IMG/VR virus record: IMGVR_UViG_3300008050_005857 | Location: 18,145 to 82,144 of that record | DNA length: 64,000 bases | Direction: 5' to 3' (one strand) | Source: a virus | Part shown: piece by piece, positions 1 to 64,000 of the stretch | Numbering within the stretch: the stretch's first letter is position 1 | How the letters are laid out: the number at the start of each line of letters is the position of its first letter | Notes under the pieces: model-generated | What the model saw: only the letters and a program-made list of their open reading frames with translations | Told to the model about the DNA's origin: nothing | Database searches by the model: none | Translations under genes and position numbers: made by a program

Positions 1-1
1 A

Positions 2-40
2 AGTAATTGCGAAGGTCTTAAAACAAGCGAAGTAACATAA
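2..40 (+). CDS. 3' end of an upstream gene (partial)
   Basis: An open frame enters from the left edge and stops at TAA 38-40, three bases before the tape-measure start. Only twelve codons are visible (ending S-E-V-T), so no family can be named. The tight spacing to the next gene fits the tail operon, but the frame is too short to prove coding. Confidence 0.35.
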   Translation, partial: SNCEGLKTSEVT

Positions 41-43
41 CCA

Positions 44-3000
44 ATGCCTGCTGCTAAAAAAGGTAAAGGTCCTAACAAACCGCCTAAACAACAAAGCACT
101 AGTAAGGTGTGGCGGGAATCAATAAAGGCCGCTGGCGAATCTGAAAAAGCATGGAAAAAAGCTGAGAAAGCTGCTGAAAGTGGGGAAAAAGCTAAAATAG
201 CTGCTGCTAAAGCAGCAAAAGCTGCGTGGGATCAATCTATACAAACCTCTAAAGAGGCTAGAAAAGAATACTTCGTAGCTAGAAAATACGCAAATACCTT
301 TTATAATGAAGTTATGGCCGGAGCCAAAGCAATTGCCGATCAAGGCGGTGAGTTTGGTAAACTAACTGGAAAAGCCAAAAAAACCTGGGCATCTGCCGGT
401 GCAGCCGCACAAAAATATTATCAGAATGGTGATAAAGCTAATTTAAAATCAATGCGAGTTCTGAAGGACGTTGAAGACAAATTGAATTCAGCTCAAAATG
501 ATAAATCACAACTTACCGCTGCAAATCTTGCACTATTAGAAGCAGAAATTTTAACTAAAGATCAAATACTCCAATTAGATAAGGAAGATCAAGCTACTGC
601 TGAAAAAATTGTAGAAGTTCAAAAAGATAAGCTTGCTATTTTAAAACGAGAAGCAAAGTTACAAGACAAAATAAACGATGCTAAAACAGAAGGCCTAAAT
701 ATGGTTGAAAAAATGAAACAAGGCTTCCATAATTTAATGTCAGTTCAGGGCCTATTGTTGGCCGGTGTAACTGCACTTATTGCAGTATTAAAACAAGGCA
801 TTGTAAACACGAAGGCGATTAATACTCAATTAGGTGTAGGTGTTGCATCTTCTGCGGCAATGGCAAAAAATCTAGCATTTGCCGCTCCACTTGCAGCAGC
901 AGCTGGTTTCAGTGAAGAAATGTCATCTGCGGCAGCAAACGCAGCTTTAGTCTCAGGTAATCTAGATTTAGCAAAGAATGCCGCTATCGCAGTTAGCGAT
1001 GCAGCAATAGCTTTTCAGACTGGAATGGAGCCAGAACAAGTTGCTCAACTAGCAGAAAATTTAGCAATAACAACAGACCTATCAAGAGAAGGCGCTTCAG
1101 CAATGTTAGGATCAGTAGCATCTTTAGCTGAAATGAATAAAGTTGCACCTAAAAAGGTCTTAGAAGATTTAGCGAACAATGCAGAATCAATGGCAAAATT
1201 TACGGATGGAAGTGCAGAGAGCTTAGCTAAAGCAGCAGTTCAAGCCGCAAGACTTGGCATTGAACTTTCAAAATCTGCTGCTATCGGTGATAAGTTACTC
1301 GATCTTGAAGAATCTATTGCATCAGAATTTGAAGCATCTGTATTAATCGGGAAAGAATTAAATTATGATAGAGCTAGACAATTAGCTCTAAATAATGATA
1401 TTGAAGGTGCCGTTGGCGAAATTGTGAATCAATTAGGTTCTGAAGCAGAATTTAATAAAATGAACGCAATACAGAGACAGGCACTTGCAGATTCAATCGG
1501 TGTCGGCGTTGAGGATTTAGCGTCAATGGTTTCTAAACGTGGCAAAGCAGATTTAGATACAGGTAGCGATGTCCCGGCGAAACAATTAAAAACGCAAATG
1601 GATCTTGTCAAACAAGGTTATATTATGAGTGGTAAAGCAGAAGAGCATTTGGATTTATTAGGTAATATACTTTCTGCAATTATAGCTCTTGGTGCTGGCC
1701 AATTACTCGGTAAACTCACCGGTAGAATGGGAAAAGGAATAGGACGAGCAGTTACGAACATGTTAAGTAGAGGAAAAGCAGGAGCTAGACTCGCAAGAAT
1801 GAGCGGCGGAGGAAAATTTGCGCGCGCTAGAGGTATGATTCGAGGTGCTGCAGGCTCTGGTTTAGGTAAAGCTGTAGGAATTGCAGGAGCAGCTATTGAA
1901 GGATTTAAAGCGTTTGGTAATTTGAAAAAAGGTTTCTTTGACAAAGGTGTTCCTGAAGCTGAAAGAAATGAAGCCCGAGGTGCAGGTGTTGGTGGCGCTG
2001 CTGGACTTGCGATCGGTGCAGTATTAGGCGGTCCAATCGGTGCTGCAATAGGAGGTTTTGTCGGTAGAAAACTTGGCGGATATATGGGTAAGAATTGGAA
2101 GAGTATCAAAAAATTTGGTAAAAATTTAGGTGCTCTAACGAAAAAAGGATTCATAGCAGGTGTAAAAGGAATTAAAGCATACTACGGCGGAATATATGAT
2201 TTAGGTAAAAAAGGATTTGAAAAAGGTAAAGAAATATTAGGAGAGTTTGGACCTAAAGTAGTTGATATGGGTAAAAAGATTGGTGGATTTGGATTGAAAA
2301 TTCTTAAAACTGCAACACCAATTGGATTAGCTCAAAAAGCAATTGCTGGACTTAAAGATAATATGCCAGCAATCAAAGAAGGTTTATCAAAAGCACGAGA
2401 TACTTTTGTTAACGTGGCAAATTCTATAGGTGAGAAAGTCGGTTCAGGTTTAAAGACTGCAAAGGACAAATTTGTTAGCGTGGCAAATTCTATAGGTGAG
2501 AAAGTCGGTTCAGGTTTAATGGCTGCAAAGAACAAAGCTAACGAATTCAAAGAAAACGTTAAACAAAAATTCTCATCGGCTATCAACACTGCAAAAAGTA
2601 AAATGGCTGAATTAAGTTCAGCTACACACGAAGCTTTAGTTACGAAATTTCAAAGCGTAAAAACAAAAGTTCAGGAAGTTGCAAATGCTTTACCTGGACT
2701 AATTTCTGGAGCATTAAGTAAAGCTGGAGCTCTTCATGCGGCATTTGTTGAAAATGGCGGTTTAGTGGGCGCAGCAACTGATGCATGGAAGTTCGGGAAG
2801 GAATTTGTCTTTGGAAAAGAAAAACAAAAAGAAAAAGGTGGCCCAATTACTAAGTCAGGTACGTATCTTGTAGGTGAAGCAGGTCCTGAATTGGTTAATC
2901 TCTCTGCTGGATCCCATGTTGTTCCAAATAATAAACTACAAGGAGGTTTAGAACAAGGACAATACGGTGAAGTAGACCTTGAACCTTTAGTTGCAGCAAT

Positions 3001-3094
3001 AATGAGTTTAAAAACTGAATTACAGCAAATTAAAGGACATACTAAAAATACCTCAAAAGGCGTTTCTAATATTTCAATAGGGAGTACAACGTAA
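44..3094 (+). CDS. Tail tape-measure-like protein
   Basis: Probable tape measure protein, which sets tail length and passes through the tail tube during DNA entry. The 1016-residue product starts with about 230 residues of Lys/Ala/Glu-rich coiled coil. A hydrophobic stretch follows near 235-255, then a long Gly/Ala-rich section near 560-700 with further hydrophobic runs. Near residue 943 it carries GEAGPELVNL followed by a Pro-Asn-containing end, a C-terminal signature common in tape measure proteins. A 22-residue tandem repeat lies near residues 788-831. The stop overlaps the next start (TAATG). Assignment rests on architecture, the C-terminal motif and baseplate-like neighbours. A large internal virion protein is the alternative. 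Confidence 0.75.
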   Translation: MPAAKKGKGPNKPPKQQSTSKVWRESIKAAGESEKAWKKAEKAAESGEKAKIAAAKAAKAAWDQSIQTSKEARKEYFVARKYANTFYNEVMAGAKAIADQGGEFGKLTGKAKKTWASAGAAAQKYYQNGDKANLKSMRVLKDVEDKLNSAQNDKSQLTAANLALLEAEILTKDQILQLDKEDQATAEKIVEVQKDKLAILKREAKLQDKINDAKTEGLNMVEKMKQGFHNLMSVQGLLLAGVTALIAVLKQGIVNTKAINTQLGVGVASSAAMAKNLAFAAPLAAAAGFSEEMSSAAANAALVSGNLDLAKNAAIAVSDAAIAFQTGMEPEQVAQLAENLAITTDLSREGASAMLGSVASLAEMNKVAPKKVLEDLANNAESMAKFTDGSAESLAKAAVQAARLGIELSKSAAIGDKLLDLEESIASEFEASVLIGKELNYDRARQLALNNDIEGAVGEIVNQLGSEAEFNKMNAIQRQALADSIGVGVEDLASMVSKRGKADLDTGSDVPAKQLKTQMDLVKQGYIMSGKAEEHLDLLGNILSAIIALGAGQLLGKLTGRMGKGIGRAVTNMLSRGKAGARLARMSGGGKFARARGMIRGAAGSGLGKAVGIAGAAIEGFKAFGNLKKGFFDKGVPEAERNEARGAGVGGAAGLAIGAVLGGPIGAAIGGFVGRKLGGYMGKNWKSIKKFGKNLGALTKKGFIAGVKGIKAYYGGIYDLGKKGFEKGKEILGEFGPKVVDMGKKIGGFGLKILKTATPIGLAQKAIAGLKDNMPAIKEGLSKARDTFVNVANSIGEKVGSGLKTAKDKFVSVANSIGEKVGSGLMAAKNKANEFKENVKQKFSSAINTAKSKMAELSSATHEALVTKFQSVKTKVQEVANALPGLISGALSKAGALHAAFVENGGLVGAATDAWKFGKEFVFGKEKQKEKGGPITKSGTYLVGEAGPELVNLSAGSHVVPNNKLQGGLEQGQYGEVDLEPLVAAIMSLKTELQQIKGHTKNTSKGVSNISIGSTT
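2405..2536 (+). repeat. Tandem 66-bp duplication inside the tape measure gene
   Basis: Two adjacent 66-bp units (about 2405-2470 and 2471-2536) are nearly identical in DNA, not only in protein. Each encodes a 22-residue block containing VANSIGEKVGSGL. The frame is kept. Near-identity of the DNA points to a recent in-frame duplication, which in a tape measure gene would be expected to lengthen the tail slightly. Confidence 0.9.
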
Positions 3095-6000
3095 TGGCAT
3101 TAAAGGATTTCAACGCAAGTAAAATTAAAAGTTGGACATACCATGATACGTCTGCGAAAGAGCCACAAACATTTGATGACATCCATTCAGGTACTATCGT
3201 CACTGGACAAAGAGACAAAATTGAAGAGCAATATATGGAAGGTCTGAAAACAACTCAGGATGTATCCGCCTATGACATACAATCTGATCCTCCATCAGCC
3301 CAAACTTTTCAAGCAGGTACATATACGGTCACCGGTATTCGGGATTTAATTGAGGCGAAATTTTTAGAAGGTAATCCATTAACAAGTAAAAATAACGCTA
3401 CTACATTAGATGACGTAATCGGTTTTAAACCTGATACGGGACAAACATATAACGTTGGTCCCTACACTGTTACAGGTGATAAAACAAAAATAGAAACACT
3501 ATTAGATTCATTTGAAGCGGATCCGTTACAATATGTGGATTCATTGGCTGGATATAGTCAAGTTGTTGATCAAATTGATAGTGCGAACCCACAAATCTTT
3601 ACTATATCAAACAGTGCCGGAGAATATTCAATAACAGGTTTACATGGTTCTATTGTATTTGATGATTTAGATGATTTAAAAACAAAAAGTCTAGTTATAA
3701 AAACACTTGGTGATAAAATAGAATCTGCAACAATGCGTTCATGGGCTGCACCAGATGTTAATAGTGCACAAAAAGGGTGGAGACAGGTTCCAATTGGACT
3801 TAGAGATTTTGGAACAGGTGAACTTGATTCAACTCCAATTAAACTTGGTGGAGATGCGACATTCCCAGGGTTTACAGTATATCCTAAAACACCGCAATGG
3901 GCCCAATCTGTAACGGAAAACTATACAGATATTATAACAACAAATAGTTTTTATGGCAGATTCACTGGAAAATTATCTTCGCTCGCACTCGATAATCCAT
4001 CAGGTGGAGATTCCGTATTAGGTAACCCGTTTACGTCTGTTGATACACTATTTGGTTTATCAGCCGGCTTTTATTTAGGCATCCGCGGGATAACGTTAGG
4101 TAATATTTTAGGTAAACCTCAATATACTAAGCATACAACTATTTACGGGTATGATGAAAGTGGAGTTACAGGTGAAGCAGCTTTAGTAGAACCTGATGAA
4201 TGGGATGGTCAAAGTGACTTTGATCGCGATGAAATGCCAAAAATGATGTATCTGTATGATAAGTTCATTCTTGGACCCGATACAGTAGACGACCCACATG
4301 TGGAAGCTTACCAGTTTAAAGCCGGTCATTTAGGTTTTTCAAAAGACGCATTGCAAGGTGCATCAAATTTCGCAGCTGCTGGTGCAAGTTTCGTTATGAA
4401 CTGGATTCTTAGTTCATTTGATGAAAAATATCCTATAATTCCTACAAGGAATCAAGTTAATATGAAGGGTGCCGGCAAAGATTACTTGTCTCAAACTAGC
4501 ACAAAATATTTTGATTCTTCAAATGATAAAGCTTCAAGTGATACAAGCAAATCCGTTCCATCTTTAGCAACCATTGTATTAAACAGAGATGATTCACCGT
4601 TTATTTCACAGACTTTTCTTGATGCATCTGGAACTGATCCGTCAAAGCTTGAAGACGCAGACTTAAAAAATAAACCTTTATTAGTAACCTTATATAAAAA
4701 ATTAATACTAGATGGCAGTCAAATACTTGGTGATGAATATAAAACATTATTTGATAAATCTGCACATAAAAGCATGTTTCCAAATTCATCGGTATTACCA
4801 CAACATCCTCAAGGTGGAACAGCACAAGGTAAAGCATATACAGATTCTCAAAAATATGTTTCACAAGCCGAAAAACCTAGAACATATCAAGGCGATAAAG
4901 CAACAATAGCTGGAGGAGATAATCCATTTTTATTTTATTCAAAACACTCCACAACAAATTTACGATATGACGTAGACGGCGATACAGAATTATCATCAAG
5001 ATATGATACAAGTGAATTCGCAAAACATGAGGTTCTTAAAGGTTTTATTGCAACTGGAAGCTTAGACCATACGAAACCTATGAAAAGTAAACTTGTTGAT
5101 AAAATTGAAAATGATATCACATCGCCACTTGGCTTTACAGATGATGATTCAGCAGGTAAAATTCCAATCGTTGGACGTAAAAAATTAACAGAAAAGGGTC
5201 ATGCATTACCATATGACAAACTTGGAAAAGAAAAAAATAGAAAATATGGTGAAATATTAATGAGCCCAAGTGAATTCGCGGCGGTTGAAGAACTTCCAAC
5301 TGAAGTAGCTGGACTAGTTAAATTAAACGAGAATAAACAACTAGATATGACCAGTACAGAACCTAAATTTGCTAGAAATGAAGGAGCTAAAAAAGTTTAT
5401 AACATTGGAAAAAATGGTTTTGTTAAAATAGATCCGGCCAGTACACAGACAACCTCTGTATACGATGATGCACTTGGGTTAGTCAAATTAAGTGGTGATG
5501 GTGATAACAAGTATAAAACAGATCACATTGATAAAGTTAATATGGTTGCTTACCGGAATTCTGAGGATGATCATAGCGTTGGAACATATGAAGACTTAGA
5601 TTTTGTGCCATTAGTATTTCAAGATGTTTACAATGAAAAGGATATAGTATTTAGGGCTATCCTTGGTGCTATAGAAGATAAACATACCCCAGATTGGGAA
5701 GAACAGAGTTTTATCGGCAGACCAGTAAAGAGTCATGTATATAAAGGAGTCGATAGAGAAATAAGTTTTGACTTTAAAGTTTATCCTAAAACAAAACAAG
5801 AATTTCCTGTTTTGCTAGAAAAAGTAAATTATCTTTCAGGGTTAGCATATCCAAATTTAGATCAATATTATAGAATGTCTGGACCATTATGTAAATTAAC
5901 ACTTGGAGATATCTGTAAACGTCAATTAGGCTTCTTAAGTGATATTAGTGTTACATTTCCTGAAGACAGTCCTTGGGAAATTCAAAAAGGATTAAGATTT

Positions 6001-6201
6001 ACGAAACTGATCAATGTTGCCGTTACTTTCAAATATATTGGCGGATACATCCCAGTTTCAACCGGAAAACACTATGAATTAAATTGGCTTGACGGTGAGC
6101 ATTATAGTAAAACTGGTGTAGCATTTGGATCCGACGAAGTTGATAGAAGTAATGATTCAAATATGCAAAAGATATTCGCCTCAGCGACGAAGGTAACATA
6201 G
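3094..6201 (+). CDS. Large virion protein with tail-tube-initiator-like C-terminus
   Basis: A 1035-residue protein translationally coupled to the tape measure gene. The first 850 residues are not recognisable; repeated segments of the type Q-T-F-x-x-G-x-Y-T-V-T-G occur near the N-terminus. The last 170 residues (from about 855) contain FDFKVYPKTKQEF, then a Gly-Pro-Leu-x-K-L-T-L-G-D block and a region of the form 'L-S-D-I-S-V-T-F-P-E-D-S-P-W-E'. This pattern resembles the tube-contacting domain of T4 gp48/gp54-type baseplate proteins. That resemblance is from memory and is an inference. Position between tape measure and LysM genes supports a baseplate or tube-initiation role. Confidence 0.55.
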   Translation: MALKDFNASKIKSWTYHDTSAKEPQTFDDIHSGTIVTGQRDKIEEQYMEGLKTTQDVSAYDIQSDPPSAQTFQAGTYTVTGIRDLIEAKFLEGNPLTSKNNATTLDDVIGFKPDTGQTYNVGPYTVTGDKTKIETLLDSFEADPLQYVDSLAGYSQVVDQIDSANPQIFTISNSAGEYSITGLHGSIVFDDLDDLKTKSLVIKTLGDKIESATMRSWAAPDVNSAQKGWRQVPIGLRDFGTGELDSTPIKLGGDATFPGFTVYPKTPQWAQSVTENYTDIITTNSFYGRFTGKLSSLALDNPSGGDSVLGNPFTSVDTLFGLSAGFYLGIRGITLGNILGKPQYTKHTTIYGYDESGVTGEAALVEPDEWDGQSDFDRDEMPKMMYLYDKFILGPDTVDDPHVEAYQFKAGHLGFSKDALQGASNFAAAGASFVMNWILSSFDEKYPIIPTRNQVNMKGAGKDYLSQTSTKYFDSSNDKASSDTSKSVPSLATIVLNRDDSPFISQTFLDASGTDPSKLEDADLKNKPLLVTLYKKLILDGSQILGDEYKTLFDKSAHKSMFPNSSVLPQHPQGGTAQGKAYTDSQKYVSQAEKPRTYQGDKATIAGGDNPFLFYSKHSTTNLRYDVDGDTELSSRYDTSEFAKHEVLKGFIATGSLDHTKPMKSKLVDKIENDITSPLGFTDDDSAGKIPIVGRKKLTEKGHALPYDKLGKEKNRKYGEILMSPSEFAAVEELPTEVAGLVKLNENKQLDMTSTEPKFARNEGAKKVYNIGKNGFVKIDPASTQTTSVYDDALGLVKLSGDGDNKYKTDHIDKVNMVAYRNSEDDHSVGTYEDLDFVPLVFQDVYNEKDIVFRAILGAIEDKHTPDWEEQSFIGRPVKSHVYKGVDREISFDFKVYPKTKQEFPVLLEKVNYLSGLAYPNLDQYYRMSGPLCKLTLGDICKRQLGFLSDISVTFPEDSPWEIQKGLRFTKLINVAVTFKYIGGYIPVSTGKHYELNWLDGEHYSKTGVAFGSDEVDRSNDSNMQKIFASATKVT

Positions 6202-6204
6202 ACA

Positions 6205-6510
6205 ATGTTTAATAGATATAATAATGCAAGAATAAAAAGAGATGAAAAAACCCAATCTAGGTATTTTAAGCCGTCTTTTTACCCGGACATACCTGAAAAA
6301 GATACAGATATTTTTCATACTGTTAGACCTGGTGAACGTTTAGATTTATTAGCACATAAATACTATAAAGATGTCGGACTGTGGTGGATCATAAGTAGAG
6401 CAAATAGATTAGATCCATCTGATATAGGGTTACGAGCTGCAACTCAACTTAGAATACCTACCGATATTGGAGAAGTAATCCGATCTTTTAAATCTATAAA
6501 CATGGAGTAA
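6205..6510 (+). CDS. LysM-like baseplate wedge protein (gp53-like)
   Basis: A 101-residue protein with a LysM-type segment at about residues 32-70 (HTVRPGERLDLLAHKYY, then W-W-I-I-S-R-A-N-R-L). Small LysM proteins at this position are typical of contractile-tail baseplates, such as T4 gp53 and its counterparts in contractile injection systems, where the fold helps join wedges to the hub. The length is short for gp53, so only the core may be kept. It lies between two large baseplate-type genes. It starts at ATG three bases after the preceding stop. Confidence 0.65.
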   Translation: MFNRYNNARIKRDEKTQSRYFKPSFYPDIPEKDTDIFHTVRPGERLDLLAHKYYKDVGLWWIISRANRLDPSDIGLRAATQLRIPTDIGEVIRSFKSINME

Positions 6511-6514
6511 TTCA

Positions 6515-9460
6515 TTGGGAATATTCAGAAAAAATATAGATCGCAATATTCAGATCGGATTAAATGCACGAATAAACGCAATGAGTACTTATGGTGAGAC
6601 GCCCATCATAAATGATCAATTATCTTCTGTTTCAGATCCAGAGTTACAAGCCGCTGAATTTACATTAAGTAAAGAGGCCCAAATTGCAAAATCACCATTC
6701 GTACGCTTAATCGCTCCAGGTACACAAAATACTCATATCCTATATGGTATGTTTAATACGACTATTGAATCTTCTGGTGTAACTAAAGCTGAATTTGGAT
6801 CTTCTGCGGTAGATGCATTTACTTCTTTACAAGATAATGTTAAAGGCTCTGAACAAGCGTTTTATAATCTAGATGATGCAACAAATTCTCAATCTGCGGG
6901 TTATGAGTTCGGAAGACCAACACCTGGAATAACACAAGTATCTGTTGATTTTATTAAGACAGGAGGAGCCGTAAGGAAAGCCACGATTAATTGGACAGTA
7001 TTTGGACTTAGCGATTTAGAAAAATATCATGAAACTTTTTTGTCTTTAGGCAGGTATGTGATATTAGATTGGGGTTGGGTTAGGAGCGTTAAAGGATTAG
7101 ACAATATTCCTTCATTAGTTAAAACTGAAGGTTCGCGAACACAAGTCGATCCTTCTCTATTTAAAAAGGAAGAAAAAGAGATTGACGGTAAAAAAGTTTC
7201 TAATGGCCCTTCAATGTGGCAAAAAATGTTTACTGATTATTATGGCGATTGGTCCGGACTAGTTGGAGTTATATCAAAATTCGATTGGGAACAAAGAGAA
7301 GATGGCGGCTTCAATTGTACTACAGAAGTAATGGCCCAAGGAACTAGCATATTTCAACAAGATTTACCTAAAGTAAAAGATAAAGCACTACGTCAAGAAG
7401 TTTCGATGGACGTAAAAAGTTTTGACGATTTTATGCTGGATTTTGCAAACGATTTATCCGGAGCCGTTAGAGATCATGAAGGAAATCCAATGCGACTTGA
7501 TCCATCTAAAGTACAAGAGACTATGTCCGGTCCCAAATTAAATATTGTAGAACGTATTGCAAGTCTTGACGTTGAAATAATGGATAAATATTTCGGACAC
7601 ATTATTGCGGAAAGACTTGATCTATTATCTAGAGTTCAGTCTGGAGAATTAACTGCGGGTACAGAAGAGTATGAAGGAGACAGTACTTATGAATTACCTG
7701 GAGCATTTCTTTCTAACGATAAAAATATTGCAGCAATAATACACCCAACTAATACTACCATTCCTGGAGGTTATGTTGAACTGTTCAGTAGTGAAAACGA
7801 AGATTCGACTAAACGCGCAGCAGATTTTTCATCTAATATATGGGTCAAATGGGGTTGGTTTGAAGATAATGTCGTATCGTATTATTGTAGAACTAGATCA
7901 AAAGATGGTCCACGTGACATTGAATTTAGATCTATAATGCCAGAAAAATTAAACGGTCCAACACACGCAATACCAATATACAATTCACCAGAACTTTGGA
8001 CATATGATCCATCATTGTTCATACTCCCAGGCCAAACTAATGAAGAGTGGTTTCAGCAAACTATACCAAAAGATGAAAACGGAAAAAACGGACCGCCCAT
8101 AGCGTCTTTATACGAAAAATTAGCAAAAAAAATTAATTCAAATTGTGAACCATTTGGTAATGATGCAAAAGATGTCGGATATCTTAGAAATATGTATGTA
8201 AACTTAAAACTCATCCAAAATAATTTCACCGCCGGCGCTCAAAGTATTAATAGTGCAATGTTAAATGTTTGTAGAGCATTAAATTCCGGAATAAAAATTT
8301 GGGATTGGGAAACATATTCACAAGACAATTTAACAAATACTTTAGTTACTCAATTCATATATGATAAAAATGACCCACCACGAATAACGAAACCGGCAAC
8401 GGATTCTAGTAGCGATCCACTTCCATCATTTGATGACGACCCTAAAAAAGCTTACATTTTTGAAAATTACGGTTTTAATTCGATAATAAAAGACGTTACT
8501 GTTAAAACAGAAATATCGAGTAAAATGTCCGCAATGATGGGAATAAATAGAGGGAATCCGGATAGTGAAACTACTGACGCAATAAAAACAATAATTAGTA
8601 AACCGCCTGGAAGTAAAAGTGATGCAGAAGTAGAAGCTGAAGCTTATGCAAACTTTTTTTCATCATTTAACCAAACAGATAAAGATACGTTAGCTTCTGG
8701 CGTTATTTCTGAAGACGATTCTACTTATGGAAATTCTTCCGTTACCACTTCTTCTCCGGGAAATTTAAATATATCTGGATTAGATTCGGCAACTACAAAG
8801 TGGAATCACAATATAAATCCATTATTGATACGCGCTAATCCAACGTCAAAAGCCAACTTTGCAGAAATGGCAGAAAAAAAGATGCATGAACAATTAGCTT
8901 CACAAGAATCAGAAATAACAACTGCCAGTGGAGATAAAGTAAAAGTAAGTGGCAATGCATTACCTACAGTAAAAGGTTCAAGTCAAGATCAAACCATTTT
9001 ACTCGAATACAGAAAACCCTATGGACTTGATGGAAAAATGAGAGCTCATTTTATACGAACATTACAATGGTACCATGAAGATAGTCCAATGACAATGGTT
9101 AAAGCTTCTTCATCAGATATATTAATGCCGTTAAGCGTTGATATGACATTGGAGGGCTGCGGTGGAATTTATCCAGGAAATGTATTTAGACTTGCGTATT
9201 TACCGGAAAGATACGGTCAAGTACCCACACCAGGGCAACTTCCTAAAACAGGTTTTGTTATAATGGGTGTAAACCATGAAATAACTGATGGCGGTTGGGA
9301 GACAAAAATAGATGCTCAAATGTATATGATAAAAAATAATGATCCAAAATCTGGAGAATCATCAGGTGAAATAACAAAGCGCGAATTCTATGCAGAGAAT
9401 AAAAACAAAATTGATGCTGCATTTAAAAAGAATTTCCAAAAGATGATTGATTTAGAATAA
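6515..9460 (+). CDS. Large baseplate hub-type structural protein
   Basis: A 981-residue protein starting at TTG 6515, chosen because GGAG lies seven bases upstream at 6504-6507 and the first ATG is 22 codons further on. An early section (about residues 160-200) reads INWTVFGLSDLEKY, then L-D-W-G-W. The last 130 residues hold a pattern of the form 'LEGCGGIYPGNVFRL', then FVIMGVNHEITDGGW and a Q-M end, as seen at the C-termini of hub proteins of the gp27 or late-control type. The hub assignment is inferred from that end and from neighbours. It ends in a TAATG overlap with the next gene. Confidence 0.5.
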   Translation: MGIFRKNIDRNIQIGLNARINAMSTYGETPIINDQLSSVSDPELQAAEFTLSKEAQIAKSPFVRLIAPGTQNTHILYGMFNTTIESSGVTKAEFGSSAVDAFTSLQDNVKGSEQAFYNLDDATNSQSAGYEFGRPTPGITQVSVDFIKTGGAVRKATINWTVFGLSDLEKYHETFLSLGRYVILDWGWVRSVKGLDNIPSLVKTEGSRTQVDPSLFKKEEKEIDGKKVSNGPSMWQKMFTDYYGDWSGLVGVISKFDWEQREDGGFNCTTEVMAQGTSIFQQDLPKVKDKALRQEVSMDVKSFDDFMLDFANDLSGAVRDHEGNPMRLDPSKVQETMSGPKLNIVERIASLDVEIMDKYFGHIIAERLDLLSRVQSGELTAGTEEYEGDSTYELPGAFLSNDKNIAAIIHPTNTTIPGGYVELFSSENEDSTKRAADFSSNIWVKWGWFEDNVVSYYCRTRSKDGPRDIEFRSIMPEKLNGPTHAIPIYNSPELWTYDPSLFILPGQTNEEWFQQTIPKDENGKNGPPIASLYEKLAKKINSNCEPFGNDAKDVGYLRNMYVNLKLIQNNFTAGAQSINSAMLNVCRALNSGIKIWDWETYSQDNLTNTLVTQFIYDKNDPPRITKPATDSSSDPLPSFDDDPKKAYIFENYGFNSIIKDVTVKTEISSKMSAMMGINRGNPDSETTDAIKTIISKPPGSKSDAEVEAEAYANFFSSFNQTDKDTLASGVISEDDSTYGNSSVTTSSPGNLNISGLDSATTKWNHNINPLLIRANPTSKANFAEMAEKKMHEQLASQESEITTASGDKVKVSGNALPTVKGSSQDQTILLEYRKPYGLDGKMRAHFIRTLQWYHEDSPMTMVKASSSDILMPLSVDMTLEGCGGIYPGNVFRLAYLPERYGQVPTPGQLPKTGFVIMGVNHEITDGGWETKIDAQMYMIKNNDPKSGESSGEITKREFYAENKNKIDAAFKKNFQKMIDLE

Positions 9461-10122
9461 TGGCAATAGAACGAACAGACGGGCCCTTTTTAACGGGTGA
9501 TCATGAATTTCACTATATAGATAGTGATTTATGGGTATTACCCGAAACATCATATTTTGTCCATTATTCAACTAATAAAATAGTAACATATGAATTAGAA
9601 CAAACAAAAGAACAGATTGTCGCTATGCGCAAAAAACCTTTTGAAGTATATCAAAGGATAACTAATCGATTAAGAGATATTTACCCAAAGAAAATTTATC
9701 CAACGGTGAAAAAATTACCGTTTGGACAGAAATTTATATCAAGGGTTTTTACACAAAGCAAGCTAATCCCTGGCGCGGAAATATATGAAACTATCTCTAA
9801 AACAAAGACAGCTAGTTATCGATTTGTAAAATTGGAATGGCAAATATCAGGGGCTGCAAGTCAAGCTGAATTACATAATTTTAATGAATTACAAAAAGCG
9901 GAAGCAATAATACCTGGTATATCTGAAGTAATTCCGGTTCTTCAATTGCATAAGACAAAAATCAGACGCGAAAAAGATCCTGCAAATTTGATTAAAAAGA
10001 ACCATCTTTACGCTAATTCAGCTACTGATGAGGTTTTACAAAATTTAACATCCCCTACAAAAGAACAATCTAGAACGTTTAAAAAGAAACGCAAGAGAAG
10101 ACGAAAATCTAAAAAGAAATAA
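9460..10122 (+). CDS. Virion-associated protein of unknown function, basic tail
   Basis: A 220-residue protein coupled by TAATG to the hub-type gene. No family is recognised. The body is mixed alpha/beta in character, and the last 20 residues are almost entirely Lys/Arg, which would suit binding to nucleic acid or to an acidic partner. It is the last gene of the tail block, and a new promoter-like box follows. A structural or assembly role is inferred from position only. Confidence 0.6.
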   Translation: MAIERTDGPFLTGDHEFHYIDSDLWVLPETSYFVHYSTNKIVTYELEQTKEQIVAMRKKPFEVYQRITNRLRDIYPKKIYPTVKKLPFGQKFISRVFTQSKLIPGAEIYETISKTKTASYRFVKLEWQISGAASQAELHNFNELQKAEAIIPGISEVIPVLQLHKTKIRREKDPANLIKKNHLYANSATDEVLQNLTSPTKEQSRTFKKKRKRRRKSKKK

Positions 10123-10150
10123 AATAAGTCAGATTTTTCTCGAAAAAATT

Positions 10151-10162
10151 CATATATATTAA
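10151..10162 (+). promoter_or_regulatory. Late-type promoter box TATATATT
   Basis: The intergenic stretch holds an A/T-rich run and TATATATT at 10153-10160, with ATG of the next gene only four bases later. The same box precedes other transcription units in this window. If it is a T4-late-like -10 element, the message of the next gene would be leaderless or nearly so, which fits the absence of a Shine-Dalgarno sequence. Confidence 0.45.
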
Positions 10163-10164
10163 AA

Positions 10165-11460
10165 ATGGTTATAGAATCTCAATCAATGTATGATGACATG
10201 TTACGACATATTGCTGGCAAAGAGGTGTATGCAGTTGCGATAAGAGATGATTTTAGAACACATCCGGCCGAATCTATTCCTATTATTTTTTCAATATCTT
10301 GTGAAACTAAAATTTATGATATAGTATTTGACCATAGTGAATCAATGTCAAATAATTTAGATTTTACGCTATTATCATGTGCAAAACGTTTTTATGTTGA
10401 AGACATTAAACAGTTTTACCATCTCACAAAATTTAAAAACATATATGATGTCAAATTAAATTGCTGGATAAACGATAAACAATTTAAAGAAATAGAATTA
10501 CCAAAAGTATTCTCTCATATTTATTCTAATGCACCGGTAAATAGAGAGTCAAATAAAATAGTTCCACTATTTAAGGTTTTAGAGTATTCGCGTAACAAGC
10601 TTGCAAACGTTTTATTTCACTGTAATTCATTAGGCGTTTCTAAGCCGTTTTTAAAATATAACGATGCATTAATTCAATTGGCGATCGTGGAATCAAACGG
10701 TTTAAGAATTACTCCAGGATCCTATCATACTACTTTTAAAAACGGATATGCATTTAGTAATTACAATATACATACTGTAACCGGAAGACCTTCAAATACA
10801 TTTAATAATATTAATTTTGGTGCACTTAATAAATCTGATGGTACTAGGACCGCATTTATTTCTCGACATAAAAACGGCATGCTGATTGAAATGGACTATG
10901 ACGCATACCATTTAAGACTTTTAGCAGACATATTAGATTGGGATTTTCCCAAGCATAAGTCAGTACATCAATATTTTGCAGATGAAGTTTATCATTGTGA
11001 ATATAAAGAAGCAAAGAAATTATCATTTCAAATGTTATACGGTCAAATACAAACAACAGCTGAAAGAAACCCCTTTTTTTACGGTGTAGATAGGCTGTCT
11101 CAAGTACTGCTCGATTCTTTTACATCTGATAAATGTCTAAAATCTCATATTTATGGAAAAGAATTTTGTTTAAAGAATGTTGAAGATCTTAATAGGAGCA
11201 AACTATTAAATTATTTTATTCAATCTTTTGAAACTGAAAGAAACTTAAATGTGATAAAATCTGTCAACAAATTTCTTAAGACTAAGAGAACTAAAATGAC
11301 ATTATATACTTATGATAGTTTTTTGTTTGATTTTGATATTAATGAGGGACTAAATACATTGAAAGAATTAAAAGCACTATTAGAATCCGGCGGCTACCCT
11401 ATCAAAGCAAAAGCCGGTCAAACGTATCATGATATGAATGACATTACCGGGAGGTTATAA
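10165..11460 (+). CDS. Divergent family-A (Pol I-type) DNA polymerase-like protein
   Basis: A 431-residue protein with the core motifs of a family-A polymerase palm and fingers but no exonuclease domains. TGRPSN near 206-211 matches the conserved TGR-x-S segment. DYDAYHLRLLAD at 244-255 matches motif A (Asp244). KKLSFQMLYG at 284-293 matches the O-helix motif B. TYDSFLFDF near 382-390 takes the place of motif C, with Asp384 but Ser instead of the usual Glu. The N-terminal 190 residues are unlike known polymerase domains. A separate family-B replicative polymerase lies at 27.4-29.8 kb. Activity is uncertain because of the altered motif C. No Shine-Dalgarno is seen. Confidence 0.65.
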   Translation: MVIESQSMYDDMLRHIAGKEVYAVAIRDDFRTHPAESIPIIFSISCETKIYDIVFDHSESMSNNLDFTLLSCAKRFYVEDIKQFYHLTKFKNIYDVKLNCWINDKQFKEIELPKVFSHIYSNAPVNRESNKIVPLFKVLEYSRNKLANVLFHCNSLGVSKPFLKYNDALIQLAIVESNGLRITPGSYHTTFKNGYAFSNYNIHTVTGRPSNTFNNINFGALNKSDGTRTAFISRHKNGMLIEMDYDAYHLRLLADILDWDFPKHKSVHQYFADEVYHCEYKEAKKLSFQMLYGQIQTTAERNPFFYGVDRLSQVLLDSFTSDKCLKSHIYGKEFCLKNVEDLNRSKLLNYFIQSFETERNLNVIKSVNKFLKTKRTKMTLYTYDSFLFDFDINEGLNTLKELKALLESGGYPIKAKAGQTYHDMNDITGRL

Positions 11461-13667
11461 TGATACCAAAAAAATATAAAACTATGATAGCTGATGCACT
11501 AACTAGAGCATCTTATCGTACAAAAAATGGAATGATAGATCTATCAAACGATTTAGATTTATTCATAGTTGTTGAAGAATTACGTAAAGAATTTTCGGAA
11601 GATATAATTCAAAAAGCGTTATTTATTGAAATTTCTCAAAATGATGATGATTATACAAATATTGGCGGTTCTGGTTATGTATTGACAAAAGCTCTCCCAG
11701 ATGATTGGGACCAAGAAAAAGATGGTATCCCTTCTGATGCTCAACGGTTCACTAAAGGTAAAGATGGAAAATATAGTTCTTCAGGAAAGGAGAAGAAGGT
11801 GAAGGCTACATCACAAGCTTTAAGCCCACAGGATTTTCCAGAAATGGGAGACGAGGGTAAACCTGACGTTGATCCAAAACAAGTTGAAAAAGATAAGAAA
11901 AAAGCCGAAAAATTAGAAAGAGAAACAGAAGCTAAAAAAGAAGTTGTTAAAACTGAAACGAGTGGAACACTTGACCAGGTAGCATGGGAAAACGATACAG
12001 ATCAAGAAGAGTTTCAAACTGCATTTGATAAACTCGTCAATGGTGAAGAGCTCACTGAAGAAGAACTAGCAATGATAAATAAATATGCAGCCGTAAAAGA
12101 CAGCGATAGTGAAGCTGCCCTTTATTTGCCAAATCAAACGCCAGGTGATTTTAGACAAGGAGCAAGGGTTAAAGTAGAATTGGGAGGCAGTGCGGCAGCA
12201 AAAAGAGTATTGGCTCAAATGGTTGAAAATGGAATCCAAACTGCAGATCCTGTTACAACAGCTGAATCAGTACCAGCGAAATTGAAAACAAAAGATGCTA
12301 CATTAGGTAAAATATCGGGTGGAAAAACAAAATCACATACAATAACAACTGAAAAAGATAAAGACGGTAGGGTTATTTCTGTAACAGTTGCAGGTAAGGT
12401 TATGCGAAGGCAGCTTGAGCCTGATGCTGATGTACTCATTAAAGAAGTTGTTGAAATGATTGATCAAGGGAAATCTCCCGAAGACGCTGCACGTGAAGCG
12501 CAAAAAATCCTTGCTGGAATAAAACGATACAATAATTTAATTGATAAGTACGCATCTGCAGATCCTGCAGTAATGGAAACAGTTGAACTCGTCCCAGGCG
12601 CGGATGTATCTACACCAGAAGGAAGAAATAGAGTTGCTTCAGAAGGTCCAGGCATAGTAGCGGATGCATTAGAAAAAATGATAGATGACCCTACTGAAGC
12701 TGAACGGAAAGTACTTGATAGGATCAGAAAATTAGGTGATATTGAAGACGCAGAAGAATATGAACGTGAAGCCATGGCTATTTTAAAACGTATGGGTGAA
12801 ATTTCATCTATTAAAAAAGGAGCTCCTGATGTTGCTGAAGCATTAGTATTATGCGCAATGAATAAAAAGGGTATACCAACTGTAGCGCCAGCAGGAGAAA
12901 CTTTTAAGGTTGCAGATTTAATACAATTAGCTGAAGAAGATCTAGATCCTACAGATCCGGAATATTTACAAAAATTAGCAGCTGGTGGACCAGTTGTAGT
13001 ATTTATGACAACTGCTGGTGGATTAAGTGTTAAAAAAGATGGCGGCGCTGCATCAGGGTTTGAAGCAAAATTAGGAATGACAACGTTTAAGCTTCCTGAA
13101 ACAAAAAACATGCTAACAGCAATTTTAGACCACCACAATCATGGCATTGCAACTACAAAGAAGGGTGAAGAGTTATCTCCAACAAGAATAGCGACAGCAA
13201 AAAAGAAATTAGATGAAGTTGAAAAATGGGCCAGAGAAAATGATTTAGTTGATGATAACGATTTAAAATTTAAAGATGGTAGATCACCGGAAGAATGGGC
13301 AACTGATAGCGTTGCGGATTGGCAAGCAAAAGGTACATTACCACCAGATTGTCCAACAAAAAACGCTAAAGGTGAGTGCCTATCGGACGATAATAAGAAG
13401 AATTTGATCGACGGTCTTCACCAATACGCTCGGGGCGGGTTACTAGCTCAAGCAATTCACAATAACGATTTAGATTTCCAAGATTATCATAACGCAAACG
13501 CAAATACTAGAACTGGTGAAATTGAACTTAGTGATGGAATTGAGTGTTTAAATGATATGCAATTTTCTGCTAATCCAGGCTTTAAAATGAAAAAAGATAA
13601 AAACGGAAATTTTATAATGCGACCTAACGCTGTTTATGCCGGTAATTTACACAAGCGCTGCAGATGA
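11460..13667 (+). CDS. Acidic 735-residue protein of unknown function
   Basis: Coupled by TAATG to the polymerase-like gene. The product is rich in Glu, Asp, Lys and Ala, with a charged linker at about 100-180 and no membrane segment. The C-terminal 120 residues contain several Cys (C-P-T-K-N-A-K-G-E-C and a C-L-N-D block) and Asn/His-rich segments, and look like a separate folded domain. No family is recognised. Its place between tail genes and replication genes does not fix a function; a virion or DNA-metabolism role is possible. Confidence 0.7.
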   Translation: MIPKKYKTMIADALTRASYRTKNGMIDLSNDLDLFIVVEELRKEFSEDIIQKALFIEISQNDDDYTNIGGSGYVLTKALPDDWDQEKDGIPSDAQRFTKGKDGKYSSSGKEKKVKATSQALSPQDFPEMGDEGKPDVDPKQVEKDKKKAEKLERETEAKKEVVKTETSGTLDQVAWENDTDQEEFQTAFDKLVNGEELTEEELAMINKYAAVKDSDSEAALYLPNQTPGDFRQGARVKVELGGSAAAKRVLAQMVENGIQTADPVTTAESVPAKLKTKDATLGKISGGKTKSHTITTEKDKDGRVISVTVAGKVMRRQLEPDADVLIKEVVEMIDQGKSPEDAAREAQKILAGIKRYNNLIDKYASADPAVMETVELVPGADVSTPEGRNRVASEGPGIVADALEKMIDDPTEAERKVLDRIRKLGDIEDAEEYEREAMAILKRMGEISSIKKGAPDVAEALVLCAMNKKGIPTVAPAGETFKVADLIQLAEEDLDPTDPEYLQKLAAGGPVVVFMTTAGGLSVKKDGGAASGFEAKLGMTTFKLPETKNMLTAILDHHNHGIATTKKGEELSPTRIATAKKKLDEVEKWARENDLVDDNDLKFKDGRSPEEWATDSVADWQAKGTLPPDCPTKNAKGECLSDDNKKNLIDGLHQYARGGLLAQAIHNNDLDFQDYHNANANTRTGEIELSDGIECLNDMQFSANPGFKMKKDKNGNFIMRPNAVYAGNLHKRCR

Positions 13668-13687
13668 TTAAACTAAAAGGCATATTA

Positions 13688-14065
13688 ATGGAAGATAAGA
13701 TTGTGGATACCGCCGGTATAATAGTACGTTCAGATGCCGGCATTATTTTATGTAAAGAAAGAAATAGTGATTATCAATGGGGAATTCCAAAGGGTAAAGT
13801 TGACCCAGGTGAAACACCGATACATGCGGCATGCCGTGAGACGCTTGAAGAAGCTTCAATATTAGTTAAAGTAAATGGAAGCCATTTAAACACACCGGTC
13901 GAGGAAGTTAAAATTGCAAAAAATTCTAGAGGAGGTAAGTTTTTTATCTATGAATGCACTTTAAAACTATCAATAATACCAAATAAAAGTTTAGAACACG
14001 ATGAAGTAAAATATTTTAGAAACCTTCCAGAAAATATTGACACACGATTAGAAGGATTATTATAA
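13688..14065 (+). CDS. Nudix hydrolase
   Basis: A MutT/Nudix hydrolase that would cleave nucleoside diphosphates linked to another moiety, for housecleaning or nucleotide-pool control. The Nudix box GKVDPGETPIHAACRETLEE is intact apart from Ser in the final Gly position. ATG 13688 is preferred because AAAAGG lies seven bases upstream. An in-frame ATG at 13664 overlaps the previous stop but has no Shine-Dalgarno and would add eight residues. The gene ends in TAATG with the next gene. The exact substrate cannot be read from sequence. Confidence 0.88.
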   Translation: MEDKIVDTAGIIVRSDAGIILCKERNSDYQWGIPKGKVDPGETPIHAACRETLEEASILVKVNGSHLNTPVEEVKIAKNSRGGKFFIYECTLKLSIIPNKSLEHDEVKYFRNLPENIDTRLEGLL

Positions 14066-14454
14066 TGAAAACACAATTACTATGCACTTTTTGCGTAAAA
14101 CACGAATTTGACACAACTGTTGACCTAATATCTTTAGCTGCAAACGTTGTATTTAATAAAATATATGCGTTTGAAAATCTAGACGATCCTCAGCAAATAA
14201 TTTGTACTTATAATGTAGAAAAATTGGATGACTTTGTTCAAAACAATAAAACAATGGCGATCCACCGGAAAAAAGAAACTAATACTTTATATACTATAAA
14301 TGCTTTAAATGAAGCAATTCGTGAGAATAATGATGGAGTATTAGATAAGTCTTTTTCTTTAGACTGGTCAATGTATCAAAACAGTTTACTTCTTACGAAC
14401 GATAAAGGTCTTAACGTTGTAAAAACAAAATTATATAAAATTGTAAACGTCTAG
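14065..14454 (+). CDS. Conserved-looking phage protein, function unknown
   Basis: A 129-residue soluble protein coupled to the Nudix gene by TAATG. It opens with TQLLCTFCVKHEFD, and the two early Cys are spaced CTFC, so metal binding is possible. The centre contains AIHRKKETNTLYTINALN. No domain with known function is recognised. It lies directly before the selenoprotein-like gene, with eight bases between them. Confidence 0.7.
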   Translation: MKTQLLCTFCVKHEFDTTVDLISLAANVVFNKIYAFENLDDPQQIICTYNVEKLDDFVQNNKTMAIHRKKETNTLYTINALNEAIRENNDGVLDKSFSLDWSMYQNSLLLTNDKGLNVVKTKLYKIVNV

Positions 14455-14462
14455 GACCTCCC

Positions 14463-14696
14463 ATGGAAATTTCAATCGAATATTGTATGCAATGAAATTA
14501 CGAGCCACGAGCCTTCAGGTTGAGGGACGAACTTGGAATTAAATATCCGAATATTGATGATTTTGATATGATACAATCAAAGGGCGGAGTATTCGAAATT
14601 AAACAAATAAACTCATCTAGCGATGAAATATTGCTATTTAGTAAAATTGCCACAGGAAGATTTCCACATCAAGATGAAATAAAAATAAAGTTATAA
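14463..14696 (+). CDS. SelW/Rdx-family protein with in-frame TGA (candidate selenoprotein)
   Basis: Reading through TGA 14493-14495 gives a 77-residue protein of the Rdx (SelW/SelT/SelH) thioredoxin-like family. The redox motif is Cys8-Met-Gln-TGA11, so the stop sits exactly at the Sec/Cys position of the family CxxU/CxxC motif. It is preceded by ISIEY and followed by YEPRA. Downstream, KGGVFEI and LFSKIATGRFP match the second half of the family. AGGA lies six bases before the ATG. A nonsense mutation of a Cys codon is the alternative, but the rest of the frame is intact. Normal stop decoding would leave ten residues. Confidence 0.75.
14496..14529 (+). promoter_or_regulatory. Candidate SECIS-like hairpin after the in-frame TGA
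   Basis: Immediately 3' of TGA 14493-14495, CCTT (14512-14515) can pair with GAGG (14522-14525) around a CAGGTT apical loop. GC/GC pairs below it follow a small internal loop. Bacterial SECIS elements lie within about 40 bases of the UGA and present a conserved G-containing apical loop to SelB. The loop here starts 21 bases after the TGA. The stem is short, so this is suggestive only. Confidence 0.35.
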
Positions 14697-14720
14697 AAAA
14701 CCTGCTTTTCGCCTTTTAAT

Positions 14721-14735
14721 ATTATATATATTTTA
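14721..14735 (+). promoter_or_regulatory. TATATATT promoter-like box
   Basis: TATATATT at 14725-14732 lies in the gap after the SelW-like gene, 77 bases before the next possible start. It matches the box seen before the polymerase-like, SSB, RHH-like and GT2 genes. No -35 element is evident. Confidence 0.35.
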
Positions 14736-14808
14736 TTACACTTACAAATGTAATAGTTTTTTGAAAATTTGAATTTTTTGGAAAGTACAGAGGAGTAATT
14801 AACTCTGT

Positions 14809-15036
14809 ATGGGATTGGCCGAACAATGAGTGGATGAAGAAGCTCATAAGGCAATCTACCTTCAGATCTATAGTGGATCGGTATTCGGGCAAAATGCACA
14901 ATATCTTACGACAGTATTGAGGGCTAATGTACTTCTAGAAAAACTTAAAGAACAGCGATTCTTTGACCTTGTTGTGGGTAAGGGTAATACCGAAATCCCA
15001 CCAAGCTGGCTGAATAATCCAAACTTAGAGGGATAA
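14809..15036 (+). CDS. Small ORF interrupted by TGA, or GTG-started 68-residue protein
   Basis: AGAGGAG lies about 13 bases before ATG 14809, which opens M-G-L-A-E-Q and then meets TGA at 14827-14829. The same frame continues from GTG 14830 for 68 residues to TAA 15034-15036 (LTTVLRANVLLEKLKEQ, then a Pro-containing end), which looks like real protein. Options are a short leader with re-initiation at the adjacent GTG, UGA recoding as in the gene 330 bases upstream, or a nonsense mutation. No family is recognised, and no redox Cys flanks this TGA. Base composition is richer in GC than neighbouring genes. Confidence 0.4.
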
Positions 15037-15184
15037 GGCTCCTAACAGAGGTTGTGCTCGCTCAAATGTAAGGTAACACTTATGAGGAGAATCGACTTAA
15101 CCGTCGGGGAAAGGGAACAAGGTAGAAAAATCTAAGCTAGAAGTTGTAGTGTAATCGCAAATCCTACATCCTACCAAATAATTC
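15037..15184. other. Non-coding stretch of atypical composition
   Basis: This stretch between the TGA-interrupted ORF and the SSB promoter has no convincing ORF. It is less AT-rich than its surroundings and contains short pairable segments (GGTAG near 15119 with CTACC near 15170). It does not fold into a tRNA by eye. It may be an RNA leader or a gene remnant; no function is assigned. Confidence 0.3.
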
Positions 15185-15216
15185 AGATTTTGACAATGTA
15201 ACTGTATATATATTAA
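15185..15216 (+). promoter_or_regulatory. Promoter of the ssDNA-binding protein gene
   Basis: AGATTTTGACA at 15184-15194 is followed by TATATATATT at 15205-15214, about 43 bases before the SSB start, leaving room for a leader with AGGAG. Similar TTTTGAC plus TATATAT pairs precede the dCMP-hydroxymethylase-like gene. Confidence 0.5.
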
Positions 15217-15256
15217 TGTAAATAAACAATGACAAATAAAAATAGGAGTAAATGTT

Positions 15257-16012
15257 ATGGATATTACCGCCATTAAGGCTCGCCTTAATCAACTTCAACA
15301 AGTTAATACAAGAACCTCTTCACTGTGGAAACCTTCACCAGGAAAATCTCAAGTGCGTATAGTACCTTATAAGCACAATCCGGATTCGCCATTTATTGAA
15401 TTATATTTCCATTATGATATCGGTGAAAGATCATACTTGTCACCTGCATCATTTGGCCGTCCAGATCCAATTGAAGAATTTGCAGTTAAGTTGAAAACAT
15501 CTGGAAATAAAGACGATTACAAATTAGGAAGAAAAATCGAGGCTAAAATGCGTACTTTCGCACCTGTTATAGTCCGCGGTGAAGAATCCGAAGGTGTAAA
15601 GTTTTGGGGTTTTGGTAAAACAGTTTATCAAGAGCTTCTTTCTATCATTGCAGATCCAGATTATGGTGATATTACTGATCCAGTAAGTGGTCGCGATATT
15701 GTAGTTGAGTTTAAAACTAAAGAAGAAACTGGTAAGTCATTTCCAATGACGGCTGTTCGTGCAAAACCAAATCAAACTCCGGTAACGGAAGATCCTGAGG
15801 TTATGAAGACAATCAAAGACACTCAAAAACAAATTACTGAGATTTACCAAGAGCAATCTTATGATGATTTAAAAGAAGTCCTAAGTGGATTTCTAAATCA
15901 AGAATCAGAGCTCAGTGATAGTGACTTAAATACTGATGCAGTAAAGACTCCAGTTAAAGCTGGTAAAACTGAAGATGTATCGAGTGCTTTTGACGATCTA
16001 TTCAACAACTAG
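15257..16012 (+). CDS. Single-stranded DNA-binding protein (gp32-like)
   Basis: A gp32-type SSB that would coat single-stranded DNA at the fork and during recombination. The 251-residue product opens with a basic helix, then WKPSPGKSQVRIVPYK at about 24-39 and FIELYFHYDIGERSYLSPASFG, the block typical of gp32-like proteins in marine T4-like phages. It ends in an acidic tail with DVSSAFDDLF that would recruit replication partners. It is shorter than T4 gp32, and no Zn-binding Cys cluster is seen. AGGAG precedes the start. A perfect palindrome lies after the gene and UvsX follows. Confidence 0.85.
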   Translation: MDITAIKARLNQLQQVNTRTSSLWKPSPGKSQVRIVPYKHNPDSPFIELYFHYDIGERSYLSPASFGRPDPIEEFAVKLKTSGNKDDYKLGRKIEAKMRTFAPVIVRGEESEGVKFWGFGKTVYQELLSIIADPDYGDITDPVSGRDIVVEFKTKEETGKSFPMTAVRAKPNQTPVTEDPEVMKTIKDTQKQITEIYQEQSYDDLKEVLSGFLNQESELSDSDLNTDAVKTPVKAGKTEDVSSAFDDLFNN

Positions 16013-16026
16013 AAACAAATAAACGA

Positions 16027-16052
16027 TTCGGAGCCCTAATTAGGGCTCCGAA
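16027..16052 (+). terminator. 26-bp perfect palindrome between SSB and UvsX genes
   Basis: The sequence from TTCGGAGCCC to GGGCTCCGAA around a central TAATTA is self-complementary along all 26 bases. It would form a strong hairpin in RNA. There is no T-run after it, so partial termination, processing or stabilisation of the abundant SSB message is as likely as full termination. Confidence 0.6.
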
Positions 16053-16069
16053 CTACAAAGGGGAATAAT

Positions 16070-17176
16070 ATGCCTAAAAAGAACAAAGATTCATTGGCGG
16101 TTGATTTAGCGGCTTCATTGAATAGTAAATTTAAAGGTCAAAAAGTTGCGTATTTCTTAGATGGAAAACACCAAACACCTACAGATGTAACAGACTTTAT
16201 CTCAACCGGTTCATCAATGCTAGATTTAGCAATATCTAATCAAGCGGATGGTGGAATAGCCGTAGGAAGAATTACAGAAATTAACGGTTTATCTTCAACA
16301 GGTAAATCTTTATTAGGTGCACACATACTTGCTGAAACACAAAAGAACGATGGTGTTGCCGTTTATATTGATACTGAAACATCTGTAAGTCGACAATTTT
16401 TAGAAGCCATTGGATGTGATATTCCAAATTTACTTTATCTTCATATTGAAACAGTAGAACAAATTTTTCAAGCAATAGAAGATATTATTTTAAAAGTTAG
16501 AGAGTCTGATAAAGACAAACAGGTTACAATTCTTGTAGATAGTTTAGCTGCAGCATCAACTGATGTCGAAATGGAATCAGATTACGGTAAAGACGGTTGG
16601 GCAACAACCAAAGCTCTTATTGTTTCAAAAGCTCTACGAAAACTTACACAGCTAATTGGACGACACAAAATTACTTTAGTTTTTACAAATCAATTAAGAC
16701 AAAAATTAGGTGTTATGTTCGGTGATCCATATACTACAAGTGGTGGACTTGCTTTACCATTTCATTCGTCAACGCGTATCAGACTTAAAAATATGGGCCA
16801 GATAAAAGATAAAGAAAAAAATGTTATCGGTGTTAAATGTAGAGCTCAAATTATTAAAAATAGAATTGGACCTCCAATGAGAACTGCGGATTATGACATG
16901 TATTTCGATCGTGGCATTGATGATGAAGGTGGATGGTTACAAGTTTTAAAAGGATTAGGCTACGCTAAAAGTAGTGGAGCATGGTGGACAATTGACTATA
17001 AAGGTGAACTTAAAAAATTCATGTCTAAAGATTTTGTCGAAATGCTAAATGATGATTCTGAATTTAAACAATATCTTTACGAGCTAATATGCAGTGAATC
17101 TATCCTCGAATATCAAGAACAACGAGGAATAGATGACGTTGAATTCACAGATGAAGTGATCAACGAAGATGCGTAA
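16070..17176 (+). CDS. uvsX: UvsX/RecA-like recombinase
   Basis: A 368-residue RecA-fold ATPase that would drive strand exchange in recombination-dependent replication and repair. Walker A is GLSSTGKS at 73-80. Walker B is TILVDSLAAAS near 157-167. A segment with VFTNQLRQ and G-L-A-L-P-F-H-S-S matches the recombinase core. It lies between the gp32-like and FEN-like genes, as expected for T4-type replication clusters. A GGGG-containing ribosome site precedes the ATG. The 3' end overlaps the next gene by eight bases. Confidence 0.9.
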   Translation: MPKKNKDSLAVDLAASLNSKFKGQKVAYFLDGKHQTPTDVTDFISTGSSMLDLAISNQADGGIAVGRITEINGLSSTGKSLLGAHILAETQKNDGVAVYIDTETSVSRQFLEAIGCDIPNLLYLHIETVEQIFQAIEDIILKVRESDKDKQVTILVDSLAAASTDVEMESDYGKDGWATTKALIVSKALRKLTQLIGRHKITLVFTNQLRQKLGVMFGDPYTTSGGLALPFHSSTRIRLKNMGQIKDKEKNVIGVKCRAQIIKNRIGPPMRTADYDMYFDRGIDDEGGWLQVLKGLGYAKSSGAWWTIDYKGELKKFMSKDFVEMLNDDSEFKQYLYELICSESILEYQEQRGIDDVEFTDEVINEDA

Positions 17177-18182
17177 GCGATATGCCGACATTTTAAAACA
17201 AATCAATTCGACAGTTAACGTCACATCTACATTAGATGATCATGTTTTACTTGTTGATGGTTTGAATAACTTCATCCGGGCTTGGTCTGCTTCCCCTGCG
17301 ACCAACTCGGATGGAGATCATATTGGTGGAATGCTTGGCTTCTTACAAAGTGTTGGATTAGCAATTCGGACTATCCGACCAACAAGAGTCATCATTGCTT
17401 TTGATGGTCCTGGTGGAAGTCAACGAAGACGTAAAATCTATCCAGGTTATAAAGATAAACGAAAACCGCCAAAACGTCCTCATAGATTTAGGGAAATGGA
17501 TAATGAAGATGATCAAGAAAGTCTAAGTAGACAGATAAAACGATTAGGCGAATACCTCCAAAATCTTCCACTAACTTCAGTAACAATACCAAATATCGAA
17601 GCAGACGATACTATTGGCTACATAGCAAAGTCTCTTCTCAGTAATTCTAAGATAACTATAATGTCTTCGGATAAAGATTTTTTACAATTAGTCGATGACA
17701 GAATAACCGTATGGTCTCCGACTAAAAAAATCTTATTTGATAGAGCAAAAACAGAATCTGAGTATGAAATGCTTTCAGAGAATTTAGTATATTATAGAAT
17801 TATCGATGGAGACAAGTCTGATAATATTCCAGGTATAAAGGGTTACGGATTAAAAACAATACTAAAAAAAGTGCCATTTTTGAAAGATACGAAAATAACT
17901 AATATTAGTGACTTTATTGTAAATTCCGGACTAACATTGCATAAAGAGCTATTAGAAAGAAATTATACACTAATGCAGTTACATGACGTAAATATATCAG
18001 GAAATGCAAAATCAAACATAATGGAAATAGTCTCTGCACAGCCAAGCAGATTAGTGAAATATAAGTTGCATACAATGTTTTTAGAAGATAAAATTAATCA
18101 ATCAATTCGAAATCCGGATGTATGGCTTCAAGATACTTTTAACGCGTTAGACTTAGTGATCGCAAATGCCTCCAGTAATTGA
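17169..18182 (+). CDS. FEN/5'-3' exonuclease (T4 RNase H-like)
   Basis: A 337-residue member of the 5' nuclease superfamily that would remove RNA primers and flaps on the lagging strand. Visible signatures are LLVDGLNNFIRAW, IIAFDGPGGSQRRRKIYPGY, the acidic metal-site motif IEADDTIGYI, SSDKDFLQLVDD and the helix-hairpin-helix block GDKSDNIPGIKGYG. The start lies inside the end of uvsX, and the 3' end overlaps the helicase gene by 17 bases, so the three genes form one translational unit. Confidence 0.9.
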   Translation: MRKRYADILKQINSTVNVTSTLDDHVLLVDGLNNFIRAWSASPATNSDGDHIGGMLGFLQSVGLAIRTIRPTRVIIAFDGPGGSQRRRKIYPGYKDKRKPPKRPHRFREMDNEDDQESLSRQIKRLGEYLQNLPLTSVTIPNIEADDTIGYIAKSLLSNSKITIMSSDKDFLQLVDDRITVWSPTKKILFDRAKTESEYEMLSENLVYYRIIDGDKSDNIPGIKGYGLKTILKKVPFLKDTKITNISDFIVNSGLTLHKELLERNYTLMQLHDVNISGNAKSNIMEIVSAQPSRLVKYKLHTMFLEDKINQSIRNPDVWLQDTFNALDLVIANASSN

Positions 18183-19545
18183 TTCATTACAAAAATTTGG
18201 AACAGGATTCCAAACAAAGGTTATAACGTGTATTCTTGTAGACGAAGAGTTTATACAAACAATTTATGATATGATTCAACCTGAACAACTTGATACTGAA
18301 GCTAAGCAGTGGATTGTTCGAGAAATCAAATCATATTTTTATGAGTATAAACACGTCCCAACACTTGATAGTTTAAAAGTAAAATTAAATTCTGTTAAAA
18401 GTGAGATATTAAAAGAGGCAATAATAGACGAACTTCGTCAAGTTATGAAGTACGTTGAAGCAACCGATTTAGCATTTGTAAAGGATCAGACATTAGAATT
18501 TTGTAAAAATCAAGCACTTAAAGCCGCAATAATGCAATCAGTTGACCTGTTACATCAGCAACGATATGATGAAATAAAACGTGTAGTTGATAATGCATTA
18601 CGAGCTGGAACACGAAGAGATATAGGTTTAAATTATGTAAAAGATTTTGATACTATATTAGAAGATGTTTCAAGATTGACGGTAAGTACTGGCTGGGACG
18701 CTGTAGATGGTATTACAGATGGCGGTTTAGCAGGAGGTGAATTAGGAATCGTTGTTGCACCTTCTGGTGTTGGTAAAAGCTGGTTATTGCAAGCGCTAGG
18801 TGCGAATGCGTTAAGAGCCGGAAAAAATGTTATGCATTATACACTTGAATTAAATCAAGCGTATGTTGGTTTGAGATATGCGGCGATATTTTCTAAGCTT
18901 GAAACTTCACAAATTAAAGAGCAAAAAGATAAAGTCAAAAAAATGATTACAGATCAAGTTAAAGGTGAATTGCTCATTAAATATTGGCCTTCAAAATCCG
19001 CAACTGTACAGACCGTGTTTACACATCTAAAGACCGCGGAATTATTAGGCCATTCTCCAGATATAATACTATTAGATTATGCGGATTTACTAAATGATAC
19101 TTCAGGTCAAGGGGAAATCCGTCATCAGCTTGGAACAATTTATGAAGATTTACGAGGTTTAAGTGGAGAATTTAATGTTCCAATTTGGACCGCATCGCAA
19201 TCAAATCGTTCAAGTATTGATTCAGAAACAATTGGAGCTGAAAAAATCGCAGAATCTTATAATAAAATAATGACCGCGGATTTCGTAATGAGTTTATCTC
19301 GAAAAGTTGAAGATAAAATCGCAAATACCGGTAGAGTACATATAATTAAGAATAGATTCGGTCCCGATGGTTTAACATTTCCAACAACAATGAATACCTC
19401 TAATGGCCAAATAGACGTTTATGAAGCCGGCAGCGGTAGCGGTGTTCAAGTGCAAAATAAAATGAAAAATGGGAATGAATATGTTAGGAAATTACTTAAA
19501 AAACGTTATGATGAATTTGAAACTGTTATTAATGAACCCGATTAA
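18166..19545 (+). CDS. Replicative DnaB-type helicase (gp41-like)
   Basis: A 459-residue hexameric helicase of the DnaB/gp41 family that would unwind DNA at the fork. The N-terminal 150 residues form a helical domain. Walker A is APSGVGKS at 198-205. H-Y-T-L-E-L-N-Q follows, and the Walker B strand is IILLDYADLL with Asp304. TASQSNRSS near 340 matches the DnaB motif 3 region. It starts inside the end of the FEN gene. No separate primase gene is visible in this window. Confidence 0.9.
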   Translation: MPPVIDSLQKFGTGFQTKVITCILVDEEFIQTIYDMIQPEQLDTEAKQWIVREIKSYFYEYKHVPTLDSLKVKLNSVKSEILKEAIIDELRQVMKYVEATDLAFVKDQTLEFCKNQALKAAIMQSVDLLHQQRYDEIKRVVDNALRAGTRRDIGLNYVKDFDTILEDVSRLTVSTGWDAVDGITDGGLAGGELGIVVAPSGVGKSWLLQALGANALRAGKNVMHYTLELNQAYVGLRYAAIFSKLETSQIKEQKDKVKKMITDQVKGELLIKYWPSKSATVQTVFTHLKTAELLGHSPDIILLDYADLLNDTSGQGEIRHQLGTIYEDLRGLSGEFNVPIWTASQSNRSSIDSETIGAEKIAESYNKIMTADFVMSLSRKVEDKIANTGRVHIIKNRFGPDGLTFPTTMNTSNGQIDVYEAGSGSGVQVQNKMKNGNEYVRKLLKKRYDEFETVINEPD

Positions 19546-19563
19546 AAGTTAAGGAGAGTTATT

Positions 19564-21537
19564 ATGAATGAAAAATTTACGTTGTCACTTGGGTTTATAG
19601 ATAAGTACAAAAGAAAAAAACCACCATTCGGATTTAATGGATTAGGAGAGTTAGTTTATATGCGGACCTATTCTCGCATAAAAGATGACGGTAAAAATGA
19701 AATGTGGTGGGAAACTATTCAACGAGTTGTAGAAGGCACATATTCTATGCAAAAAAGTTGGATTGACCAACATCAACTTGGTTGGAATCCTTGGCAAGCA
19801 CAAGCGTCTGCTCAAGAAATGTATGACAGAATGTTTAACATGAAGTTTTTACCTCCTGGTCGGGGGTTATGGGCGATGGGAACCGCGATAACAGAAGAAA
19901 AGAATCTTTACGCAGCGCTTAATAATTGTGCATTTGTATCTACAAAAACACTAAAAGAAGATCACGCAAAACCGTTTTGTTTTTTGATGGATGCGTCAAT
20001 GTTAGGTGTAGGGGTCGGTTTTGATACAAAAGGTGCCGGCGAGATAATGATAAAAGGTATCGCGACTAACAGAGATGTACAACAGTATGAAATACCAGAT
20101 ACTCGTGAGGGGTGGGTAGATTCTGTTAGAATTCTATTAGAAAGTTATTTCCATGGAACTGCTCCAATTGAATTTGATTATACAAAAATAAGACCTGCAG
20201 GAATTCCAATTAAAGGTTTTGGAGGACAGTCAAGTGGACCGGATCCGTTAAAAGAAGTTCATGAAAAAATCCGGATAACTTTAGAAACCAATACTGGAGA
20301 TCCAATTACAATAACTACAATCGTCAACATAATGAACCTTATTGGCAAGTGTGTAGTAGCAGGAAACGTAAGAAGAACTGCTGAGATCGTGTTTGGAGAT
20401 CCAGATTCTGAAGAATATCTAGATCTTAAAAATTATAAAGTTAATCCTGAGAGAGAAGAATTTGGATGGACGTCAAATAATTCTATATTTGCAGAACTTG
20501 GTATGGATTATACCGAATCAGCAAAAAGAATTATAGATAATGGTGAACCAGGATTCGCATGGTTAGAAAACATGAGAAAATATTCTCGCATGAAAAATGG
20601 TGGAGACAATAAAGATCATCGTGCTATGGGTGGTAATCCTTGTTTAGAGCAAACATTAGAGTCTTATGAATTATGTTGTCTTGTTGAAACTTTTCCAAAT
20701 AATCATGAGTCTTTGGATGATTATGCTAGAACATTAAAATACGCATATTTGTATGCAAAAACCGTCACTCTTGGTAAAACACAGTGGTCTGAAACAAATC
20801 GTGTAATGTTAAGAGATCGAAGAATAGGATGTTCAGTGAGTGGCGTTGCTCAATTTATCACCAATCACGGTTTAGGAGAATTAAAGACTTGGTTAAATTC
20901 TGGATATGACGTTATACAAGAATGGGACAAAATGTATTCTGATTGGTTTGCAGTACCACGTTCAATCAAAACTACATCTGTTAAACCTAGCGGTACAGTT
21001 TCACTCCTCGCGGGAGCAACACCTGGATTACATTACCCAGAAAGTCGATTCTATATACGAAGGATCCGATTAGGAATCAATTCAGAATTAATTATGCCAC
21101 TAGAAAAAGCCGGATATAAAATAGAACCCGCATTCGGTTCAGAATCTACTACAGTTGTTGTTGAAGTTCCAGTCGATGCCGGTCAAGGTATCAGAACAGT
21201 TAATGACTTATCTATTTGGGAACAATTCAGTTTAGCTGCATTTATGCAAAGACATTGGGCCGATAATCAGGTGAGCTGCACAGTCACATTTGATCCTAAA
21301 ACAGAAGGCGTAGAATTACCTCAAGCATTAACTTACTTTCAATATCATTTAAAAGGAATCAGTTGTTTACCGAAACATGATTCTGGTGCTTATCGTCAAA
21401 TGCCGTATGAAGAAATAGATAAAAAAACTTATAAAGGTATGCTTTTAAAATTAAAAAAATTAAGCTTTAGAAAAGTCAAAGGTAATGAGGCTATTGTTGA
21501 AAAATTTTGCGATGGAGATACGTGTGAACTTGAATAA
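19564..21537 (+). CDS. Class II (adenosylcobalamin-dependent) ribonucleotide reductase
   Basis: A monomeric class II ribonucleoside-triphosphate reductase of 657 residues that would make dNTPs with a B12 cofactor and without an oxygen-dependent partner subunit. LPPGRGLWAMGT and LNNCAFVSTK hold the first active-site Cys. GNPCLEQTLESYELC carries the N-x-C-x-E catalytic loop. TTSVKPSGTVSLLAGATPG is the phosphate-binding loop. The C-terminus has two Cys five apart (C-D-G-D-T-C), matching the thiol shuttle pair of the Lactobacillus type. AAGGAGAG precedes the ATG. No NrdA/NrdB genes are seen, so this is the phage's visible reductase. Confidence 0.92.
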   Translation: MNEKFTLSLGFIDKYKRKKPPFGFNGLGELVYMRTYSRIKDDGKNEMWWETIQRVVEGTYSMQKSWIDQHQLGWNPWQAQASAQEMYDRMFNMKFLPPGRGLWAMGTAITEEKNLYAALNNCAFVSTKTLKEDHAKPFCFLMDASMLGVGVGFDTKGAGEIMIKGIATNRDVQQYEIPDTREGWVDSVRILLESYFHGTAPIEFDYTKIRPAGIPIKGFGGQSSGPDPLKEVHEKIRITLETNTGDPITITTIVNIMNLIGKCVVAGNVRRTAEIVFGDPDSEEYLDLKNYKVNPEREEFGWTSNNSIFAELGMDYTESAKRIIDNGEPGFAWLENMRKYSRMKNGGDNKDHRAMGGNPCLEQTLESYELCCLVETFPNNHESLDDYARTLKYAYLYAKTVTLGKTQWSETNRVMLRDRRIGCSVSGVAQFITNHGLGELKTWLNSGYDVIQEWDKMYSDWFAVPRSIKTTSVKPSGTVSLLAGATPGLHYPESRFYIRRIRLGINSELIMPLEKAGYKIEPAFGSESTTVVVEVPVDAGQGIRTVNDLSIWEQFSLAAFMQRHWADNQVSCTVTFDPKTEGVELPQALTYFQYHLKGISCLPKHDSGAYRQMPYEEIDKKTYKGMLLKLKKLSFRKVKGNEAIVEKFCDGDTCELE

Positions 21538-21542
21538 AAATT

Positions 21543-21571
21543 CGATTTTGACGAAAATAAAATATATATAA
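21543..21571 (+). promoter_or_regulatory. Promoter before the ThyA-fold cassette
   Basis: CGATTTTGACG at 21543-21553 and TATATATA at 21563-21570 lie in the short gap before the dCMP-hydroxymethylase-like gene. The arrangement resembles the SSB promoter. GAGG lies further on, as the ribosome site for ATG 21586. This marks the start of a likely transcription unit. Confidence 0.45.
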
Positions 21572-21585
21572 AATAAAGAGGTTAT

Positions 21586-22455
21586 ATGCAAGGTTTTAAA
21601 AATCTTAATGAAATGTATTGGTATCTTTTAGCGGATCTTGATAGTGAAGGGCTAGAAGTTAGCAGTAGAGGTTCAAATCAAAAAGAAAAAATATATGTTC
21701 AATGTGGATTTAATGATCCAACTGATTTACAAGTACTATATCCAAGTAGAAAATTTAATCAGGAATATGCAATGACTGAATGGTTGTGGTATTGTTCACT
21801 TGATTCAAACGTAAAAAACATAGGAAAATTGGCTCAACTATGGAAACGCATATCAGATGACAATAATCACGTTGAATCTAATTATGGTCCTTATTTCTTT
21901 AATCCCATTAATCAACCACATTTTCAAGGTAGTCAATGGGAATGGGTTAAAGAAGAACTAATTAATGATCCAGATAGTAGAAGAGCCTCGATTGTTATTA
22001 ATCAACCATATCATAAAGGAAAAAATCCATTAGACGTTCCATGTACACAATATGTTCAATTTTTCATTCGCCAAAATAAATTACACTTAGGCGTTTCAAT
22101 GAGATCAAATGATATTGTTTATGGTTTAACCAATGATGCGTTTACATTCAGTTTATTTCAGCAGATGATGTATAATGAGTTAAAACTTAAAATGCCAGAT
22201 TTAGAGCTTGGAACGTATAATCATTTTGCTGGATCGATGCATGTGTATGAAATGCATTATGAAATGGCAAGCAAAATCTTATCAGAATCCGAATATATCA
22301 ATGAGAAAACTGATAGGAAATTTAAGCTTAAAGAAGATATCACATGGAATGTTATGATGAAAGATATAAATCCAAAATCAAAACTTATTGCGGATTCTCC
22401 TAAAGACGAAATTTTAGAGTATGTTAAAGAAAAAGAAAAGGAATTATTTGAATGA
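21586..22455 (+). CDS. dCMP hydroxymethylase-like ThyA-fold enzyme
   Basis: A thymidylate synthase superfamily enzyme of 289 residues. Catalytic Cys153 lies in DVPCTQYVQF, the phosphate-binding Arg lies in DPDSRRASIV, and MRSNDIVYGLTND spans 172-184. The residue eight after Asp176, which is Asn in thymidylate synthases and reads dUMP, is Asp184 here. That Asn-to-Asp change is the hallmark of dCMP-specific members such as T4 gp42, whose MRSND segment this one closely resembles from memory. It would make 5-hydroxymethyl-dCMP or a related C5-modified dCMP. It heads a cassette and overlaps the kinase gene (ATGA). Confidence 0.8.
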   Translation: MQGFKNLNEMYWYLLADLDSEGLEVSSRGSNQKEKIYVQCGFNDPTDLQVLYPSRKFNQEYAMTEWLWYCSLDSNVKNIGKLAQLWKRISDDNNHVESNYGPYFFNPINQPHFQGSQWEWVKEELINDPDSRRASIVINQPYHKGKNPLDVPCTQYVQFFIRQNKLHLGVSMRSNDIVYGLTNDAFTFSLFQQMMYNELKLKMPDLELGTYNHFAGSMHVYEMHYEMASKILSESEYINEKTDRKFKLKEDITWNVMMKDINPKSKLIADSPKDEILEYVKEKEKELFE

Positions 22456-22946
22456 TAGTATTTGTTGAAGGTTTATCAAAATCCGGAAAAACTCTTTTAA
22501 TAAATAAATATTGTAAAAAATATCCTGATGCTGTAAGGTTCAAGGGAGCCGGACAAATTGTCATAGGATATGGCAATCGTTGGGATGAATACAATTATTG
22601 GATGCATAATATTGTTGAGCGAATGGACGAATTAAATGATTACAAAAAAGTAATACTTTGGGACAGAGGACTTACTGAATCTGTATATGGTAATTCTCAA
22701 GTTGAGCGTTATGCAAAATGCCACATACATAAAATGGCCGCTTTTATTGATATTCCATTTAAAATTCTTGCAGAAAGGGGAACAAAGGAAGGTGTCGAAA
22801 CAGAACGTCACTTTCAAAAATATGAAAAAACGCTTTCAAAATTTGACACCGTACATCTTTTTTCAGATCAGCCAACTCATCATATAACGAACCGTATGAT
22901 TGAAACTTTACATGAGGAAATAAAATGCAGATTAGCGATTATTTAG
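22452..22946 (+). CDS. P-loop nucleotide kinase-like protein
   Basis: A 164-residue P-loop protein with Walker A GLSKSGKT at 7-14, a D-R-G-L-T-E-S segment of the type found in nucleoside-monophosphate kinases, and a basic lid-like region near 118-128. The start overlaps the dCMP-hydroxymethylase-like stop, so the two are co-translated. A role in phosphorylating modified dCMP, or a base already in DNA, is the simplest reading; both kinds of kinase occur beside ThyA homologues in hypermodifying phages. A general thymidylate-kinase-like role cannot be excluded. Confidence 0.7.
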   Translation: MIVFVEGLSKSGKTLLINKYCKKYPDAVRFKGAGQIVIGYGNRWDEYNYWMHNIVERMDELNDYKKVILWDRGLTESVYGNSQVERYAKCHIHKMAAFIDIPFKILAERGTKEGVETERHFQKYEKTLSKFDTVHLFSDQPTHHITNRMIETLHEEIKCRLAII

Positions 22947-24190
22947 ACCGAATTAATTCCATATCATCTGCAAGAAATGTAGAAGATAAAGCACATCTTG
23001 CTCGACATGTCAAAAACATAACTGTTATAATTACAGGTTCTCGTGGGGGTTCTTCGCTATTCAAAGAGGCACTTACCAGGTCTCCAGAATTATTGTTCAC
23101 TTCCGGAGAAGAATCACCATTTTTAGCTCTTACGCAAAATGAATTCCCGTTTGTTCCTTCGGATTTTCTTCAATCCAACAACATACAGTATAAAGATGAA
23201 TTAATAAGTAATATATTAGATGATCTTGGTTTAAGAATTGAAGATGGTGATTTATCAATGAATGCGTTTATTGAGCAAATGAGAAAACGCTTACTCCTTC
23301 AACTTCCAATTGAAGATTTTGATTTTAGTAAAGAACATTTAGAATCCATATTTTTTAAAATTTTTGAAGACCATAGATTTTGGGCTGGAAATTATGACGA
23401 ATTAATCAGGAAATTTTTAATTGAATTCACAGCCGGCAAAAATAAGCCATGGTTATACTATTATGATACTTTTTTAAACGGACCCGAAGAACATTATCCA
23501 CTTGATTGGAAAGTTGAAGATACGCCATTTGTTGTACCAAAATTAAAACAGCCATTAACAAAAAGCGATCTCGAGAAACATTCTTTAGTTTTTAAAACTC
23601 CTCAAAACGTTTATAGAGCCGGCATGTTTGAAACCTTATTTCCACGTGCCAAAGTAAAATATCTTCACATGACAAGGGGTTTTGCTCAATCTGTCAACGG
23701 ATTAATGGATGGATGGTTACATGATAAAGGGTTTTTCGCTAAAAATCTTGCTATGGATGGACATACGTTAAATATAAAAGGATATTCCGACATAAAAGAA
23801 TACGGCGATAAGTGGTGGAAATTTGATTTACCTCCTAATTGGGAAAATTTTAAAAATAATGCGTTATATGAAGTATGTGCTAATCAATGGGCTTCCGCAC
23901 ATGAACACGCACTAAACATTAAAATACTCAATAGCCCAGAGAACTATATGCAATTAAAATTTGAAGACTTTTTAGATTATCCACAGAAAATGATGAATGA
24001 GGTAACTGAATTTATAAACATAAAACCAATCAGTGTTGCAAATTTACCATTAGTTATGATAACAAACAAGCCTAGAAAATATAGATGGCATAAAAGAAAA
24101 AAGTTAATACGAGAATTAGCAGATCAACCAAGAATTAAATCATTAATGAAAGCATTAAAATATAGCATGGAGGAAAATACATGGATATAG
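22925..24190 (+). CDS. Sulfotransferase-fold protein
   Basis: A 421-residue protein with the two halves of a PAPS-dependent sulfotransferase. GSRGGSSLF at 38-46 is in the 5'-phosphosulfate loop position. HMTRGFAQSVNGLMDGW lies after a strand and stands in the 3'-phosphate-binding position, with Arg and Ser. The rest is helical, with many aromatic residues. It overlaps the kinase gene by 22 bases. In this cassette the acceptor could be a modified nucleotide, but glycan or protein sulfation is equally compatible. The family also includes proteins without sulfotransferase activity. Confidence 0.6.
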   Translation: MQISDYLDRINSISSARNVEDKAHLARHVKNITVIITGSRGGSSLFKEALTRSPELLFTSGEESPFLALTQNEFPFVPSDFLQSNNIQYKDELISNILDDLGLRIEDGDLSMNAFIEQMRKRLLLQLPIEDFDFSKEHLESIFFKIFEDHRFWAGNYDELIRKFLIEFTAGKNKPWLYYYDTFLNGPEEHYPLDWKVEDTPFVVPKLKQPLTKSDLEKHSLVFKTPQNVYRAGMFETLFPRAKVKYLHMTRGFAQSVNGLMDGWLHDKGFFAKNLAMDGHTLNIKGYSDIKEYGDKWWKFDLPPNWENFKNNALYEVCANQWASAHEHALNIKILNSPENYMQLKFEDFLDYPQKMMNEVTEFINIKPISVANLPLVMITNKPRKYRWHKRKKLIRELADQPRIKSLMKALKYSMEENTWI

Positions 24191-25092
24191 GAGTCAATAG
24201 CGAATTTGGAAAATTAAAATCGGTATTATTACATGTCCCAACACGAGAAGAATTTGCATTTAATTCTGCAGAAGACATGATGTTTTTAGAAGAACCAAAT
24301 TATGATAAAGTTTTATATGAAATAAATGCATACATTGAATTATTGGAATCTTTAGATATTACGGTTTATACGGATATAGGATTTCCTCTTAGAACATCAA
24401 TGGCTGTTGAATTTCCAAATCTTATTTACATGAAAGATTTAGCAATAGCAACTCCTGATCAGTTGATTCTTTGTCGTCCACATCACGATGTACGTAAAGG
24501 TGAAGAAGTATATTTACACAAGCTATTAAAACACATTGGCGTAACGGATGATCAGATCAATTTTATTCCAGTAGGGGATCATGAAGGAGCAGATATTGTA
24601 TGGTTAAATCCAAAAAAGATCATGATAAATGAAGGTTATCGTACAACTTTTAAAGCATCCGAAGAAATATCTAGATTTTTTAATTCACGATATGATATTG
24701 ATTCTCATAAAATTGAAGGTAATAAACATCACCAAATACCTCAACATATTCAAGGATCAAAGCATATTTTTTCATTGACCAATGCTGCATACAGAAAAGA
24801 ACTCGAGCCGTGGGACATGGATTTTGAAAATACATACGCGTTTAGTGAAACAGAAGAAATTGTAAAAGGCTTTTCATTAAACGTTATTACAGTGAATGAA
24901 AATGAAATTATAATGCCATCTGAATGTCCTGAAACTAAGGCAGCTTATGAATCTTTAGGTGTTAAATGTCACGAGTCTCCAATGAGCGAAATAACAAAGG
25001 GCGCTGGTGGATTTGCATGCATGACACTATTTTTAAATAGAGAAAAAGTATGGATGGGATTACTTCCGGAAGGATTACCAAATGAATATTAA
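24181..25092 (+). CDS. Amidinotransferase/pentein-family enzyme
   Basis: A 303-residue pentein of the glycine amidinotransferase/DDAH/arginine deiminase type. VNSEFGKLKSVLLHVPTREE is the usual opening. HEGADIVWLNPKKIMI near residue 134 holds the substrate-binding acidic residues, and GGFACMTL near residue 280 holds the nucleophilic Cys. Such enzymes move an amidino group from arginine or hydrolyse guanidino groups. It overlaps the sulfotransferase-like gene and the second ThyA-fold gene. Making a guanidinylated modification is an attractive inference but is not shown. Confidence 0.75.
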   Translation: MDIGVNSEFGKLKSVLLHVPTREEFAFNSAEDMMFLEEPNYDKVLYEINAYIELLESLDITVYTDIGFPLRTSMAVEFPNLIYMKDLAIATPDQLILCRPHHDVRKGEEVYLHKLLKHIGVTDDQINFIPVGDHEGADIVWLNPKKIMINEGYRTTFKASEEISRFFNSRYDIDSHKIEGNKHHQIPQHIQGSKHIFSLTNAAYRKELEPWDMDFENTYAFSETEEIVKGFSLNVITVNENEIIMPSECPETKAAYESLGVKCHESPMSEITKGAGGFACMTLFLNREKVWMGLLPEGLPNEY

Positions 25093-25840
25093 AACTTGTA
25101 ATACTGCAGGTGAAGCATTTGAATGGATGAGAGACGCCGTTAAGACTCGCGGATATGTCCATGAATCCCGTGGTAAACGCACTAAAGAATTAATGCATGT
25201 AATGGTTGAAATAAAACGTCCTGACATGTCAGTTGTATGTATACCAAGTTTCAAGTGGGATTTTATTTCACAGGAAGTTAGAGATATAATGACTGAAAAT
25301 GATGTTAGTGCAATTCATTCAAAAGAAATGTTGGAATATACCATGGGCAGCCCTGATGCAAAATTCTTCTTCGGTGCTGAAGTCCGCGAAGCATTATCAC
25401 CATGGTCTCTTGATGCAATATTTGAGTTGTTTAAACAAGATAAAGATACTCGAAAAGCCGTATTAGATTTAGGAAATCGTAAACCTGAAGAGCATATTCC
25501 CTGTCTTTCGTTCGCCCACTTAGTAATTAGAGATAACAAGTTACATTGCACCCTTGAAACACGCAGTACAGATTTAGCATTTGGGTATCCATACGATACA
25601 GTTTTATTTACAGTTATGCAAAGATATATGTTACACAGATTGCAAGAAATATATCCTGAGTTAAAATTAGGTTCATTCTTTTATAAAAGTATTTGCATGC
25701 ATTATTACTTAAAGAATAATGATACACCACTAAAAGATTTAAACTTAACAACTAATGATCCAGAGGATTGCTGGTTACCTCCAGATACTCAAGGCTGGTT
25801 TGAAGATTGCATCATATCAGGAGATCCAAATCATGCCTAG
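25082..25840 (+). CDS. Second ThyA-fold enzyme with dCMP-type specificity residue
   Basis: A 252-residue divergent thymidylate synthase-fold protein. Cys141 in EEHIPCLSF is in the catalytic position. RSTDLAFGYPYD spans 161-172. Eight residues after Asp164 there is Asp172 where thymidylate synthase has Asn, the same change as in the gene at 21.6 kb. MHYYLKN takes the place of the GDxHxYxNH motif. The N-terminal 110 residues are shorter than usual. It may act on dCMP, or on modified dCMP or DNA, as the second step of one pathway. It overlaps genes on both sides. Confidence 0.7.
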   Translation: MNIKTCNTAGEAFEWMRDAVKTRGYVHESRGKRTKELMHVMVEIKRPDMSVVCIPSFKWDFISQEVRDIMTENDVSAIHSKEMLEYTMGSPDAKFFFGAEVREALSPWSLDAIFELFKQDKDTRKAVLDLGNRKPEEHIPCLSFAHLVIRDNKLHCTLETRSTDLAFGYPYDTVLFTVMQRYMLHRLQEIYPELKLGSFFYKSICMHYYLKNNDTPLKDLNLTTNDPEDCWLPPDTQGWFEDCIISGDPNHA

Positions 25841-26696
25841 AAATTCAACTAAAATAGAAATAATAGACGATAAAAAAGTTATGGTCAAAACAATGTCTAC
25901 AAAACTTTATAATCCGGCAATTTATGATTGGCAAAATGAAGTACATGACCATTTTTTAGATAATACTGGTTTTTACATCAATAAAGTTTTAGGTCACAGT
26001 AATGGAGTTTTGCATTTAGACTATATTGATTATAAGTCAAAACCTACTACAAATAAAGATTTACAGTTATTTGGTAAGTCAATGGCTAAATTACACAATT
26101 CTGGAAGAGACTGGAATTTTTCATGGACAATGGCGCGAAATGGTGATGCTGGATGGATAAAAACCAGTCTTCCATATAAAGATGAAACATATAGCACCAT
26201 GGCGTCGTGGAATAATATACGTAGAAATGATTGGCTATTTTTAAAATCAAAAGGTATACGCAAAGAAATATTCGAAACATTAAAAACATTAGATAAATTA
26301 CCTGATCAGCCGAAATCTAAACTCCATAGAGATTTTAGATTGCACAATATTTTGTATGACGAACGCGGTTACCATTTAATAGATTTTGATTTTGCTTCAA
26401 TTGATTTTATATCATTAGAAGTAATGGGGTTATTTACGGACTTATATGAGCTTGTTCCTGAAATGGCACGACAATTTTTGATTGGTTATCATAGTGAGTC
26501 AAAAGATTGGGAATGGTCAAGTGGAATGGTTGATTTATTTTTGTGCTATCTTTGTACAAATACATTTCCATTTTCAATGTCAAGTCATATGGATAAAAAT
26601 GAAGTAGAAGCTTTAGCCGATGAACGAAATGCAAGACTAAGAATTATTTATGAAAATAAAGAAAACATATTAAAAATGATTGAGGAAATAAAATGA
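25833..26696 (+). CDS. Aminoglycoside-phosphotransferase-fold kinase
   Basis: A 287-residue protein of the APH/choline-kinase fold. The catalytic loop reads KLHRDFRLHNILY and the metal-binding Asp lies in YHLIDFDFASIDF. ATG 25833 is chosen because AGGAGA lies just upstream and the start overlaps the ThyA-like stop by eight bases. Family members phosphorylate small hydroxylated or aminated molecules. Placement between a ThyA-fold enzyme and dUTPase suggests a nucleotide or modified-base substrate, but this is inference. The gene overlaps dUTPase by four bases. Confidence 0.75.
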   Translation: MPRNSTKIEIIDDKKVMVKTMSTKLYNPAIYDWQNEVHDHFLDNTGFYINKVLGHSNGVLHLDYIDYKSKPTTNKDLQLFGKSMAKLHNSGRDWNFSWTMARNGDAGWIKTSLPYKDETYSTMASWNNIRRNDWLFLKSKGIRKEIFETLKTLDKLPDQPKSKLHRDFRLHNILYDERGYHLIDFDFASIDFISLEVMGLFTDLYELVPEMARQFLIGYHSESKDWEWSSGMVDLFLCYLCTNTFPFSMSSHMDKNEVEALADERNARLRIIYENKENILKMIEEIK

Positions 26697-27136
26697 AAAT
26701 AAGTAAAATACGAGACGTTAAAACGCCAGTACGAGCAAATGGTAATGATGCCGGCATAGATTTTTTTATACCAAACAAATGGAATATCGGCAATGAATAT
26801 CATCTATCACCAGGCCAACAAGCACTAATACCTTCAGGTGTCAAAGTAAATGTTCCAGAAGGTTATGCATTAATTGCGTTTAATAAATCAGGCATTGCCA
26901 CTAAAAAACAATTGATTGCTGGCGCTGCAGTAGTAGATGAAGGTTATCAAGGGGAGCTTCATATACACGTAATCAATGCTGGTTCAACTGTTCAGACATT
27001 GATCGCCGGCGACAAAATAATGCAATTTATTTTAGTACCTATGTTTTATGATTCAATTGAAGAAGTAGATGCATCAGTATTATTTGAAGATAATTCAACT
27101 AGGGGTGCTGGCGGATTTGGTTCAACCGGTGAATAA
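26693..27136 (+). CDS. dut: dUTPase
   Basis: A trimeric dUTPase of 147 residues that hydrolyses dUTP to dUMP and keeps uracil out of DNA. All five motifs are recognisable, including NDAGIDFF (motif 1), NKSGIA (motif 2), AGAAVVDEGYQGELHI (motif 3) and the C-terminal RGAGGFGSTG (motif 5). The length fits the family. ATGA overlap couples it to the APH-like kinase. tRNA genes follow, so it probably ends the cassette transcript. Confidence 0.95.
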   Translation: MKISKIRDVKTPVRANGNDAGIDFFIPNKWNIGNEYHLSPGQQALIPSGVKVNVPEGYALIAFNKSGIATKKQLIAGAAVVDEGYQGELHIHVINAGSTVQTLIAGDKIMQFILVPMFYDSIEEVDASVLFEDNSTRGAGGFGSTGE

Positions 27137-27151
27137 TTGACCTATTTCAAT

Positions 27152-27224
27152 GGGGCTGTAGCTCAGTTGGGAGAGCGCCGCACTTGCACTGCGGAGGTCG
27201 CAGGTTCGATCCCTGTCAGCTCCA
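27152..27224 (+). tRNA. tRNA-Ala (UGC)
   Basis: A 73-nt cloverleaf. The acceptor stem GGGGCTG pairs with CAGCTCC and contains the G3:U70 wobble, the alanine identity element. The D arm is GCTCAGTTGGGAGAGC, the anticodon loop CTTGCAC gives UGC, and the T arm carries GGTTCGATCC. The discriminator is A and no CCA is encoded. It lies 15 bases after dut. Confidence 0.97.
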
Positions 27225-27229
27225 CAAAT

Positions 27230-27300
27230 GTAGAGGTGTCCGAATGGCTAGGTAACGGATTGCAACCCCGTGTATGTGAGTTCGAATCTCATCCTCTACT
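27230..27300 (+). tRNA. tRNA-Cys (GCA)
   Basis: A 71-nt tRNA, five bases after tRNA-Ala. The acceptor stem GTAGAGG pairs with CCTCTAC. The anticodon loop TTGCAAC gives GCA, the T arm carries GTTCGAATC, and the discriminator is U as in cysteine tRNAs. CCA is not encoded. One A-C mismatch closes the anticodon stem. Confidence 0.93.
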
Positions 27301-27311
27301 CAAAATAAAAC

Positions 27312-27367
27312 AAAAAAGTACTTTGGTTTTACGTAAAAAAGTATTAGGTTATACCAACAATAATAAA
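27312..27367 (+). promoter_or_regulatory. Diverged copy of the early promoter repeat before DNA polymerase
   Basis: CTTTGG at 27321 and TTAGGTTA at 27344 are separated by exactly the same distance as in the near-identical repeats at 54-62 kb, and ACC then ACAATAATAAA follows in place of ACCGTACAATAAA. The left part has drifted. It lies just before the polymerase start, so this is probably the same promoter class outside the early cluster. Confidence 0.5.
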
Positions 27368-27375
27368 GGATTTAT

Positions 27376-29826
27376 ATGTCATTTGAACTAACCCGCATTG
27401 CTTCTAAGTTCAATAAAGGTCAATTTAAAATGTTTTTAACAGGCTATGAAGATGGAAAGCGTGTAACAAAGTATGATATGTTTCAAGATTATTTCTATTA
27501 TGATACTGAACATATTTCTGACGTTGAAAGCAAGCCCGGGTTTACAGTTGATAAGACTTCTGAAATAAAAACCATTGACGATAAAAAGGGCTATAAAGTA
27601 AATTATACATCAATCGTCAATAAGAAAAGATTTATCAGAAAACATACGGACAGATCATATATTGCCGATGTATCACCTGAATTCAAATATATTCAAGATA
27701 AGAATCTGAAATGGTCACATAAACGTAACATATGTTTTTTTGATATTGAAACGTGGTATGATCCTGATAATCCAAGAGCAAACAAACCTGATAATGCCCA
27801 AATGCCTATTACATCAATGGTTGCATATGCAGTTGATACTGAAAAATATTTTGTATTTTCTTGGCATCCTGAACATACTAAAAATGATGAAAAACCTAGA
27901 CGTGAAGATAAAGATAATGTTGCATTCATCTATCTAAAAGACGAAGAAACCATGATCGAAGCGTTTCTTTATTATGTTAAGAAAAACAATGTAGATGTTC
28001 TCACAGGATGGTATTCATCGCAATTTGATTTACCATACATTATAAACCGGTGCAAAAACTTAGATATTGATTATTCCAAGCTTTCTCCAGTTGGTTACAT
28101 TAAAATGTATAAAAAACAAGATTATTTTAAATTAACAGTCAATGGTCTTGACTGTATTGATCTTATGGATTCTATGCAAGACCTTGGATTTAAACTCACA
28201 AATTGGAAACTTGATACAGCTGCGAAAGAAGTTGTTGGAACAGTAGAAAAAATGACAGAGTTTACATGGAAAGACTGGCTTGAAAATTATGAAGGGTTTT
28301 TAGAATATAATATACAAGACGTAAAAATACTTCTTGAAATAGAAAAGAAATTAAATATTTTTTCTTTGTATTGTATTATTCAAGAGATTGCGGGTCTTGA
28401 AGCTTTTAAGTTTATATTCTTTAAATCGATGCTAGTTGACTATTACATTCTTAAAGCCTTTAACGGCAAAATGCTTTTTCCAACACAACAAGTAAAACAG
28501 CGACAATCATTTGCAGGCGCCATTGTATTAGATCCACAAGAGCCGGGAGGCCATGAAGATGTTGCAACATTAGATTATACATCTCTATATCCAACAAGCA
28601 TAATGGCATTTAATATTAGCCCTGAAACTTTTATTTGCAGTGAAGAAAATGCCATAGAAGAAACCGGAATGACAATCGATCAAATCGCCAGCGAGTTAAA
28701 AACTAGGAAGATTGATTTCATAGATACTGGTCATGATGCAACCTTATTCGGCAAACGCTATCTGTTTTTTGGTCACTCTCACAGACTGGGTATTATGCCC
28801 TTTCTGTTGAAAACGTTATTCTTAATGCGTAAAGATATTAATGCAAAGTTAGACGCTGGTGAAATACCTGAAAAAGATAGAGTTGCAAACGAACGCAAAC
28901 AGCGAGCTATTAAATTAATTCTTAATTCCGCATATGGGGCTATGGGTTTTAATTATTTTAGAATGTATAAGCCTGAATGCGCTGATGCAACAACGTATTT
29001 CGGTAGACAAGCGTTATTGTACGCTGTTGATACAATGAAAAATGAGTATGACATGCCAGTTTTATATGGCGATACTGATTCAACTTTTGTAAAACAAAAT
29101 GGCAAATCTATTAATCAAATTGTAGATTTACTTGAAGGTGATTTTACAGATAAACTTAGAAATGTATTTGTTCCAAAGTACTCAACAACAGTTAATGACG
29201 ATTACTTTTATCTTGATCTTAAATTTGAAAAAGATCTTGAACATGTATATTTTGGTAATGCTAAAAAACGTTATTATGGTATTGAACGAACCTCCGGTAA
29301 GCGGTACATCCGTGGCCTAAACATTATTCGTAAAGACGCTCCAACATATTGTAAAAAGATACTCGACACCCTTGCAGAAAAAGCTGTAAGAGGCAAGTTA
29401 ACAGCGGATGATCTTATACGTATACGTAAAGAGATTGCTCAAGTACCGTTAAGTCAAATTGGTATTGTCAAAAGTTTTAGTAAACGATTTGAAGAGTATA
29501 TTAAAAGTAAACCTCAACATCTTACAGCGTGCCAATGGGCTAATGAAATATTTGACATCAGCATCAATAATATGGACAAGCCATTACTGTTTTATGCTAC
29601 AGCGCTACAAGAAGATCACTTAAAACCTAAAAAACGTCATCGTGCAATATGTGTACTTGACGATCAATTAGATCTTTTAAAGAAAGAAAATGAATTTTTC
29701 AAACTCGATTATGATACATTTTTTAAAAAGCAAATTTACGAACAACTAGAAGAATTTAGTCAAATACCCTATATTGAAACTATTTTAAAGGAATATGATG
29801 AAACGGCGAAGACTATTAACTTTTAA
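27376..29826 (+). CDS. Family-B replicative DNA polymerase (gp43-like)
   Basis: An 816-residue B-family polymerase with 3'-5' exonuclease. Exo I is FFDIET with Asp123 and Glu125. Exo II is near WYSSQFDLPY, and Exo III near YNIQDVKIL. Polymerase motif A is LDYTSLYPTS (Asp400), motif B is KLILNSAYGAMG, and motif C is YGDTDS (Asp566, Asp568). It is slightly shorter than T4 gp43 (about 900 residues). AAAGGA precedes the ATG. It is the likely main replicase; the family-A-like ORF at 10.2 kb is separate. Confidence 0.95.
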   Translation: MSFELTRIASKFNKGQFKMFLTGYEDGKRVTKYDMFQDYFYYDTEHISDVESKPGFTVDKTSEIKTIDDKKGYKVNYTSIVNKKRFIRKHTDRSYIADVSPEFKYIQDKNLKWSHKRNICFFDIETWYDPDNPRANKPDNAQMPITSMVAYAVDTEKYFVFSWHPEHTKNDEKPRREDKDNVAFIYLKDEETMIEAFLYYVKKNNVDVLTGWYSSQFDLPYIINRCKNLDIDYSKLSPVGYIKMYKKQDYFKLTVNGLDCIDLMDSMQDLGFKLTNWKLDTAAKEVVGTVEKMTEFTWKDWLENYEGFLEYNIQDVKILLEIEKKLNIFSLYCIIQEIAGLEAFKFIFFKSMLVDYYILKAFNGKMLFPTQQVKQRQSFAGAIVLDPQEPGGHEDVATLDYTSLYPTSIMAFNISPETFICSEENAIEETGMTIDQIASELKTRKIDFIDTGHDATLFGKRYLFFGHSHRLGIMPFLLKTLFLMRKDINAKLDAGEIPEKDRVANERKQRAIKLILNSAYGAMGFNYFRMYKPECADATTYFGRQALLYAVDTMKNEYDMPVLYGDTDSTFVKQNGKSINQIVDLLEGDFTDKLRNVFVPKYSTTVNDDYFYLDLKFEKDLEHVYFGNAKKRYYGIERTSGKRYIRGLNIIRKDAPTYCKKILDTLAEKAVRGKLTADDLIRIRKEIAQVPLSQIGIVKSFSKRFEEYIKSKPQHLTACQWANEIFDISINNMDKPLLFYATALQEDHLKPKKRHRAICVLDDQLDLLKKENEFFKLDYDTFFKKQIYEQLEEFSQIPYIETILKEYDETAKTINF

Positions 29827-30271
29827 ACGAATATTAAAAGCCCTTGAGTACTCATCGACATGTGCAAAAATAAAAGTTGCGGCAATTGTTGTTAAAGAAG
29901 GAAGAGTTATATCGACCGGCTGGAACGGTTCTCCATCTGCAATGCCACATTGTGAAGATGTTTTTAAAGGTAAAGATCTCGGTCGGCCAGGCGATAAAAC
30001 GAAATTATCAAACGAACACCATGATTTCGCAGTACACAATGAAATACACGCCGAAATGAATGCAATATCGTTTGCTGCAAGATATGGAACATCAACTGAT
30101 GGTGCAACATTGATTTGTTCATGGTCACCATGCCTTGAATGTGCAAAGATAGTTGTAGGTTCTGGAATTAAAGAAGTATATTATACTAATTTGTATGGGC
30201 GTCAACCTGAAGGAATAGACTTTTTAGAAAAATGCGGAATTAAGACGCAATATATAGGAAAGAAACAATAA
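29795..30271 (+). CDS. dCMP deaminase
   Basis: A zinc-dependent deoxycytidylate deaminase of 158 residues that converts dCMP to dUMP. HAEMNAI supplies the zinc His and catalytic Glu, and SPCLECAK supplies the two Cys ligands. An insert with HCEDVF and a second Cys/His set matches the phage dCMP deaminase type. The start overlaps the polymerase 3' end by 32 bases. With dUTPase it feeds dUMP synthesis, competing with the dCMP-directed ThyA-fold enzymes for substrate. Confidence 0.92.
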   Translation: MMKRRRLLTFKRILKALEYSSTCAKIKVAAIVVKEGRVISTGWNGSPSAMPHCEDVFKGKDLGRPGDKTKLSNEHHDFAVHNEIHAEMNAISFAARYGTSTDGATLICSWSPCLECAKIVVGSGIKEVYYTNLYGRQPEGIDFLEKCGIKTQYIGKKQ

Positions 30272-30291
30272 ATTTAATTAAGGAGAATAAG

Positions 30292-30669
30292 ATGAAAACT
30301 ATAAAAGATACATCACATTCATTACCAAAATCGCCCGCTGAATCTATTTTAGATAATGCTTATCCACAAATGATAGCAGAATTTAAAAAGGTTCAACAAG
30401 AACAATTTGATCTCTTCTGTAAAAAACAACACGATTACGGTCCAGGAAACATTTCTGTAGGCACTCAACTTCAAACCGAAGATGAAATAAAGCTTTCACT
30501 AACCGGACTTTGGTTCAGGATTAATGACAAATGCCAGAGATTAAAGAATCTTTTAATGAGCGGTAGACAACCTGCTGTAACTGACGAACCAATGGAAGAC
30601 GCGTATCTTGATATATCGAATTATGGTATCATGGCGACAATTGTTGCTAGAGGAAAATGGGGTAAATAA
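30292..30669 (+). CDS. DUF1599-type nucleotide-modification-associated protein
   Basis: A 125-residue protein with FCKKQHDYGPGNIS, GLWFRINDKCQRLKNLL and DAYLDISNYGIMA. These match the DUF1599 family, which has been linked by genome context to phage nucleotide modification. The biochemical function is not established to my knowledge. AAGGAG precedes the ATG. It sits after dCMP deaminase and overlaps the tiny membrane ORF by one base (TAATG). Confidence 0.75.
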   Translation: MKTIKDTSHSLPKSPAESILDNAYPQMIAEFKKVQQEQFDLFCKKQHDYGPGNISVGTQLQTEDEIKLSLTGLWFRINDKCQRLKNLLMSGRQPAVTDEPMEDAYLDISNYGIMATIVARGKWGK

Positions 30670-30752
30670 TGGTAATGTTTACTATGGTATTTATTGGTAG
30701 TTTAATAATGTGGTTTTTAATAGAACAAGAATCAAAGAGGCGAAGAAAATGA
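30669..30752 (+). CDS. 27-residue single-pass membrane peptide
   Basis: This short ORF starts in a TAATG overlap with the DUF1599-type gene and stops in an ATGA overlap with glutamine synthetase. The product has a hydrophobic stretch of about 18 residues (MFTMVFIGSLIMWFL) followed by E-Q-E-S-K-R-R-R-K, so the basic tail should stay in the cytoplasm. The double overlap with real genes is the main support. It may only be a coupling element. Confidence 0.55.
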   Translation: MVMFTMVFIGSLIMWFLIEQESKRRRK

Positions 30753-31792
30753 AAACATATTTAGAATATATTTGGATTGACGGTACTATTCCAACAAGTA
30801 AATTAAGAGCTAAAACAAAAATTTTGAGTGAGCCTATTAAAGATATTCAAGATATTCCTATTTGGGGTTTTGATGGTAGCTCAACAAATCAAGCGTCCGG
30901 TGATAGTTCCGATTGTGTTCTTAAACCTGTAAAAATGGTTAAAGATCCATTTAGAATTTGTGGTGAAGATGAACAAGCTTTACTAGTATTGTGTGAAGTA
31001 TACGATGTACCAAAGACGGCTTTTGGAATCGACGAAGTTGCACACACAACAAATACCAGAATGGAGTTATTAATGACGATGATGCAATATAATACGACTT
31101 CAGCGTGGGTAGGGTTCGAACAAGAATATACATTGTTTAAAGATGGACGCCCATTAGGCTGGCCTGAAAAAGGCTATCCACCTCCACAGGGTCCATTTTA
31201 TTGTGGAATAGGTGCAGATGAGGTTTACGGTCGTGATATTGTTGAGGAACATTTATTTGCATGTCACTACGCAGATTTAGCAGTTTGCGGTGTTAATGCA
31301 GAAGTAATGCCTGGTCAATGGGAATATCAAGTTGGTGCTGGAGATTTATTGGTAATGTGTGATGATTTATGGTTGTCTCGTTATATCCTGTATCGTATAG
31401 CGGAAAAACATGACGTTGTAGTTACACTTCATCCAAAGCCCGTAGCAGGAGATTGGAATGGTGCGGGAATGCATACAAATTTTTCAACTGCTCAAATGAG
31501 AGAACCTGGCGGTTATACCAAAGAAATTATACCAGCAATGGATAAGTTGAAAAATAACGTGGATCATTGTATTGCTGCGTATGGACAAGACAACAACTTA
31601 AGACTTACAGGCCTTCATGAAACGTGTGACATTAATACTTTCAAGTGGGGAGTATCAGACAGAGGAGCATCAATTAGAATTCCTTGGCAAGTTGTTAAAG
31701 ACGGTAGAGGATATTTCGAAGATAGAAGACCATCCGCTAATGCAGATCCTTATTTAGTTGCATCTGTAATATTAGATACAGTATCTGAATAA
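30749..31792 (+). CDS. Glutamine synthetase, type II
   Basis: A 347-residue GSII (eukaryotic-type) glutamine synthetase that joins ammonia to glutamate using ATP. It shows IWGFDGSSTNQA, FEQEYTLF, GPFYCGIGADEVYGR, AGDWNGAGMHTNFST and the end DRGASIRIPWQ with FEDRRPSANADPY. Length and motif order match complete GSII enzymes. ATG 30749 is chosen because GAGGCGAAG precedes it and it overlaps the small ORF's stop. It could serve nitrogen metabolism during infection or supply glutamine for an amido-transfer step. It is an auxiliary metabolic gene. Confidence 0.93.
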   Translation: MKTYLEYIWIDGTIPTSKLRAKTKILSEPIKDIQDIPIWGFDGSSTNQASGDSSDCVLKPVKMVKDPFRICGEDEQALLVLCEVYDVPKTAFGIDEVAHTTNTRMELLMTMMQYNTTSAWVGFEQEYTLFKDGRPLGWPEKGYPPPQGPFYCGIGADEVYGRDIVEEHLFACHYADLAVCGVNAEVMPGQWEYQVGAGDLLVMCDDLWLSRYILYRIAEKHDVVVTLHPKPVAGDWNGAGMHTNFSTAQMREPGGYTKEIIPAMDKLKNNVDHCIAAYGQDNNLRLTGLHETCDINTFKWGVSDRGASIRIPWQVVKDGRGYFEDRRPSANADPYLVASVILDTVSE

Positions 31793-32160
31793 TGTACGGT
31801 TACAATGGATTTGAAAAAGCTGCAATGAGAATAATGGTCTTGATTGTTCTTGGATGTGTACTGTTGCTTTATTTGCAATTGATATCATGTACAAATTCAC
31901 CTAACGGTGCAATTAATTTAAGTCCAAAGAATCCTAAAGGTCCGCAGGGTTATGAGCTTAAGGGTTTCCATGGTCAAATGCATAGATATAAAGAAGACAT
32001 CAGTGCTATTCCATTATCTGATTTTCCAAGTGTTAACAGATATTTAACGCAGTTTTGTTTAAACCATCATAGTACAGAATGTATATCATTAAGAATTACA
32101 AATATTAATAATGAAAAGAAAACAAATTACATAATGAATGATTGTAGAGGTCGTAAGTAA
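31792..32160 (+). CDS. Small lipoprotein-like membrane protein
   Basis: A 122-residue protein coupled by TAATG to glutamine synthetase. Residues 13-33 are hydrophobic and end in LISC, a plausible lipobox, so the mature protein may be lipid-anchored outside the inner membrane. An internal ATG before the hydrophobic stretch (R-I-M-V-L-I-V-L-G) could be the true start and would give a more standard signal. The rest contains three further Cys and no recognised domain. A host envelope or superinfection-related role is possible but unproven. Confidence 0.6.
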   Translation: MYGYNGFEKAAMRIMVLIVLGCVLLLYLQLISCTNSPNGAINLSPKNPKGPQGYELKGFHGQMHRYKEDISAIPLSDFPSVNRYLTQFCLNHHSTECISLRITNINNEKKTNYIMNDCRGRK

Positions 32161-32161
32161 T

Positions 32162-33025
32162 ATGCAAAAAATAAGTTGGTCACAATATTCGGCATGGAAA
32201 TCATGTCCTCAAAAATGGAAGCTTCGCTACATCGATAAACAGAAAATCTATACGGATTCTATATACACTGTTTATGGTAAAGCTTTCCATGAAGTATTAC
32301 AAACGTACCTTACTGTAATGTATTCAGAGTCAATAAAGGCTGCAGACGAATTAGATTTGGGTAATATGCTCGTTGAATCGCTTAGAAAGATTTACTCAGA
32401 AGCTGTAGCATCAATGGGAGGCTCTCATTTTTCAAAAAAATCTGAACTTATAGAGTTTTGCATCCAGGGCGCAAAGGCTTTAGATTGGTTTAAAAAGAAA
32501 CGGGCTCATTATTTTACAAAAAATGGTTGGGAACTTTTAGGTATTGAAGTACCATTGGAAGACGAATACAACGGTGTAAAAGTTTTAGGGTATATTGATA
32601 TTCTTATGAAAAATATAGATACCGGCCGAATAAGGGTTATAGACATTAAGACTTCAACCCGAGGATGGAAAAAAGAAAAAAAAGATCCAATGAAACGCGG
32701 CCAATTATTATTTTATAAAAAATTTATTGCGGACAAATATGAGTGTGATCTTAGCATGGTAGATGTTGAATTTCTTATCTTTAAACGTTTACTTTGGGAA
32801 AATTCGGATTTTCCACAAAAATGGGTACAATCATTTGAACCACCGTCTGCAAATGTGTCTATTAACAGAACTTTTAAAGAGATTGACATATTTATTAGTG
32901 AATGTTTCAATCCAGATGGAAGTTATAATACTGAAGCACAATATGAACAATTAGGCATAGAGAGTGGATGCAAATGGTGTGAATTTAAAGACAAACCACT
33001 TTTGTGTGATAGGAGCGGCAGATGA
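32162..33025 (+). CDS. PD-(D/E)XK nuclease (Cas4/RecB-like)
   Basis: A 287-residue nuclease of the PD-(D/E)XK superfamily. SWSQYSAWKSCPQKWKLRY is the usual opening of Cas4/RecB-type phage nucleases, GKAFHEVLQ gives the His motif, GYIDIL supplies the catalytic Asp, and VIDIKTSTRGW gives the D-x-K motif. A C-terminal Cys set (S-G-C-K-W-C ... C) may bind an iron-sulfur cluster with Cys16. ATG 32162 is chosen over an in-frame ATG 24 bases upstream because AGAGG lies about 11 bases before it. Probable role in DNA recombination or processing. It overlaps the next gene by four bases. Confidence 0.85.
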   Translation: MQKISWSQYSAWKSCPQKWKLRYIDKQKIYTDSIYTVYGKAFHEVLQTYLTVMYSESIKAADELDLGNMLVESLRKIYSEAVASMGGSHFSKKSELIEFCIQGAKALDWFKKKRAHYFTKNGWELLGIEVPLEDEYNGVKVLGYIDILMKNIDTGRIRVIDIKTSTRGWKKEKKDPMKRGQLLFYKKFIADKYECDLSMVDVEFLIFKRLLWENSDFPQKWVQSFEPPSANVSINRTFKEIDIFISECFNPDGSYNTEAQYEQLGIESGCKWCEFKDKPLLCDRSGR

Positions 33026-33456
33026 TACCAGAAGTAAAGATTAGAGGATTAGATTTTATTAGTACTGAATATGAGGAAGCTGTATGGTCTTATATTTCTA
33101 ATATTCAACATGATATAAGAGGCGAGTTTATTATCACATTTCACGGCGAATCAAGTGATGAAATAAAGATTATTTCTGCTTCAGCTATCAAGCATGCAAA
33201 TTCATTAAGAATACGAACAAACATAGTATTGTCTAGATTATGTCGTAAATTTGTATTTTTAGATATAACGTCAAACGATACTATAGACAATAGTTCTGAG
33301 TTTAGATTTCAAATACGAAAGGAAGCTCCAGTAAATATTATACACGGCTTGCGCTTTATAAAAGATCACATGAACCATATTGCAACTCCAATACATCATT
33401 CTAATGAAAAGCGGCAAAAAAGAAATGACTCATCCGAATTTAATTACAATAAATAA
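33022..33456 (+). CDS. Unknown 144-residue protein
   Basis: Starts in an ATGA overlap with the nuclease gene. The product is a mixed alpha/beta soluble protein (GEFIITFHGESSDEIKIISA, then VLSRLCRKFVFLDIT) with a polar, basic C-terminus. No family is recognised. The last 32 bases overlap the nucleotidyltransferase gene, so the two are co-translated. Confidence 0.6.
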   Translation: MIPEVKIRGLDFISTEYEEAVWSYISNIQHDIRGEFIITFHGESSDEIKIISASAIKHANSLRIRTNIVLSRLCRKFVFLDITSNDTIDNSSEFRFQIRKEAPVNIIHGLRFIKDHMNHIATPIHHSNEKRQKRNDSSEFNYNK

Positions 33457-33949
33457 CAGTATACAAAAAGTCATATCTTTCATTGTAGAGGATTTAGAGA
33501 TGGGAAATGAAGGATTGTACGATATACAATTATGCGGTAGTTATGTGAATGGCTTTGTAGATGATAAGAGCGATATAGATATTGTATTTATAGTAGAAGA
33601 CGTGGATAAATGGAGGCAGAAAATATCCTCTAGACTCAAAAGAAAGATTAAATCTGAGGATAATGTGGACATTTTAATGGTCTCAAAAAACCGTTATTTA
33701 AAAGTTAAACATCTGTTACGGAATTATTCATTAACTAAAAATAAGTTTTTATACAATGAAGAACATGAATATATGCCGACTATTTTTCCTGGACCTAGAA
33801 TACGGTCAAGTACAGCTGACTATACGCTAAAAATAAAACGTAGCAAAATAAAAAGATTAAAACAAGCATACAAGGATGACAAAATATTTTTTCCGACAAA
33901 ACAACTTGAACAAGAGTGGCTAGAATTGTTAGATAAAACAACCAAGTAA
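33425..33949 (+). CDS. Nucleotidyltransferase-fold protein
   Basis: A 174-residue protein with the Pol-beta-type nucleotidyltransferase signature GSYVNGFVDDKSDIDIVF (the G-S ... D-x-D motif), as in MNT-type and aminoglycoside nucleotidyltransferases. The rest is Lys-rich helix. Several in-frame ATGs exist upstream (33380, 33407); 33425 is chosen to limit overlap with the preceding gene, with modest confidence. Family members transfer AMP or another NMP to a small molecule, RNA or protein. The target here cannot be read from sequence. Confidence 0.7.
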   Translation: MTHPNLITINNSIQKVISFIVEDLEMGNEGLYDIQLCGSYVNGFVDDKSDIDIVFIVEDVDKWRQKISSRLKRKIKSEDNVDILMVSKNRYLKVKHLLRNYSLTKNKFLYNEEHEYMPTIFPGPRIRSSTADYTLKIKRSKIKRLKQAYKDDKIFFPTKQLEQEWLELLDKTTK

Positions 33950-33974
33950 CATTGAATTTCAGAAAAAGTAGTTT

Positions 33975-34003
33975 TTTGCTAAAGTTTTTCATATATATTA
34001 ATA
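33975..34003 (+). promoter_or_regulatory. TATATATT promoter-like box
   Basis: TTTTTTGC and AAAGTTTTTC are followed by TATATATT at 33992-33999, twenty bases before the next gene. This is the same box as at 10.15, 15.2 and 38.5 kb, and it lies in the only real gap between 27.4 and 38.5 kb. It probably drives the RHH-like gene and the glycan cluster. Confidence 0.5.
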
Positions 34004-34019
34004 ATAAATATGAGACGTT

Positions 34020-34217
34020 ATGATGATAAAATCACTATGGAAACTTACATCAATCAAATTATTATCTGAGCTTTATGCCGAATTTAAAACTAATTCGGAC
34101 ATAACACTACAAAAACTTGTTAACAGAGCAATGTTTTTATATTTGAATGATGAATCCTTTGCAGAAAAAATCAGAAACACAAAAGATTTAAAAGAAAACT
34201 TTAAAACTGGTTATTAA
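34020..34217 (+). CDS. Small helical protein, RHH-like
   Basis: A 65-residue basic protein. After a short N-terminal stretch, SDITLQKLVNRAMFLYL has the helical spacing of a ribbon-helix-helix DNA-binding protein, though the fold is uncertain. GAGACG lies before two consecutive ATG codons. As first gene after a promoter-like box, a regulator of the following glycan genes would make sense, but this is inference. Confidence 0.5.
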   Translation: MMIKSLWKLTSIKLLSELYAEFKTNSDITLQKLVNRAMFLYLNDESFAEKIRNTKDLKENFKTGY

Positions 34218-34237
34218 TAATAATTTAAGGAGGTTAT

Positions 34238-35722
34238 ATGTTTAAAATTGGAGATATTCGAAATGGATATCCGGTCCTTCCTCGGGAAGAACGTAAAACA
34301 ATGCTTCTATTATCAGATGATTTTAGAATGACATCTGGTGTAGGTAATGTATCCCGGGAGTTTGTATTGGGAACTTGTCATAGATTCAATTGGGTGCAAA
34401 TTGGTGGGGCCATAAAGCATCCTGAAGCAGGGAATGCAATTGACATGAATGATGATCTGATAGAACGTACAGGTGTTCCGGAAGTAGAATGTAAAATTCA
34501 TCCAGTAGATGGTTATGGAAATCCTGATATTGTACGTGGAGCAATGGCGCACTACAATTTGTCTGGCATAATGATTTATACGGATCCACGATTTTGGGAA
34601 TGGTTATTTCAAATGGAACGAGAAGTCCGTCAATTTTTACCTATAATGTATTATAACATATGGGATGATCTTCCGTATCCAATGTGGAATCAAAAGTATT
34701 ATGATTCTGTAGATGCATTGTTTAATATTTCAAAACAAACATGCAATATTGTGCGAAATGTTAGATCATCATATGAGGATTGGCAAGTAACGTATATTCC
34801 TCATGGAATAAATAAAAAAGATTATTTTCCGCTTCCAGTTAACTATGAAAAAGCCGATCAGTTTAATAAATTTAAAAATGAAGGATTTGACGGAAAAGAT
34901 AAAGATTTTGTTATACTATTTAATGCTCGTAATATTAGAAGAAAATTACCAGCAGATATTATTTACGCGTATAGAACATTTTGTGATTCTATTTCAAAAG
35001 AGGATGCGTCAAAATGCTTACTAGTAATGCACTGCAATCCGCAAGACGAAAACGGCACAAATTTACCAGAAGTTGCAACTCAACTTGCAGGTGAGTATGA
35101 TGTTGCATTTTCACCGAATAAGTTTGAACGCGAACAAATAAATTGGTTATACAATACAGCAGATGTAACCATATTAATAAGCTCCAACGAGGGATTTGGC
35201 TTATCAGGCGCAGAATCATTGATGTGTGGAACTCCAATAATTGTTAACGTATCTGGTGGAATGCAAGATTATTGTGGATTCAAAAAAGAAGATGGAACTT
35301 ATTTAACACATGAAGATTATACCCCTGAATGGGGATCTAATCATGATGGTCGATATAAAGATCATGGTGAATGGGTATTTCCAGTGTGGGCAACAAGTAG
35401 ATCCTTACAGGGCTCTATGCCAACACCATATATTTCAGATGACAGACCGGATTTTCAAGATATAGCAATACAAATGAAAAAAGCATGGTCTGAAAGAGGT
35501 GAAAAGTTAAACGCTAGGGGAATGGCTGGGAGAAAGTACGTTACAAATCCAGAATTTGGATTTGAATCGGATGAAATGAATAAGCGGTTTACTCATGACA
35601 TTGAAAATACACTTAAAATGTGGAAACCTAGATCGAGAATCGATATTCATGATGCTAGTAAATGGGAAATTCCAAAAAACAAATACAATGGGCTAACATT
35701 GACAAAGGAAATTGAAGTATGA
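34238..35722 (+). CDS. GT4-type glycosyltransferase
   Basis: A 494-residue GT-B-fold glycosyltransferase. The N-terminal part has KTMLLLSDDFRMTSGVG. The C-terminal Rossmann half shows YIPHGINKKDYFPL, ILFNARNIRRK and NEGFGLSGAESLMCGTPII, the E-x7-E nucleotide-sugar site of GT4 enzymes. AAGGAGG precedes the ATG. It opens a cluster of some dozen glycan-related genes and overlaps the next glycosyltransferase by four bases. Donor and acceptor are unknown. Confidence 0.85.
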   Translation: MFKIGDIRNGYPVLPREERKTMLLLSDDFRMTSGVGNVSREFVLGTCHRFNWVQIGGAIKHPEAGNAIDMNDDLIERTGVPEVECKIHPVDGYGNPDIVRGAMAHYNLSGIMIYTDPRFWEWLFQMEREVRQFLPIMYYNIWDDLPYPMWNQKYYDSVDALFNISKQTCNIVRNVRSSYEDWQVTYIPHGINKKDYFPLPVNYEKADQFNKFKNEGFDGKDKDFVILFNARNIRRKLPADIIYAYRTFCDSISKEDASKCLLVMHCNPQDENGTNLPEVATQLAGEYDVAFSPNKFEREQINWLYNTADVTILISSNEGFGLSGAESLMCGTPIIVNVSGGMQDYCGFKKEDGTYLTHEDYTPEWGSNHDGRYKDHGEWVFPVWATSRSLQGSMPTPYISDDRPDFQDIAIQMKKAWSERGEKLNARGMAGRKYVTNPEFGFESDEMNKRFTHDIENTLKMWKPRSRIDIHDASKWEIPKNKYNGLTLTKEIEV

Positions 35723-37014
35723 TAAAAAGTGCAGTTAAATCAAAACCAAAAGTACTAGTGACGGCACCAGTCGGTACAAGATCGGGTTATGGTTCTAGAT
35801 CAAGAGATATTGTTAGAGCATTAGTTTCACTTGATAAATATGATGTTGCTGTCAATCCTGTCCCATGGGGAAATACGCCTCAAAATGCACTTGACAAAAC
35901 AGACGAAAAAGATCTTATAATTATTAATAGAATACGACAAGTTACAGAAAAACCCGACGTACATATTCACATTGTAGTACCCAATGAATTTGCTTCAATA
36001 GGAACATATAATATTGGCATTACAGCGGGATTAGAAACTACTCTTATACCGCAGCCATGGATTGAAGGCTGCAATAGAATGGATCTTGTCTTAACAAGTT
36101 CAGCGTTTGCAAAAGATAGTATGGTTGGCACTGAATATACGAATTCAGAAACACAAGAATCTTTGAAGGTTGAAACCCCTGTCGAAGTATTATTTGAAGG
36201 TGCAGACCTTGAAACATATTTTCCGACGTCTTCATGTTCAAAGATTTTGGCAGATGAAATGGAGAAAATTGAGACTGATTGGAATTATTTATTTGTTGGC
36301 CATTGGCTCCAAGGGGCTCTCGGTCATGATCGTAAAGATGTTGGAATGTTAGTTAAAGTGTTTATGGAAACATTTTCTGATAAAAGTAATGTTGGACTAA
36401 TATTAAAGACTAGTGGTGCAACTCCTTCAATAATGGACATTGAAGATATTAGTAGAAAAATTTTCGAAATCAAATCAACCGTCAAAAACCCAAACCCACC
36501 ATCAGTTTATTTTATGTCAGCAGATCTACATGATAGTGAAATGAATGATTTATATAATCATCCGAAAGTAAAAGCTCATATTTCATTTACTCATGGAGAA
36601 GGATTTGGAAGACCATTGTTGGAAGCTTCTTTATCAGAAAAACCAGTTCTGGTACCAAAATTTAGTGGACATGTTGATTTTTTACGCGGTAAACAACAAA
36701 AATGGCTACCCGGTGGACTAATTAATGTTGAACAAGATGCATTTCCAGATGGTATGTGGATTGAAGGTCAACAGTGGTTCGGTGTTAATTATGGCGCTGC
36801 AGCTGATATGATGAAACATCTTAAATTCAACTATAGAAAAGCTAAACTTTGGGCTAAAAAGCTAGCAGCAAACAATAGATCCAAATTTTCAATGCGTGCC
36901 ATGGAAATTAAATTGAATTCTATTTTAGATTCAAAATTACCTGAATTTACACAAACTGTTGGATTAAATTTGCCAAAATTAAATTTGCCAAAACTAGAAA
37001 AGGTTAAGGAATAA
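35719..37014 (+). CDS. GT4-type glycosyltransferase
   Basis: A 431-residue GT-B glycosyltransferase. APVGTRSGYGSRSRDIVRAL is the glycine-rich N-terminal loop. LFEGADLETYFP and FTHGEGFGRPLLEASLSEKP form the C-terminal nucleotide-sugar site. It ends with a short NLPKL repeat and a Lys-rich tail. It starts in an ATGA overlap with the previous glycosyltransferase, so the two probably act in sequence on one glycan. Confidence 0.85.
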   Translation: MIKSAVKSKPKVLVTAPVGTRSGYGSRSRDIVRALVSLDKYDVAVNPVPWGNTPQNALDKTDEKDLIIINRIRQVTEKPDVHIHIVVPNEFASIGTYNIGITAGLETTLIPQPWIEGCNRMDLVLTSSAFAKDSMVGTEYTNSETQESLKVETPVEVLFEGADLETYFPTSSCSKILADEMEKIETDWNYLFVGHWLQGALGHDRKDVGMLVKVFMETFSDKSNVGLILKTSGATPSIMDIEDISRKIFEIKSTVKNPNPPSVYFMSADLHDSEMNDLYNHPKVKAHISFTHGEGFGRPLLEASLSEKPVLVPKFSGHVDFLRGKQQKWLPGGLINVEQDAFPDGMWIEGQQWFGVNYGAAADMMKHLKFNYRKAKLWAKKLAANNRSKFSMRAMEIKLNSILDSKLPEFTQTVGLNLPKLNLPKLEKVKE

Positions 37015-37015
37015 C

Positions 37016-37465
37016 ATGGAAAGAGTAGTACAATGCGCCCATTGCGCAACAGAAGACCATTGCTTTGAAGAAATGCAAGAAACCTATAGTTCGTTTATGT
37101 GTTTCAATTGTGGATTTATGAGTGATACTAGATTCACTAAAAAAAATGAAGAAAAACTCACTCCGGATTCTACAATATTAGTGAATAAATTAAAAATATT
37201 TGATAAAGAAAGAAAGATATGGTGGTTCCCAGCCGTAGTCAATATGGGTAAACTAGGAATCATATTTCCTGAAGGTACAGAAGAAGCGTGGAACTGGAAA
37301 TATGCAAAGGCTATTAAAGTTTCAGAAGAAAAGAAAGAAGAAATCGGCGATTTTGAGATGATGTTAGATACAGAAAATGCAGAGAGTTATGAAAAATTTG
37401 ATTTTTTAAGTGCGTGTCAAGACATGGGTATTGCTAAAGATCTTACCCTAGCATCAGATGGCTAA
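37016..37465 (+). CDS. Zinc-ribbon protein of unknown function
   Basis: A 149-residue protein whose first 40 residues hold two CxxC pairs (CAHC and CFNC), a likely zinc ribbon. The remaining domain (IWWFPAVVNMGKLGIIFPEG) is not recognised. It begins one base after the preceding stop and overlaps the following gene by eight bases. It could be a DNA- or RNA-binding factor, or a small structural protein in the glycan cluster. Confidence 0.65.
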   Translation: MERVVQCAHCATEDHCFEEMQETYSSFMCFNCGFMSDTRFTKKNEEKLTPDSTILVNKLKIFDKERKIWWFPAVVNMGKLGIIFPEGTEEAWNWKYAKAIKVSEEKKEEIGDFEMMLDTENAESYEKFDFLSACQDMGIAKDLTLASDG

Positions 37466-37940
37466 AGTAAGAATTACGTGGTCAAATGTTACAGCTGGCG
37501 ATGTAGTACAATTTCGATACAAGGGGAAATCAGGTAAGAGTCGTCTTAGAACTTGCCTTATACTTAACGAAAAATTTATGTATAAACGAGTTAAAGATGG
37601 TAAAAGAGTTAGACTTGTTCATGCACTACAACTCAATGCACAACCGAAGCCTCCTAAGTCTAAACGAATTACAGAGAGTCAATATAAGAAAATGTTTCAA
37701 AAAGTAGGTGGTCTTGAACTTCGAGATCAACGGTATGGAGTTGATACTGAAAGAGCCCAAGCAAAACAAACATATTCTAAATTGGCTAGTCTTATAAAGG
37801 GCAGAGGAATTTATAGAACATTTAGCTGGCATGTATTACGGACAAGAGCCGCGTTTGTTCCAGACGATTTTAAATGGCCTAATCAGTTATTAAAAGAATT
37901 ACAGGATAGTATCCCAGAAGTTGATGAAGAAATGTTATAG
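37458..37940 (+). CDS. Unknown basic 160-residue protein
   Basis: Starts inside the zinc-ribbon gene. The N-terminus (TAGDVVQFRYKGKSGKSRLR) looks like a small beta-barrel, and the rest is Lys/Arg-rich helix, which would suit nucleic-acid binding. AGGAGG follows the stop and serves the methyltransferase. No family is recognised. Confidence 0.6.
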   Translation: MAKVRITWSNVTAGDVVQFRYKGKSGKSRLRTCLILNEKFMYKRVKDGKRVRLVHALQLNAQPKPPKSKRITESQYKKMFQKVGGLELRDQRYGVDTERAQAKQTYSKLASLIKGRGIYRTFSWHVLRTRAAFVPDDFKWPNQLLKELQDSIPEVDEEML

Positions 37941-37948
37941 GAGGTAAA

Positions 37949-38518
37949 ATGGCCCATATAGAGCAATGGGATTTTTGTAAAGAAGTTAAACGTAACTTCC
38001 CACAGTTTTTTAAAAATGTTAAGGTTTTAGATATTGGATCTTTTGATGTAAACGGAAACGAAGAATTTTTATTTGACGATTCGGATTTTTCTGGATTAGA
38101 TTTAATGGAAGGTCCAGGAGTTGATATCGTTTGTACTGCACAAGAATACGACGCTCCTGATGAAACATACGATACAATTATTTCATGTGAGTGTTGGGAA
38201 CATAATCCTTACTATGCAGAAAGTATGCAAAATGCTGTAAGAATGTTAAAGTCAAAAGGCTTTTTTATTTTTACATGTGCAACGACTGGCCGACCTGTTC
38301 ATGGAACGCTATCTCTTGAAGAGACAAGTAAAGAAGAACATGAAAATTGGAAAACTATGCCTAATGTTAGAAGACCAAATTGGGATAACGAATACTATAG
38401 AAACGTCACAGAAGAAATGGTAAGAGAGGCAATTGATATTGAAAATACCTTTTCAGAGTTTGAATTTTCTATCCACGAAGAACATTCTGATTTGTACTTT
38501 TGGGGAATAAAAAAATAA
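37949..38518 (+). CDS. Class I SAM-dependent methyltransferase
   Basis: A 189-residue Rossmann-fold methyltransferase. VKVLDIGSFDVNGNE is motif I, the following acidic strand ends in SGLDLMEG, and TYDTIISCECWEH plus MLKSKGFFIFTCAT complete the fold. The motif set is that of small-molecule or sugar methyltransferases (Methyltransf_11 type) and not of DNA methylases, which would show a catalytic NPPY or PC motif. AGGAGG precedes the start. It probably caps or decorates the glycan. Confidence 0.75.
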   Translation: MAHIEQWDFCKEVKRNFPQFFKNVKVLDIGSFDVNGNEEFLFDDSDFSGLDLMEGPGVDIVCTAQEYDAPDETYDTIISCECWEHNPYYAESMQNAVRMLKSKGFFIFTCATTGRPVHGTLSLEETSKEEHENWKTMPNVRRPNWDNEYYRNVTEEMVREAIDIENTFSEFEFSIHEEHSDLYFWGIKK

Positions 38519-38523
38519 TTTTT

Positions 38524-38550
38524 GAACAACCAAACTTATATATATTATAA
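38524..38550 (+). promoter_or_regulatory. TATATATT promoter-like box with leaderless start
   Basis: TTTTTGAAC is followed by TATATATATT at 38537-38546 and TATAA, then ATG at 38551 with no Shine-Dalgarno. The arrangement copies that at 10.15 kb, where the box also almost touches the start codon. Confidence 0.45.
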
Positions 38551-39180
38551 ATGAAAATAAGTTACGCCGTTACAACACATAATGAGCACAAAGAAATAGA
38601 ACAGCTCATACCTTTTATATTAGAATTTAAAGACGATGAAGATGAATTAGTTATAATTGATGATGGTTCTGACCATAAAACCTGGGCGGTTTTTGACAAA
38701 TATATTCACGATAAAAGCAATAACATAAACTTTGTTGAGCGTGGATTTAACGGGGATTTTTCTGTTCACAAAAATTTTATGATGTCACAATGTAGTGGTG
38801 ATTGGATTTTCAATTTAGATGCTGATGAAATACCTCACGAAATATTAATGTTAAACGCAAAAAACTTTATAAAAGCAAATCCAATAATAGAATTATTTTG
38901 GGTTCCAAGATGGAATACGGTTGAGGGAATTACAGAGGAGCACGCAAAGAGATGGGGCTGGAATGTTGACGGCTTAGGTAGGATCAATTGGCCAGATCCT
39001 CAACAAAGGTTATGGAAGAATGAATCGCACATCAAGTGGCAGAGGCGGGTTCATGAGAGATTAACCGGCCCCACTCATGATACTACATTACCTTTTGAAG
39101 AAGACTATTGCATCTACCATCACAAAACAATAAACAAACAGGAAGAACAAAATGCACATTACGAGAGGTTAATGAGATGA
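38551..39180 (+). CDS. GT2-type glycosyltransferase
   Basis: A 209-residue GT-A-fold glycosyltransferase. ISYAVTTHNEHKEIEQLI opens the domain, LVIIDDGSDHKT gives the first Asp pair and WIFNLDADEIPHE gives the DxD metal motif. The WQRRVHERLTG end is typical of short GT2 enzymes of the WaaE-like type. The start follows a promoter-like box and has no ribosome site. It overlaps the next gene (ATGA). Confidence 0.82.
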   Translation: MKISYAVTTHNEHKEIEQLIPFILEFKDDEDELVIIDDGSDHKTWAVFDKYIHDKSNNINFVERGFNGDFSVHKNFMMSQCSGDWIFNLDADEIPHEILMLNAKNFIKANPIIELFWVPRWNTVEGITEEHAKRWGWNVDGLGRINWPDPQQRLWKNESHIKWQRRVHERLTGPTHDTTLPFEEDYCIYHHKTINKQEEQNAHYERLMR

Positions 39181-40226
39181 TAGACGTTAAGGTAAGAATT
39201 TTAACAAACGATTACCACACTTTTAGACCATACATAAAATCTTTTAATCAATTAGCAACGTATGGAATTGAATTAGTTGATTCAGATGCTAAAGATTATG
39301 ATATTACAATGGTTGGACATTCATTATTCCAGGATAAAAAATTAGGATCGTTTGAAGCGAGTGTCCAAAAAGGGCTAGATTTTTTAGATAAAATTGAAGG
39401 ACCTTATATTTTACTTGACAGTCAAGATTCTTCATCAGTAATTGGAGCGTGGGAAACTTTCATTGAATCACGAGCTATATGTTTACTTAAAGACACGTTA
39501 CTAAAGGATAGATCGCTATATAAAGAAGGATGGGTTGGTGGAAGATGGTATTGGGGTAAATCTGAAGACTGGGGTATACCTGATCAAAACTATATTCCAA
39601 AAGATTGGGATATTCATGAAGATAAACTTTTTTTATCTGGAAAAAACTGGCTTGGTGTAGAAGATTATAATTTCAATATAGACTGGAAATCAATCGATAA
39701 ATTATTTGATCTTTCTTTAATGTTTCAATATCCACATCCTGAATGTCATGAATTTGATTTAAAACCTTCTCAAGATTTTTATTATAATGCATACAGAAAA
39801 AGAATATTTGATAAGACTAAAGATTCTCAATACATGATTGCAAAATTAAACAACGGTAAACGATTAGACGGGCAAGAATGGTCAAAGTATCAAGCATCGT
39901 CAAAAGTTATTTTATCACCGTTTGGTTATGGAGCATACGGAGCTCCACGAGATATTGCTGCAGTTACGTTAGGATCAATATTGCTTAAAGAAGACTTAAG
40001 TTATTTAGACACTTATCCAAATGTTTATCGTCCTGATGAAACATACATTGCATGTAAAAACGATTTTAGCGATCTTGAAGAAAAGATCGAATACTGTGTC
40101 GAAAACTTTACAGCTCTCAGATCAGAATTAGTAAACAATATGATAACCGCTTATAATCAAGCATATCATCCTGAATATTTAGCCCAATACACTCATAAAC
40201 TGTTTAAAAATATAGGAGTGATGTAA
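39177..40226 (+). CDS. Probable glycosyltransferase (GT-B-like)
   Basis: A 349-residue protein starting at ATG 39177, which overlaps the stop of the GT2 gene and follows GAGAGG. The C-terminal half has KVILSPFGYGAYGAPRDIAA, then L-K-E-D-L-S-Y-L and a D-L-E-E-K-I-E-Y end, the pattern of the nucleotide-sugar half of exostosin-like or GT1-like enzymes. The N-terminal half is less clear. It is coupled by TAATG to the next gene. Confidence 0.6.
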   Translation: MIDVKVRILTNDYHTFRPYIKSFNQLATYGIELVDSDAKDYDITMVGHSLFQDKKLGSFEASVQKGLDFLDKIEGPYILLDSQDSSSVIGAWETFIESRAICLLKDTLLKDRSLYKEGWVGGRWYWGKSEDWGIPDQNYIPKDWDIHEDKLFLSGKNWLGVEDYNFNIDWKSIDKLFDLSLMFQYPHPECHEFDLKPSQDFYYNAYRKRIFDKTKDSQYMIAKLNNGKRLDGQEWSKYQASSKVILSPFGYGAYGAPRDIAAVTLGSILLKEDLSYLDTYPNVYRPDETYIACKNDFSDLEEKIEYCVENFTALRSELVNNMITAYNQAYHPEYLAQYTHKLFKNIGVM

Positions 40227-41254
40227 TGGATACGGATAAAGTAATAATCTTTGGTCCATGGGTTGGAGAATTTAGTTATGAACTTAGTTGGTGGAATCCG
40301 GAGTGTAGAAAAATTAGAGAAGATTATCCAGATCATTGGGCAGTATGTTTAGGATTTAATGGACGAAATGTCGCGTATGGAGATTTTATTGATGAATATA
40401 TTCCACACCCATCGGAATTAGAAGCTTCACTCACATATCCTGCTACATTCGGCGAACACCAAGATAAAACTCTTTCAGGTGATATACCTGTCGTAACGGG
40501 CGGAGTTGGAGACGATGTAATTCCTAAACGATTTGTAGATCATCTTGAAAAAATCATTAAAGAATTTCAATTTAGAGGGTTTAAAGATATAGTTGTTCAT
40601 AAACCTGGTGATGTTCCTATAACAAGAGAACGATGTTTATCTGATTATCCTTTTGGTCGATATGTACACTATGAAGTAAATAACACTTTATTGTACGATG
40701 TAAAAAGCAAAATAAATTCTTATTTTGATAATGATGATCCTACAATATTTTTAATGGCAAGACTTAGAAGCCGGGATGACGAACCATGTTATTTAGATTG
40801 GCATCCAGATAACTGGCCACTTTTTACTAAAAAAGTTATTGAAGAATTAGGCGTTAATGTTATTAGTTTATCGATCAAAACACAAGGTAGCCGCGGTGGA
40901 GCACAGGGACTTGCGGGTCATGAATTATTTAAAGATTTACAACATAAGATAATGAATTATGAAATGGAAAAAGATAATCCTAATTCATTAGAAGAACAGT
41001 TAGCTATTTTGAAAAGTACAAAGTGTAGTATTTATGGTGCAAGTGGAGCTGCAGTGGTACCATTTTTTGTTAATACACCATCATTTACTCAACAAACAAA
41101 GGAAGAAGGTTTTCGTTTAGAATTGGGTTGGGAAAAGGATTTAATGGACTTCAAACACTTTAAAAACTTTGATAAGTATCATAATAATGATATCTACAAT
41201 TCACCTGTTGAAGAACTATTTAAAGAGTTTGTAGATTTCTACAAGGAGTTATAA
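40226..41254 (+). CDS. Glycan-cluster protein of unknown function
   Basis: A 342-residue protein beginning IIFGPWVGEFSYELSWWNP. Later it has LMARLRSRDD and STKCSIYGASGAAVVPFFVN. The second half resembles the donor-binding side of some glycosyltransferases, but I cannot assign a family with confidence. Couplings on both sides place it in the same pathway as its neighbours. Confidence 0.6.
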   Translation: MDTDKVIIFGPWVGEFSYELSWWNPECRKIREDYPDHWAVCLGFNGRNVAYGDFIDEYIPHPSELEASLTYPATFGEHQDKTLSGDIPVVTGGVGDDVIPKRFVDHLEKIIKEFQFRGFKDIVVHKPGDVPITRERCLSDYPFGRYVHYEVNNTLLYDVKSKINSYFDNDDPTIFLMARLRSRDDEPCYLDWHPDNWPLFTKKVIEELGVNVISLSIKTQGSRGGAQGLAGHELFKDLQHKIMNYEMEKDNPNSLEEQLAILKSTKCSIYGASGAAVVPFFVNTPSFTQQTKEEGFRLELGWEKDLMDFKHFKNFDKYHNNDIYNSPVEELFKEFVDFYKEL

Positions 41255-41255
41255 C

Positions 41256-42359
41256 ATGGAAATAAGAGAAAAAATGCTACCAGTCTTAGGACCTAAGGGT
41301 GGAGTTGAAGAAGTTGACGCTCTTAGAGAAGTAATAGAAAGTGGTTGGTGGGGTAAAGGACCCAAGGTTGCAGAGTTTGAAGAAAAGTTTGCAGAAATGG
41401 TAGGACATAAATATGCATGTGCCGTTACAAGTGCTTCCCATGGTCAAGATTTAGTTATGAAAGCTATGGGTTGGAAAGGTATTGATGTTATTAATCCTGC
41501 AATGTCGTTTATCGCTACTGCAATGATTCCATTATGGAACGGTTATACATCTAATATTGTTGATGTGACAAGAGATACATTATGTATAGACCCAGTTGAG
41601 GTTGAGAAATGGAAAAAACCTAATAGTGAGTTACTGATTGCTGTAAATGAAGCAGGTGTTCCAGCAGATTATGAAGCTTTAAGAAAAGCATTCGGTGGAT
41701 TTATACTTGAAGATACAGCACACAGTTGTTATACTCCAGGTGCAGGACAAGGAGGAGACTGTGCAGTATGGAGTTTTCAAGCAGTGAAAACAATGCCTTG
41801 TGGTGATGGAGGAATGATAACAAGTAATGATAAAGAATTAATTGAAAAATGTAGAGAAATGACATGGTTTGGAGTTTCATCAACATGGAGTAGAGCACAG
41901 GGTGCAAGTGGAAAACCTGGATATTCATGGGATTATCAGGTAGATTTAATAGGTTACAAATACTATATGATAGATATTATGGCCGCAATATGCCTTGAAC
42001 AAATGAAAAAACTTCCAGCTCATTTGGAATTTCGTAGACATGTTCAATCCCGATATAATGCTGAATTACCAGAAATTATGGAAAGACCACCACATTCAGA
42101 GACAGTACAATATTACGTGTCAAGAGTTCCCGAAGAACATAGAGATAAATTGATTGATTATTTAGGCGATAAAAAAATACACACATCTGTACACTTTAAA
42201 CCGTTATATCTTTATGGACCATTACTTCAAGATAGAAGTTATCCAGTTTGTGATTCAGAATGGACAAAACTAATAACTCTTCCTTGTCATAACAGAATGA
42301 CTGAAGAAGATATTGACTATGTAATTTATTGGGTCAAAAAGTATTTCGGAGAGAGTTAG
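41256..42359 (+). CDS. DegT/DnrJ/EryC1-family sugar aminotransferase
   Basis: A 367-residue PLP-dependent aminotransferase acting on nucleotide-linked keto-sugars. It shows GWWGKGPKVAEFEEKFA, the substrate-site AVTSASHGQDL, LEDTAHSC with the pyridine-N Asp, and SFQAVKTMPCGDGGM with the PLP lysine. TSVHFKPLY near the C-terminus is the family end motif. AAGGAG precedes the ATG. It would supply an amino sugar, or transfer to a keto-sugar, for the glycan made by this cluster. Its stop overlaps a radical-SAM remnant by one base. Confidence 0.88.
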   Translation: MEIREKMLPVLGPKGGVEEVDALREVIESGWWGKGPKVAEFEEKFAEMVGHKYACAVTSASHGQDLVMKAMGWKGIDVINPAMSFIATAMIPLWNGYTSNIVDVTRDTLCIDPVEVEKWKKPNSELLIAVNEAGVPADYEALRKAFGGFILEDTAHSCYTPGAGQGGDCAVWSFQAVKTMPCGDGGMITSNDKELIEKCREMTWFGVSSTWSRAQGASGKPGYSWDYQVDLIGYKYYMIDIMAAICLEQMKKLPAHLEFRRHVQSRYNAELPEIMERPPHSETVQYYVSRVPEEHRDKLIDYLGDKKIHTSVHFKPLYLYGPLLQDRSYPVCDSEWTKLITLPCHNRMTEEDIDYVIYWVKKYFGES

Positions 42360-42424
42360 TGCAATTAGATAGATACTGTTTAGAAATAACCACAAAGATA
42401 GGTTGTTCTAATGTTTGTGAGTAA
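42359..42424 (+). pseudogene. Decayed radical-SAM start (21 codons)
   Basis: From GTG 42359 the frame reads LDRYCLEITTKIGCSNVCE and then meets TAA 42422-42424. This is the opening of a radical-SAM protein, cut off after the second Cys of the CxxxCxxC cluster motif. The rest of the gene is missing, and a different gene starts in the same TAATG. A deletion that fused this start to the next gene is the simplest reading. A tiny translated coupling peptide is the alternative. Confidence 0.6.
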
Positions 42425-43302
42425 TGAATGGCGAACTAAAAAGGGTTATAGAAATGAATGACTTGTATAAAATTGAAGGTACATTGAACCATGATAATCA
42501 TCAATGCTATAATAATCCGAATACGTTTCCACAATTTCAGGAAGGTCTTGAACATTTTAAAACCCACATAAAACAACTCGTTGATACTAATTCAAGTGCA
42601 ACGTTTTATAAATTCGGCGATGGAGATTATAGGTTTCTAAATCAAATACCTGAAGGGAGTGCTAAACCCGGACAGCGAGCATTAAGTTTACCTTATGATA
42701 AAATTGATATTGAAGCACATAGAAAAGGTGCACAGTTATGTGACTTTTATACATGTGAATTGTATCCTGAGAATCAAAAATGGTTTTCTGAAGTTATCAA
42801 TAAAGATATAAATTATCCAGCAGAATACGGATATGGACTTGTTGCAAATAGATGGTTTACAAAAACGTTTGATAGTATAGGATTAATCGGTGCAGGACCT
42901 AAAATGGTAATTACCGAGACGTTAATGCACTATCGGGAATACAAAGAGTATTTGGGCTTGGATCACTTCACAGATTATATTTATTTTCCTCAAAAATTTG
43001 CTGCGGATGATCTTGATAAGTTAGAACGTTTAATGAAACCTAGAATTGAACAGTCAAAATCTAAATTGTTTTTAGTTGGTATAGGTCATGCAAAAAGTGG
43101 AATATTACACAAATTCAAAGAATGGACTGATGCAGTATTTTTAGATGTAGGTGGAGGTATTGATATGTTAGCTGGCTGTATTAACACAAGACGACCATTT
43201 GCCGGCGAATGGAAAAATTTCAGACATCCACAATTTAATTATGATACGATTGATTATATGAATTATAATCATGGTAATGAAAAAATGGTAAAAGGATTAT
43301 GA
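42424..43302 (+). CDS. GT-D-like glycosyltransferase
   Basis: A 292-residue protein. YKFGDGDYRFL near residue 60 matches the (D-G-E/D) metal motif of the GT-D fold, and LFLVGIGHAKSGILHKF with AVFLDVGGGIDML resembles the second conserved block of that family. ATG 42424 overlaps the radical-SAM remnant's stop; an internal ATG at 42454 could be the original start. It overlaps the next gene by four bases. The assignment is from motif shape and context. Confidence 0.55.
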   Translation: MNGELKRVIEMNDLYKIEGTLNHDNHQCYNNPNTFPQFQEGLEHFKTHIKQLVDTNSSATFYKFGDGDYRFLNQIPEGSAKPGQRALSLPYDKIDIEAHRKGAQLCDFYTCELYPENQKWFSEVINKDINYPAEYGYGLVANRWFTKTFDSIGLIGAGPKMVITETLMHYREYKEYLGLDHFTDYIYFPQKFAADDLDKLERLMKPRIEQSKSKLFLVGIGHAKSGILHKFKEWTDAVFLDVGGGIDMLAGCINTRRPFAGEWKNFRHPQFNYDTIDYMNYNHGNEKMVKGL

Positions 43303-44015
43303 AGAATTTAGTTTACATTGTAGCAATCGGAATGGAAGTAAAAGAACATACTGAAAAGGCATGGAAATTTTATTGTGAAAAGTATAATTGCGATTTTAAA
43401 GTTATAACTAAAGCATCAAGAAAAAATATGGCTCCACATTGGGAACGGTATACTATATTTGAAAAGTATCCTGGCTATGACAAATACTTATATGTAGATG
43501 CAGATGCTATGGTAAAATGGGATGCGCCAAACTTTTTTGAAACGGTGCATTATACACCATCCGCGATTCACGCCGTTAAAGACATTGGATCACTCGAGTG
43601 GGTTTATAACAGTATTTTAGGTTATCAGGACTTATTCCCAAATCAAGACTTGAAATGGTGGGAATATGTCACAACCGGATGGTTACTGTTCGATAATACA
43701 CTAAAAGATTTTTTTACTAAAGTAATGAAATTCCATGCGGAGAATAATGAAGAACTTAATTTGCGACAATACAATACATTAAAGAAAGGCTTCGATCAAA
43801 CACCAGTAAATTATCTTATTAGACAAGAGAATATTCAGTTAAAAGTATTACCTGAGGTTTTTTCTCTTGCACACTTACATAAAAAAGATATTTTTCAAAA
43901 TGGAATGTTTGTAAATCTTCCGGCATATATTTGGCAGTTCAATGGCATACCAAAAGAACAGCTTCCATATATTATGGAACAATTATGGAATCATGTAAAG
44001 GATCAATACAAATGA
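43299..44015 (+). CDS. GT8-like glycosyltransferase
   Basis: A 238-residue GT-A-type enzyme. LVYIVAIGMEVKEHTEKAW opens the fold. KYLYVDADAMVKWDAP gives the DxD metal motif. AHLHKKDIFQNGMF near the end holds the C-terminal His region. The layout fits GT8-related or nucleotide-diphospho-sugar transferases. It starts in an ATGA overlap with the GT-D-like gene and ends the same way with the next. Confidence 0.75.
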   Translation: MKNLVYIVAIGMEVKEHTEKAWKFYCEKYNCDFKVITKASRKNMAPHWERYTIFEKYPGYDKYLYVDADAMVKWDAPNFFETVHYTPSAIHAVKDIGSLEWVYNSILGYQDLFPNQDLKWWEYVTTGWLLFDNTLKDFFTKVMKFHAENNEELNLRQYNTLKKGFDQTPVNYLIRQENIQLKVLPEVFSLAHLHKKDIFQNGMFVNLPAYIWQFNGIPKEQLPYIMEQLWNHVKDQYK

Positions 44016-44848
44016 TGACTTTTTGTATATCTACGTATAACAATTTAGACTATTTGAAGCTAGCTGTTAAATCTGTTAGAAAAAACTCATATTATAAAGA
44101 TGCTCCTTTTATTGTTCACGCTGAAAACTGTAATGATGGAACTGATAATTGGTTAGATTCAAATTTCAAAAAATACAATTTAGAGTACTACATAGATAAA
44201 AATGACCCTCCTTTAGGAATTGGCGGCGGAATGAATTTTTGTGCCGATAAGGTACAAACTGAATTCATAAACTTTTTACATTCAGATTTCTATGTAACAA
44301 AAAATTGGGATAAAGCCTTAATGGATATATTTGAAAAGTATCCAGAAGAAAAATTATGGGTAAATTCACATAGAATAGAGCCTCAAATGTTTTCCGATTC
44401 AGAATCTAGACCTGGAACACTTGTCGTATCACAGAATACGTTTGGAGCATATTATAACGATTTTGATACTGACTTGTTTGATGAATGGTCAAGTGAATTT
44501 GTAAAAATTAATAATTTTGAAATAGCAAAAGGTGAAGGAGTTAGTGGGTTAATAAGAAAAAAAGATTGGGACGAAATAGGTGGAAATGATCCGCTGTTCG
44601 CCCCGGCTAGTTGGGAAGACATGGATTTATTTTTAAGAATGTTAAACAAAGGCTTTAAGTTTGTTTTACCTTCAACGTCATTAATATGGCATTTTGGCGC
44701 TCGAGGAAGTCACAGACTTGAAGAAAACGAAGGTCAAAGTTCTGAGAGACAAATAAAGGCAGAACAAGACAACGAAACTAAATGGTTAAAAAAATGGGGT
44801 AGAATGCCTCAATACGATGAAATAGGATTTATATGCGGACTTCAATGA
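44012..44848 (+). CDS. GT2-type glycosyltransferase
   Basis: A 278-residue GT-A enzyme starting at ATG 44012 in an ATGA overlap. FCISTYNNLDYLKLAVKSV is the opening strand, FINFLHSDFYV is the DxD-like position, and APASWEDMDLFLRMLNKG is the acceptor-site ED motif of GT2 enzymes. The N-terminal 27 codons of the longer frame overlap the previous gene and are rejected. The 3' end overlaps the epimerase gene by 16 bases. Confidence 0.82.
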   Translation: MMTFCISTYNNLDYLKLAVKSVRKNSYYKDAPFIVHAENCNDGTDNWLDSNFKKYNLEYYIDKNDPPLGIGGGMNFCADKVQTEFINFLHSDFYVTKNWDKALMDIFEKYPEEKLWVNSHRIEPQMFSDSESRPGTLVVSQNTFGAYYNDFDTDLFDEWSSEFVKINNFEIAKGEGVSGLIRKKDWDEIGGNDPLFAPASWEDMDLFLRMLNKGFKFVLPSTSLIWHFGARGSHRLEENEGQSSERQIKAEQDNETKWLKKWGRMPQYDEIGFICGLQ

Positions 44849-45291
44849 TATGGCCCGTCAAAAGACATAATACTTTTGAGGATAATAGAGGATCGTTTAC
44901 TCCAATGACTGCAGATTTGGATGGAGTAAAATGGGATCAGTTTAATGTTGTAACAAATAATAACGCATGGGTTTTTAGGGGAATGCACTATCAAACTGAT
45001 CCTCCACAAACGAAATCTATTCATGTTATCAAAGGTGAAATTTTAGATTTTGTTTATGATCTTGAAACAAAAGAAATACAACACTTTCATTTGACACCGA
45101 ATGAATATTTGCACGTTCCAGATTGTAAGGCTCATGGATATTGTACAATAGTTCCAAATACTATAGTTGCATATTTTGTTAAAGGAGCTTATTCTCCCGA
45201 TTCAGAACATACAATACCATGGCATACACTTCCTGAGATAAAAGAACACCTTCCAATTAGCAGAATAACAACATCAGATAAGGATAGTTAA
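44833..45291 (+). CDS. RmlC-like sugar 3,5-epimerase (cupin)
   Basis: A 152-residue cupin of the dTDP-4-dehydrorhamnose 3,5-epimerase type. DNRGSFTPM near the start, RGMHYQTDPPQTKSIHVIKG with the catalytic-loop His, and VKGAYSPDSEHTIPWH at the end match RmlC, shortened by about 30 residues. AGGA lies six bases before ATG 44833. It would set sugar stereochemistry for the glycan pathway. 3-epimerase-only or sugar isomerase activity is also possible. Confidence 0.82.
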   Translation: MRTSMIWPVKRHNTFEDNRGSFTPMTADLDGVKWDQFNVVTNNNAWVFRGMHYQTDPPQTKSIHVIKGEILDFVYDLETKEIQHFHLTPNEYLHVPDCKAHGYCTIVPNTIVAYFVKGAYSPDSEHTIPWHTLPEIKEHLPISRITTSDKDS

Positions 45292-45292
45292 A

Positions 45293-46468
45293 ATGGTAAG
45301 TTTAATAGCACCTTCTTATAATAATTTAAGACATTTAAAAAATTTGGTTGAATCATATAATAAATGGGGCCCTGATGATTCGGAATTAATTATTGTTGAT
45401 GATTATAGTGACGACGGAACAGAAGAATGGGTTACGTCAATAGTAACGGACAAGATTAGATTTTATAGGAATAATGATAGGAGAGTTGGACATACAGTAT
45501 TATACGATTGGGGTATTGAAAAAGCAAAAGGCGATGTTGTAGGTATTCTTCACGCTGATATGATTTTAGGTAAAAATTGTATTGAGAATATGCTTAAGCA
45601 TTTACGCCCCGGAAGTGTAGTGTGCGCTACAAGAGTTGAACCACCATTACATCCTCCATCTCCTGAAAAAATAATTAAACCTTTTGGAATAGATTTTGAT
45701 ACTTTAGATATACCAATGTTTGATAAGTTTGTAGATCATGCATTAGTTGAATATAAAGATTTAGTTTCTCAGGGAATGTTTGCTCCATGGATATTATACA
45801 AAAAAGATTGGGATGAAGTTGGAGGTCATGATCACGTCCTTGCGCCTTTTCCGTTTGAAGATTCCGATATATTTCAAAGATGGCTTATCCATCAATTTCA
45901 ATTGCTTCAAAGTAAAGATGCCATTGTTTATCATCTTACGTGTAGAGGCCATAAATGGAACAAAAAACTTAATGTTGAAGATGACGGATTTGAAGTATTT
46001 CAAAGAAACGCTAGTAGAAATTTTACTCGAAAATGGGGAACATGGATTGAAAATGATGAACACTATCATCCTATAGTACATAATAAATATGACATTGGAT
46101 TTGTAATAAAAAACTGTACAAAGGCAATCCTTACAGGGCTAGAGATATGGGCTTCTGATATCTATGTGGATTGTACTAGCGATGACATACAATCATATGT
46201 CAAAGAAGAACAACAGACTACAATGTACGATTTAGAATCGAGAGTTCATTCTATAGACGTGGAAAAGTTAAATGATGTTATTATACATTTTGACGCGGAT
46301 AAGCTGACTAATGAAAACATTTTATACCCAAACATGTTTAACAAAATACTTGACGATTCAGGTACAATTGGATCCTTCAAACTTGATATTTTCGATATTA
46401 AGATCAAAGAATTAAATCCATTAGTAGAAGATCAATTGCACGTATTTAAAAAGAATGTCGATATTTAA
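45293..46468 (+). CDS. GT2 glycosyltransferase with extra C-terminal domain
   Basis: A 391-residue protein. Residues 1-260 are a GT2 domain: LIAPSYNNLRHLKNLVESY, LIIVDDYSDDGTEEW, GILHADMI and PFEDSDIFQRW. About 130 further residues (after K-W-G-T-W) form a second, acidic domain that is not recognised. It starts one base after the epimerase stop and ends the glycan cluster, with 24 bases before the nuclease gene. Confidence 0.82.
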   Translation: MVSLIAPSYNNLRHLKNLVESYNKWGPDDSELIIVDDYSDDGTEEWVTSIVTDKIRFYRNNDRRVGHTVLYDWGIEKAKGDVVGILHADMILGKNCIENMLKHLRPGSVVCATRVEPPLHPPSPEKIIKPFGIDFDTLDIPMFDKFVDHALVEYKDLVSQGMFAPWILYKKDWDEVGGHDHVLAPFPFEDSDIFQRWLIHQFQLLQSKDAIVYHLTCRGHKWNKKLNVEDDGFEVFQRNASRNFTRKWGTWIENDEHYHPIVHNKYDIGFVIKNCTKAILTGLEIWASDIYVDCTSDDIQSYVKEEQQTTMYDLESRVHSIDVEKLNDVIIHFDADKLTNENILYPNMFNKILDDSGTIGSFKLDIFDIKIKELNPLVEDQLHVFKKNVDI

Positions 46469-46492
46469 TACTATACACATAGGAGAGTTGCA

Positions 46493-46984
46493 ATGGCTAA
46501 AAAACCAGCGCCGTTTGAATATAACGGTACATTGATAAAAGTTTTAGATGGAGATACAATTGATTGTTTCATTGATTTAGGTTTCGATTTAAAAATCAAG
46601 AAAAGAATTAGATACATGGGCATCGATACTTGGGAAAGTAGAACTCGTGATAAAGAAGAGAAAGTAAAAGGTCTTGCAGCTAAAGCTCGTAATAAAGAGT
46701 TATTAGAAGCTGGAGTTTTTAAAATTGTATCTTTTGGAACGGGTAAATTCGGAAGAGTTTTAGGTGAAATATTTGTTTCTCCTGATGCTGTAGGACATGA
46801 GATATCAGAAGGTGTTGATACCATTGCCGGCGGATTAGTAAGTATAAATGACATACTAATTGCAGAAGGTCATGCCTATGAATATCATGGCGGAAAGAAA
46901 AAAGATTTTGAAAAAGAAATTGCAAAAGAAAAAGCCGCTAAAAAAGAAGACTTAATCGATAAACCTGCAGAGGAATCTGCATAG
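46493..46984 (+). CDS. Staphylococcal-nuclease-like (SNase) protein
   Basis: A 163-residue thermonuclease-fold protein without a signal peptide. VLDGDTIDCFIDLGF opens the OB-fold, RYMGIDTWES carries catalytic Arg and Glu, and GKFGRVLGEIF supplies the second Arg, so the active site looks complete. The C-terminus is a Lys/Glu helix. AGGAGAG precedes the ATG. It could degrade host DNA or RNA, or act in DNA processing. Absence of a secretion signal suggests action in the cytoplasm. Confidence 0.88.
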   Translation: MAKKPAPFEYNGTLIKVLDGDTIDCFIDLGFDLKIKKRIRYMGIDTWESRTRDKEEKVKGLAAKARNKELLEAGVFKIVSFGTGKFGRVLGEIFVSPDAVGHEISEGVDTIAGGLVSINDILIAEGHAYEYHGGKKKDFEKEIAKEKAAKKEDLIDKPAEESA

Positions 46985-46996
46985 CAAAGGAAAGTG

Positions 46997-47134
46997 ATGA
47001 GAAGTATTTCTCAACGCGAGGAAGCTATCTTACGACAACAGTTATTTCTATTATATGGTAGGAATCCAGGAAAACCGTATATCTGGACACGAGTTATAAC
47101 GCGCTTCATGAAATGTTTAAACATTCGTAAATGA
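46997..47134 (+). CDS. Small basic 45-residue protein
   Basis: ATG 46997 follows AAAGGAAAG, 12 bases after the nuclease gene. The product is Arg-rich (R-S-I-S-Q-R-E-E-A-I-L-R-Q-Q) with a short aromatic core and ends R-K. No family is recognised. The gap of 185 bases otherwise empty of genes, together with the ribosome site, supports it. Its stop falls inside the degenerate promoter repeat. Confidence 0.5.
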   Translation: MRSISQREEAILRQQLFLLYGRNPGKPYIWTRVITRFMKCLNIRK

Positions 47135-47168
47135 CTTTGGGGTCTGAAAGATCTTTGTTAGGTTAGTG
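47126..47168 (+). promoter_or_regulatory. Degenerate copy of the early promoter repeat
   Basis: CGTAAATG then CTTTGGG at 47126-47141, and TTAGGTTAG at 47158-47166, keep the same 32-base register as the repeats at 54-62 kb. The -10-like ACCGTACAAT is absent and the next gene's ATG comes at once. It looks like a decayed or partly rebuilt copy. Confidence 0.5.
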
Positions 47169-47169
47169 T

Positions 47170-47418
47170 ATGCCGACTACATATTATATTATGCTACCAG
47201 AAGACGGACAAAATGAATTGCTTTATGAGTCAAATACTTTAGGCGATGAAAGCTTTGGAACATTTTACGCAAATAGTGGAATGAATTCATTATATGAAAT
47301 CGTAAACAACCATCCCGAGTTATTACCACATACACAAATCGTAGACCAAACCGGTGTAAAATTCACAATTACAGAATTCATGGATAAATTAAATGAATGG
47401 AAATTAAGGTTCAACTGA
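47170..47418 (+). CDS. Small phage protein, function unknown
   Basis: An 82-residue acidic protein (TYYIMLPEDGQNELLYES, later FTITEFMDKLNEWKL). No known domain is seen. It starts right after the TTAGGTTAG element of the degenerate promoter repeat and has no clear Shine-Dalgarno. The next gene follows 11 bases later with a good ribosome site. Confidence 0.6.
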   Translation: MPTTYYIMLPEDGQNELLYESNTLGDESFGTFYANSGMNSLYEIVNNHPELLPHTQIVDQTGVKFTITEFMDKLNEWKLRFN

Positions 47419-47429
47419 GGAGAAAGATT

Positions 47430-47597
47430 ATGAGCCAACATTGGACACACTACGTAGAAGAGTACGAAGAATTAGAACAAAAAGAGCATGTTGATGCGAT
47501 AAAACATAAAAAACCAAAACTTGGTCATAAAAAAGCCAAACAAATAAAGGAAACAAAAAAAAATGGGGTCAAATATCCTAAAAAACCTAAGCGTTAG
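47430..47597 (+). CDS. Lys-rich 55-residue protein
   Basis: ATG 47430 follows GAGGAGAAAG. The first half is acidic with aromatic residues (S-Q-H-W-T-H-Y-V-E-E-Y-E-E), and the second half is strongly basic (KKPKLGHKKAKQ and a P-K-K-P-K-R end). Such a tail would bind nucleic acid. No family is recognised. Its 3' end overlaps the lipoprotein gene by 35 bases. Confidence 0.6.
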   Translation: MSQHWTHYVEEYEELEQKEHVDAIKHKKPKLGHKKAKQIKETKKNGVKYPKKPKR

Positions 47598-48084
47598 TTT
47601 CTTATTTTTATTTACTATCGGGTGTGAAGATACTCGTATGGAAGATCCGGGAAATTTTGACGATTCCTACGGCACAGTATATGTTTCAGTTGACTCTATA
47701 CCTGAAATTGTAATAAATGAATCTTCATGGCAAACTCTAAAAACAATATGGGGAGAGTTGACATCTGATATTGATGTAACTTATACAAGAGTTGAATGGG
47801 ATTCTGATATGTTTTGGGTAATAAATGATACGACCGGATATTTTAAAGCTAATTGTAAAAAATGTACGGTTGGATTATGGTACGATAATGACGGTACAAC
47901 TCAGGCAATGGAATATGATTTTCATACTATGGCTCCTGTAACTAATCAAGTCTCGATTGTAAACGATGAAAGTAAATTTGGTAATGTTCTTGCGCCTGTA
48001 AAAGCAATGCGCGGTGATAAAATGTGGCTGTGGTGGTCTATAGCAGGCGTTTATACGGACTCAATGCAAATTGAATTAAATTAA
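47563..48084 (+). CDS. Lipoprotein-like exported protein
   Basis: A 173-residue protein with a short N-terminal Lys, a hydrophobic core (VSFLFLFTIGC) and a Cys at position 21 in a lipobox-like context, so it is probably lipid-anchored in the envelope. The mature part is rich in Asp, Thr and Trp and has a Cys pair (C-K-K-C). It looks like a beta-sandwich but no family is recognised. Phage lipoproteins often block superinfection; that is a guess here. Confidence 0.6.
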   Translation: MGSNILKNLSVSFLFLFTIGCEDTRMEDPGNFDDSYGTVYVSVDSIPEIVINESSWQTLKTIWGELTSDIDVTYTRVEWDSDMFWVINDTTGYFKANCKKCTVGLWYDNDGTTQAMEYDFHTMAPVTNQVSIVNDESKFGNVLAPVKAMRGDKMWLWWSIAGVYTDSMQIELN

Positions 48085-48097
48085 TGGGAGAAATATA

Positions 48098-48364
48098 GTG
48101 AAATGGATTTTAGTCAATCGACGAGATGAGATAGTAGATTCATGTGAAATTGCTAGCCAAGTTGGAGTATCTGGGGCTAGAACATATTTTAAAGGTATAA
48201 AACAAATGCAAGACGATAAAGCCTTTGATTCATTGTGGAAAGTAATGTCAAGGGCTGAGTATGATAGAATACTGGAGATGGGGTTAAGGAAGCCATCATC
48301 ACATGGACAAGTAGAATGGTGGAAAGAAGATAAAGAAATAATAGATGAGGAATTAGGTTCGTGA
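48098..48364 (+). CDS. 88-residue protein, function unknown
   Basis: A small soluble protein (WILVNRRDEIVDSCEIASQVG, then SRAEYDRILEMGLRKP). GGGAGAAATA precedes the ATG. It overlaps the oxygenase gene by four bases (GTGA), which suggests joint translation. The N-terminal half has the alternating pattern of a small DNA-binding or adaptor protein, but nothing firm can be said. Confidence 0.6.
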   Translation: MKWILVNRRDEIVDSCEIASQVGVSGARTYFKGIKQMQDDKAFDSLWKVMSRAEYDRILEMGLRKPSSHGQVEWWKEDKEIIDEELGS

Positions 48365-49137
48365 TCAATAATACATTTGAATGGTGGAAAGAAAATCATC
48401 AAAAATATATGTCAGAAGAGCCGTTTAAACATTGGGAAATAAACGGATTCTTTAAAGATGAAATATTAAGTCCTATTGCAACCGAACAACGCTTTCAGGA
48501 CGCGTGGGAAATGGCCCTGGAAACAGGTCAGGGTGTTGCGCACTTTCTCGGTGAATACGAAAGAAAAATGGGCTTTAATAATGTATTAGACCCAGAAATG
48601 TTAAGCATATTAAAGTATTTAAATAGTGAAGAGATGCTTGATTTTTTAAGACACATCACAGGCATTCCAGATCTCATTGGGGATGATACTTTTTCAGGTG
48701 GTGGCGGTCATCTTATTCCTGTTAATGGTAAATTAGGTGTACACATAGATTTTTCAATACATGATGACATAAAATTTAAAGGTTATTGGCGAAGAGCAAA
48801 TGTATTATTATATTTAAATAAAGAATGGAAACAAGAATGGAATGGACAATTAGAACTATGGGATAAACTCAGTAAAAAAGGAGGTAAATGTGTAAAAAAA
48901 ATAAATCCGGATTTTAACAAGATGATAATTTTTGGTACTTTACGGAATTCATGGCATGGACACCCTATCGCGTTAAAATGTCCTGAAGATAGGAACAGAA
49001 TATCACTGGCTACGTATTATTACTCAAAACAACCAAGCAATGACAAATCACATCACTCTACCTTGTTTGCTGAGAATGATCAACAAATAGAATGGTACGA
49101 AAACGAACTTGACCGTATACAAGGTGAAGAGGTATGA
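48361..49137 (+). CDS. 2-oxoglutarate/Fe(II)-dependent oxygenase
   Basis: A 258-residue oxygenase of the 2OG-Fe(II) superfamily, starting at GTG 48361 in a GTGA overlap. GVHIDFSIHDD provides the H-x-D iron ligands, SWHGHP the distal His, and NRISLATYYYS the Arg that binds 2-oxoglutarate. GHLIPVNGKLG and W-N-G-Q-L-E-L-W complete the double-stranded beta-helix. Substrates could be protein residues, sugars or bases in DNA. Given the ThyA-fold genes, base oxidation is worth considering, but the sequence looks more like a prolyl-hydroxylase-type enzyme. Confidence 0.85.
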   Translation: MINNTFEWWKENHQKYMSEEPFKHWEINGFFKDEILSPIATEQRFQDAWEMALETGQGVAHFLGEYERKMGFNNVLDPEMLSILKYLNSEEMLDFLRHITGIPDLIGDDTFSGGGGHLIPVNGKLGVHIDFSIHDDIKFKGYWRRANVLLYLNKEWKQEWNGQLELWDKLSKKGGKCVKKINPDFNKMIIFGTLRNSWHGHPIALKCPEDRNRISLATYYYSKQPSNDKSHHSTLFAENDQQIEWYENELDRIQGEEV

Positions 49138-49155
49138 TTTATATGGAGATAACAT

Positions 49156-49890
49156 ATGAACCGCAAGTACAAGTCAACAATAGGAGCTATCCCTAAGATA
49201 GTTAACAATTTTGAACCCAAAACAGAAAATCAACAATTGTTTCATTCGAAACTCGGATACGAGGAGAATCAACTCGTATTGTGTCACGGAATTGCCGGTA
49301 CCGGAAAAACATATGTCTCAATTTATAAAGCATTGCAAGACGTTTTAAGACGCGGTACCGTTTACGATAAATTAATTATAATAAATCCTACTGTTGATGT
49401 TGGCAATGAAGATAAATTAGGCTTTTTACCCGGAGAGCTTGACAAAAAGATCCAGCAATATAACGAATCAACATTTACCATCCTTGATAAAATCGTAGGT
49501 AAAGATAAAGCTCTAAAATTAGTAGAAAGAAATAAAGTACAAATTGGTGTACTTAATTTTCTTAGAGGCGTTAACCTTGAAAACTGTTACGTAATACTCG
49601 ATGAAGCACAAAATGTTTCGCCAATGCAAATCAAAACACTTGTTACCAGAATTTCAGAAAATTGCAAAATGATAATTCAAGGAGACATGTCACAGTGTGA
49701 TAAATACAAGAATAATGGGGAACCTGCGTTTGAAAAGAGCGGATTTTGGGACATGTGGTTTCGTACAAACGGTGTAAAAGGTGTAGATCACATGGCATTC
49801 AATCGCGAAGATTGTATTAGGCACCCAATTGTCAAAAGAATACTGTTAACATATGAAGAATCTCAACCAATCAATTTAACATTATCGTAA
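49156..49890 (+). CDS. phoH: PhoH-like ATPase
   Basis: A 244-residue PhoH-family P-loop ATPase. CHGIAGTGKTYVS is Walker A, LGFLPGELDKKIQQY is a PhoH-specific motif, YVILDEAQNVSP is Walker B, and MIIQGDMSQCD is the sensor segment. PhoH genes are very common in marine phages; the role is debated (RNA metabolism or phosphate stress). GGAG lies before the preceding short gap and the gene starts with ATG 49156. Confidence 0.93.
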   Translation: MNRKYKSTIGAIPKIVNNFEPKTENQQLFHSKLGYEENQLVLCHGIAGTGKTYVSIYKALQDVLRRGTVYDKLIIINPTVDVGNEDKLGFLPGELDKKIQQYNESTFTILDKIVGKDKALKLVERNKVQIGVLNFLRGVNLENCYVILDEAQNVSPMQIKTLVTRISENCKMIIQGDMSQCDKYKNNGEPAFEKSGFWDMWFRTNGVKGVDHMAFNREDCIRHPIVKRILLTYEESQPINLTLS

Positions 49891-49904
49891 CATGCAACAT
49901 ATTG

Positions 49905-49937
49905 GTACACATGTTCAAAAGTGTACATATATAATGT
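49905..49937 (+). promoter_or_regulatory. Inverted repeat with TATATAAT box
   Basis: GTACAC (49905-49910) and GTGTAC (49921-49926) form an inverted repeat with a 10-base spacer, followed directly by ATATATAATG. This looks like an operator next to a -10 element. A further short direct repeat, CATGCAACA, occurs at 49891 and near 49996. The rest of the 233-base gap holds a second promoter and no gene. Confidence 0.4.
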
Positions 49938-50043
49938 AACATTTTGATAATATGACCGTTCAGTAAATCCCATTAGAATAAACTCGGTAAAACACATGCA
50001 ACAATATCAGCATTTATAGTTTTACTGTTTAAATCCCTGATTT

Positions 50044-50072
50044 TTGGCATACTTTTTTCACTATAATATATA
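50044..50072 (+). promoter_or_regulatory. Sigma70-like promoter of the pilin-like operon
   Basis: TTGGCA (50044-50049) and TATATA (50067-50072) are separated by 17 bases, a standard sigma70 layout. About 50 bases of leader with AAGGAGA follow before the first prepilin-like gene. This differs from the TATATATT and repeat-type promoters elsewhere and suggests use of host polymerase. Confidence 0.5.
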
Positions 50073-50123
50073 AGAAAGGCATTTGGCTGATCTTGAACTG
50101 AAAAAAGTAAAAGGAGAACTGAA

Positions 50124-50783
50124 ATGTTCGAAACAATAAAAAAACTCGTAAAATCTTTTATGAGAAACATTAAAAGTACTAAAGGTAATTCACTTGCTGA
50201 ATTTGCTGTTACCACCGCTATGATGGCAACTCTCGCGACAACTGCTGCACCCAAATTTGGTAATATTGGCGCAGGAGCTAAAGAAAAGAAATCAATGGCA
50301 AATATTGATAAAATCTTAACAGTCGCTAACAACTATTACAATCAAACTGTATCTGAAGAAGGTAAGGGCAGATTTCCTGGCCAATCCAAATATGATGTTG
50401 CGGTAGGTGGTATTGAGCTAGGTGAAGGTGAAACAACAGATCAAGTATTAGAAGTATACATTGAAACGATATTAGAAAGCAAAGTTGGTTATACAGCCGG
50501 ACTGTCTGAATTCGTTTATACATTTTCACCGGCAGTTGACGATGATGATGCATTGCAAGGTGAATGGATGAACCTTGAAACAGATGTTGGTTTTTCTGAG
50601 ACAGGTGCAAACGATTTCAAAAAAGACTTTGGTAATAAGGGAATCAAATCACCTTTTCAGGACGGTTCATATTGCTACCTAGTAATACCCGGAAGCGGTA
50701 GCGGTACAGATGCACAAGCGCCGGCATGTGTCGTAATTGATACAGAAAACCCAGCAAAACTATTTAAAACATTAGTACCGTAA
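50124..50783 (+). CDS. Type IV prepilin-like protein
   Basis: A 219-residue protein with a class III-type prepilin leader. A basic N-terminus ends in Lys20-Gly21, followed by NSLAEFAVTTAMMATLATTA. Glu26 is at +5 of the predicted mature chain, as pilin assembly requires. The globular part is acidic, has two late Cys and a Gly/Ser-rich segment (GSGSGT), and resembles no pilin I know. AAGGAGA precedes the ATG. A host or phage prepilin peptidase would be needed. It begins a four-gene surface operon. Confidence 0.75.
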   Translation: MFETIKKLVKSFMRNIKSTKGNSLAEFAVTTAMMATLATTAAPKFGNIGAGAKEKKSMANIDKILTVANNYYNQTVSEEGKGRFPGQSKYDVAVGGIELGEGETTDQVLEVYIETILESKVGYTAGLSEFVYTFSPAVDDDDALQGEWMNLETDVGFSETGANDFKKDFGNKGIKSPFQDGSYCYLVIPGSGSGTDAQAPACVVIDTENPAKLFKTLVP

Positions 50784-50802
50784 ATTATAAGGAAAAAATA
50801 CA

Positions 50803-51249
50803 ATGAAGAATATATTAAAAAATACGAATAAAGGTTTCACTTTGATTGAACTGGTAATGGTTACAATCATATTAGGAATCTTAGCTGCAGTTGCAATACC
50901 GCGTTATACACAAACAGTTGATAATGCTGAAGCTGCAACCGAAAAAGCATTCGTTGATATGATATGGGCTGGATTAGAAGAAGAGGCTAGTCAAAGAAGG
51001 TTAGAATCAGGACTTGAATCTTGGCCGTATAATCCGCTATCAGTAATTGGTAGAACTCGGAACATTGTATTGACCATGTATGACGGTGTACCTGATGAAG
51101 ATGGTGAATGGCAGTTTAGTATAGATGCAGTTGGAGATCCAGCAGTATTCCATCATAGAAGAAATGATGAAATTTACTACTTTTCTTACGATTCAACCGC
51201 ATTTGAACTAGACGAAATACCTACTTTATATACACAAGACTCAGAGTAA
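50803..51249 (+). CDS. Type IV pilin/pseudopilin-like protein
   Basis: A 148-residue protein with a textbook prepilin start: N-K-Gly11, then FTLIELVMVTIILGILAAVA with Phe at +1 and Glu16 at +5, then I-P-R-Y. The remainder is small and acidic, like a GspG/GspH-type minor pseudopilin. It lies 19 bases after the first prepilin-like gene. Such a protein could join host type IV pili or type II secretion pseudopili, or block them. I do not know a described phage system with this pair. Confidence 0.85.
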   Translation: MKNILKNTNKGFTLIELVMVTIILGILAAVAIPRYTQTVDNAEAATEKAFVDMIWAGLEEEASQRRLESGLESWPYNPLSVIGRTRNIVLTMYDGVPDEDGEWQFSIDAVGDPAVFHHRRNDEIYYFSYDSTAFELDEIPTLYTQDSE

Positions 51250-51678
51250 GTGACGTTTAATCAGTTATTAGAATACGGACTCATCACGGCTATCGGAGTC
51301 GTGTTGAGTTTCGTGTTTTTAATAGGAGATGATCCTGGTTTTGTAGATCTAAAAATCGAGCCTACAATGGAAGAGTTTTATGAATACCCTTTACAGGTTT
51401 GGATGGGTAATGACGGTGATGGTGACGTAGTTTTAGTTCGTTATCTTGTAACTAGAGAAAAAACAAAACTTTATATGTATAATAGACATGGCAAAGTGGT
51501 TCACAAGCAACATATAGCATTAAGTCCGCATAAGGATGGTAGAGAACGAATCGAGATATATACTTGGAAATTATATCGAACCGAATGGACGGATAGAATC
51601 GGTCCTGGTCAGTATTTAATAATTGTTGGAACAACTCACGATAAAAACGGAGATTCAATTGAAATTACTATACCTTAG
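51250..51678 (+). CDS. Membrane-anchored protein with beta-rich outer domain
   Basis: A 142-residue protein starting at GTG 51250, directly after the pilin stop. One membrane segment lies near residues 8-26 (YGLITAIGVVLSFVFLI). The outer part is beta-rich (YEYPLQVWMGNDGDGDVVLV, later RIGPGQYLIIVGT), somewhat like FlgD-type Ig domains. It ends inside the next gene's signal sequence. Its placement suggests work with the pilin-like proteins at the cell surface. Confidence 0.6.
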   Translation: MTFNQLLEYGLITAIGVVLSFVFLIGDDPGFVDLKIEPTMEEFYEYPLQVWMGNDGDGDVVLVRYLVTREKTKLYMYNRHGKVVHKQHIALSPHKDGRERIEIYTWKLYRTEWTDRIGPGQYLIIVGTTHDKNGDSIEITIP

Positions 51679-52297
51679 TTTTTTACTAAGCGTCATATAT
51701 TCTCAAGATACATTGGTCACTATTCAATGGCCTCACATTAACCGTACATCTAATTTTAAGACGTCCGTATTCCAAGGAAAACCCTGCGATGATACAGAAT
51801 ATCGCGATGAAAACGGATCACCGGCGTGGAAGAATTATGGCGGATGGTTGAGTGAGTGTGATTCTATACGGACTGTCGAATTTGATAGAGAGTTCGCGCT
51901 GCGAGATAAACTTAGAAAAAAACAGCAAGCAAAAAAAGATAGTCTTGATAATGTAGAGTTTGCGAACTTAGACCTTGACGTAGAATTAGATTTGGATGCT
52001 ATGTGGGAAAATACAGTTTGGAATGAGATAACAGATATTGGTGAAGAATATGTTGGTGAGGTAGAACAGATAACAGCGGTTGCAGGTGTTCGTGGAGCAG
52101 AAGCAGAAGATGAAGCATTGCAACATTTATATTATAGAAGGTCAATGAAACAATTAGCGTTGATAGATTTACAAAAAGCATATGGAAAATTAACAATTAA
52201 AAAAGACAAATTAATCCGACTTAAACGGCCTACCAAAAAAATTGATGAATATTTATCTATGATAGATCGCAAAATAAAATCTAGAACTAGAAGCTAA
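51659..52297 (+). CDS. Secreted protein of unknown function
   Basis: A 212-residue protein best started at TTG 51659. GGAG lies six bases upstream and the start yields a clean signal peptide (KLLYLSFLLSVIYSQD) with cleavage near Ser-Gln. A longer in-frame ATG lacks this. The mature part is charged, with two early Cys and a coiled-coil-like C-terminal half (L-R-K-K-Q-Q-A-K-K ... K-L-T-I-K-K-D-K-L). It overlaps the upstream gene by 20 bases and closes the pilin-like operon. Confidence 0.65.
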   Translation: MKLLYLSFLLSVIYSQDTLVTIQWPHINRTSNFKTSVFQGKPCDDTEYRDENGSPAWKNYGGWLSECDSIRTVEFDREFALRDKLRKKQQAKKDSLDNVEFANLDLDVELDLDAMWENTVWNEITDIGEEYVGEVEQITAVAGVRGAEAEDEALQHLYYRRSMKQLALIDLQKAYGKLTIKKDKLIRLKRPTKKIDEYLSMIDRKIKSRTRS

Positions 52298-52334
52298 TAT
52301 TACCAAAATAAAATAAAACAAAAGAGAAACATAC

Positions 52335-52676
52335 ATGGAACAGATTCTACAAAAGGTTGTAGGAGAATATTCATGGTTACTTATATCAGGGATTGCATTA
52401 TTATTGTTTAATGCAACTATACAGGAAGCTGTTGAGGGGATTATGATATTCCTCGGCAATGATTATAACGAAGATGATGTTGTTGAAGTTGATGGCTCAC
52501 CAGGCCGCATAGTAAGAGTCGGTGTATGGAAAACTGTATTCTTTATTTATCACATAGTAAATGGAAAAATAGTAGGTGGTTCTAAATTAGTTGTTGTAAA
52601 TTCAAAATTAAAAGATTTAAAAATAGAAAAACCGTTACCGACATTAGATTTGTCTAAATATCAAGACAACGATTAA
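52335..52676 (+). CDS. Mini MscS-like membrane protein
   Basis: A 113-residue protein with one hydrophobic segment near residues 14-36 (WLLISGIALLLFNATI) followed by GIMIFLGNDYNEDDVVEVDG. S-P-G-R-I-V-R-V-G-V-W-K-T and V-V-V-N-S-K-L come next. That order matches the pore helix and beta domain of small mechanosensitive channels (MscS), without their first two helices and the C-terminal cage. It might form a channel or interfere with host MscS. Its 3' end overlaps the convergent minus-strand ORF by four bases. Confidence 0.65.
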   Translation: MEQILQKVVGEYSWLLISGIALLLFNATIQEAVEGIMIFLGNDYNEDDVVEVDGSPGRIVRVGVWKTVFFIYHIVNGKIVGGSKLVVVNSKLKDLKIEKPLPTLDLSKYQDND

Positions 52677-52774
52677 GTTTCATTCCACCAAATTTTTGCA
52701 AATATCACAAAAACAATTAGACCTACAATGGTTGGGGACCAATCATATAACCACTGTCCAATTAACGATAACAT
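52673..52774 (-). CDS. 33-residue single-pass membrane peptide
   Basis: On the minus strand AGGAGATAGAG precedes an ATG (complement of 52772-52774). The product has a W/Y-rich N-terminus, then a hydrophobic segment (TIVGLIVFVIFAKIWW) and a short polar end. It follows the 73-residue minus-strand gene, with two hairpins between them. Size and ribosome site suggest a small membrane peptide, possibly lysis-related or toxic, but no family is recognised. Confidence 0.6.
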   Translation of the reverse strand: MLSLIGQWLYDWSPTIVGLIVFVIFAKIWWNET

Positions 52775-52789
52775 CTCTATCTCCTAAAA

Positions 52790-52829
52790 TAGCGAGATAC
52801 CGCTACCGGTAGTCTTCCGTACCTCGCTA
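52790..52829 (-). other. Hairpin between the two minus-strand genes
   Basis: TAGCGAG (52790-52796) pairs with CTCGCTA (52823-52829) and encloses CTACCGGTAG (52803-52812), itself a palindrome. On the minus transcript the structure ends just before the ribosome site of the 33-residue ORF. It may control that ORF's translation or transcript stability. Confidence 0.5.
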
Positions 52830-52849
52830 AGTAAATTATTCACGTTACA

Positions 52850-52877
52850 AATTCGCGGGCCAAATGACCCGCGAATT
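52850..52877 (-). terminator. Terminator-like hairpin after the 73-residue gene
   Basis: AATTCGCGGG (52850-52859) and CCCGCGAATT (52868-52877) form a perfect 10-bp stem with an 8-base loop, nine bases past the stop of the minus-strand gene. There is no good T-run on either strand, so it may only partly terminate or protect the message. Confidence 0.55.
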
Positions 52878-52886
52878 CTGATTCCG

Positions 52887-53108
52887 TTACTTACGGAACA
52901 AACCTACTAACACAAGCATTGCTACTAAACCTGCGAATCCAGAGGATCCGAAAGTACCAATGATTTTAGTTAGATTTCCAATAACATTTACTCCGAAGAC
53001 GCCACTGCCAAAGAGGACTTCTGACATAGCACCGACTGCTACAAAGGACATGAGTAGATGAGCTAAATCATCCATCCATCCTTTGACCATTGTTATTGCT
53101 TCTTTCAT
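52887..53108 (-). CDS. 73-residue two-helix membrane protein
   Basis: One of only two genes seen on the minus strand. AGGAGAATAACCTT precedes the ATG. The product has a short amphipathic start, then hydrophobic segments near 18-34 (LLMSFVAVGAMSEVLF) and 54-71 (GFAGLVAMLVLVGLF) joined by a Gly-rich turn, and ends R-K. The shape could suit a holin, a small pore or a VirB2-like subunit. I cannot choose. It stands between a terminator-like hairpin upstream and another downstream. Confidence 0.75.
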   Translation of the reverse strand: MKEAITMVKGWMDDLAHLLMSFVAVGAMSEVLFGSGVFGVNVIGNLTKIIGTFGSSGFAGLVAMLVLVGLFRK

Positions 53109-53137
53109 AAGGTTATTCTCCTAGTTGTTCCTTAACG

Positions 53138-53169
53138 CAAAAAGGACCATGCGACAGTCGCATAGTCCT
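53138..53169 (-). terminator. Attenuator/terminator hairpin upstream of the minus-strand gene
   Basis: AGGACCATGCGA (53143-53154) pairs with TCGCATAGTCCT (53158-53169) with one mismatch and a three-base loop. On the minus strand it is followed by TTTTT, a proper intrinsic terminator, and then within 30 bases by the ribosome site of the 73-residue gene. No minus-strand gene lies upstream to be terminated, so a regulated attenuator or a short non-coding transcript is likely. Confidence 0.6.
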
Positions 53170-53238
53170 CTTATTACTACTAAATATTCGTATATAAGAG
53201 TTCAAAGTGATACTTATAATAAAAGGACTGGAGTCTTT

Positions 53239-53562
53239 ATGGACCAAGATGGCAAATATTATCGTACTGATAGATTGTTTTTATTAACTGGAGAACAGCT
53301 TAATGTAACAATTTGGGCAATAAAATTATTGATTGAAGACTTCCCACCAGGATCTGAAAGTAGAAGCGTTTTAAGTACTGTATTGGCAGCTCTAGAACGA
53401 AAAGAATCTTATGAAAAACTATTAGATAGAATGGGTGCATCATTGCAAGCCCCAACAGAAGATGAAGTTAAAAAGAATTCAGAAAATGATAGCGACATAA
53501 CTTGGAAAACATATCTAGCATCATTCGGATTAAAGCCCCCAGAAGTTGACGAGAGAAATTAA
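53239..53562 (+). CDS. 107-residue soluble protein, function unknown
   Basis: ATG 53239 follows CTGGAG and a divergent spacer with TATATAAG and TTATAATAAA, likely promoter elements. The product is helical and charged (LLTGEQLNVTIWAIKLLIED, then SVLSTVLAALERK). The longer upstream frame runs into the hairpin region and is rejected. It abuts the next gene (TAAATG). No family is recognised. Confidence 0.6.
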   Translation: MDQDGKYYRTDRLFLLTGEQLNVTIWAIKLLIEDFPPGSESRSVLSTVLAALERKESYEKLLDRMGASLQAPTEDEVKKNSENDSDITWKTYLASFGLKPPEVDERN

Positions 53563-54213
53563 ATGGATGTAGGAGTTGTTGCTGGACATCTAGCGTTCGG
53601 ATTAATAGCGTTTTCGTTTTTAGTAAAAGATATTTTATGGTTAAGACTTATGTCTGTACTTGCAAGTCTATTCTCTGTATTTTACAATTATGTTATACCG
53701 CCAGATCCTATGTGGATTCCGATAGGTTGGAATTTCGTATTCGTTGCAGTTAATTTATATCATATCGCAATAATATTCTATGAAAAACGCCCAGTCAAAA
53801 TGGACGATAAAGATACAGAGTTATACGAAACACTATTTAAAGACATGTCTCCTGTTGAATATTTAAAGATTAGTAAAGTTGCCCAATGGAACACATATAA
53901 ATCAGGGCATCATATCACAAAAGAAGGATCATTAGTACATAACCTAATATTGATTTACAACGGAACAGTTGACGTTGCAGTTAAAGGTAGAAAGGTTGCA
54001 GAATTACGAGATGGTCAATTTGTTGGTGAAATGTCTTTCCTTACAGAGAAACCCGCTACAGCAACTTGTGTAGTAAAACATCCATGCGAGTGTTTAGTAT
54101 GGAAACAAAAAGAATTTAAAGAGTTATTGAAACGGAATCCATCGCTTTATTTTACACTACAATCATTATTAAGTGCTCAAGTATCGAGCAATCTTGTCGG
54201 AAAAAACGAATAA
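53563..54213 (+). CDS. Membrane protein with cyclic-nucleotide-binding-like domain
   Basis: A 216-residue protein. Residues 1-75 hold about three membrane segments. Residues 95-205 form a cNMP-binding (CAP/Popeye-like) beta-barrel with YKSGHHITKEGS, LILIYNGTVDVAV and LRDGQFVGEMSFL, then P-A-T-A-T. The phosphate-binding Arg usual in CAP-type domains is missing, as in Popeye-type domains, so cyclic-nucleotide binding is uncertain. It may sense or disturb a host second messenger at the membrane. The neighbours encode other membrane proteins. Confidence 0.75.
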   Translation: MDVGVVAGHLAFGLIAFSFLVKDILWLRLMSVLASLFSVFYNYVIPPDPMWIPIGWNFVFVAVNLYHIAIIFYEKRPVKMDDKDTELYETLFKDMSPVEYLKISKVAQWNTYKSGHHITKEGSLVHNLILIYNGTVDVAVKGRKVAELRDGQFVGEMSFLTEKPATATCVVKHPCECLVWKQKEFKELLKRNPSLYFTLQSLLSAQVSSNLVGKNE

Positions 54214-54218
54214 TATAT

Positions 54219-54271
54219 CGTAAATGTCTTTGGGTTGTCGTTTTTTATGCTTAGGTTAGACCGTACAATAA
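54219..54271 (+). promoter_or_regulatory. Early promoter repeat, copy 1
   Basis: A 53-bp element of the form CGTAAATGTCTTTGGG ... TTGTCG ... TTAGGTTAGACCG, ending in TACAATAAA. It is identical to the copy at 62.3 kb up to the A-run, and close to those at 55.6, 60.0 and 61.7 kb. TACAAT is a good -10 box. TTGTCG lies 23 bases upstream of it, too far for ordinary sigma70, so an activator or phage factor may be needed. Confidence 0.8.
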
Positions 54272-54288
54272 ATAAGGAAAACTATCAA

Positions 54289-54510
54289 ATGGCAAAAAAA
54301 GCAAATCTAAAAGAAGTAAAAAACTTATTAGTCGAAAAAATAAACGACGATAAGAAGTATAAGAACATTACACTTGAAAATTACGAATATCTTCCAGAAA
54401 GTTATAAAGTTGAAATGTTGAGAGAAGTTCGATCTGACAATAAAGGAAACATGGATATTTGGAGAGCGGTAGCTAGGTTGATTCAAAGTTTAAACACTAA
54501 AAAATATTAA
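54289..54510 (+). CDS. 73-residue early-type protein
   Basis: ATG 54289 follows AATAAGGAAAAC, the leader shared with the copy at 61.7 kb. A longer frame starting inside the promoter repeat is rejected. The product is Lys/Glu-rich and helical (LKEVKNLLVEKINDDKKYKN). No family is recognised. It is the first gene of a short operon with the next four. Confidence 0.65.
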   Translation: MAKKANLKEVKNLLVEKINDDKKYKNITLENYEYLPESYKVEMLREVRSDNKGNMDIWRAVARLIQSLNTKKY

Positions 54511-54524
54511 AAAAGAGGTTACAT

Positions 54525-54758
54525 ATGTCATTACAAACAATAACAATTCCAAAAGATGCCCACCCGGCATTACCGAATTCTTTCTCAGTTGATTTCCATT
54601 GGGGAAAGAATGGTTTAAATATTTTATCTTTAACTGACGCACCATTTACAATGAATGAAGTACTTCATGAAAATCACACAACTGGCGCGAAATATTACTT
54701 CAAATATCTCATAGACGATTTTATTCAAGGCGTTTCAGAATTAGGAGAGATATCATAA
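54525..54758 (+). CDS. 77-residue protein, function unknown
   Basis: AGAGG precedes the ATG. The product is small and mixed (IPKDAHPALPNSFSVDFHWG, then YYFKYLIDDFIQGVSEL). No domain is recognised. Its stop overlaps the proposed ATC start of the HAD phosphatase gene (TAATC), and AGGAGAG near its end supplies that gene's ribosome site. Confidence 0.6.
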   Translation: MSLQTITIPKDAHPALPNSFSVDFHWGKNGLNILSLTDAPFTMNEVLHENHTTGAKYYFKYLIDDFIQGVSELGEIS

Positions 54759-55228
54759 TCAAATACGGAACAAACATTAAAAATACTATTATATTTGATC
54801 TTGATGGAACTCTTGCTGACATAGAAATTCGCCGCAAGCATTGCACGAAACCAAATGGTAAACTCGATTGGGATAAATTTTTTGATCCTAAACATATAAA
54901 ATTAGATAAACCGAATCTTCCTGTTATAGCAATGGCTAAAGCATTTTGGGACAAGGGCTATCGTTTAGTAATATTTTCAGGTCGGTCTGCATCAACTCAA
55001 TTTGAAACTGAAAGATGGTTGGATAGTCACGATATAAAATACGATATGTTGAAAATGCGTCCTACACACAAGAAATGGTTTCCAGATGATATATTAAAAA
55101 AAGAAATGCTTGATAGATTTGTTGATAAAAAAAGCGTGTTCTTAGTAGTCGATGATAGACAGAAAGTTGTTGACATGTGGAGAAAAGAAGGCTTAACGTG
55201 TTTTCAGGTCGCAGAAGGTAACTTTTAG
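54758..55228 (+). CDS. HAD-family phosphatase (Pnk 3'-phosphatase-like), non-canonical start
   Basis: A 156-residue HAD phosphatase. IIFDLDGTLADIEIRR is the catalytic motif near residue 11, IFSGRSAS is motif II, and VFLVVDDRQKVVDMW is motif III. The set resembles the 3'-phosphatase half of T4 polynucleotide kinase. The catalytic motif lies upstream of the first ATG in frame. No ATG, GTG or TTG precedes it before the ribosome site AGGAGAG (54743-54749), so translation probably starts at ATC 54758 (or ATA 54755). It could repair 3' ends of nucleic acid or act on nucleotides. Confidence 0.8.
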   Translation: MKYGTNIKNTIIFDLDGTLADIEIRRKHCTKPNGKLDWDKFFDPKHIKLDKPNLPVIAMAKAFWDKGYRLVIFSGRSASTQFETERWLDSHDIKYDMLKMRPTHKKWFPDDILKKEMLDRFVDKKSVFLVVDDRQKVVDMWRKEGLTCFQVAEGNF

Positions 55229-55416
55229 TGAGATTATTCAAATGGCTAATAAAGAAACGGTATAAACATAGCCCAGTTTGCAATTGTGGTTGGACTATGA
55301 AACCATTTGAAAGATATACTGATAGATATCAATGGAAATGTATTTGGAAAAAATGTGGTTGGGAAGCATTCGACAATGGTGATAGTAAATTGCATTGGTG
55401 GTGGAGGTATAAATGA
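55228..55416 (+). CDS. 62-residue zinc-ribbon protein
   Basis: Starts at GTG 55228, overlapping the HAD stop by one base. The N-terminus is basic (RLFKWLIKKRYKHS). C-N-C-G-W and later C-I-W-K-K-C-G-W form a probable zinc ribbon, and the C-terminus is Trp-rich. It overlaps the next gene by four bases. Probably a small nucleic-acid-binding protein. Confidence 0.6.
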   Translation: MRLFKWLIKKRYKHSPVCNCGWTMKPFERYTDRYQWKCIWKKCGWEAFDNGDSKLHWWWRYK

Positions 55417-55643
55417 TGACCGTAGTTGAAAGGTTGCTGCCAATTATCATAGACTTAAAGAGACACAGTCCTATGTTAGCAGAACAGAGACTACAGAATG
55501 TCTGTGGAGAAATTATATATGGGTTAAAATGTGCAAAACGAATCCACGCAGGAAATTACAAAAAAGAGGAGTATCCCAAATTGAATCAGTCAATAAAACG
55601 TTCCTTTGAATTAATAGGAAATTATTTTCATTTATTTTCGTAA
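55413..55643 (+). CDS. 76-residue helical protein
   Basis: Starts in an ATGA overlap with the zinc-ribbon gene. The product is a helical protein (VVERLLPIIIDLKRHSPML, then LNQSIKRSFELIGNY) with no recognised domain. Its stop lies inside the first bases of the next promoter repeat. Confidence 0.6.
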   Translation: MMTVVERLLPIIIDLKRHSPMLAEQRLQNVCGEIIYGLKCAKRIHAGNYKKEEYPKLNQSIKRSFELIGNYFHLFS

Positions 55644-55691
55644 AGGTCTTTGGCTTGTCGTTTTTTTATGTTAGGTTAGACCGTACAATAA
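55639..55691 (+). promoter_or_regulatory. Early promoter repeat, copy 2
   Basis: Same element as at 54.2 kb in the AAAGGTCTTTGGC version, which matches the copy at 61.7 kb. The spacer between TTGTCG and TACAAT is again 23 bases, although the T-run is one longer and the following block one shorter. It drives the VWA/HEXXH gene. Confidence 0.8.
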
Positions 55692-55716
55692 AACACGCAA
55701 ATAAAGGTTATACTAA

Positions 55717-57765
55717 ATGAAAAATTTTAACACAAACTCAAACTATTGGATCGGTAATCTAACTGGCTCATTAGATGATGCATGGTGGAGAGAAGACGAT
55801 GCAGATAAACCAAAAGGTAAAGATTTAGTCGCTCTCGCTGGCTATAAAAAAGCTATTTCAAATTTTGTTAATATCGTTACTACTCGAAGCGACATTCCAG
55901 TCGTATATAATTCAAAAGGTGGATCTTACACGAACGGAAAAAAAGTTGTTCTTTCTGGCAGAATGAACGATAAGAATTTTGATTCTTCAGTTGGACTTGC
56001 TCTTCACGAAGGCAGTCATATTGTTCATACTGATTTTGATCTTCTTAAAGATATTAGAAATATTGTAAGAGAAGAACTTAAGTTAAGAAATTACACTTGG
56101 GAAGAAAGACAAGAATTAGCTGAACATACTCGTAAAGTTAAAGATCTTCTTAATTACGTAGAAGATAGAAGAATTGATTATATCATTTTCAAATCTGCGC
56201 CAGGTTATAAGAATTATTACCACGCAATGTATAAAAAATATTTTGAATTTAAAGTTATCAATAAAGCCCTTAAAACTGGTCAATATACTGATGATACTTC
56301 TTACGATTCATACGAATTTCGCATTATTAATTTTCTTAATCAATTTACAGATTTAGATGCATTACCTGGCTTAAGAGAAATTTATAAGACAATTAATTTC
56401 AAAAATATTTCAAGATTAAATAACACCCGCGAAGCGCTTGATGTAGCACTTGAAATGTATAAAATCATTCTAGCGAATCTTAAACCTGCACCTAAAGTGC
56501 AGCAACCAGATGATCAGCAAACAGACGATGATCAACAAGAATCTGCTCAAGATGGTGATACCTCAGATAGCGAATCTTCAACTTCCAATAACGCTTCAAG
56601 TTCTGAAGATCCTAATTCTGATTCACCATCTGAGCAGCTCACCGAAGCTTCAGATGAAACAGCAGATGAAACAGCAGATGAAACATCCGCGAATAAACCA
56701 GTTGAATTGTCTGATAAAGAGAAAAAGTCTTTAGCAAAAGCAATCGAACAACAAAAAGCTTTTACTTCAGGCGCAGTTAAAAAATCAAATCTTACGAAAA
56801 AAGACAATCAAACTCTTAAAGCTGTAGAAGATTCTCAAGCTTATACTCAGTCAGTTGGTACGAAAAGCGGAAAAACGGATTGTATAGTTGTTCCAAGATT
56901 AACTAAATCGATGATACCTAAAAGCTGGGGAGACGGAGCATATAACTTTTTAAGATTCAGATCAGACGACTATCTCGATAGAGCTATTCAAGAAGGAATC
57001 GTATTAGGTAAAAGACTTGGTAAAAAGCTTCAAGTTAGAAATGAATCACGTGAAACCAAATGGACTCGTCAAGACTCAGGTCGTATCGATAAAAGATTAA
57101 TTGCAGAGCTTGGATTTGATAACAGAAATGTTTTTTCTCAAGTATCAATCGACAAATATAACGATGCATTCATTCACATTTCAGTTGACGCATCAGGTTC
57201 AATGTCAGGAGACAATTGGAATAACGCGATGAAATCAGCTGCAGCAATTGCACAAGCTTCTAGCATGTGTGGTAACATCCACGTTCAAGTTTCTATCAGA
57301 ACAACGCAATCTACCGGTAAAGATCATATGCCAATTATCGCTATAATTTACGATTCAAACGTTAATAAGATTATCCACATAAAACAAATTTGGAAATTCT
57401 TAACAGCCGGCGGTACTACTCCAGAAGGACTTTGCTTCGAAGCAATTGAAAAACAGATCTTAAAAGACGCTAACGGAAGAGATTCTTATTTCTTAAATCT
57501 TTCAGACGGTCAACCTTACTTTTCAACTAAGAGTTTTTGGTACTCTGGAGATTCTGCATATTCTCATACAAGATCTAAAGTTGATAATTTTAAGAAAGCT
57601 GGTATTAAAGTACTATCATTTTTTATTACAAGCGGTTACTACCAACCTAGAGATGGTGTTCTATCGGCGTTTAAAACGATGTACGGAAAAGACGCCGTAA
57701 CTATCGATCCAACGTCTTTAGTAAGTTTAGCTAAAGTTTTAAATGCTAAATTTTTAGAAGCTTAA
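55717..57765 (+). CDS. VWA-domain protein with HEXXH motif (CobT-like)
   Basis: A 682-residue protein. Residues 93-105 contain HEGSH, a zinc-type HEXXH motif, followed by LLNYVEDRRIDYIIF, as in the putative metallopeptidase half of VWA-like proteins. An acidic Ser/Asp/Glu linker with a short D-E-T-A repeat lies near 260-340. The C-terminal VWA domain has the MIDAS motif DASGSMSGD near 491 and a T-T-P-E-G-L loop. With the AAA+ gene at 60.1 kb it forms a CobS/CobT- or MoxR/VWA-like pair, expected to be an ATP-driven metal-chelating or remodelling complex. Actual cobalamin synthesis is unlikely. Confidence 0.8.
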   Translation: MKNFNTNSNYWIGNLTGSLDDAWWREDDADKPKGKDLVALAGYKKAISNFVNIVTTRSDIPVVYNSKGGSYTNGKKVVLSGRMNDKNFDSSVGLALHEGSHIVHTDFDLLKDIRNIVREELKLRNYTWEERQELAEHTRKVKDLLNYVEDRRIDYIIFKSAPGYKNYYHAMYKKYFEFKVINKALKTGQYTDDTSYDSYEFRIINFLNQFTDLDALPGLREIYKTINFKNISRLNNTREALDVALEMYKIILANLKPAPKVQQPDDQQTDDDQQESAQDGDTSDSESSTSNNASSSEDPNSDSPSEQLTEASDETADETADETSANKPVELSDKEKKSLAKAIEQQKAFTSGAVKKSNLTKKDNQTLKAVEDSQAYTQSVGTKSGKTDCIVVPRLTKSMIPKSWGDGAYNFLRFRSDDYLDRAIQEGIVLGKRLGKKLQVRNESRETKWTRQDSGRIDKRLIAELGFDNRNVFSQVSIDKYNDAFIHISVDASGSMSGDNWNNAMKSAAAIAQASSMCGNIHVQVSIRTTQSTGKDHMPIIAIIYDSNVNKIIHIKQIWKFLTAGGTTPEGLCFEAIEKQILKDANGRDSYFLNLSDGQPYFSTKSFWYSGDSAYSHTRSKVDNFKKAGIKVLSFFITSGYYQPRDGVLSAFKTMYGKDAVTIDPTSLVSLAKVLNAKFLEA

Positions 57766-57851
57766 TATTTATCTATGAAAAAACAAAATGTATTATTACA
57801 AAAGGTTCAAATGCTATAAATTAATTAATAAATAAACATAGGTACTGAAGC

Positions 57852-58133
57852 ATGAACGCCAAAGACAAGCAAGATTTAGAACTAGTACATTATAGATTAG
57901 ATGAGTTAGATAAGAAATTTGACACAATGAAGCATGACATGTCTATGGCGAATGGAAAAACGGATGCATCACTAAGGTTTATCAAAGAAAATTTATTCAA
58001 TCCAAATGAAGGGTTATGGGCCGAGACAAAACAAAATTCATTATTTAGAGTTAACTCACAAAAATGGAGAGGAATTGTCGGAGCTGGATTTGTTGCTCTA
58101 ATAGTCGATAAAATTTGGAGTATGTTTACATAA
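57852..58133 (+). CDS. Coiled-coil protein with C-terminal membrane anchor
   Basis: A 93-residue protein. Residues 5-45 form a charged helix (LELVHYRLDELDKKFDTM). The C-terminus has one hydrophobic segment (GIVGAGFVALIVDKIW). The layout resembles small XhlA-like or spanin/holin-accessory proteins, but function is not shown. An 86-base AT-rich gap precedes it with no clear ribosome site. Confidence 0.6.
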   Translation: MNAKDKQDLELVHYRLDELDKKFDTMKHDMSMANGKTDASLRFIKENLFNPNEGLWAETKQNSLFRVNSQKWRGIVGAGFVALIVDKIWSMFT

Positions 58134-58142
58134 GGAGTTACA

Positions 58143-58382
58143 ATGGCTATAAAAATAGTTGCAAATAGAGTCCCACCTGGAGATAGATGGGTACTCACCA
58201 ATGAAGTTACATCGGACCAATCAGTTATATCATCACTCACTGAAACTTTAAACACGATTTATCAACAGACAGAGGATCGTATCTTTACAGTTGATGCAGT
58301 TAAAGGTGAGATTCAAGTAGATACTGAAATACAAGAAGGACCACGCAAATGGGACCTATACGGAGAATACGGCGATGAGTAA
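58143..58382 (+). CDS. 79-residue protein, function unknown
   Basis: AAGGAG precedes the ATG. The product has VANRVPPGDRWVLTNEVTSD and an acidic C-terminus. No domain is recognised. It overlaps the next gene by eight bases, and the run 57.85-59.15 kb looks like one operon of very small genes. Confidence 0.6.
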   Translation: MAIKIVANRVPPGDRWVLTNEVTSDQSVISSLTETLNTIYQQTEDRIFTVDAVKGEIQVDTEIQEGPRKWDLYGEYGDE

Positions 58383-58650
58383 AATAATGAACGCTAGCGA
58401 ATTAATTGAACACAATAGACATTTGTCTGCAGAGATAGATTATTGGGTTGCTCAACGATCTGAAGCATTAGCGATATTAGACTCGCTGTTTAATCGAACT
58501 AGTGTTATTGGAGAAACTGGTGCAATACAAGATGAAATTCATAAATGGACGTCAACCTTAAGTACTGCAGTACAAAATCTCGAAAATCTTAAAACGTATT
58601 TCGATCGAGGCGGAGAAGTAAAGCCAGTTAAATCACTATTACAAGGATAA
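58375..58650 (+). CDS. 91-residue helical protein
   Basis: Starts inside the previous gene. The product is a two-helix, probably coiled-coil protein (ASELIEHNRHLSAEIDYWV, then STAVQNLENLKTYF). No family is recognised. The next gene starts four bases after its stop. Confidence 0.6.
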   Translation: MSKIMNASELIEHNRHLSAEIDYWVAQRSEALAILDSLFNRTSVIGETGAIQDEIHKWTSTLSTAVQNLENLKTYFDRGGEVKPVKSLLQG

Positions 58651-58653
58651 GTT

Positions 58654-58887
58654 ATGAATCAACAACAATCACAAGTACAAATAGACCCATCACAAGGGGA
58701 GCTCGTAAAATGTGAGTCTCTCAATTGTAAAGGAGCCGGCAAAGGTCATTGGGATCAAAAGTTAACAGTCAAGCGGTTATCCGCTATTACCAGTCCGACA
58801 GGAAAAGAGATGTACATTCAAGTACCTATCATGACGTGCACGGATTGCGGCGACGAGTTTCCAGCACCGTCAAGTTTGGACGCGTAA
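58654..58887 (+). CDS. 77-residue zinc-ribbon protein
   Basis: A Gln-rich start is followed by C-E-S-L-N-C and, about 40 residues later, C-T-D-C-G-D. This would form a zinc ribbon with four Cys. It ends in TAATG with the following short ORF. Composition rises in GC towards its end, which marks the start of the GC-richer segment. Confidence 0.6.
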   Translation: MNQQQSQVQIDPSQGELVKCESLNCKGAGKGHWDQKLTVKRLSAITSPTGKEMYIQVPIMTCTDCGDEFPAPSSLDA

Positions 58888-58985
58888 TGAACGGCGCGCC
58901 ACCGACAACTAACGTTCGACCGACCACCGGCAGGACCTCCACTAAAAAACTGGGTACCCACACTCACCCGTCATGCAATACTTAA
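58887..58985 (+). CDS. 32-residue Pro/Thr-rich ORF
   Basis: ATG 58887 lies in a TAATG overlap with the zinc-ribbon gene. The product is rich in Pro, Thr, Arg and Gly (NGAPPTTNVRPTTGRTS) and would be unstructured. Coupling and lack of another gene support it, but the length is short and the local sequence is unusually GC-rich. Confidence 0.4.
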   Translation: MNGAPPTTNVRPTTGRTSTKKLGTHTHPSCNT

Positions 58986-59155
58986 TAGCTTTCGCTAAGC
59001 TCATTGGCCAGGCACTTGCATTCTGGGTTATCATGTGGCTCTTAATCCATTTAGTAATAGCTTCACTCTATATTTGGGGTGCCATTCTATTATTAGTTTC
59101 CATAGTAGTACTAATAGAAGACACAAGGAAGCTCGGAAATACACACAGCAATTAA
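58973..59155 (+). CDS. 60-residue two-helix membrane protein
   Basis: A strongly hydrophobic protein with two membrane segments (LIGQALAFWVIMWLLIHLVI and LYIWGAILLLVSIVVL) and a short polar end. It overlaps the Pro/Thr-rich ORF by 13 bases. No family is recognised. Holin-like behaviour is possible. Confidence 0.6.
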   Translation: MQYLIAFAKLIGQALAFWVIMWLLIHLVIASLYIWGAILLLVSIVVLIEDTRKLGNTHSN

Positions 59156-59475
59156 TTCGGTCCATCCCCGATACCTATCGCTTGGATGGCTCAGTTGAGT
59201 GCGGTAGGTAAATAACTTCGTGTGCCCCTTGGTGCCCGTGTGACTCCGTATAATATAGCCCCTAAGTTGATCCCGATTCGAAGCACCCCAATCTACCATA
59301 TCTGTAAATTAACATACATTAGTGACTGTGATATAGGGCTATTGGATTCGTTAATGCCCCCTTCATGTGCTATACCGGCAAGATCCCCAGTGATATAGAT
59401 TCCTGTCCCTACCGGTATTGTGATGCTAACTTATTAAGGTTGTGTGATACTTATAGCTAAACAAGGAGTAGAATA
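59156..59475. other. GC-richer gap with short direct repeats
   Basis: About 320 bases without a convincing gene. It contains GTGATATAG twice (59328-59336, 59390-59398) and TACCGG twice (59373-59378, 59410-59415) in the same order, spaced like operator sites, upstream of the HTH gene. Composition differs from the AT-rich genome. A regulatory region is the likely role. Confidence 0.4.
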
Positions 59476-59541
59476 GTGATCGTAAGTAACTCATGCAAAT
59501 ACCGTGCCAGCGGCAGTCCGGCCAGATTCGGGGTGTCATAA
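59476..59541 (+). CDS. 21-residue leader peptide coupled to the HTH gene
   Basis: AAGGAG (59463-59468) is well placed for GTG 59476. The frame runs 21 codons (I-V-S-N-S-C-K-Y-R ...) and its TAA overlaps the HTH gene's ATG (TAATG). The HTH gene has no ribosome site of its own, so this short ORF may control it by translational coupling. Confidence 0.45.
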   Translation: MIVSNSCKYRASGSPARFGVS

Positions 59542-59906
59542 TGTCACAAGGTTTGCCGCGTTATATGACAAAACATGAAGTCGCCAAAGCACTTCACGTG
59601 GTCGTTCGTACCATAGATCGGTGGCGTAGGCAGGGAATACTGCCGTATGTTAAGATGGGAGCTCAATCTAATGCTCAAGTACTATTTGAAGAAAAGGATA
59701 TCCAGGATTTTATGGATAGAAGGAAGCATAATACGTTCTTGAGAGGGCATGGCGATGGCTGGCAATATAATAGTGGATTTCTACCCGGTCAAGATAAGGT
59801 TGTAGTAACAGGATCGAAGGCTGAAAGAGAGGTAGTTGATAATACCGAAGAGTTTGAGCATACAGATGACAGAGACTACTCGGACGCTCCTCCATTGATA
59901 TACTAG
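59541..59906 (+). CDS. HTH_17/MerR-like DNA-binding protein
   Basis: A 121-residue regulator or excisionase-like protein. YMTKHEVAKALHVVVRTIDR, then WRRQGILPYVKMG, is a winged-helix HTH of the MerR/Xis type, with a C-terminal acidic tail (TEEFEHTDDRDYSD). ATG 59541 is chosen because it couples to the leader peptide; the upstream in-frame extension lacks a ribosome site. It may regulate the nearby genes through the repeats in the gap before it. Confidence 0.8.
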   Translation: MSQGLPRYMTKHEVAKALHVVVRTIDRWRRQGILPYVKMGAQSNAQVLFEEKDIQDFMDRRKHNTFLRGHGDGWQYNSGFLPGQDKVVVTGSKAEREVVDNTEEFEHTDDRDYSDAPPLIY

Positions 59907-59977
59907 GCGGCTGCCAGCTGGTACCTCCGGCACTGAGGGAGCAATCCTAATTTAGTCCCATTATTACAGAATAGTTG

Positions 59978-60030
59978 CGTAAATGTCTTTGGGTTGTCGT
60001 TATTATGTGTTAGGTTAGACCGTACAATAA
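59978..60030 (+). promoter_or_regulatory. Early promoter repeat, copy 3
   Basis: The same element, with TTATT in place of the T-run and ATGTG before TTAGGTTAGACCG. Spacing from TTGTCG to TACAAT is still 23 bases. It drives the AAA+ gene, partner of the VWA gene behind copy 2. Confidence 0.8.
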
Positions 60031-60052
60031 AACAAATAGATAAAGGTTACAC

Positions 60053-61186
60053 ATGAAAACAATAGTAGTTATTAAGAGAGATCGGATGAATAAGCTTTTT
60101 GCATCCGATGTTATAACAGGCAAAAAGGTTACCGTACCTAAAGGCGCACTCAGACGTGGTCATAACGGTACTGGTTATTTAGAGTCTACCCCTAAGGGAT
60201 GGAAGCAAGTTGAATATGAACAACCAGCACTAGAAGCTGCCCCAGATAAACCGGCTCCGGGTAGCCCCGCTGCTAAGCACGCTGAAGAGCTGGAGATGAT
60301 CCATTCTAGCTATTCGATTAAACCCAAGTCACTTATGATGAGTGAAATTAAGTGGAAGTATCTTATCCGCTCAGCTGTTAGAGGTAAGAATATCATGATG
60401 ACTGGCCCAGCAGGTTGTGGTAAAACCATGGCTGCTAAATCACTAGTTAATAGCCTTGACCGTCCAGACTTTTATTTTAACTTAGGAGCAACCCAGGATC
60501 CTCGAGCATCACTAATAGGTAACACCCATTACAATAAAGAGAAAGGTACATACTTCTCAGAGTCCTTATTCGTTAAGGCTATCAAGACTGAGAATGCCGT
60601 TATACTCTTAGATGAGCTATCCAGAGCCCATCCAGAAGCTTGGAACATCCTAATGACCGTGTTAGACGAAGGACAAAGATACCTTCGGTTGGATGAAGCT
60701 TCTGGCCAGACAACTGTTAAGGTTGCACCTGGCGTCACTTTCGTAGCGACAGCTAATATAGGTAATGAGTATACCGCTACCAGAGTGATGGACAGAGCGC
60801 TTATAGACCGCTTTACCCAAATTGAAATGGACGTGCTTAACAAAGACGAGGAAGGTACATTATTATCATCACTATACCCCCACGTTGATAACGCCACTAG
60901 AGAGAACATAGCTGAATTAGCGTGGATCACTCGACAAGAATCATCCCAAGAAGAAGGGAAGCTCTCCACACACATATCCACCAGAACCAGCGTAGAGCTG
61001 ACCGGCTTAGTATACGACGGCTTCACACTAGACGAAGCAGCTCAAGTATCCGTGCTACCCAAGTTCGACTCAGCTGGTGGCTTAGAGAGTGAGAGAACAT
61101 TCGTCAAACAGCTTCTCCAGAAGTATACCTCAGATGGATCATCCGATGAGCTCTTTACAGATGTAGAAGATGAAGATAACAACTAA
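60053..61186 (+). CDS. AAA+ ATPase (CobS/MoxR-like)
   Basis: A 377-residue AAA+ ATPase. After a 90-residue N-terminal region with RMNKLFASDVITGKKV, the ATPase core has Walker A MTGPAGCGKTMAA near 115-127, Walker B AVILLDELSRAHPEAW, sensor 1 TFVATANIGNEYT and the Arg finger DRALIDRF. MoxR/CobS ATPases act with VWA partners; the phage's VWA/HEXXH gene lies 2.3 kb upstream behind the same promoter. Codon use and GC content are higher than in most of the window, suggesting recent transfer. The C-terminus is acidic. Confidence 0.88.
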   Translation: MKTIVVIKRDRMNKLFASDVITGKKVTVPKGALRRGHNGTGYLESTPKGWKQVEYEQPALEAAPDKPAPGSPAAKHAEELEMIHSSYSIKPKSLMMSEIKWKYLIRSAVRGKNIMMTGPAGCGKTMAAKSLVNSLDRPDFYFNLGATQDPRASLIGNTHYNKEKGTYFSESLFVKAIKTENAVILLDELSRAHPEAWNILMTVLDEGQRYLRLDEASGQTTVKVAPGVTFVATANIGNEYTATRVMDRALIDRFTQIEMDVLNKDEEGTLLSSLYPHVDNATRENIAELAWITRQESSQEEGKLSTHISTRTSVELTGLVYDGFTLDEAAQVSVLPKFDSAGGLESERTFVKQLLQKYTSDGSSDELFTDVEDEDNN

Positions 61187-61218
61187 TAGATATATAGTGT
61201 AACCTCACTATTGTACAC

Positions 61219-61265
61219 AAGCTGCCCAGGTTAATAGGTACCGAGATGCCTCACCTGGGCAGCTT
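61219..61265 (+). terminator. 13-bp inverted repeat after the AAA+ gene
   Basis: AAGCTGCCCAGGT (61219-61231) and ACCTGGGCAGCTT (61253-61265) are perfect complements around a 21-base loop. It lies 33 bases past the AAA+ stop and could end that transcript, although a T-run is lacking. It is directly followed by the structured GC-rich element. Confidence 0.65.
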
Positions 61266-61319
61266 CGTGTCGAGTGCCCACCAGCTTCCCAACCTACCAG
61301 CTTCCCAGTGCAGGCCAGT

Positions 61320-61415
61320 GCAGGCCCGGGCAGGCATGCCCCCAGTGACCGCTTTGCGGGTAAGTTTGCCTGGAAACCGCAAAGCGTTTGCGTTTCGGCT
61401 CAGCGCCGGGCCTGC
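61320..61415. other. Nested inverted repeats, candidate structured element
   Basis: Outer arms GCAGGCCCGG (61320-61329) and CCGGGCCTGC (61406-61415) enclose GGGC...GCCC (61328-61343) and a second perfect pair, CGCTTTGCGG (61350-61359) with CCGCAAAGCG (61377-61386). Together they can fold as a three-way junction. The DNA is far richer in GC than the genome. It could be a non-coding RNA, an origin or a packaging/recombination site. No ORF explains it. Confidence 0.6.
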
Positions 61416-61744
61416 TAGGGTATCAGGACTGGCCCAGAGCTAGTAGGACAGTATATATGCTTACTCATAATGAGTGGGATCACGGGATAGTTCTTGGTCC
61501 TCTTTCTTGGTCATGGCCAACATTATATTACGTAGTCCGTTAATATCAGAAAGTGGTATTAACTGTACTTGGAATATGACTCCGGTTTGTAATACTCAAA
61601 TTAGTATTAATTCTTATAGTGCAATATCTAAATTTTATATTATTCTGATAGTGTAATATCTAAAAAGTATAATAAAACAACCATTAGGGATTAATCCATA
61701 TATGGACATCCCATATTCAATTTACAGTATACTAGAAATAGTTT
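61416..61744. other. Gene-free gap with palindrome and direct repeat
   Basis: Composition falls back to AT-rich. ACTCAT-A-ATGAGT (61463-61475) is a short palindrome. A 17-base direct repeat, ATAGTGCAATATCTAAA at 61616-61632 and ATAGTGTAATATCTAAA at 61648-61664, follows. The short ORFs here have no ribosome sites. The stretch ends at promoter repeat copy 4. Confidence 0.4.
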
Positions 61745-61798
61745 CGTAAAGGTCTTTGGCTTGTCGTTTTTTTATGTTAGGTTAGACCGTACAATAAA
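61745..61798 (+). promoter_or_regulatory. Early promoter repeat, copy 4
   Basis: Matches copy 2 through AAAGGTCTTTGGC, the T-run and TTAGGTTAGACCGTACAATAAA, and shares with copy 1 the downstream AATAAGGAAAAC leader. It drives the KOW-like gene. Confidence 0.8.
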
Positions 61799-61815
61799 TA
61801 AGGAAAACAAACAAC

Positions 61816-62079
61816 ATGACTAAAACACTATTAAAACAACTTGACCGCTTAGACTATAACGGACTTATGGCTCTTAACCGTAACGTAATTGACCGGATGA
61901 GAGATATAGCCGCTTCTGATAGATTAAGATTCGCCGTAGGTGATAAAGTGACTATTAAACATAATGGCACCCTCGAAGGTAAGGTAATTAAGATCATGCG
62001 TAAGAACGTTAAAGTGCAAGTCGGTAGTAGGATTTATAGAGTTACCCCGCTGCTTCTCTCCAAAGGATGGAATATATAA
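61816..62079 (+). CDS. 87-residue protein with KOW/SH3-like domain
   Basis: A helical N-terminal half (LLKQLDRLDYNGLMALNRNV) is followed by VGDKVTIKHNGTLEGKVIKI and a further beta strand, the shape of a KOW/SH3-like barrel that binds RNA or proteins. AAGGAAAAC lies before the ATG. It ends in TAATG with the next gene. Such small early proteins often bind host polymerase or ribosomes; this is inference. Confidence 0.65.
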   Translation: MTKTLLKQLDRLDYNGLMALNRNVIDRMRDIAASDRLRFAVGDKVTIKHNGTLEGKVIKIMRKNVKVQVGSRIYRVTPLLLSKGWNI

Positions 62080-62312
62080 TGAAAAATGATGAAATATTAG
62101 AGATGCTGGAATCAATAGAAAATGATCTAGATGATGCTAACAATTCTTTACCAGACTACCCTGGCACCAGTGATTCACGAAGTTATATTGACGGCGCCAG
62201 ATGTAGTCTTTACTATTTAAAAGATGAGATAGAGAAATCGATTATAGATGAACCAGATGTACCTCTTGATGAGGTTATGAATACTTCACCAAGCTTAGCT
62301 AAAGGATTATAA
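62079..62312 (+). CDS. 77-residue acidic protein
   Basis: ATG 62079 lies in a TAATG overlap with the previous gene; a longer frame four codons upstream is not preferred. The product is acidic and helical (EILEMLESIENDLDDANNSL), with a C-terminus rich in Asp and Pro. No family is recognised. Confidence 0.6.
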   Translation: MKNDEILEMLESIENDLDDANNSLPDYPGTSDSRSYIDGARCSLYYLKDEIEKSIIDEPDVPLDEVMNTSPSLAKGL

Positions 62313-62322
62313 CGTTTTTATT

Positions 62323-62375
62323 CGTAAATGTCTTTGGGTTGTCGTTTTTTATGCTTAGGTTAGACCGTACAATAA
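62323..62375 (+). promoter_or_regulatory. Early promoter repeat, copy 5
   Basis: Identical to copy 1 from CGTAAATG through TACAATAAA. It begins 11 bases after the acidic-protein stop and drives the next small operon. Confidence 0.8.
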
Positions 62376-62387
62376 AAGAGGTTATAA

Positions 62388-62777
62388 ATGACTAAACAAA
62401 TACAACAAGATAAATTATCAACATGCTGTGCAGCACCAATCACTTATTGTGATATATGTGCTAACTGCTTAGAACACGCAGATGTTATGGACATCTCAGC
62501 GGATGACTATAGAAATGAGGATCCTAGGTATTATCAAATAATGGAACATTCAAAAGACCAGTTCGGCAATAACGTCGTTAAACCCGTCAGAATGGAATTT
62601 GTATCTACTGAAATAGATTTAGACAGAGAGATACCAGAACCAGAAGTTGACGAAGACGATTTTTGGAACACTTACTGCGATGAACATCCAGATTTTAATG
62701 CTGCGATGAATGGACATCCAGATTACGTTGATTACACTGGATTCGAATCTTATTTAGAAAAACACTTAATAGCTTAA
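62388..62777 (+). CDS. 129-residue acidic protein with Cys cluster
   Basis: AGAGG lies before the ATG. The N-terminus has C-C-A-A-P-I-T-Y-C-D-I-C-A-N-C, a likely zinc-binding cluster. The rest is strongly acidic (EIPEPEVDEDDFWNTYCDE). The acidic surface resembles DNA-mimic or polymerase-binding early proteins, but this is only a similarity in charge. Confidence 0.65.
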   Translation: MTKQIQQDKLSTCCAAPITYCDICANCLEHADVMDISADDYRNEDPRYYQIMEHSKDQFGNNVVKPVRMEFVSTEIDLDREIPEPEVDEDDFWNTYCDEHPDFNAAMNGHPDYVDYTGFESYLEKHLIA

Positions 62778-62791
62778 CAGGAAGGAACACT

Positions 62792-63142
62792 ATGGCTGCA
62801 AACCCACAATATACAGACTGGATCCGAATTGACGGAAAACTGGTTCATGACCCAGACCACAAGATTCGTGGTAAAAAGGAACTTTTAGAAAAGACTGATC
62901 GTAAAGATTGGAAAAAATGGACCGTTGAAGAACGAGCCGCGTTGTATGATATCTTAGCGAGTAAGATGAAGAACCCGCGAAGGTTAATTACTTTTGAATC
63001 AGTCGATCAACAATTCAGAATGGCCGGTTTCAAGGGCCTACGTAAAGTACATGTTGAACTCACAAAGCAATATGTAAAATATGGCGATAGAGAGAACGCA
63101 ATCAAGGGTAAGTCTTTATCTCAGATTGCAAACAAGACGTAA
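62792..63142 (+). CDS. 116-residue basic protein
   Basis: AGGAAGG precedes the ATG, 14 bases after the previous stop. The product is Lys-rich (KKELLEKTDRKDWKKWTVEE) and helical at the C-terminus. No domain is recognised; nucleic-acid binding would fit its charge. Confidence 0.65.
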   Translation: MAANPQYTDWIRIDGKLVHDPDHKIRGKKELLEKTDRKDWKKWTVEERAALYDILASKMKNPRRLITFESVDQQFRMAGFKGLRKVHVELTKQYVKYGDRENAIKGKSLSQIANKT

Positions 63143-63148
63143 CCTTGT

Positions 63149-63517
63149 ATGACTTGGAATAAACATCACACAGACGACATGTGGAGTAGAAGGAACAAGA
63201 ATACTTCACCGGATGAAGGTGACATGCGTAAATCAAAAGCCCTGGTTCTGAGAATACTTAGATGGGCTGAGGCAGCCAAGTCAGATAAAACCGGCCAAGA
63301 GTTTGTATGCTTTGGCGAAGAGTTTAAGAAAGATCTCCATTCAGCAGTAGTAATAGATAACTATGAAACCTCTAAGACTGGTCTTTCAAAGAATGAAAAA
63401 AGAGAAGCTAACATATTATGGAAAAAATACTCAATTTTAGGAAGGATATGTGATGAGAAAAAATACGGACAAACCTTTTCCACAAAACTGGATTCACGGC
63501 ATGTCGTTAGAACTTAA
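63149..63517 (+). CDS. 122-residue basic protein
   Basis: Starts six bases after the previous stop. The product is charged (KSKALVLRILRWAEAAKSDK) with a single central Cys and no recognised family. Its 3' end overlaps the next small membrane protein gene by 65 bases, so one of the two frames may be longer than real; both look coding. Confidence 0.55.
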   Translation: MTWNKHHTDDMWSRRNKNTSPDEGDMRKSKALVLRILRWAEAAKSDKTGQEFVCFGEEFKKDLHSAVVIDNYETSKTGLSKNEKREANILWKKYSILGRICDEKKYGQTFSTKLDSRHVVRT

Positions 63518-63644
63518 GCGCGCAAACAACTCCAGAAGAGCCCGACTCCATCGTGAAAAGGTTCTCATGAGATTGAAGTATGCAGTTGGAGTTCTAACGA
63601 TTGTAATGCTTGTATTTGTACTGGTTAGTACATACATATTATAA
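63453..63644 (+). CDS. 63-residue C-terminally anchored membrane protein
   Basis: ATG 63453 follows AGGAAGGAT. The first 40 residues are basic (SLELKRANNSRRARLHREK). The end is one membrane segment (YAVGVLTIVMLVFVLVSTYI). The basic part should face the cytoplasm. It may recruit DNA or protein to the membrane. It overlaps the previous gene. Confidence 0.6.
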   Translation: MRKNTDKPFPQNWIHGMSLELKRANNSRRARLHREKVLMRLKYAVGVLTIVMLVFVLVSTYIL

Positions 63645-63658
63645 AACGGAGAGTAACA

Positions 63659-64000
63659 ATGAGTTTCAATGGAAAGAAGTTAGGTTGGACGATGGCAAAG
63701 TGCTCAGAAGCCGCATATCTAAGCGGTAAGGAAGCTAAAGCCTCATTTAAGTCTATGGGATTTTCAAGACATAAATATTTTGATAAAGGTGGCGCTCAGG
63801 CTCATGCAGCATATAACGATGAATACTTTATACTCGCATTCAGGGGTACGGAAGTTAAATCATGGTCCGATATTAAAGCCGATTTAAATGTTGATTCTGT
63901 AGAGGCTAAGCATGCGTTTGGTAAGGTACATAAGGGATTTGAAAAGGAAGTTGATAAACTTTGGATTGATATACGAGACTATGTTATAAAACAACTTAAA
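63659..64000 (+). CDS. Class-3 lipase-like protein (partial, runs off the window)
   Basis: ACGGAGAG precedes ATG 63659. The 114 visible residues read like the start of a Lipase_3 alpha/beta hydrolase: MAKCSEAAYLSG, then EYFILAFRGTEVKSWSDIKA and GKVHKGFEKEVDKLW. The catalytic G-x-S-x-G should follow just beyond the edge, so activity cannot be judged. It may attack membrane lipid, possibly in lysis or in defence against competing phages. Confidence 0.75.
   Translation, partial: MSFNGKKLGWTMAKCSEAAYLSGKEAKASFKSMGFSRHKYFDKGGAQAHAAYNDEYFILAFRGTEVKSWSDIKADLNVDSVEAKHAFGKVHKGFEKEVDKLWIDIRDYVIKQLK

Follow-up and report, generated by a model that had tools for sequence, protein, structure and literature searches.

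A predicted second, family-A DNA polymerase with an altered nucleotide pocket in a group of mostly marine phages

Why would a phage that already has a family-B replicase also encode, beside its tail genes, a short protein with the motifs of bacterial DNA polymerase I? The question is raised by one gene in a 64,000-nucleotide stretch of DNA (the window) taken from IMG/VR virus record IMGVR_UViG_3300008050_005857, positions 18,145 to 82,144. A sequence-only reading had described its product, here called mini-PolA, as a stand-alone family-A polymerase core, and had proposed that it might be a repurposed, translesion or inactive polymerase. The features on which our analysis rests are collected in Table 1.

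The family-B replicase (PolB) of that reading is indeed present and intact, and a role for mini-PolA as the backup for a broken PolB was consequently rejected. PolB was found in 14 of the 21 mini-PolA records tested (8/12 and 6/9), many of these records being fragments. The complete genome of Flavobacterium phage immuto is without PolB and encodes a 777-aa PolA, gp199, together with the small mini-PolA, gp001. Because the companion enzyme is PolB in most records and gp199 in immuto, mini-PolA is the second polymerase in both settings. A primase role was rejected as unnecessary, given that DnaG is present in the larger records; a homologue was found in six of eight mini-PolA records, the other two being fragments, and a search with the DNAG_N profile matched no DnaG. 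T4 manages with one replicative polymerase, and a conserved second polymerase in a large, mostly marine phage group points to labour divided among polymerases. As a separate observation on PolB, the match in the uncultured 484-kb phage LR756508.1 (260623-266900, L084-L086) falls into three pieces spread over two ORFs and separated by about 0.9 and 4.3 kb, possibly an intein or a split gene.

Table 1. Features of the mini-PolA locus and of the replicase gene, in window coordinates
Feature	Position	Strand	Basis
Baseplate wedge protein (gp53-like), upstream	6205..6510	+	phrog_7145 E 3.9e-11; 39/39 relatives with enough flank
Large tail-module protein, upstream	6515..9460	+	72/72 relatives with enough flank
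220-aa protein directly upstream of mini-PolA	9460..10122	+	ORF without family match
Promoter-like box CATATATATT, 5-14 nt before the mini-PolA start codon	10151..10160	+	box counts in relatives
Mini-PolA, 431-aa family-A DNA polymerase core with degenerate exonuclease domain	10165..11460	+	Pfam, AlphaFold2 model, structural match
Vestigial 3'-5' exonuclease-like domain, residues about 1-130	10165..10554	+	structural alignment, in which model residue 1 pairs with Bst residue 302 at its start
T206-G-R-P-S210 (TGRPS) = TGR668LS	10780..10794	+	E. coli PolA alignment; R208 in 94/94
Motif A EMDYDAYHLRL; D244 = KF D705 (kept), H249 = KF E710 (Glu to His at the sugar steric gate)	10888..10920	+	alignment, residue counts
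O-helix; Y280 = KF R754 (changed), K284 = K758, F288 = F762, Y292 = Y766, G293 = G767	11002..11043	+	alignment, residue counts
N349-Y-F-I-Q353 = KF N845...Q849	11209..11223	+	Q353 invariant, N349 in 93/94
Motif C Y383-D384-S385 = KF H881-D882-E883	11311..11319	+	Y and D invariant; S 85/94, A 9/94
735-aa protein, start overlaps mini-PolA stop by one base	11460..13667	+	ORF
Nudix hydrolase, overlaps both neighbours (735-aa and 129-aa genes)	13664..14065	+	PF00293 E 1.6e-13
129-aa partner gene o129, just before gp32	14065..14454	+	112/113 relatives with enough flank; AlphaFold2 pLDDT 92.7
gp32-like single-strand DNA-binding protein	15257..16012	+	PF08804 E 4.5e-13; 95/101 relatives with enough flank
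RecA-type recombinase	16070..17176	+	PF00154 E 6.5e-55; 88/93 relatives with enough flank
Stand-alone Pol I-type 5'-3' nuclease (FEN)	17169..18182	+	PF02739 E 9.3e-33; 74/80 relatives with enough flank
DnaB-type helicase	18166..19545	+	PF03796 E 4e-17; 31/34 relatives with enough flank
Family-B replicase, polymerase and exonuclease (proofreading) motifs intact	27376..29826	+	PF00136 E 5.3e-45, PF03104 E 2e-17; translation

Fold and motifs of mini-PolA

Mini-PolA is almost certainly a family-A polymerase. Pfam DNA_pol_A matches residues 185-296 of the window protein (E 4.4e-7; 29.6 bits, a little below the curated cut-off of 34.3) and reaches 43.9 bits against the immuto orthologue when the match pieces are joined; no PHROGs or NCBIfam model matched the window protein. 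The Pol I motifs named in the sequence-only reading are present (TGRPS at 206-210, DYDAYHLR with D244 in motif A, and K284, F288 and Y292-G293 in the O-helix), as is its Tyr-Asp-Ser at motif C. The alignment is in register with E. coli PolA and T7 DNA polymerase, and further equivalences are R208 with R668, R228 with R682 and H268 with H734.

The AlphaFold2 model, built with 42 homologues as input, has a pLDDT of 87.3 and a pTM of 0.87, and its top structural matches are the Bacillus Pol I large fragment and Klentaq, both with Z about 28. The alignment with the Bacillus fragment (VIA Z 28.1, 3.8 Å) spans 400 residues and covers model residues 1-425, so that the fold check proposed earlier returned a right-hand polymerase. 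Antibody matches from a single-sequence PDB search were rejected as low-score noise. The full-length structural match, together with a homologous family under a low median dN/dS (see below), indicates that the ORF is not a chance one.

Since the very first model residue is already part of the match to Bacillus Pol I, we infer that the N-terminal part is a degenerate 3'-5' exonuclease domain. The KF exonuclease carboxylates D355, E357 and D501 are not kept in it, and an Asp or Asn stays at D424. The earlier statement that the protein lacks exonuclease domains is therefore right for the 5' nuclease domain, which is absent, and wrong for the 3'-5' domain, which persists in degenerate form. The hand itself is also shortened: on a distant alignment, which makes both figures approximate, the thumb has about 35 aligned residues versus 103 in Klenow, and the fingers segment 766-845 has 58 versus 80. 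The reduced thumb and the absence of proofreading suggest low processivity.

Conservation, neighbourhood and upstream box

With the single protein as query, IMG/VR yielded 120 relatives, and a scan with an eight-sequence alignment raised this to at least 560 confirmed relatives, carried by hundreds of phage genome fragments, mostly marine. Among bacterial and archaeal genome contigs only three MAG contigs match (Flavobacteriales, Flammeovirgaceae and an uncultured bacterium), and these may be phage contigs inside bins. In the MAG behind one of them (L194, G022) the host RecA spans six in-frame TGA codons, which suggests a bacterium with an alternative code; the mini-PolA gene on its contig is without such stops. 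Nine records of an annotated phage collection match, the close ones being Microcystis phage Mel-JY01, the uncultured 484-kb phage and the Flavobacterium immuto phages. The protein is currently annotated as 'hypothetical protein' or 'DNA polymerase family A' in the two isolates that were looked at, and our search of the openly accessible literature found no publication on the family.

Conservation was counted over 94 sequences sharing less than 90% identity. The equivalents of R668, D705, K758, Y766, G767, Q849 and D882 are invariant in all 94 (R208, D244, K284, Y292, G293, Q353 and D384), so that the Asp residues of motifs A and C, whose loss in homologues the sequence-only reading had thought worth checking, are kept throughout. 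Three departures in the nucleotide pocket are just as invariant, namely His for E710, Tyr for R754 and Tyr for H881, and the Glu883 position holds Ser in 85 sequences and Ala in nine. All background PolAs sampled keep Glu710 and His881; R754Y and E883S are present in some of them, and Tyr in place of R754 is not exclusive to mini-PolA, as other viral PolAs (L315-L322) carry it. The median dN/dS is 0.126 over 556 mini-PolA pairs, and 0.117 between the window protein and its relative L004. Monophyly of the clade is firmly supported (UFBoot 100), and its stem is long, at 1.7 substitutions per site, with weakly supported adjoining nodes (UFBoot 75-79) where it joins family A. Mini-PolA is a real, widespread and, in the literature searched, undescribed clade of a known superfamily, with a characteristic pocket.

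The gene lies, as had been noted, beside tail genes; these are upstream and include baseplate genes. The further statement that it is not with replication genes does not hold, because genes for gp32, RecA, the 5'-3' nuclease and DnaB follow at a distance of 4-8 kb on the downstream side. Nearly all relatives share this arrangement, and the link is found even in the most distant ones (L193 and L229). Overlap or tight spacing with the next gene is common among relatives. The best NCBIfam match of the FEN protein is to residues 2-200 of DNA polymerase I (E 1.3e-38). The o129 protein, possibly a replication co-factor, has 19 invariant residues including T63, H67, R68 and K69, and its AlphaFold2 model gave no convincing structural match. 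A defence role for mini-PolA was rejected after PADLOC returned no match.

Of 45 relatives in which the gap upstream of mini-PolA is free, 30 have the AT box there, against 6 expected; this count is biased, since the pattern was set after viewing these very upstream sequences. Counts free of this bias place the same kind of box before ribonucleotide reductase (RNR) in 15 of 32 cases and before gp32 in 0 of 82; before RecA it is found in 0 of 61. The box is not rare as such in the AT-rich window genome. In about 40% of loci the mini-PolA start overlaps or abuts the upstream ORF. These patterns make a separate promoter for the operon probable in many relatives. What had been called a late-type box is a real and conserved AT box, although its occurrence before RNR makes the 'late-type' label doubtful. 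The timing of mini-PolA may differ from that of the replication genes, because the box is absent before gp32 and RecA and because the gene is often translationally close to tail-module genes.

Other parts of the window yielded observations of their own. A repeated element, TTAGGTTAGACCGTACAATAAA, whole or partial and with a -10-like TACAAT, precedes several genes (about 47.1, 55.7, 60.0, 61.8 and 62.4 kb) and is a candidate for the phage's early promoter. At 50124-51249 lie ORFs whose N-termini resemble those of type IV prepilins, which is unusual in a phage; the clearest is at 50803 (GFTLIELVMVTIILGILAAVAIPRYTQ). The thymidylate synthase family is matched twice (21586-22455, E 2e-20; 25082-25840, E 6.6e-7), perhaps by base-modifying enzymes. 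A glutamine synthetase gene is found at 30710-31792 (PF00120 E 3.3e-23), and a VWA/CobT-like protein (55717-57765) near an AAA ATPase-like protein (60053-61186), possibly as a MoxR-VWA pair.

Activity and possible roles

Mini-PolA is predicted, with high confidence, to be catalytically active, since a deep clade has kept the catalytic residues unchanged and since the PolA of Thermus phage Tt72 tolerates changes at the Glu710 and Glu883 positions. Tt72 PolA naturally carries Ser at the Glu883 position, and its S616A variant retains 76% activity (PMC9324360). Its E389A variant, at the Glu710 equivalent, retains 35%, and Ala at either catalytic Asp leaves 4% (PMC9324360). The earlier suggestion of an inactive protein finds no support, in view of this natural Ser in an active enzyme, the invariant catalytic residues and the low dN/dS; the polymerase core is distinct from the replicase, and the suggestion of a repurposed one fits.

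With moderate confidence we propose that mini-PolA is an accessory, non-proofreading polymerase for short patches, filling gaps or serving repair beside the phage replicase. The full-length fold, the invariant catalytic residues, the dN/dS, the lost exonuclease residues, the shortened thumb and fingers, the synteny and the separate replicase all speak for such a role. Mini-PolA and the stand-alone 5' nuclease would then provide in trans what bacterial Pol I combines in one chain. Short-patch synthesis by mini-PolA, whose gene lies near those of gp32 and RecA, would replace RNA primers and close the gaps that recombination or repair leaves behind in a recombination-rich phage replication. T4, on the other hand, fills its Okazaki gaps with its own PolB and RNase H, and a second gap-filling enzyme is therefore not obviously needed. 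The possible difference in timing from the replication genes likewise tells against the gap-filling role. The Glu710-to-His change would alter the selectivity for sugar or base, and the invariant changes at 710, 754 and 881 point to a specialised substrate more than to simple gap filling. Perhaps, though we think this improbable, the clade-wide rebuilding of the sugar gate (Glu710His with His881Tyr) serves ribonucleotides or another non-standard substrate handled by a dedicated second polymerase.

Translesion or mutagenic synthesis, by an exonuclease-less family-A enzyme bypassing damage in a role like that of Pol theta or nu, is unlikely but keeps a modest chance. It would agree with the missing proofreading, the altered pocket and the linkage to RecA and gp32, and Pol theta structures are among the top Foldseek rows; there, however, they are tied with Klenow and Bst rows, and Bst comes first by Z. 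Pol theta and nu are extended by inserts, whereas the thumb and fingers of mini-PolA are shortened and without inserts of that type, and no sequence feature predicts bypass.

The chance is slim that the steric-gate His permits rNTPs, and with them the extension of RNA primers or the filling of gaps while dNTPs are scarce. Glu710 is the steric gate by which Pol I excludes ribonucleotides (PMC13228545, PMC9324360), growth of E. coli is poor when its Pol I is mutated at E710 (PMC13136892), and the split at this position between the sampled background PolAs (Glu) and every mini-PolA (His) is what favours ribonucleotide tolerance. His, however, remains a bulky residue that may keep out the 2'-OH; nearly all members retain F288 and Y292, which lie around the sugar, and mini-PolA phages encode both RNR and DnaG.

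Slimmer still is the chance of a polymerase that finishes genomes late or travels in the virion, is produced together with the tail genes and repairs gaps either ahead of packaging or as soon as the DNA has entered. The tail-module gene upstream in every relative with enough flank and the frequent contact with the preceding ORF would suit such an enzyme; the box at the operon head also precedes RNR, a non-structural gene, and the downstream replication genes stay linked even in the most distant relatives, which both argue against it. An inactive relic with a structural or DNA-binding role, to which the unusual motif C and pocket residues and the lack of proofreading might point, is very unlikely because both catalytic Asp and the dNTP-binding Lys and Tyr are invariant across a very divergent clade whose median dN/dS is so low.

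The family offers a natural test of the role of Glu710 in Pol I, and the isolate immuto, with Flavobacterium LMO8 as laboratory host, makes genetics on mini-PolA possible. A compact, exonuclease-less polymerase may also find practical use.

Comparison with known polymerases

Two family members belong to named phages. Immuto gp001 (YP_010114413.1, 'DNA polymerase family A') has the same motifs and the same place before gp32, RecA, 5' nuclease and DnaB, in a phage that differs from the window phage in its full-length PolA replicase. The Mel-JY01 member (WWT39333.1, 'hypothetical protein') is 27-28% identical to the window protein and has Glu at the His734 equivalent, and PolB lies elsewhere in that 190,001-base genome record.

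DpoZ, the aminoadenine-incorporating phage polymerase, is likewise a phage-borne family-A enzyme, specialised for its nucleotide, but has a full Klenow-like architecture (PMC8775771). The NCBIfam model for DpoZ, NF038380, gave no match to the window mini-PolA and 26.6 bits (E 1.9e-6) to the distant relative L229, against a cut-off of 500 bits. The PolAs of Thermus phage Tt72, proven active (PMC9324360), and of Roseobacter phage CRP-3 share with mini-PolA the Ser at the Glu883 position. Both differ from it in keeping Glu710, CRP-3 also in keeping His881, and Tt72 in having an active 3'-5' exonuclease (PMC9324360).

Compared with canonical Pol I and the T7-type replicative PolAs, mini-PolA has neither Glu710 nor His881, and its three exonuclease carboxylates are lost. 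In canonical bacterial Pol I the 5' nuclease belongs to the same protein; here it is on a separate gene, and mini-PolA starts at the exonuclease-like domain. The nearest likeness is to the bacterial Pol I large fragment (Klenow; Bacillus stearothermophilus), with which mini-PolA shares, across residues 1-425, the fold and the order of the domains, and also a vestigial exonuclease domain like that of the Bacillus enzyme and the catalytic Asp, Lys, Tyr and Gln. Mini-PolA departs from it in size, about 430 residues versus about 580-605, in Glu710His, Arg754Tyr, His881Tyr and Glu883Ser/Ala, and in the very long branch on which its clade stands.

Follow-up and report, generated by a model that had tools for sequence, protein, structure and literature searches.

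A gene with a 77-aa product in the 64,000-nt stretch of viral DNA analysed here (the window; the source virus record comprises 82,144 bp) is very probably, on comparative sequence evidence, a phage-encoded SelW/Rdx selenoprotein gene (selW, Table 1) in which selenocysteine (Sec) is inserted at a UGA codon. The open reading frame starts with ATG at 14463, contains one in-frame TGA (14493-14495) and ends with TAA (14694-14696); read and translated with TGA as U, its product is MEISIEYCMQUNYEPRAFRLRDELGIKYPNIDDFDMIQSKGGVFEIKQINSSSDEILLFSKIATGRFPHQDEIKIKL. The TGA occupies the place of the second Cys in the CxxC/CxxU motif of the family. Pfam Rdx (PF10262) matched residues 2-74 (E = 4.2e-17; 62.5 bits against a cut-off of 22.6), spanning both sides of the TGA, which bears out the first-pass annotation of a TGA at the second position of CxxU with family landmarks intact around it. 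The NCBIfam model TIGR02174 (CXXU_selWTH) gave 51.8 bits, above its curated cut-off of 34.2, and NF041051 (SelTWH of Campylobacterota) gave 76.4 bits, under its equivalog cut-off of 88, which leaves the protein outside that equivalog. The probability of 66 stop-free codons at this base composition is 0.0044, and a Pfam match spanning them excludes a chance open reading frame.

The structural model agreed with this family assignment. AlphaFold2, supplied with 13 sequences, returned a beta-alpha-beta-beta-beta-alpha fold (pLDDT 94) that is thioredoxin-like, with a strand at residues 2-8, a helix at 14-27 and the CxxU motif in the loop that follows the first strand. A structure search with this model retrieved 21 PDB chains at E ≤ 0.001, every one of them SelW/Rdx (query TM 0.73-0.81).

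Homologues were sought with either Cys or TGA at the site, as had been proposed for checking the annotation, and all viral loci carried TGA while Cys forms lay on cellular contigs. Besides that of the window, 20 viral records have TGA at exactly this position; with the window included, they represent 13 distinct viral genes, most of which share 43-60% identity with the window's selW. A DNA pattern requiring TGA at this codon detected 14 viral contigs, all encoding a full-length SelW; with the codon left free, the pattern found 13 contigs and TGA in each. A profile-based scan yielded 19 loci, again all with TGA. In a paired pattern scan of viral contigs, the TGA version produced 20 matches (19 genuine) and the version with a Cys codon (TGY) none; the remaining match (L188) was rejected as a selW relative, being a chance match in which the hairpin described below is broken. 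The relatives on cellular contigs were distant, with Cys in 76 of 77 loci, a proportion that is biased and gives no estimate of frequency since one of the two patterns used requires Cys. The gene recurs in several lineages of marine phages. A second IMG/VR record (132,165 bp) represents this same phage, with 99.96% identity over the parts compared and no difference in the selW region over 900 bp, and therefore adds no independent evidence. No selW relative was found among the 50,697 deposited phage records of INPHARED, and PHROGs gave no match for the SelW family.

The first-pass annotation had placed a short hairpin with a GG-containing loop about 17 bases downstream of the TGA. Such a hairpin (CCTTCA-GGT-TGAGGG) starts 16 nt past the UGA, with its loop at 22 nt. 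Bacterial SECIS elements (bSECIS) have a loop of 3-9 nt, an (upper) stem of 4-16 bp, a G in the first two loop positions and a distance of 16-37 nt from the UGA (PMC13188914), and in the bSECIS check suggested at that stage the GGU loop, 6-bp stem and 22-nt spacing all lay within these rules. Across nine sequences, 96.3% of the alignment cells were paired and both sides had changed in four of the six pairs, and sliding the hairpin positions along the alignment lowered pairing to 26-56%. Because the hairpin stretch encodes a conserved PRAxxLR segment, we used a codon-preserving null, in which synonymous codons were re-drawn with phage codon usage while the protein was kept fixed (2000 draws). 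Over 13 sequences, 76 of 78 pairs were observed, whereas the null averaged 45 and never exceeded 57 (p < 1/2000). A broken pair lies inside the stem in L012, and another at the stem base in L007. For the window alone the same null gave p = 0.05-0.08, modest for a single copy, and plain folding of the 68 nt after its TGA gave no signal (z = -0.02), i.e. the hairpin stands out only in comparative and codon-preserving tests.

We also scanned the same phage records for homology bridging in-frame TGAs, removing antisense shadows and adjacent-gene artefacts by inspection. Most matches were rejected as selenoproteins, being antisense shadows of real genes, and two real families were left, selW and a thioredoxin-like protein with a W-U-P-S-C or W-U-G-P-C motif. 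The latter gene is found in four selW phages (G003, G007, G017 and G018) and five further viral records, always with TGA. A hairpin (CGGA-GGC-TCCG, or AGGA-GGC-TCCT in one copy) lies about 18 nt past its UGA, with p ≤ 0.015 against the codon-preserving null in seven of eight copies and p = 0.06 in the eighth. The encoded proteins contain AhpC-TSA/Redoxin domains, with a dockerin in some copies and a type IX secretion (T9SS) sorting tail in five records. This is the predicted second selenoprotein of these phages, secreted or exported. Two unrelated redox families with an active-site TGA in the same genomes strongly and independently support Sec.

Table 1. Coordinates of selW, its neighbours and related elements (window positions unless a locus is named).
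Feature	Position	Strand	Evidence
Nudix hydrolase, conserved upstream neighbour	13664-14065	+	PF00293 1.6e-13; syntenic in L043 and L045
Conserved 129-aa protein directly upstream of selW	14065-14454	+	80% identical; same location in L043 and L045
selW-like (Rdx) selenoprotein gene (probable)	14463-14696	+	Pfam Rdx, TIGR02174, 13 distinct viral TGA genes, AlphaFold model with SelW-like PDB matches
Putative Sec codon TGA, second position of CxxU (Y-C-M-Q-U)	14493-14495	+	TGA in 13/13 viral loci with the codon left free
Putative bacterial-type SECIS hairpin, 6-bp stem CCTTCA/TGAGGG, loop GGT (14518-14520)	14512-14526	+	Covariation; codon-preserving null
manA-like structured RNA between selW and gp32	14973-15177	+	RF01745 40.5 bits, E = 7.4e-9, sub-gathering
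gp32-like ssDNA-binding protein (phage hallmark)	15257-16012	+	PF08804 4.5e-13; phrog_1192
UvsX-like recombinase	16070-17176	+	phrog_97 1.6e-71
DnaB-like replicative helicase	18166-19545	+	phrog_19 3.1e-69
Ribonucleotide reductase	19564-21537	+	phrog_367 2.7e-130
manA-like RNA in relatives	L018 629-824; L043 8487-8679; L045 8576-8744		RF01745
Trx-like UxxC selenoprotein genes (predicted)	L145 4358-5239; L152 8022-9005; L049 1767-2858; L158 near 19378 (-); L174-L181		

Under the standard bacterial table (table 11) the selW frame ends after 10 codons, as expected if the TGA were a plain stop that left a degraded pseudogene or a 10-aa peptide. We regard this as very improbable, since all 13 distinct viral genes retain the TGA, the frame and the family landmarks through to the C-terminus, and their length differences preserve both the frame and a C-terminal RFP motif. 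The sequence 3' of the TGA is under purifying selection. Post-TGA codons gave pS 0.61 and pN 0.26 between the window and L018, and pS 0.61 and pN 0.16 between L043 and L010, typical pairs lying at pN of about 0.16-0.28 and pS of about 0.6-0.7. A pN well below pS is what the first-pass annotation expected of a codon that is read through, and the frameshifts or random substitutions after the TGA that it named as possible refutation occurred in none of the 13 genes. Alternative codes occur in some phages, and phage or host could in principle read TGA generally as Trp or another residue. However, TGA is the ordinary stop of 12 of the 47 window ORFs that reach 150 aa and of 17-19 in related records, and a stop so common elsewhere means that the code is not reassigned in these phages; moreover, the bridging scan left TGA only in selW and the Trx-like gene, at redox Cys positions in both, and homologues of SelW carry Cys, not Trp, at the site. 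We give this explanation practically no weight.

Insertion of Trp or Cys by a near-cognate tRNA, without selenium and with the hairpin acting merely as a stimulator of readthrough, is highly improbable in our judgement. A downstream hairpin could have such an effect and some of these phages encode their own tRNA-Cys, but the pattern scan found no viral contig with a Cys codon at the site, the hairpin geometry fits a bSECIS, and the occurrence of TGA at active-site positions in two unrelated redox families also speaks against it. Nor is there any appreciable chance that the contig stems from host DNA or from misassembly. All the records are metagenomic, and a further selW with TGA, besides those in viral records, lies on a contig of 4.6 kb that was binned with a SAR86 genome (L057, LUQU01000041.1). 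On the other side, tail genes and gp32, UvsX, DnaB and ribonucleotide reductase genes flank selW, with the same order in four diverged phages. The SAR86-binned contig is itself probably a phage fragment, because it has genes in common with other viral contigs and none of 61 genomes of the SAR86 order has selA, a count on which SAR86 was also rejected as host.

Sec insertion at the selW UGA remains the preferred reading, and the gene content classes the record as that of a tailed phage. In the window, selW is preceded by a tape-measure protein gene and followed by genes for gp32, UvsX, an exonuclease, DnaB, ribonucleotide reductase, thymidylate synthase and DNA polymerase. Four diverged phages share the location of selW ahead of gp32-UvsX-exonuclease-DnaB, and ribonucleotide reductase comes next in the three whose sequence reaches that far; the neighbouring genes are about 60-88% identical among the four. 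The 129-aa protein preceding selW had no match in Pfam or PHROG. All four phages of the window lineage have a manA-like RNA (RF01745) between selW and gp32, at scores of 37.6-49.8 bits that are all below the gathering score of 55.2. An ORF at 14809-15036 (MGLAEQ-TGA-VDEEAHKAIY...) was considered as another selenoprotein and rejected, having stops and indels in L018 and overlapping the manA-like RNA. The phage upstream region (L134 1-5800, G000 bases 1-5800) contains many partial repeats, roughly 73-99% alike by blastn, perhaps belonging to a repetitive tail or fibre gene.

In the mechanism we propose, a ribosome would reach the UGA at codon 11 of selW, the hairpin starting 16 nt downstream would recruit host SelB carrying Sec-tRNA-Sec, and Sec would be inserted before translation continued to the TAA. 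The product would be a small redox protein of thioredoxin fold whose active site is a C-x-x-U selenothiol. We infer that host SelA, SelB, SelD and tRNA-Sec serve selW. Neither SelB (17 phage records), tRNA-Sec (15 phage records) nor SelA (five viral records) was found, many of these records being fragments, and sub-threshold tRNA-Sec matches proved to be tRNA-Tyr, -Ala, -Cys and -Glu. As the phage records yielded no SelB or tRNA-Sec, host machinery is presumably used, and dependence of the phages on it is most likely. The presence of selW in several phage lineages, together with the second selenoprotein in four selW phages, makes it very probable that the hosts use selenocysteine.

The T9SS tails of the Trx-like protein suggest that the host is a relative of Bacteroidota. 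Typical Bacteroidota were rejected, as none of 198 genomes had SelA above the cut-off. Proteins with dockerin and T9SS parts are typical of Marinimicrobia/SAR406. For single-cell genomes of SAR406, selD is listed (PMC5029168), which makes Marinimicrobia/SAR406 our best guess for the host, at roughly even odds.

What SelW does biochemically in bacteria is poorly defined. Its biochemistry here is likely to be thiol/selenol redox exchange, and in infected cells it may keep reductases or phage enzymes reduced, or detoxify peroxide. The selW gene adjoins the replication and ribonucleotide reductase cluster in the window lineage, an arrangement not shared by the other selW phages, and this neighbourhood alone suggests, for this lineage, a possible link of SelW to ribonucleotide reductase. 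More tentatively, and as a possibility that we rate below an even chance, tailed phages infecting an abundant, T9SS-bearing marine lineage (Marinimicrobia/SAR406 or a similar one) might carry a recurrent selenoproteome of SelW and an exported Trx-like UxxC protein, and draw on the host selenium pathway as they infect; a substantial share of metagenomic marine SelW would then be viral.

The phage protein resembles the SelW/SelT/SelH family (PF10262; TIGR02174; NF041051) in fold, CxxU motif, length, family profile and an in-gene bacterial-type SECIS, but differs in being encoded by tailed phages, in scoring below the NF041051 cut-off and in having no Cys form in the viral set. Its putative SECIS shares with those of Escherichia coli fdhF and bacterial SelW a small stem-loop just after the UGA, a G opening the apical loop and a spacing in range, whereas the viral elements have a 3-nt loop, GGU or GUU, on a 6-bp stem. 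The glutathione peroxidases of molluscum contagiosum virus and fowlpox virus are likewise selenoproteins encoded by viruses and made with the Sec machinery of the host (PMC8310308), although these poxviruses are eukaryotic viruses and theirs is another protein family with a eukaryotic SECIS system. The second phage selenoprotein resembles marine Trx-like UxxC selenoproteins (GOS Trx-like 1; NCBIfam WAxxUGC_long and Omp28_seleno) in its W-U-P-S-C/W-U-G-P-C motif, AhpC-TSA/Redoxin and dockerin domains and type IX tail parts; unlike them it occurs in phage records, and it matches the equivalog models only partly and below cut-off.

The first-pass annotation knew of no well-described phage selenoprotein of this type, and our search of the open-access literature, with subscription papers and preprints outside its scope, likewise turned up no earlier description of phage selenoproteins. 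Poxvirus selenoproteins are the only ones from viruses that a recoding review names (PMC8310308), a 2026 review of prokaryotic selenoproteomes does not mention phage or virus (PMC13188914), and a marine trace-element study reports that viral sequences were scarce or absent in its other families, the selenoproteins among them (PMC9402790). Provisionally, then, a phage-encoded SelW selenoprotein is new to the literature. If the assignment is correct, selenocysteine insertion is one more host system on which phages depend, and selenium supply becomes a factor when phages infect some marine bacteria. Such genes would systematically escape phage annotation because of the TGA inside them, the cellular and viral shares of the selenoproteins in ocean metagenomes would have to be separated, and selenocysteine use would offer a clue to the host range of these phages.

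Outside the viral set, we detected an unannotated SelW with an in-frame TGA on a Cytobacillus spongiae plasmid (NZ_CP089998.1; L005 3001-3201), between selD and selA. Its SECIS-like hairpin (CCGCGA-GTT-TCGCGG) has the same architecture as the phage hairpin, with the pairs swapped.

Follow-up and report, generated by a model that had tools for sequence, protein, structure and literature searches.

A candidate cytosine hypermodification cassette in a swappable slot of marine T4-like phage genomes

Positions 21586-26696 of the window (the whole 64 kb stretch of DNA analyzed, which is the last part of a virus record of 82 kb in IMG/VR) probably represent a cytosine hypermodification cassette, one of the alternative contents that marine T4-like phages of one clade keep in a swappable slot. 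This is the best reading because the slot is swappable, because the first of the two ThyA-fold enzymes encoded in it (ThyA1) groups with the ThyAs of phages that decorate their bases, and because the decorating genes of these relatives are missing here. The gene content, the operon-like layout, the specificity residues, the orthology of ThyA1 and the conservation of the slot are directly observed. A role in DNA modification is likely, with the comparison of the slots bearing on this role and not on the product; the phage DNA very probably contains 5-hydroxymethylcytosine, and further decoration of this base by the cassette genes is, on balance, to be expected. A sequence-only reading of the same DNA had proposed a hypermodification cassette with two dCMP-type ThyAs, and both proposals stand, in contrast to the name 'amidinotransferase' that it gave to one of the enzymes.

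Seven plus-strand genes occupy positions 21586-27136, with the ORF positions of the sequence-only reading confirmed. As it had described, the cassette genes overlap serially, each sharing 4-22 bases with the next, and 2.6 kb separates the end of ThyA1 from the start of ThyA2; a purine-rich, ribosome-binding-like stretch precedes most of the cassette starts. The locus and its surroundings are organized as follows:

19564..21537, plus strand, class II ribonucleotide reductase (RNR_Alpha 5e-43, phrog_367 2.7e-130), the left border of the slot, also in relatives
21586..22455, plus strand, ThyA1, predicted dCMP 5-hydroxymethylase (thymidylate synthase PF00303 2e-20)
22452..22946, plus strand, small P-loop kinase, thymidylate-kinase-like (phrog_761 3.6e-4, Walker A)
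22925..24190, plus strand, sulfotransferase-fold protein of 421 amino acids (Sulfotransfer_3 1.5e-6)
24181..25092, plus strand, guanidino-group-modifying enzyme, DDAH/arginine-deiminase-like (ADI superfamily 9e-12)
25082..25840, plus strand, ThyA2, divergent second dCMP-type ThyA-fold enzyme (PF00303 6.6e-7)
25833..26696, plus strand, APH-fold small-molecule kinase (PF01636 4e-10 to 4.9e-10)
26693..27136, plus strand, dUTPase (PF00692 2.5e-16), the right border of the slot in most relatives
27376..29826, plus strand, family B DNA polymerase, the anchor for finding relatives
29795..30271, plus strand, dCMP deaminase (phrog_174 2.5e-46)
30292..30669, plus strand, DUF1599, Nucleotide modification associated domain 1, a possible accessory (PF07659 1e-6)

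The start of the APH gene is better placed at the ATG at 25833, which follows an AGGAG-type stretch, than at 25755. The nearby dCMP deaminase and dUTPase are consistent with nucleotide pool control without being specific for it; they also serve ordinary thymidine supply, which counts against the cassette reading. Directly after the dUTPase gene, at 27152-27301, lie genes for tRNA-Ala(TGC) and tRNA-Cys(GCA). A GlnII-type glutamine synthetase is encoded at 30710-31792, with copies, at about 48% identity, only in huge uncultured phages; in three relatives (L023, L025 and L026), GroES/GroEL-like genes right after the polymerase take its place.

A twin contig of 132 kb (IMGVR_UViG_3300025133_000036) is more than 99.9% identical to the window over the common part and adds 55 kb upstream, which makes an assembly accident at the cassette unlikely, and the possibility of a chimeric assembly was dropped on this ground. 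The nearest relatives of the family B polymerase, at about 26% identity, are those of T4-like phages of cyanobacteria and Vibrio; together with the nucleotide-metabolism genes here and structural genes elsewhere, this affinity points to a distant marine T4-like myovirus. Past the end of the twin contig at 58861, the remainder of the window (58861-64000) has a higher GC content (about 0.42) and few coding stretches, so that this end could belong to another region or result from misassembly. A type IV pilin-like protein (GFTLIELVMVTIILGILAAVAIPRY) is encoded at 50803-51249 of this phage contig.

Alignment of the polymerase recovered about fifty related IMG/VR loci with 42-54% polymerase identity, and across these loci, the interval between the ribonucleotide reductase (RNR) and the dUTPase or DNA polymerase varies in content. 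A ThyA is present in 30 of the 32 complete RNR-to-polymerase slots (the twin contig counted); the two slots that lack it belong to the most distant relatives, one of which has a ThyA elsewhere. The 52 copies of dUTPase form a single cluster. In 18 loci (type A), DUF6378 and a T4 beta-glucosyltransferase (PF09198 5.9e-20) lie beside ThyA; 16 loci (type B) contain inositol-1-phosphate synthase (2.1e-23), a small polynucleotide-kinase-phosphatase-like protein and an HMUDK_hel kinase (1.7e-9), HMUDK_hel being the helical domain of the 5-hmdU DNA kinase; eight loci (type C) contain a small P-loop kinase and/or an asparagine-synthetase-like ligase (asparagine synthase 4.5e-37). The window set is type D, type E (L104-L109, L141, L144) consists of ThyA and DUF6378 with no decorating gene, and type F (L142) combines a SIS isomerase, a ribulose-phosphate epimerase, a nucleotidyltransferase-kinase and a possible glycosyltransferase. 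Thus, the same slot holds a beta-glucosyltransferase, an HMUDK-type kinase, an amide ligase or arabinosylation-like genes in the relatives, in agreement with the proposed hypermodification cassette; the sequence-only reading had regarded unlinked cassette genes in relatives as evidence against it, and the relatives instead have a different cassette in the same place.

Inositol-1-phosphate synthase, the small phosphatase-like protein and the HMUDK_hel kinase accompany a cytosine-type ThyA in L111, L113, L114, L117, L122, L131, L136 and L150, and L110, L112, L118, L119 and L123 also group with these inositol-type slots next to the polymerase; an inositol-linked cytosine modification, for which a literature search found no precedent, is possible. 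In L023, L026, L134, L145 and L146, the ThyA that accompanies the small P-loop kinase and the asparagine-synthetase-like ligase is highly divergent (RSCDxxRHxRDD); these slots may encode a further cytosine pathway, one that includes an amide step. Positions 1297-9701 of L142 encode a ThyA, the SIS isomerase, the ribulose-phosphate epimerase, a nucleotidyltransferase-APH fusion, the possible glycosyltransferase and a C5-cytosine methylase homolog, and by analogy appear to resemble the arabinosyl-hydroxymethylcytosine module. Between RNR and ThyA, L105-L109 and L144 encode a large protein (up to 955 amino acids) resembling a host-type outer-membrane receptor, a hint of a Bacteroidota- or Marinimicrobia-like host.

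In the thymidylate synthase (TS) family, the residue at the Asn177 position tracks the base, Asp for cytosine and Asn for uracil, and deoxyribose substrates are marked by an Arg/Ser pair (PMC5175136). The Asp eight residues after the RSxD Asp, on which the sequence-only reading had based the dCMP specificity, is present in both ThyAs (RSNDIVYGLTND; RSTDLAFGYPYD), and alignment with T4 gp42, MilA and TS places it, not Asn, at the Asn177/Asp179 position. The same Asp is found in 46 of the 46 slot ThyAs, compared with Asn in the SPO1 dUMP hydroxymethylase (gp29), so that a chance change in one gene was dropped as an explanation. The deoxyribose Arg and Ser are retained in the alignment as well (DSRR and MRSND in ThyA1; DTRK and TRSTD in ThyA2). 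ThyA1 belongs to the TS fold family, with invariant catalytic Cys and Glu columns; its nearest solved structures by sequence are MilA CMP hydroxymethylase (1.3e-22) and T4 dCMP hydroxymethylase (4.1e-18), followed by TS, and it groups, with a support of 0.94, with 25 ThyAs from phages of the glucosylating, inositol and pentose types. The beta-glucosyltransferase neighbors directly support hydroxymethyl-dCMP synthesis by this ThyA lineage, to which ThyA1 belongs, and ThyA1 is accordingly predicted from its sequence to be a dCMP 5-hydroxymethylase. Given the cytosine Asp and the hydroxymethylases as nearest structures, a role for ThyA1 as the dTMP synthase of the phage was dropped; neither contig contains a further TS/ThyA or a ThyX.

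The search for the same gene set in other phage genomes, suggested by the sequence-only reading, places it in a single virus, represented by two contigs. Tblastn against 50 697 GenBank phage records produced no match for the guanidino-enzyme, the P-loop kinase, the sulfotransferase or the APH protein; an IMG/VR search with the guanidino-enzyme alignment, as well as single-protein pattern scans of IMG/VR (with exact short peptides, of low sensitivity, which miss distant relatives), detected the twin contig only; scans of genome contigs gave nothing at first and then one distant deiminase-like protein from Thermomicrobia. The guanidino-enzyme and the sulfotransferase were absent from the 15 relatives searched (empty results obtained without a positive control), each of which has at most one ThyA by the Pfam model. 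Conversely, profile searches of the window and the additional 55 kb upstream identified none of the decorating genes of the relatives, including the beta-glucosyltransferase; the HMUDK_hel kinase profile of the relatives finds nothing in the window virus, where the P-loop protein has no HMUDK match in Pfam. Because these decorating genes are absent and the set is restricted to this virus, the four unusual enzymes occupy the exact place of the base-decorating enzymes of the relatives. Searches of the open-access literature found no described system in which phage DNA hypermodification involves an amidinotransferase, a sulfotransferase or an arginine deiminase.

The phage might make 5-hydroxymethylcytosine only, via ThyA1, in which case the sulfotransferase-fold, guanidino-enzyme, APH and ThyA2 genes would be unrelated cargo in a variable spot. 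The type E relatives, whose slots contain ThyA and DUF6378 but lack a decorating gene, and the lack of homologs of the four genes among the relatives searched fit this explanation, but it is unlikely given that the genes are interleaved between the two dCMP-type ThyAs and mutually overlapping, and that in the other slot types, the same place holds mostly DNA-modification-related genes. With the set present in one virus only, there is no conservation that would speak for the joint action of the sulfotransferase, the guanidino-enzyme, ThyA2 and the APH kinase, and the lack of a T4-kind glycosyltransferase in the window slot also counts against the cassette reading.

ThyA2 lies outside the group of ThyA1 and so is not a recent copy of it. 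Its best PDB sequence matches are weak ones to TS (1.7e-5); its AlphaFold2 model, of moderate confidence (pLDDT 68), has the TS fold (Foldseek to TS 1.7e-11), and the structure search with this model gives TS mixed with the phage dCMP hydroxymethylase 9iqu. Residues E65, C141, R161, S162, H207 and Y209 are invariant in the alignment with the clade ThyAs. ThyA2 could be a dCMP 5-methylase (Xp12-like, producing 5-methylcytosine) next to the hydroxymethylase ThyA1, so that the DNA would carry two cytosine marks. Both the cytosine Asp and the finding of thymidylate synthases, not hydroxymethylases, as the nearest solved sequences agree with this variant of the main reading, which nevertheless seems quite improbable: the sequence of ThyA2 is too divergent to tell a methylase from a hydroxymethylase, and the C-terminal region is of low confidence in the model and not comparable.

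The P-loop kinase contains a Walker A motif (EGLSKSGKT) and a DRG motif; its similarity to thymidylate kinase is weak (phrog_761), rising to 4e-7 with a profile built from this protein and the slot kinases of the relatives, and its structure model (pLDDT 45) is too poor for use. It belongs to no confident family, a further point against the cassette reading, and is proposed, from these motifs and matches, to be a kinase of hydroxymethyl-dCMP or of hydroxymethylcytosine in DNA. The sulfotransferase fold proposed in the sequence-only reading agrees with a Sulfotransfer_3 hit just above the cut-off (29.1 versus 27 bits), next to a match to the CurM sulfotransferase (0.0011); the GSRGGSS and TRGFAQS stretches resemble, by eye only, PAPS-binding loops. 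The 'amidinotransferase' is named correctly only at the superfamily level because amidinotransferases score far below DDAH and arginine deiminase: a single-sequence search yields DDAH (1.3e-9), and a two-sequence profile yields DDAH at 4e-21, arginine deiminase at 2e-14 and amidinotransferase at 1e-3. The superfamily catalytic residues C280, H184 and E135 are invariant in the alignment, and the protein appears closer to dimethylarginine/arginine hydrolases, with transfer and hydrolysis not separable by sequence alone. The APH assignment, made previously, is upheld by PF01636 and by the catalytic motifs HRDFRLHN (HxDxxxxN) and DFD (DxD).

Glycosyltransferases, a DegT aminotransferase, a dTDP-sugar epimerase and a methyltransferase are encoded at 34238-46468, and the first two glycosyltransferase-like genes are kept across slot types. 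That the sulfotransferase, guanidino-enzyme and APH kinase, with this large sugar cluster at 34-46 kb, modify a host-surface or virion sugar or amino acid is very improbable, for all the frequency of sulfotransferases and APH-fold kinases in glycan and antibiotic pathways, because the cassette sits in an operon for nucleotide metabolism, separated from the sugar cluster by 7 kb and several genes, and the conserved glycosyltransferases also occur in relatives with other slot contents. A separate point against the cassette reading is that the base might instead receive its decoration from the conserved glycosyltransferases at 34-37 kb.

For the cytosine hypermodification cassette, we infer the reactions, their order and the product as follows. 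ThyA1 would convert dCMP to 5-hydroxymethyl-dCMP with methylene-tetrahydrofolate as the donor, and ThyA2, judged by its specificity residues, would act alongside it as a second dCMP-type C5 transferase. The P-loop kinase would phosphorylate either hydroxymethyl-dCMP (the role of T4 gp1) or the hydroxymethyl group in DNA, and the modified base would enter the genome through the polymerase encoded at 27376. Its decoration would then fall to the sulfotransferase-fold, guanidino-acting and APH-fold enzymes, a role that glucosyl-, inositol-, amide- or pentose-adding enzymes would perform in the relatives. Sulfation might be an activating step: once esterified with sulfate, the hydroxymethyl carbon would carry a leaving group, as it does with phosphate in thymidine hypermodification. 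For the guanidino-enzyme, trimming or transfer of a group derived from arginine is conceivable. A guanidinylated or sulfated cytosine, as suggested in the sequence-only reading, is a guess, and it is doubtful that the product is a new derivative of 5-hydroxymethylcytosine formed by a sulfotransferase-type step (a stable sulfate, or a leaving group replacing phosphate priming) together with an arginine-derived side group processed by the guanidino-enzyme. The likely benefit would be protection from host nucleases.

The chemically diverse DNA bases of phages have so far been discovered singly. Here, a single syntenic slot reveals, across a widespread marine clade, at least five alternative sets of cytosine-decoration genes, which suggests modular exchange of the decoration chemistry and bears on phage escape from restriction and CRISPR. 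The window set brings in enzyme classes that were found together with ThyA in no other phage searched, and provides a short list of genes for expression on hydroxymethylcytosine DNA and a lead to an unknown DNA base.

Among the known systems, thymidine hypermodification (ViI, M6 and phiW-14, with a 5-hmdU DNA kinase followed by amine addition) shares with the cassette a ThyA homolog and a kinase that might prime a hydroxymethyl group, and with the type B relatives the HMUDK_hel kinase, whereas the window ThyAs are of the cytosine type (Asp, not the dUMP-type Asn) and no HMUDK domain was found in the cassette. In the CmoA-CmoX-CmoY 5-carboxymethylcytosine system (PMC12783734), a C5 handle on cytosine is likewise decorated by an accessory enzyme, and CmoY, similarly to the type C slots, is an asparagine-synthetase-like ligase; the window virus has no such ligase, and its handle would come from ThyA instead of a carboxymethyltransferase. 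In RB69, an arabinosylation module lies beside the DNA polymerase (PMC6024577), so that here, too, alternative decoration genes adjoin a T4-like polymerase, and the slot of L142 contains a SIS isomerase and sugar genes; in the window cassette, by contrast, the SIS isomerase, the pentose epimerase and the nucleotidyltransferase are all missing. The T4 hydroxymethylcytosine pathway consists of the gp42 dCMP hydroxymethylase, the gp1 dNMP kinase and alpha/beta-glucosyltransferases. A dCMP-type ThyA with the specificity Asp, the T4-like phage background and, at the slot of the relatives, a beta-glucosyltransferase homolog are common to both, but the window virus has no beta-glucosyltransferase and has in its place a second ThyA together with enzymes of the sulfotransferase-fold, guanidino-acting and APH kinds.
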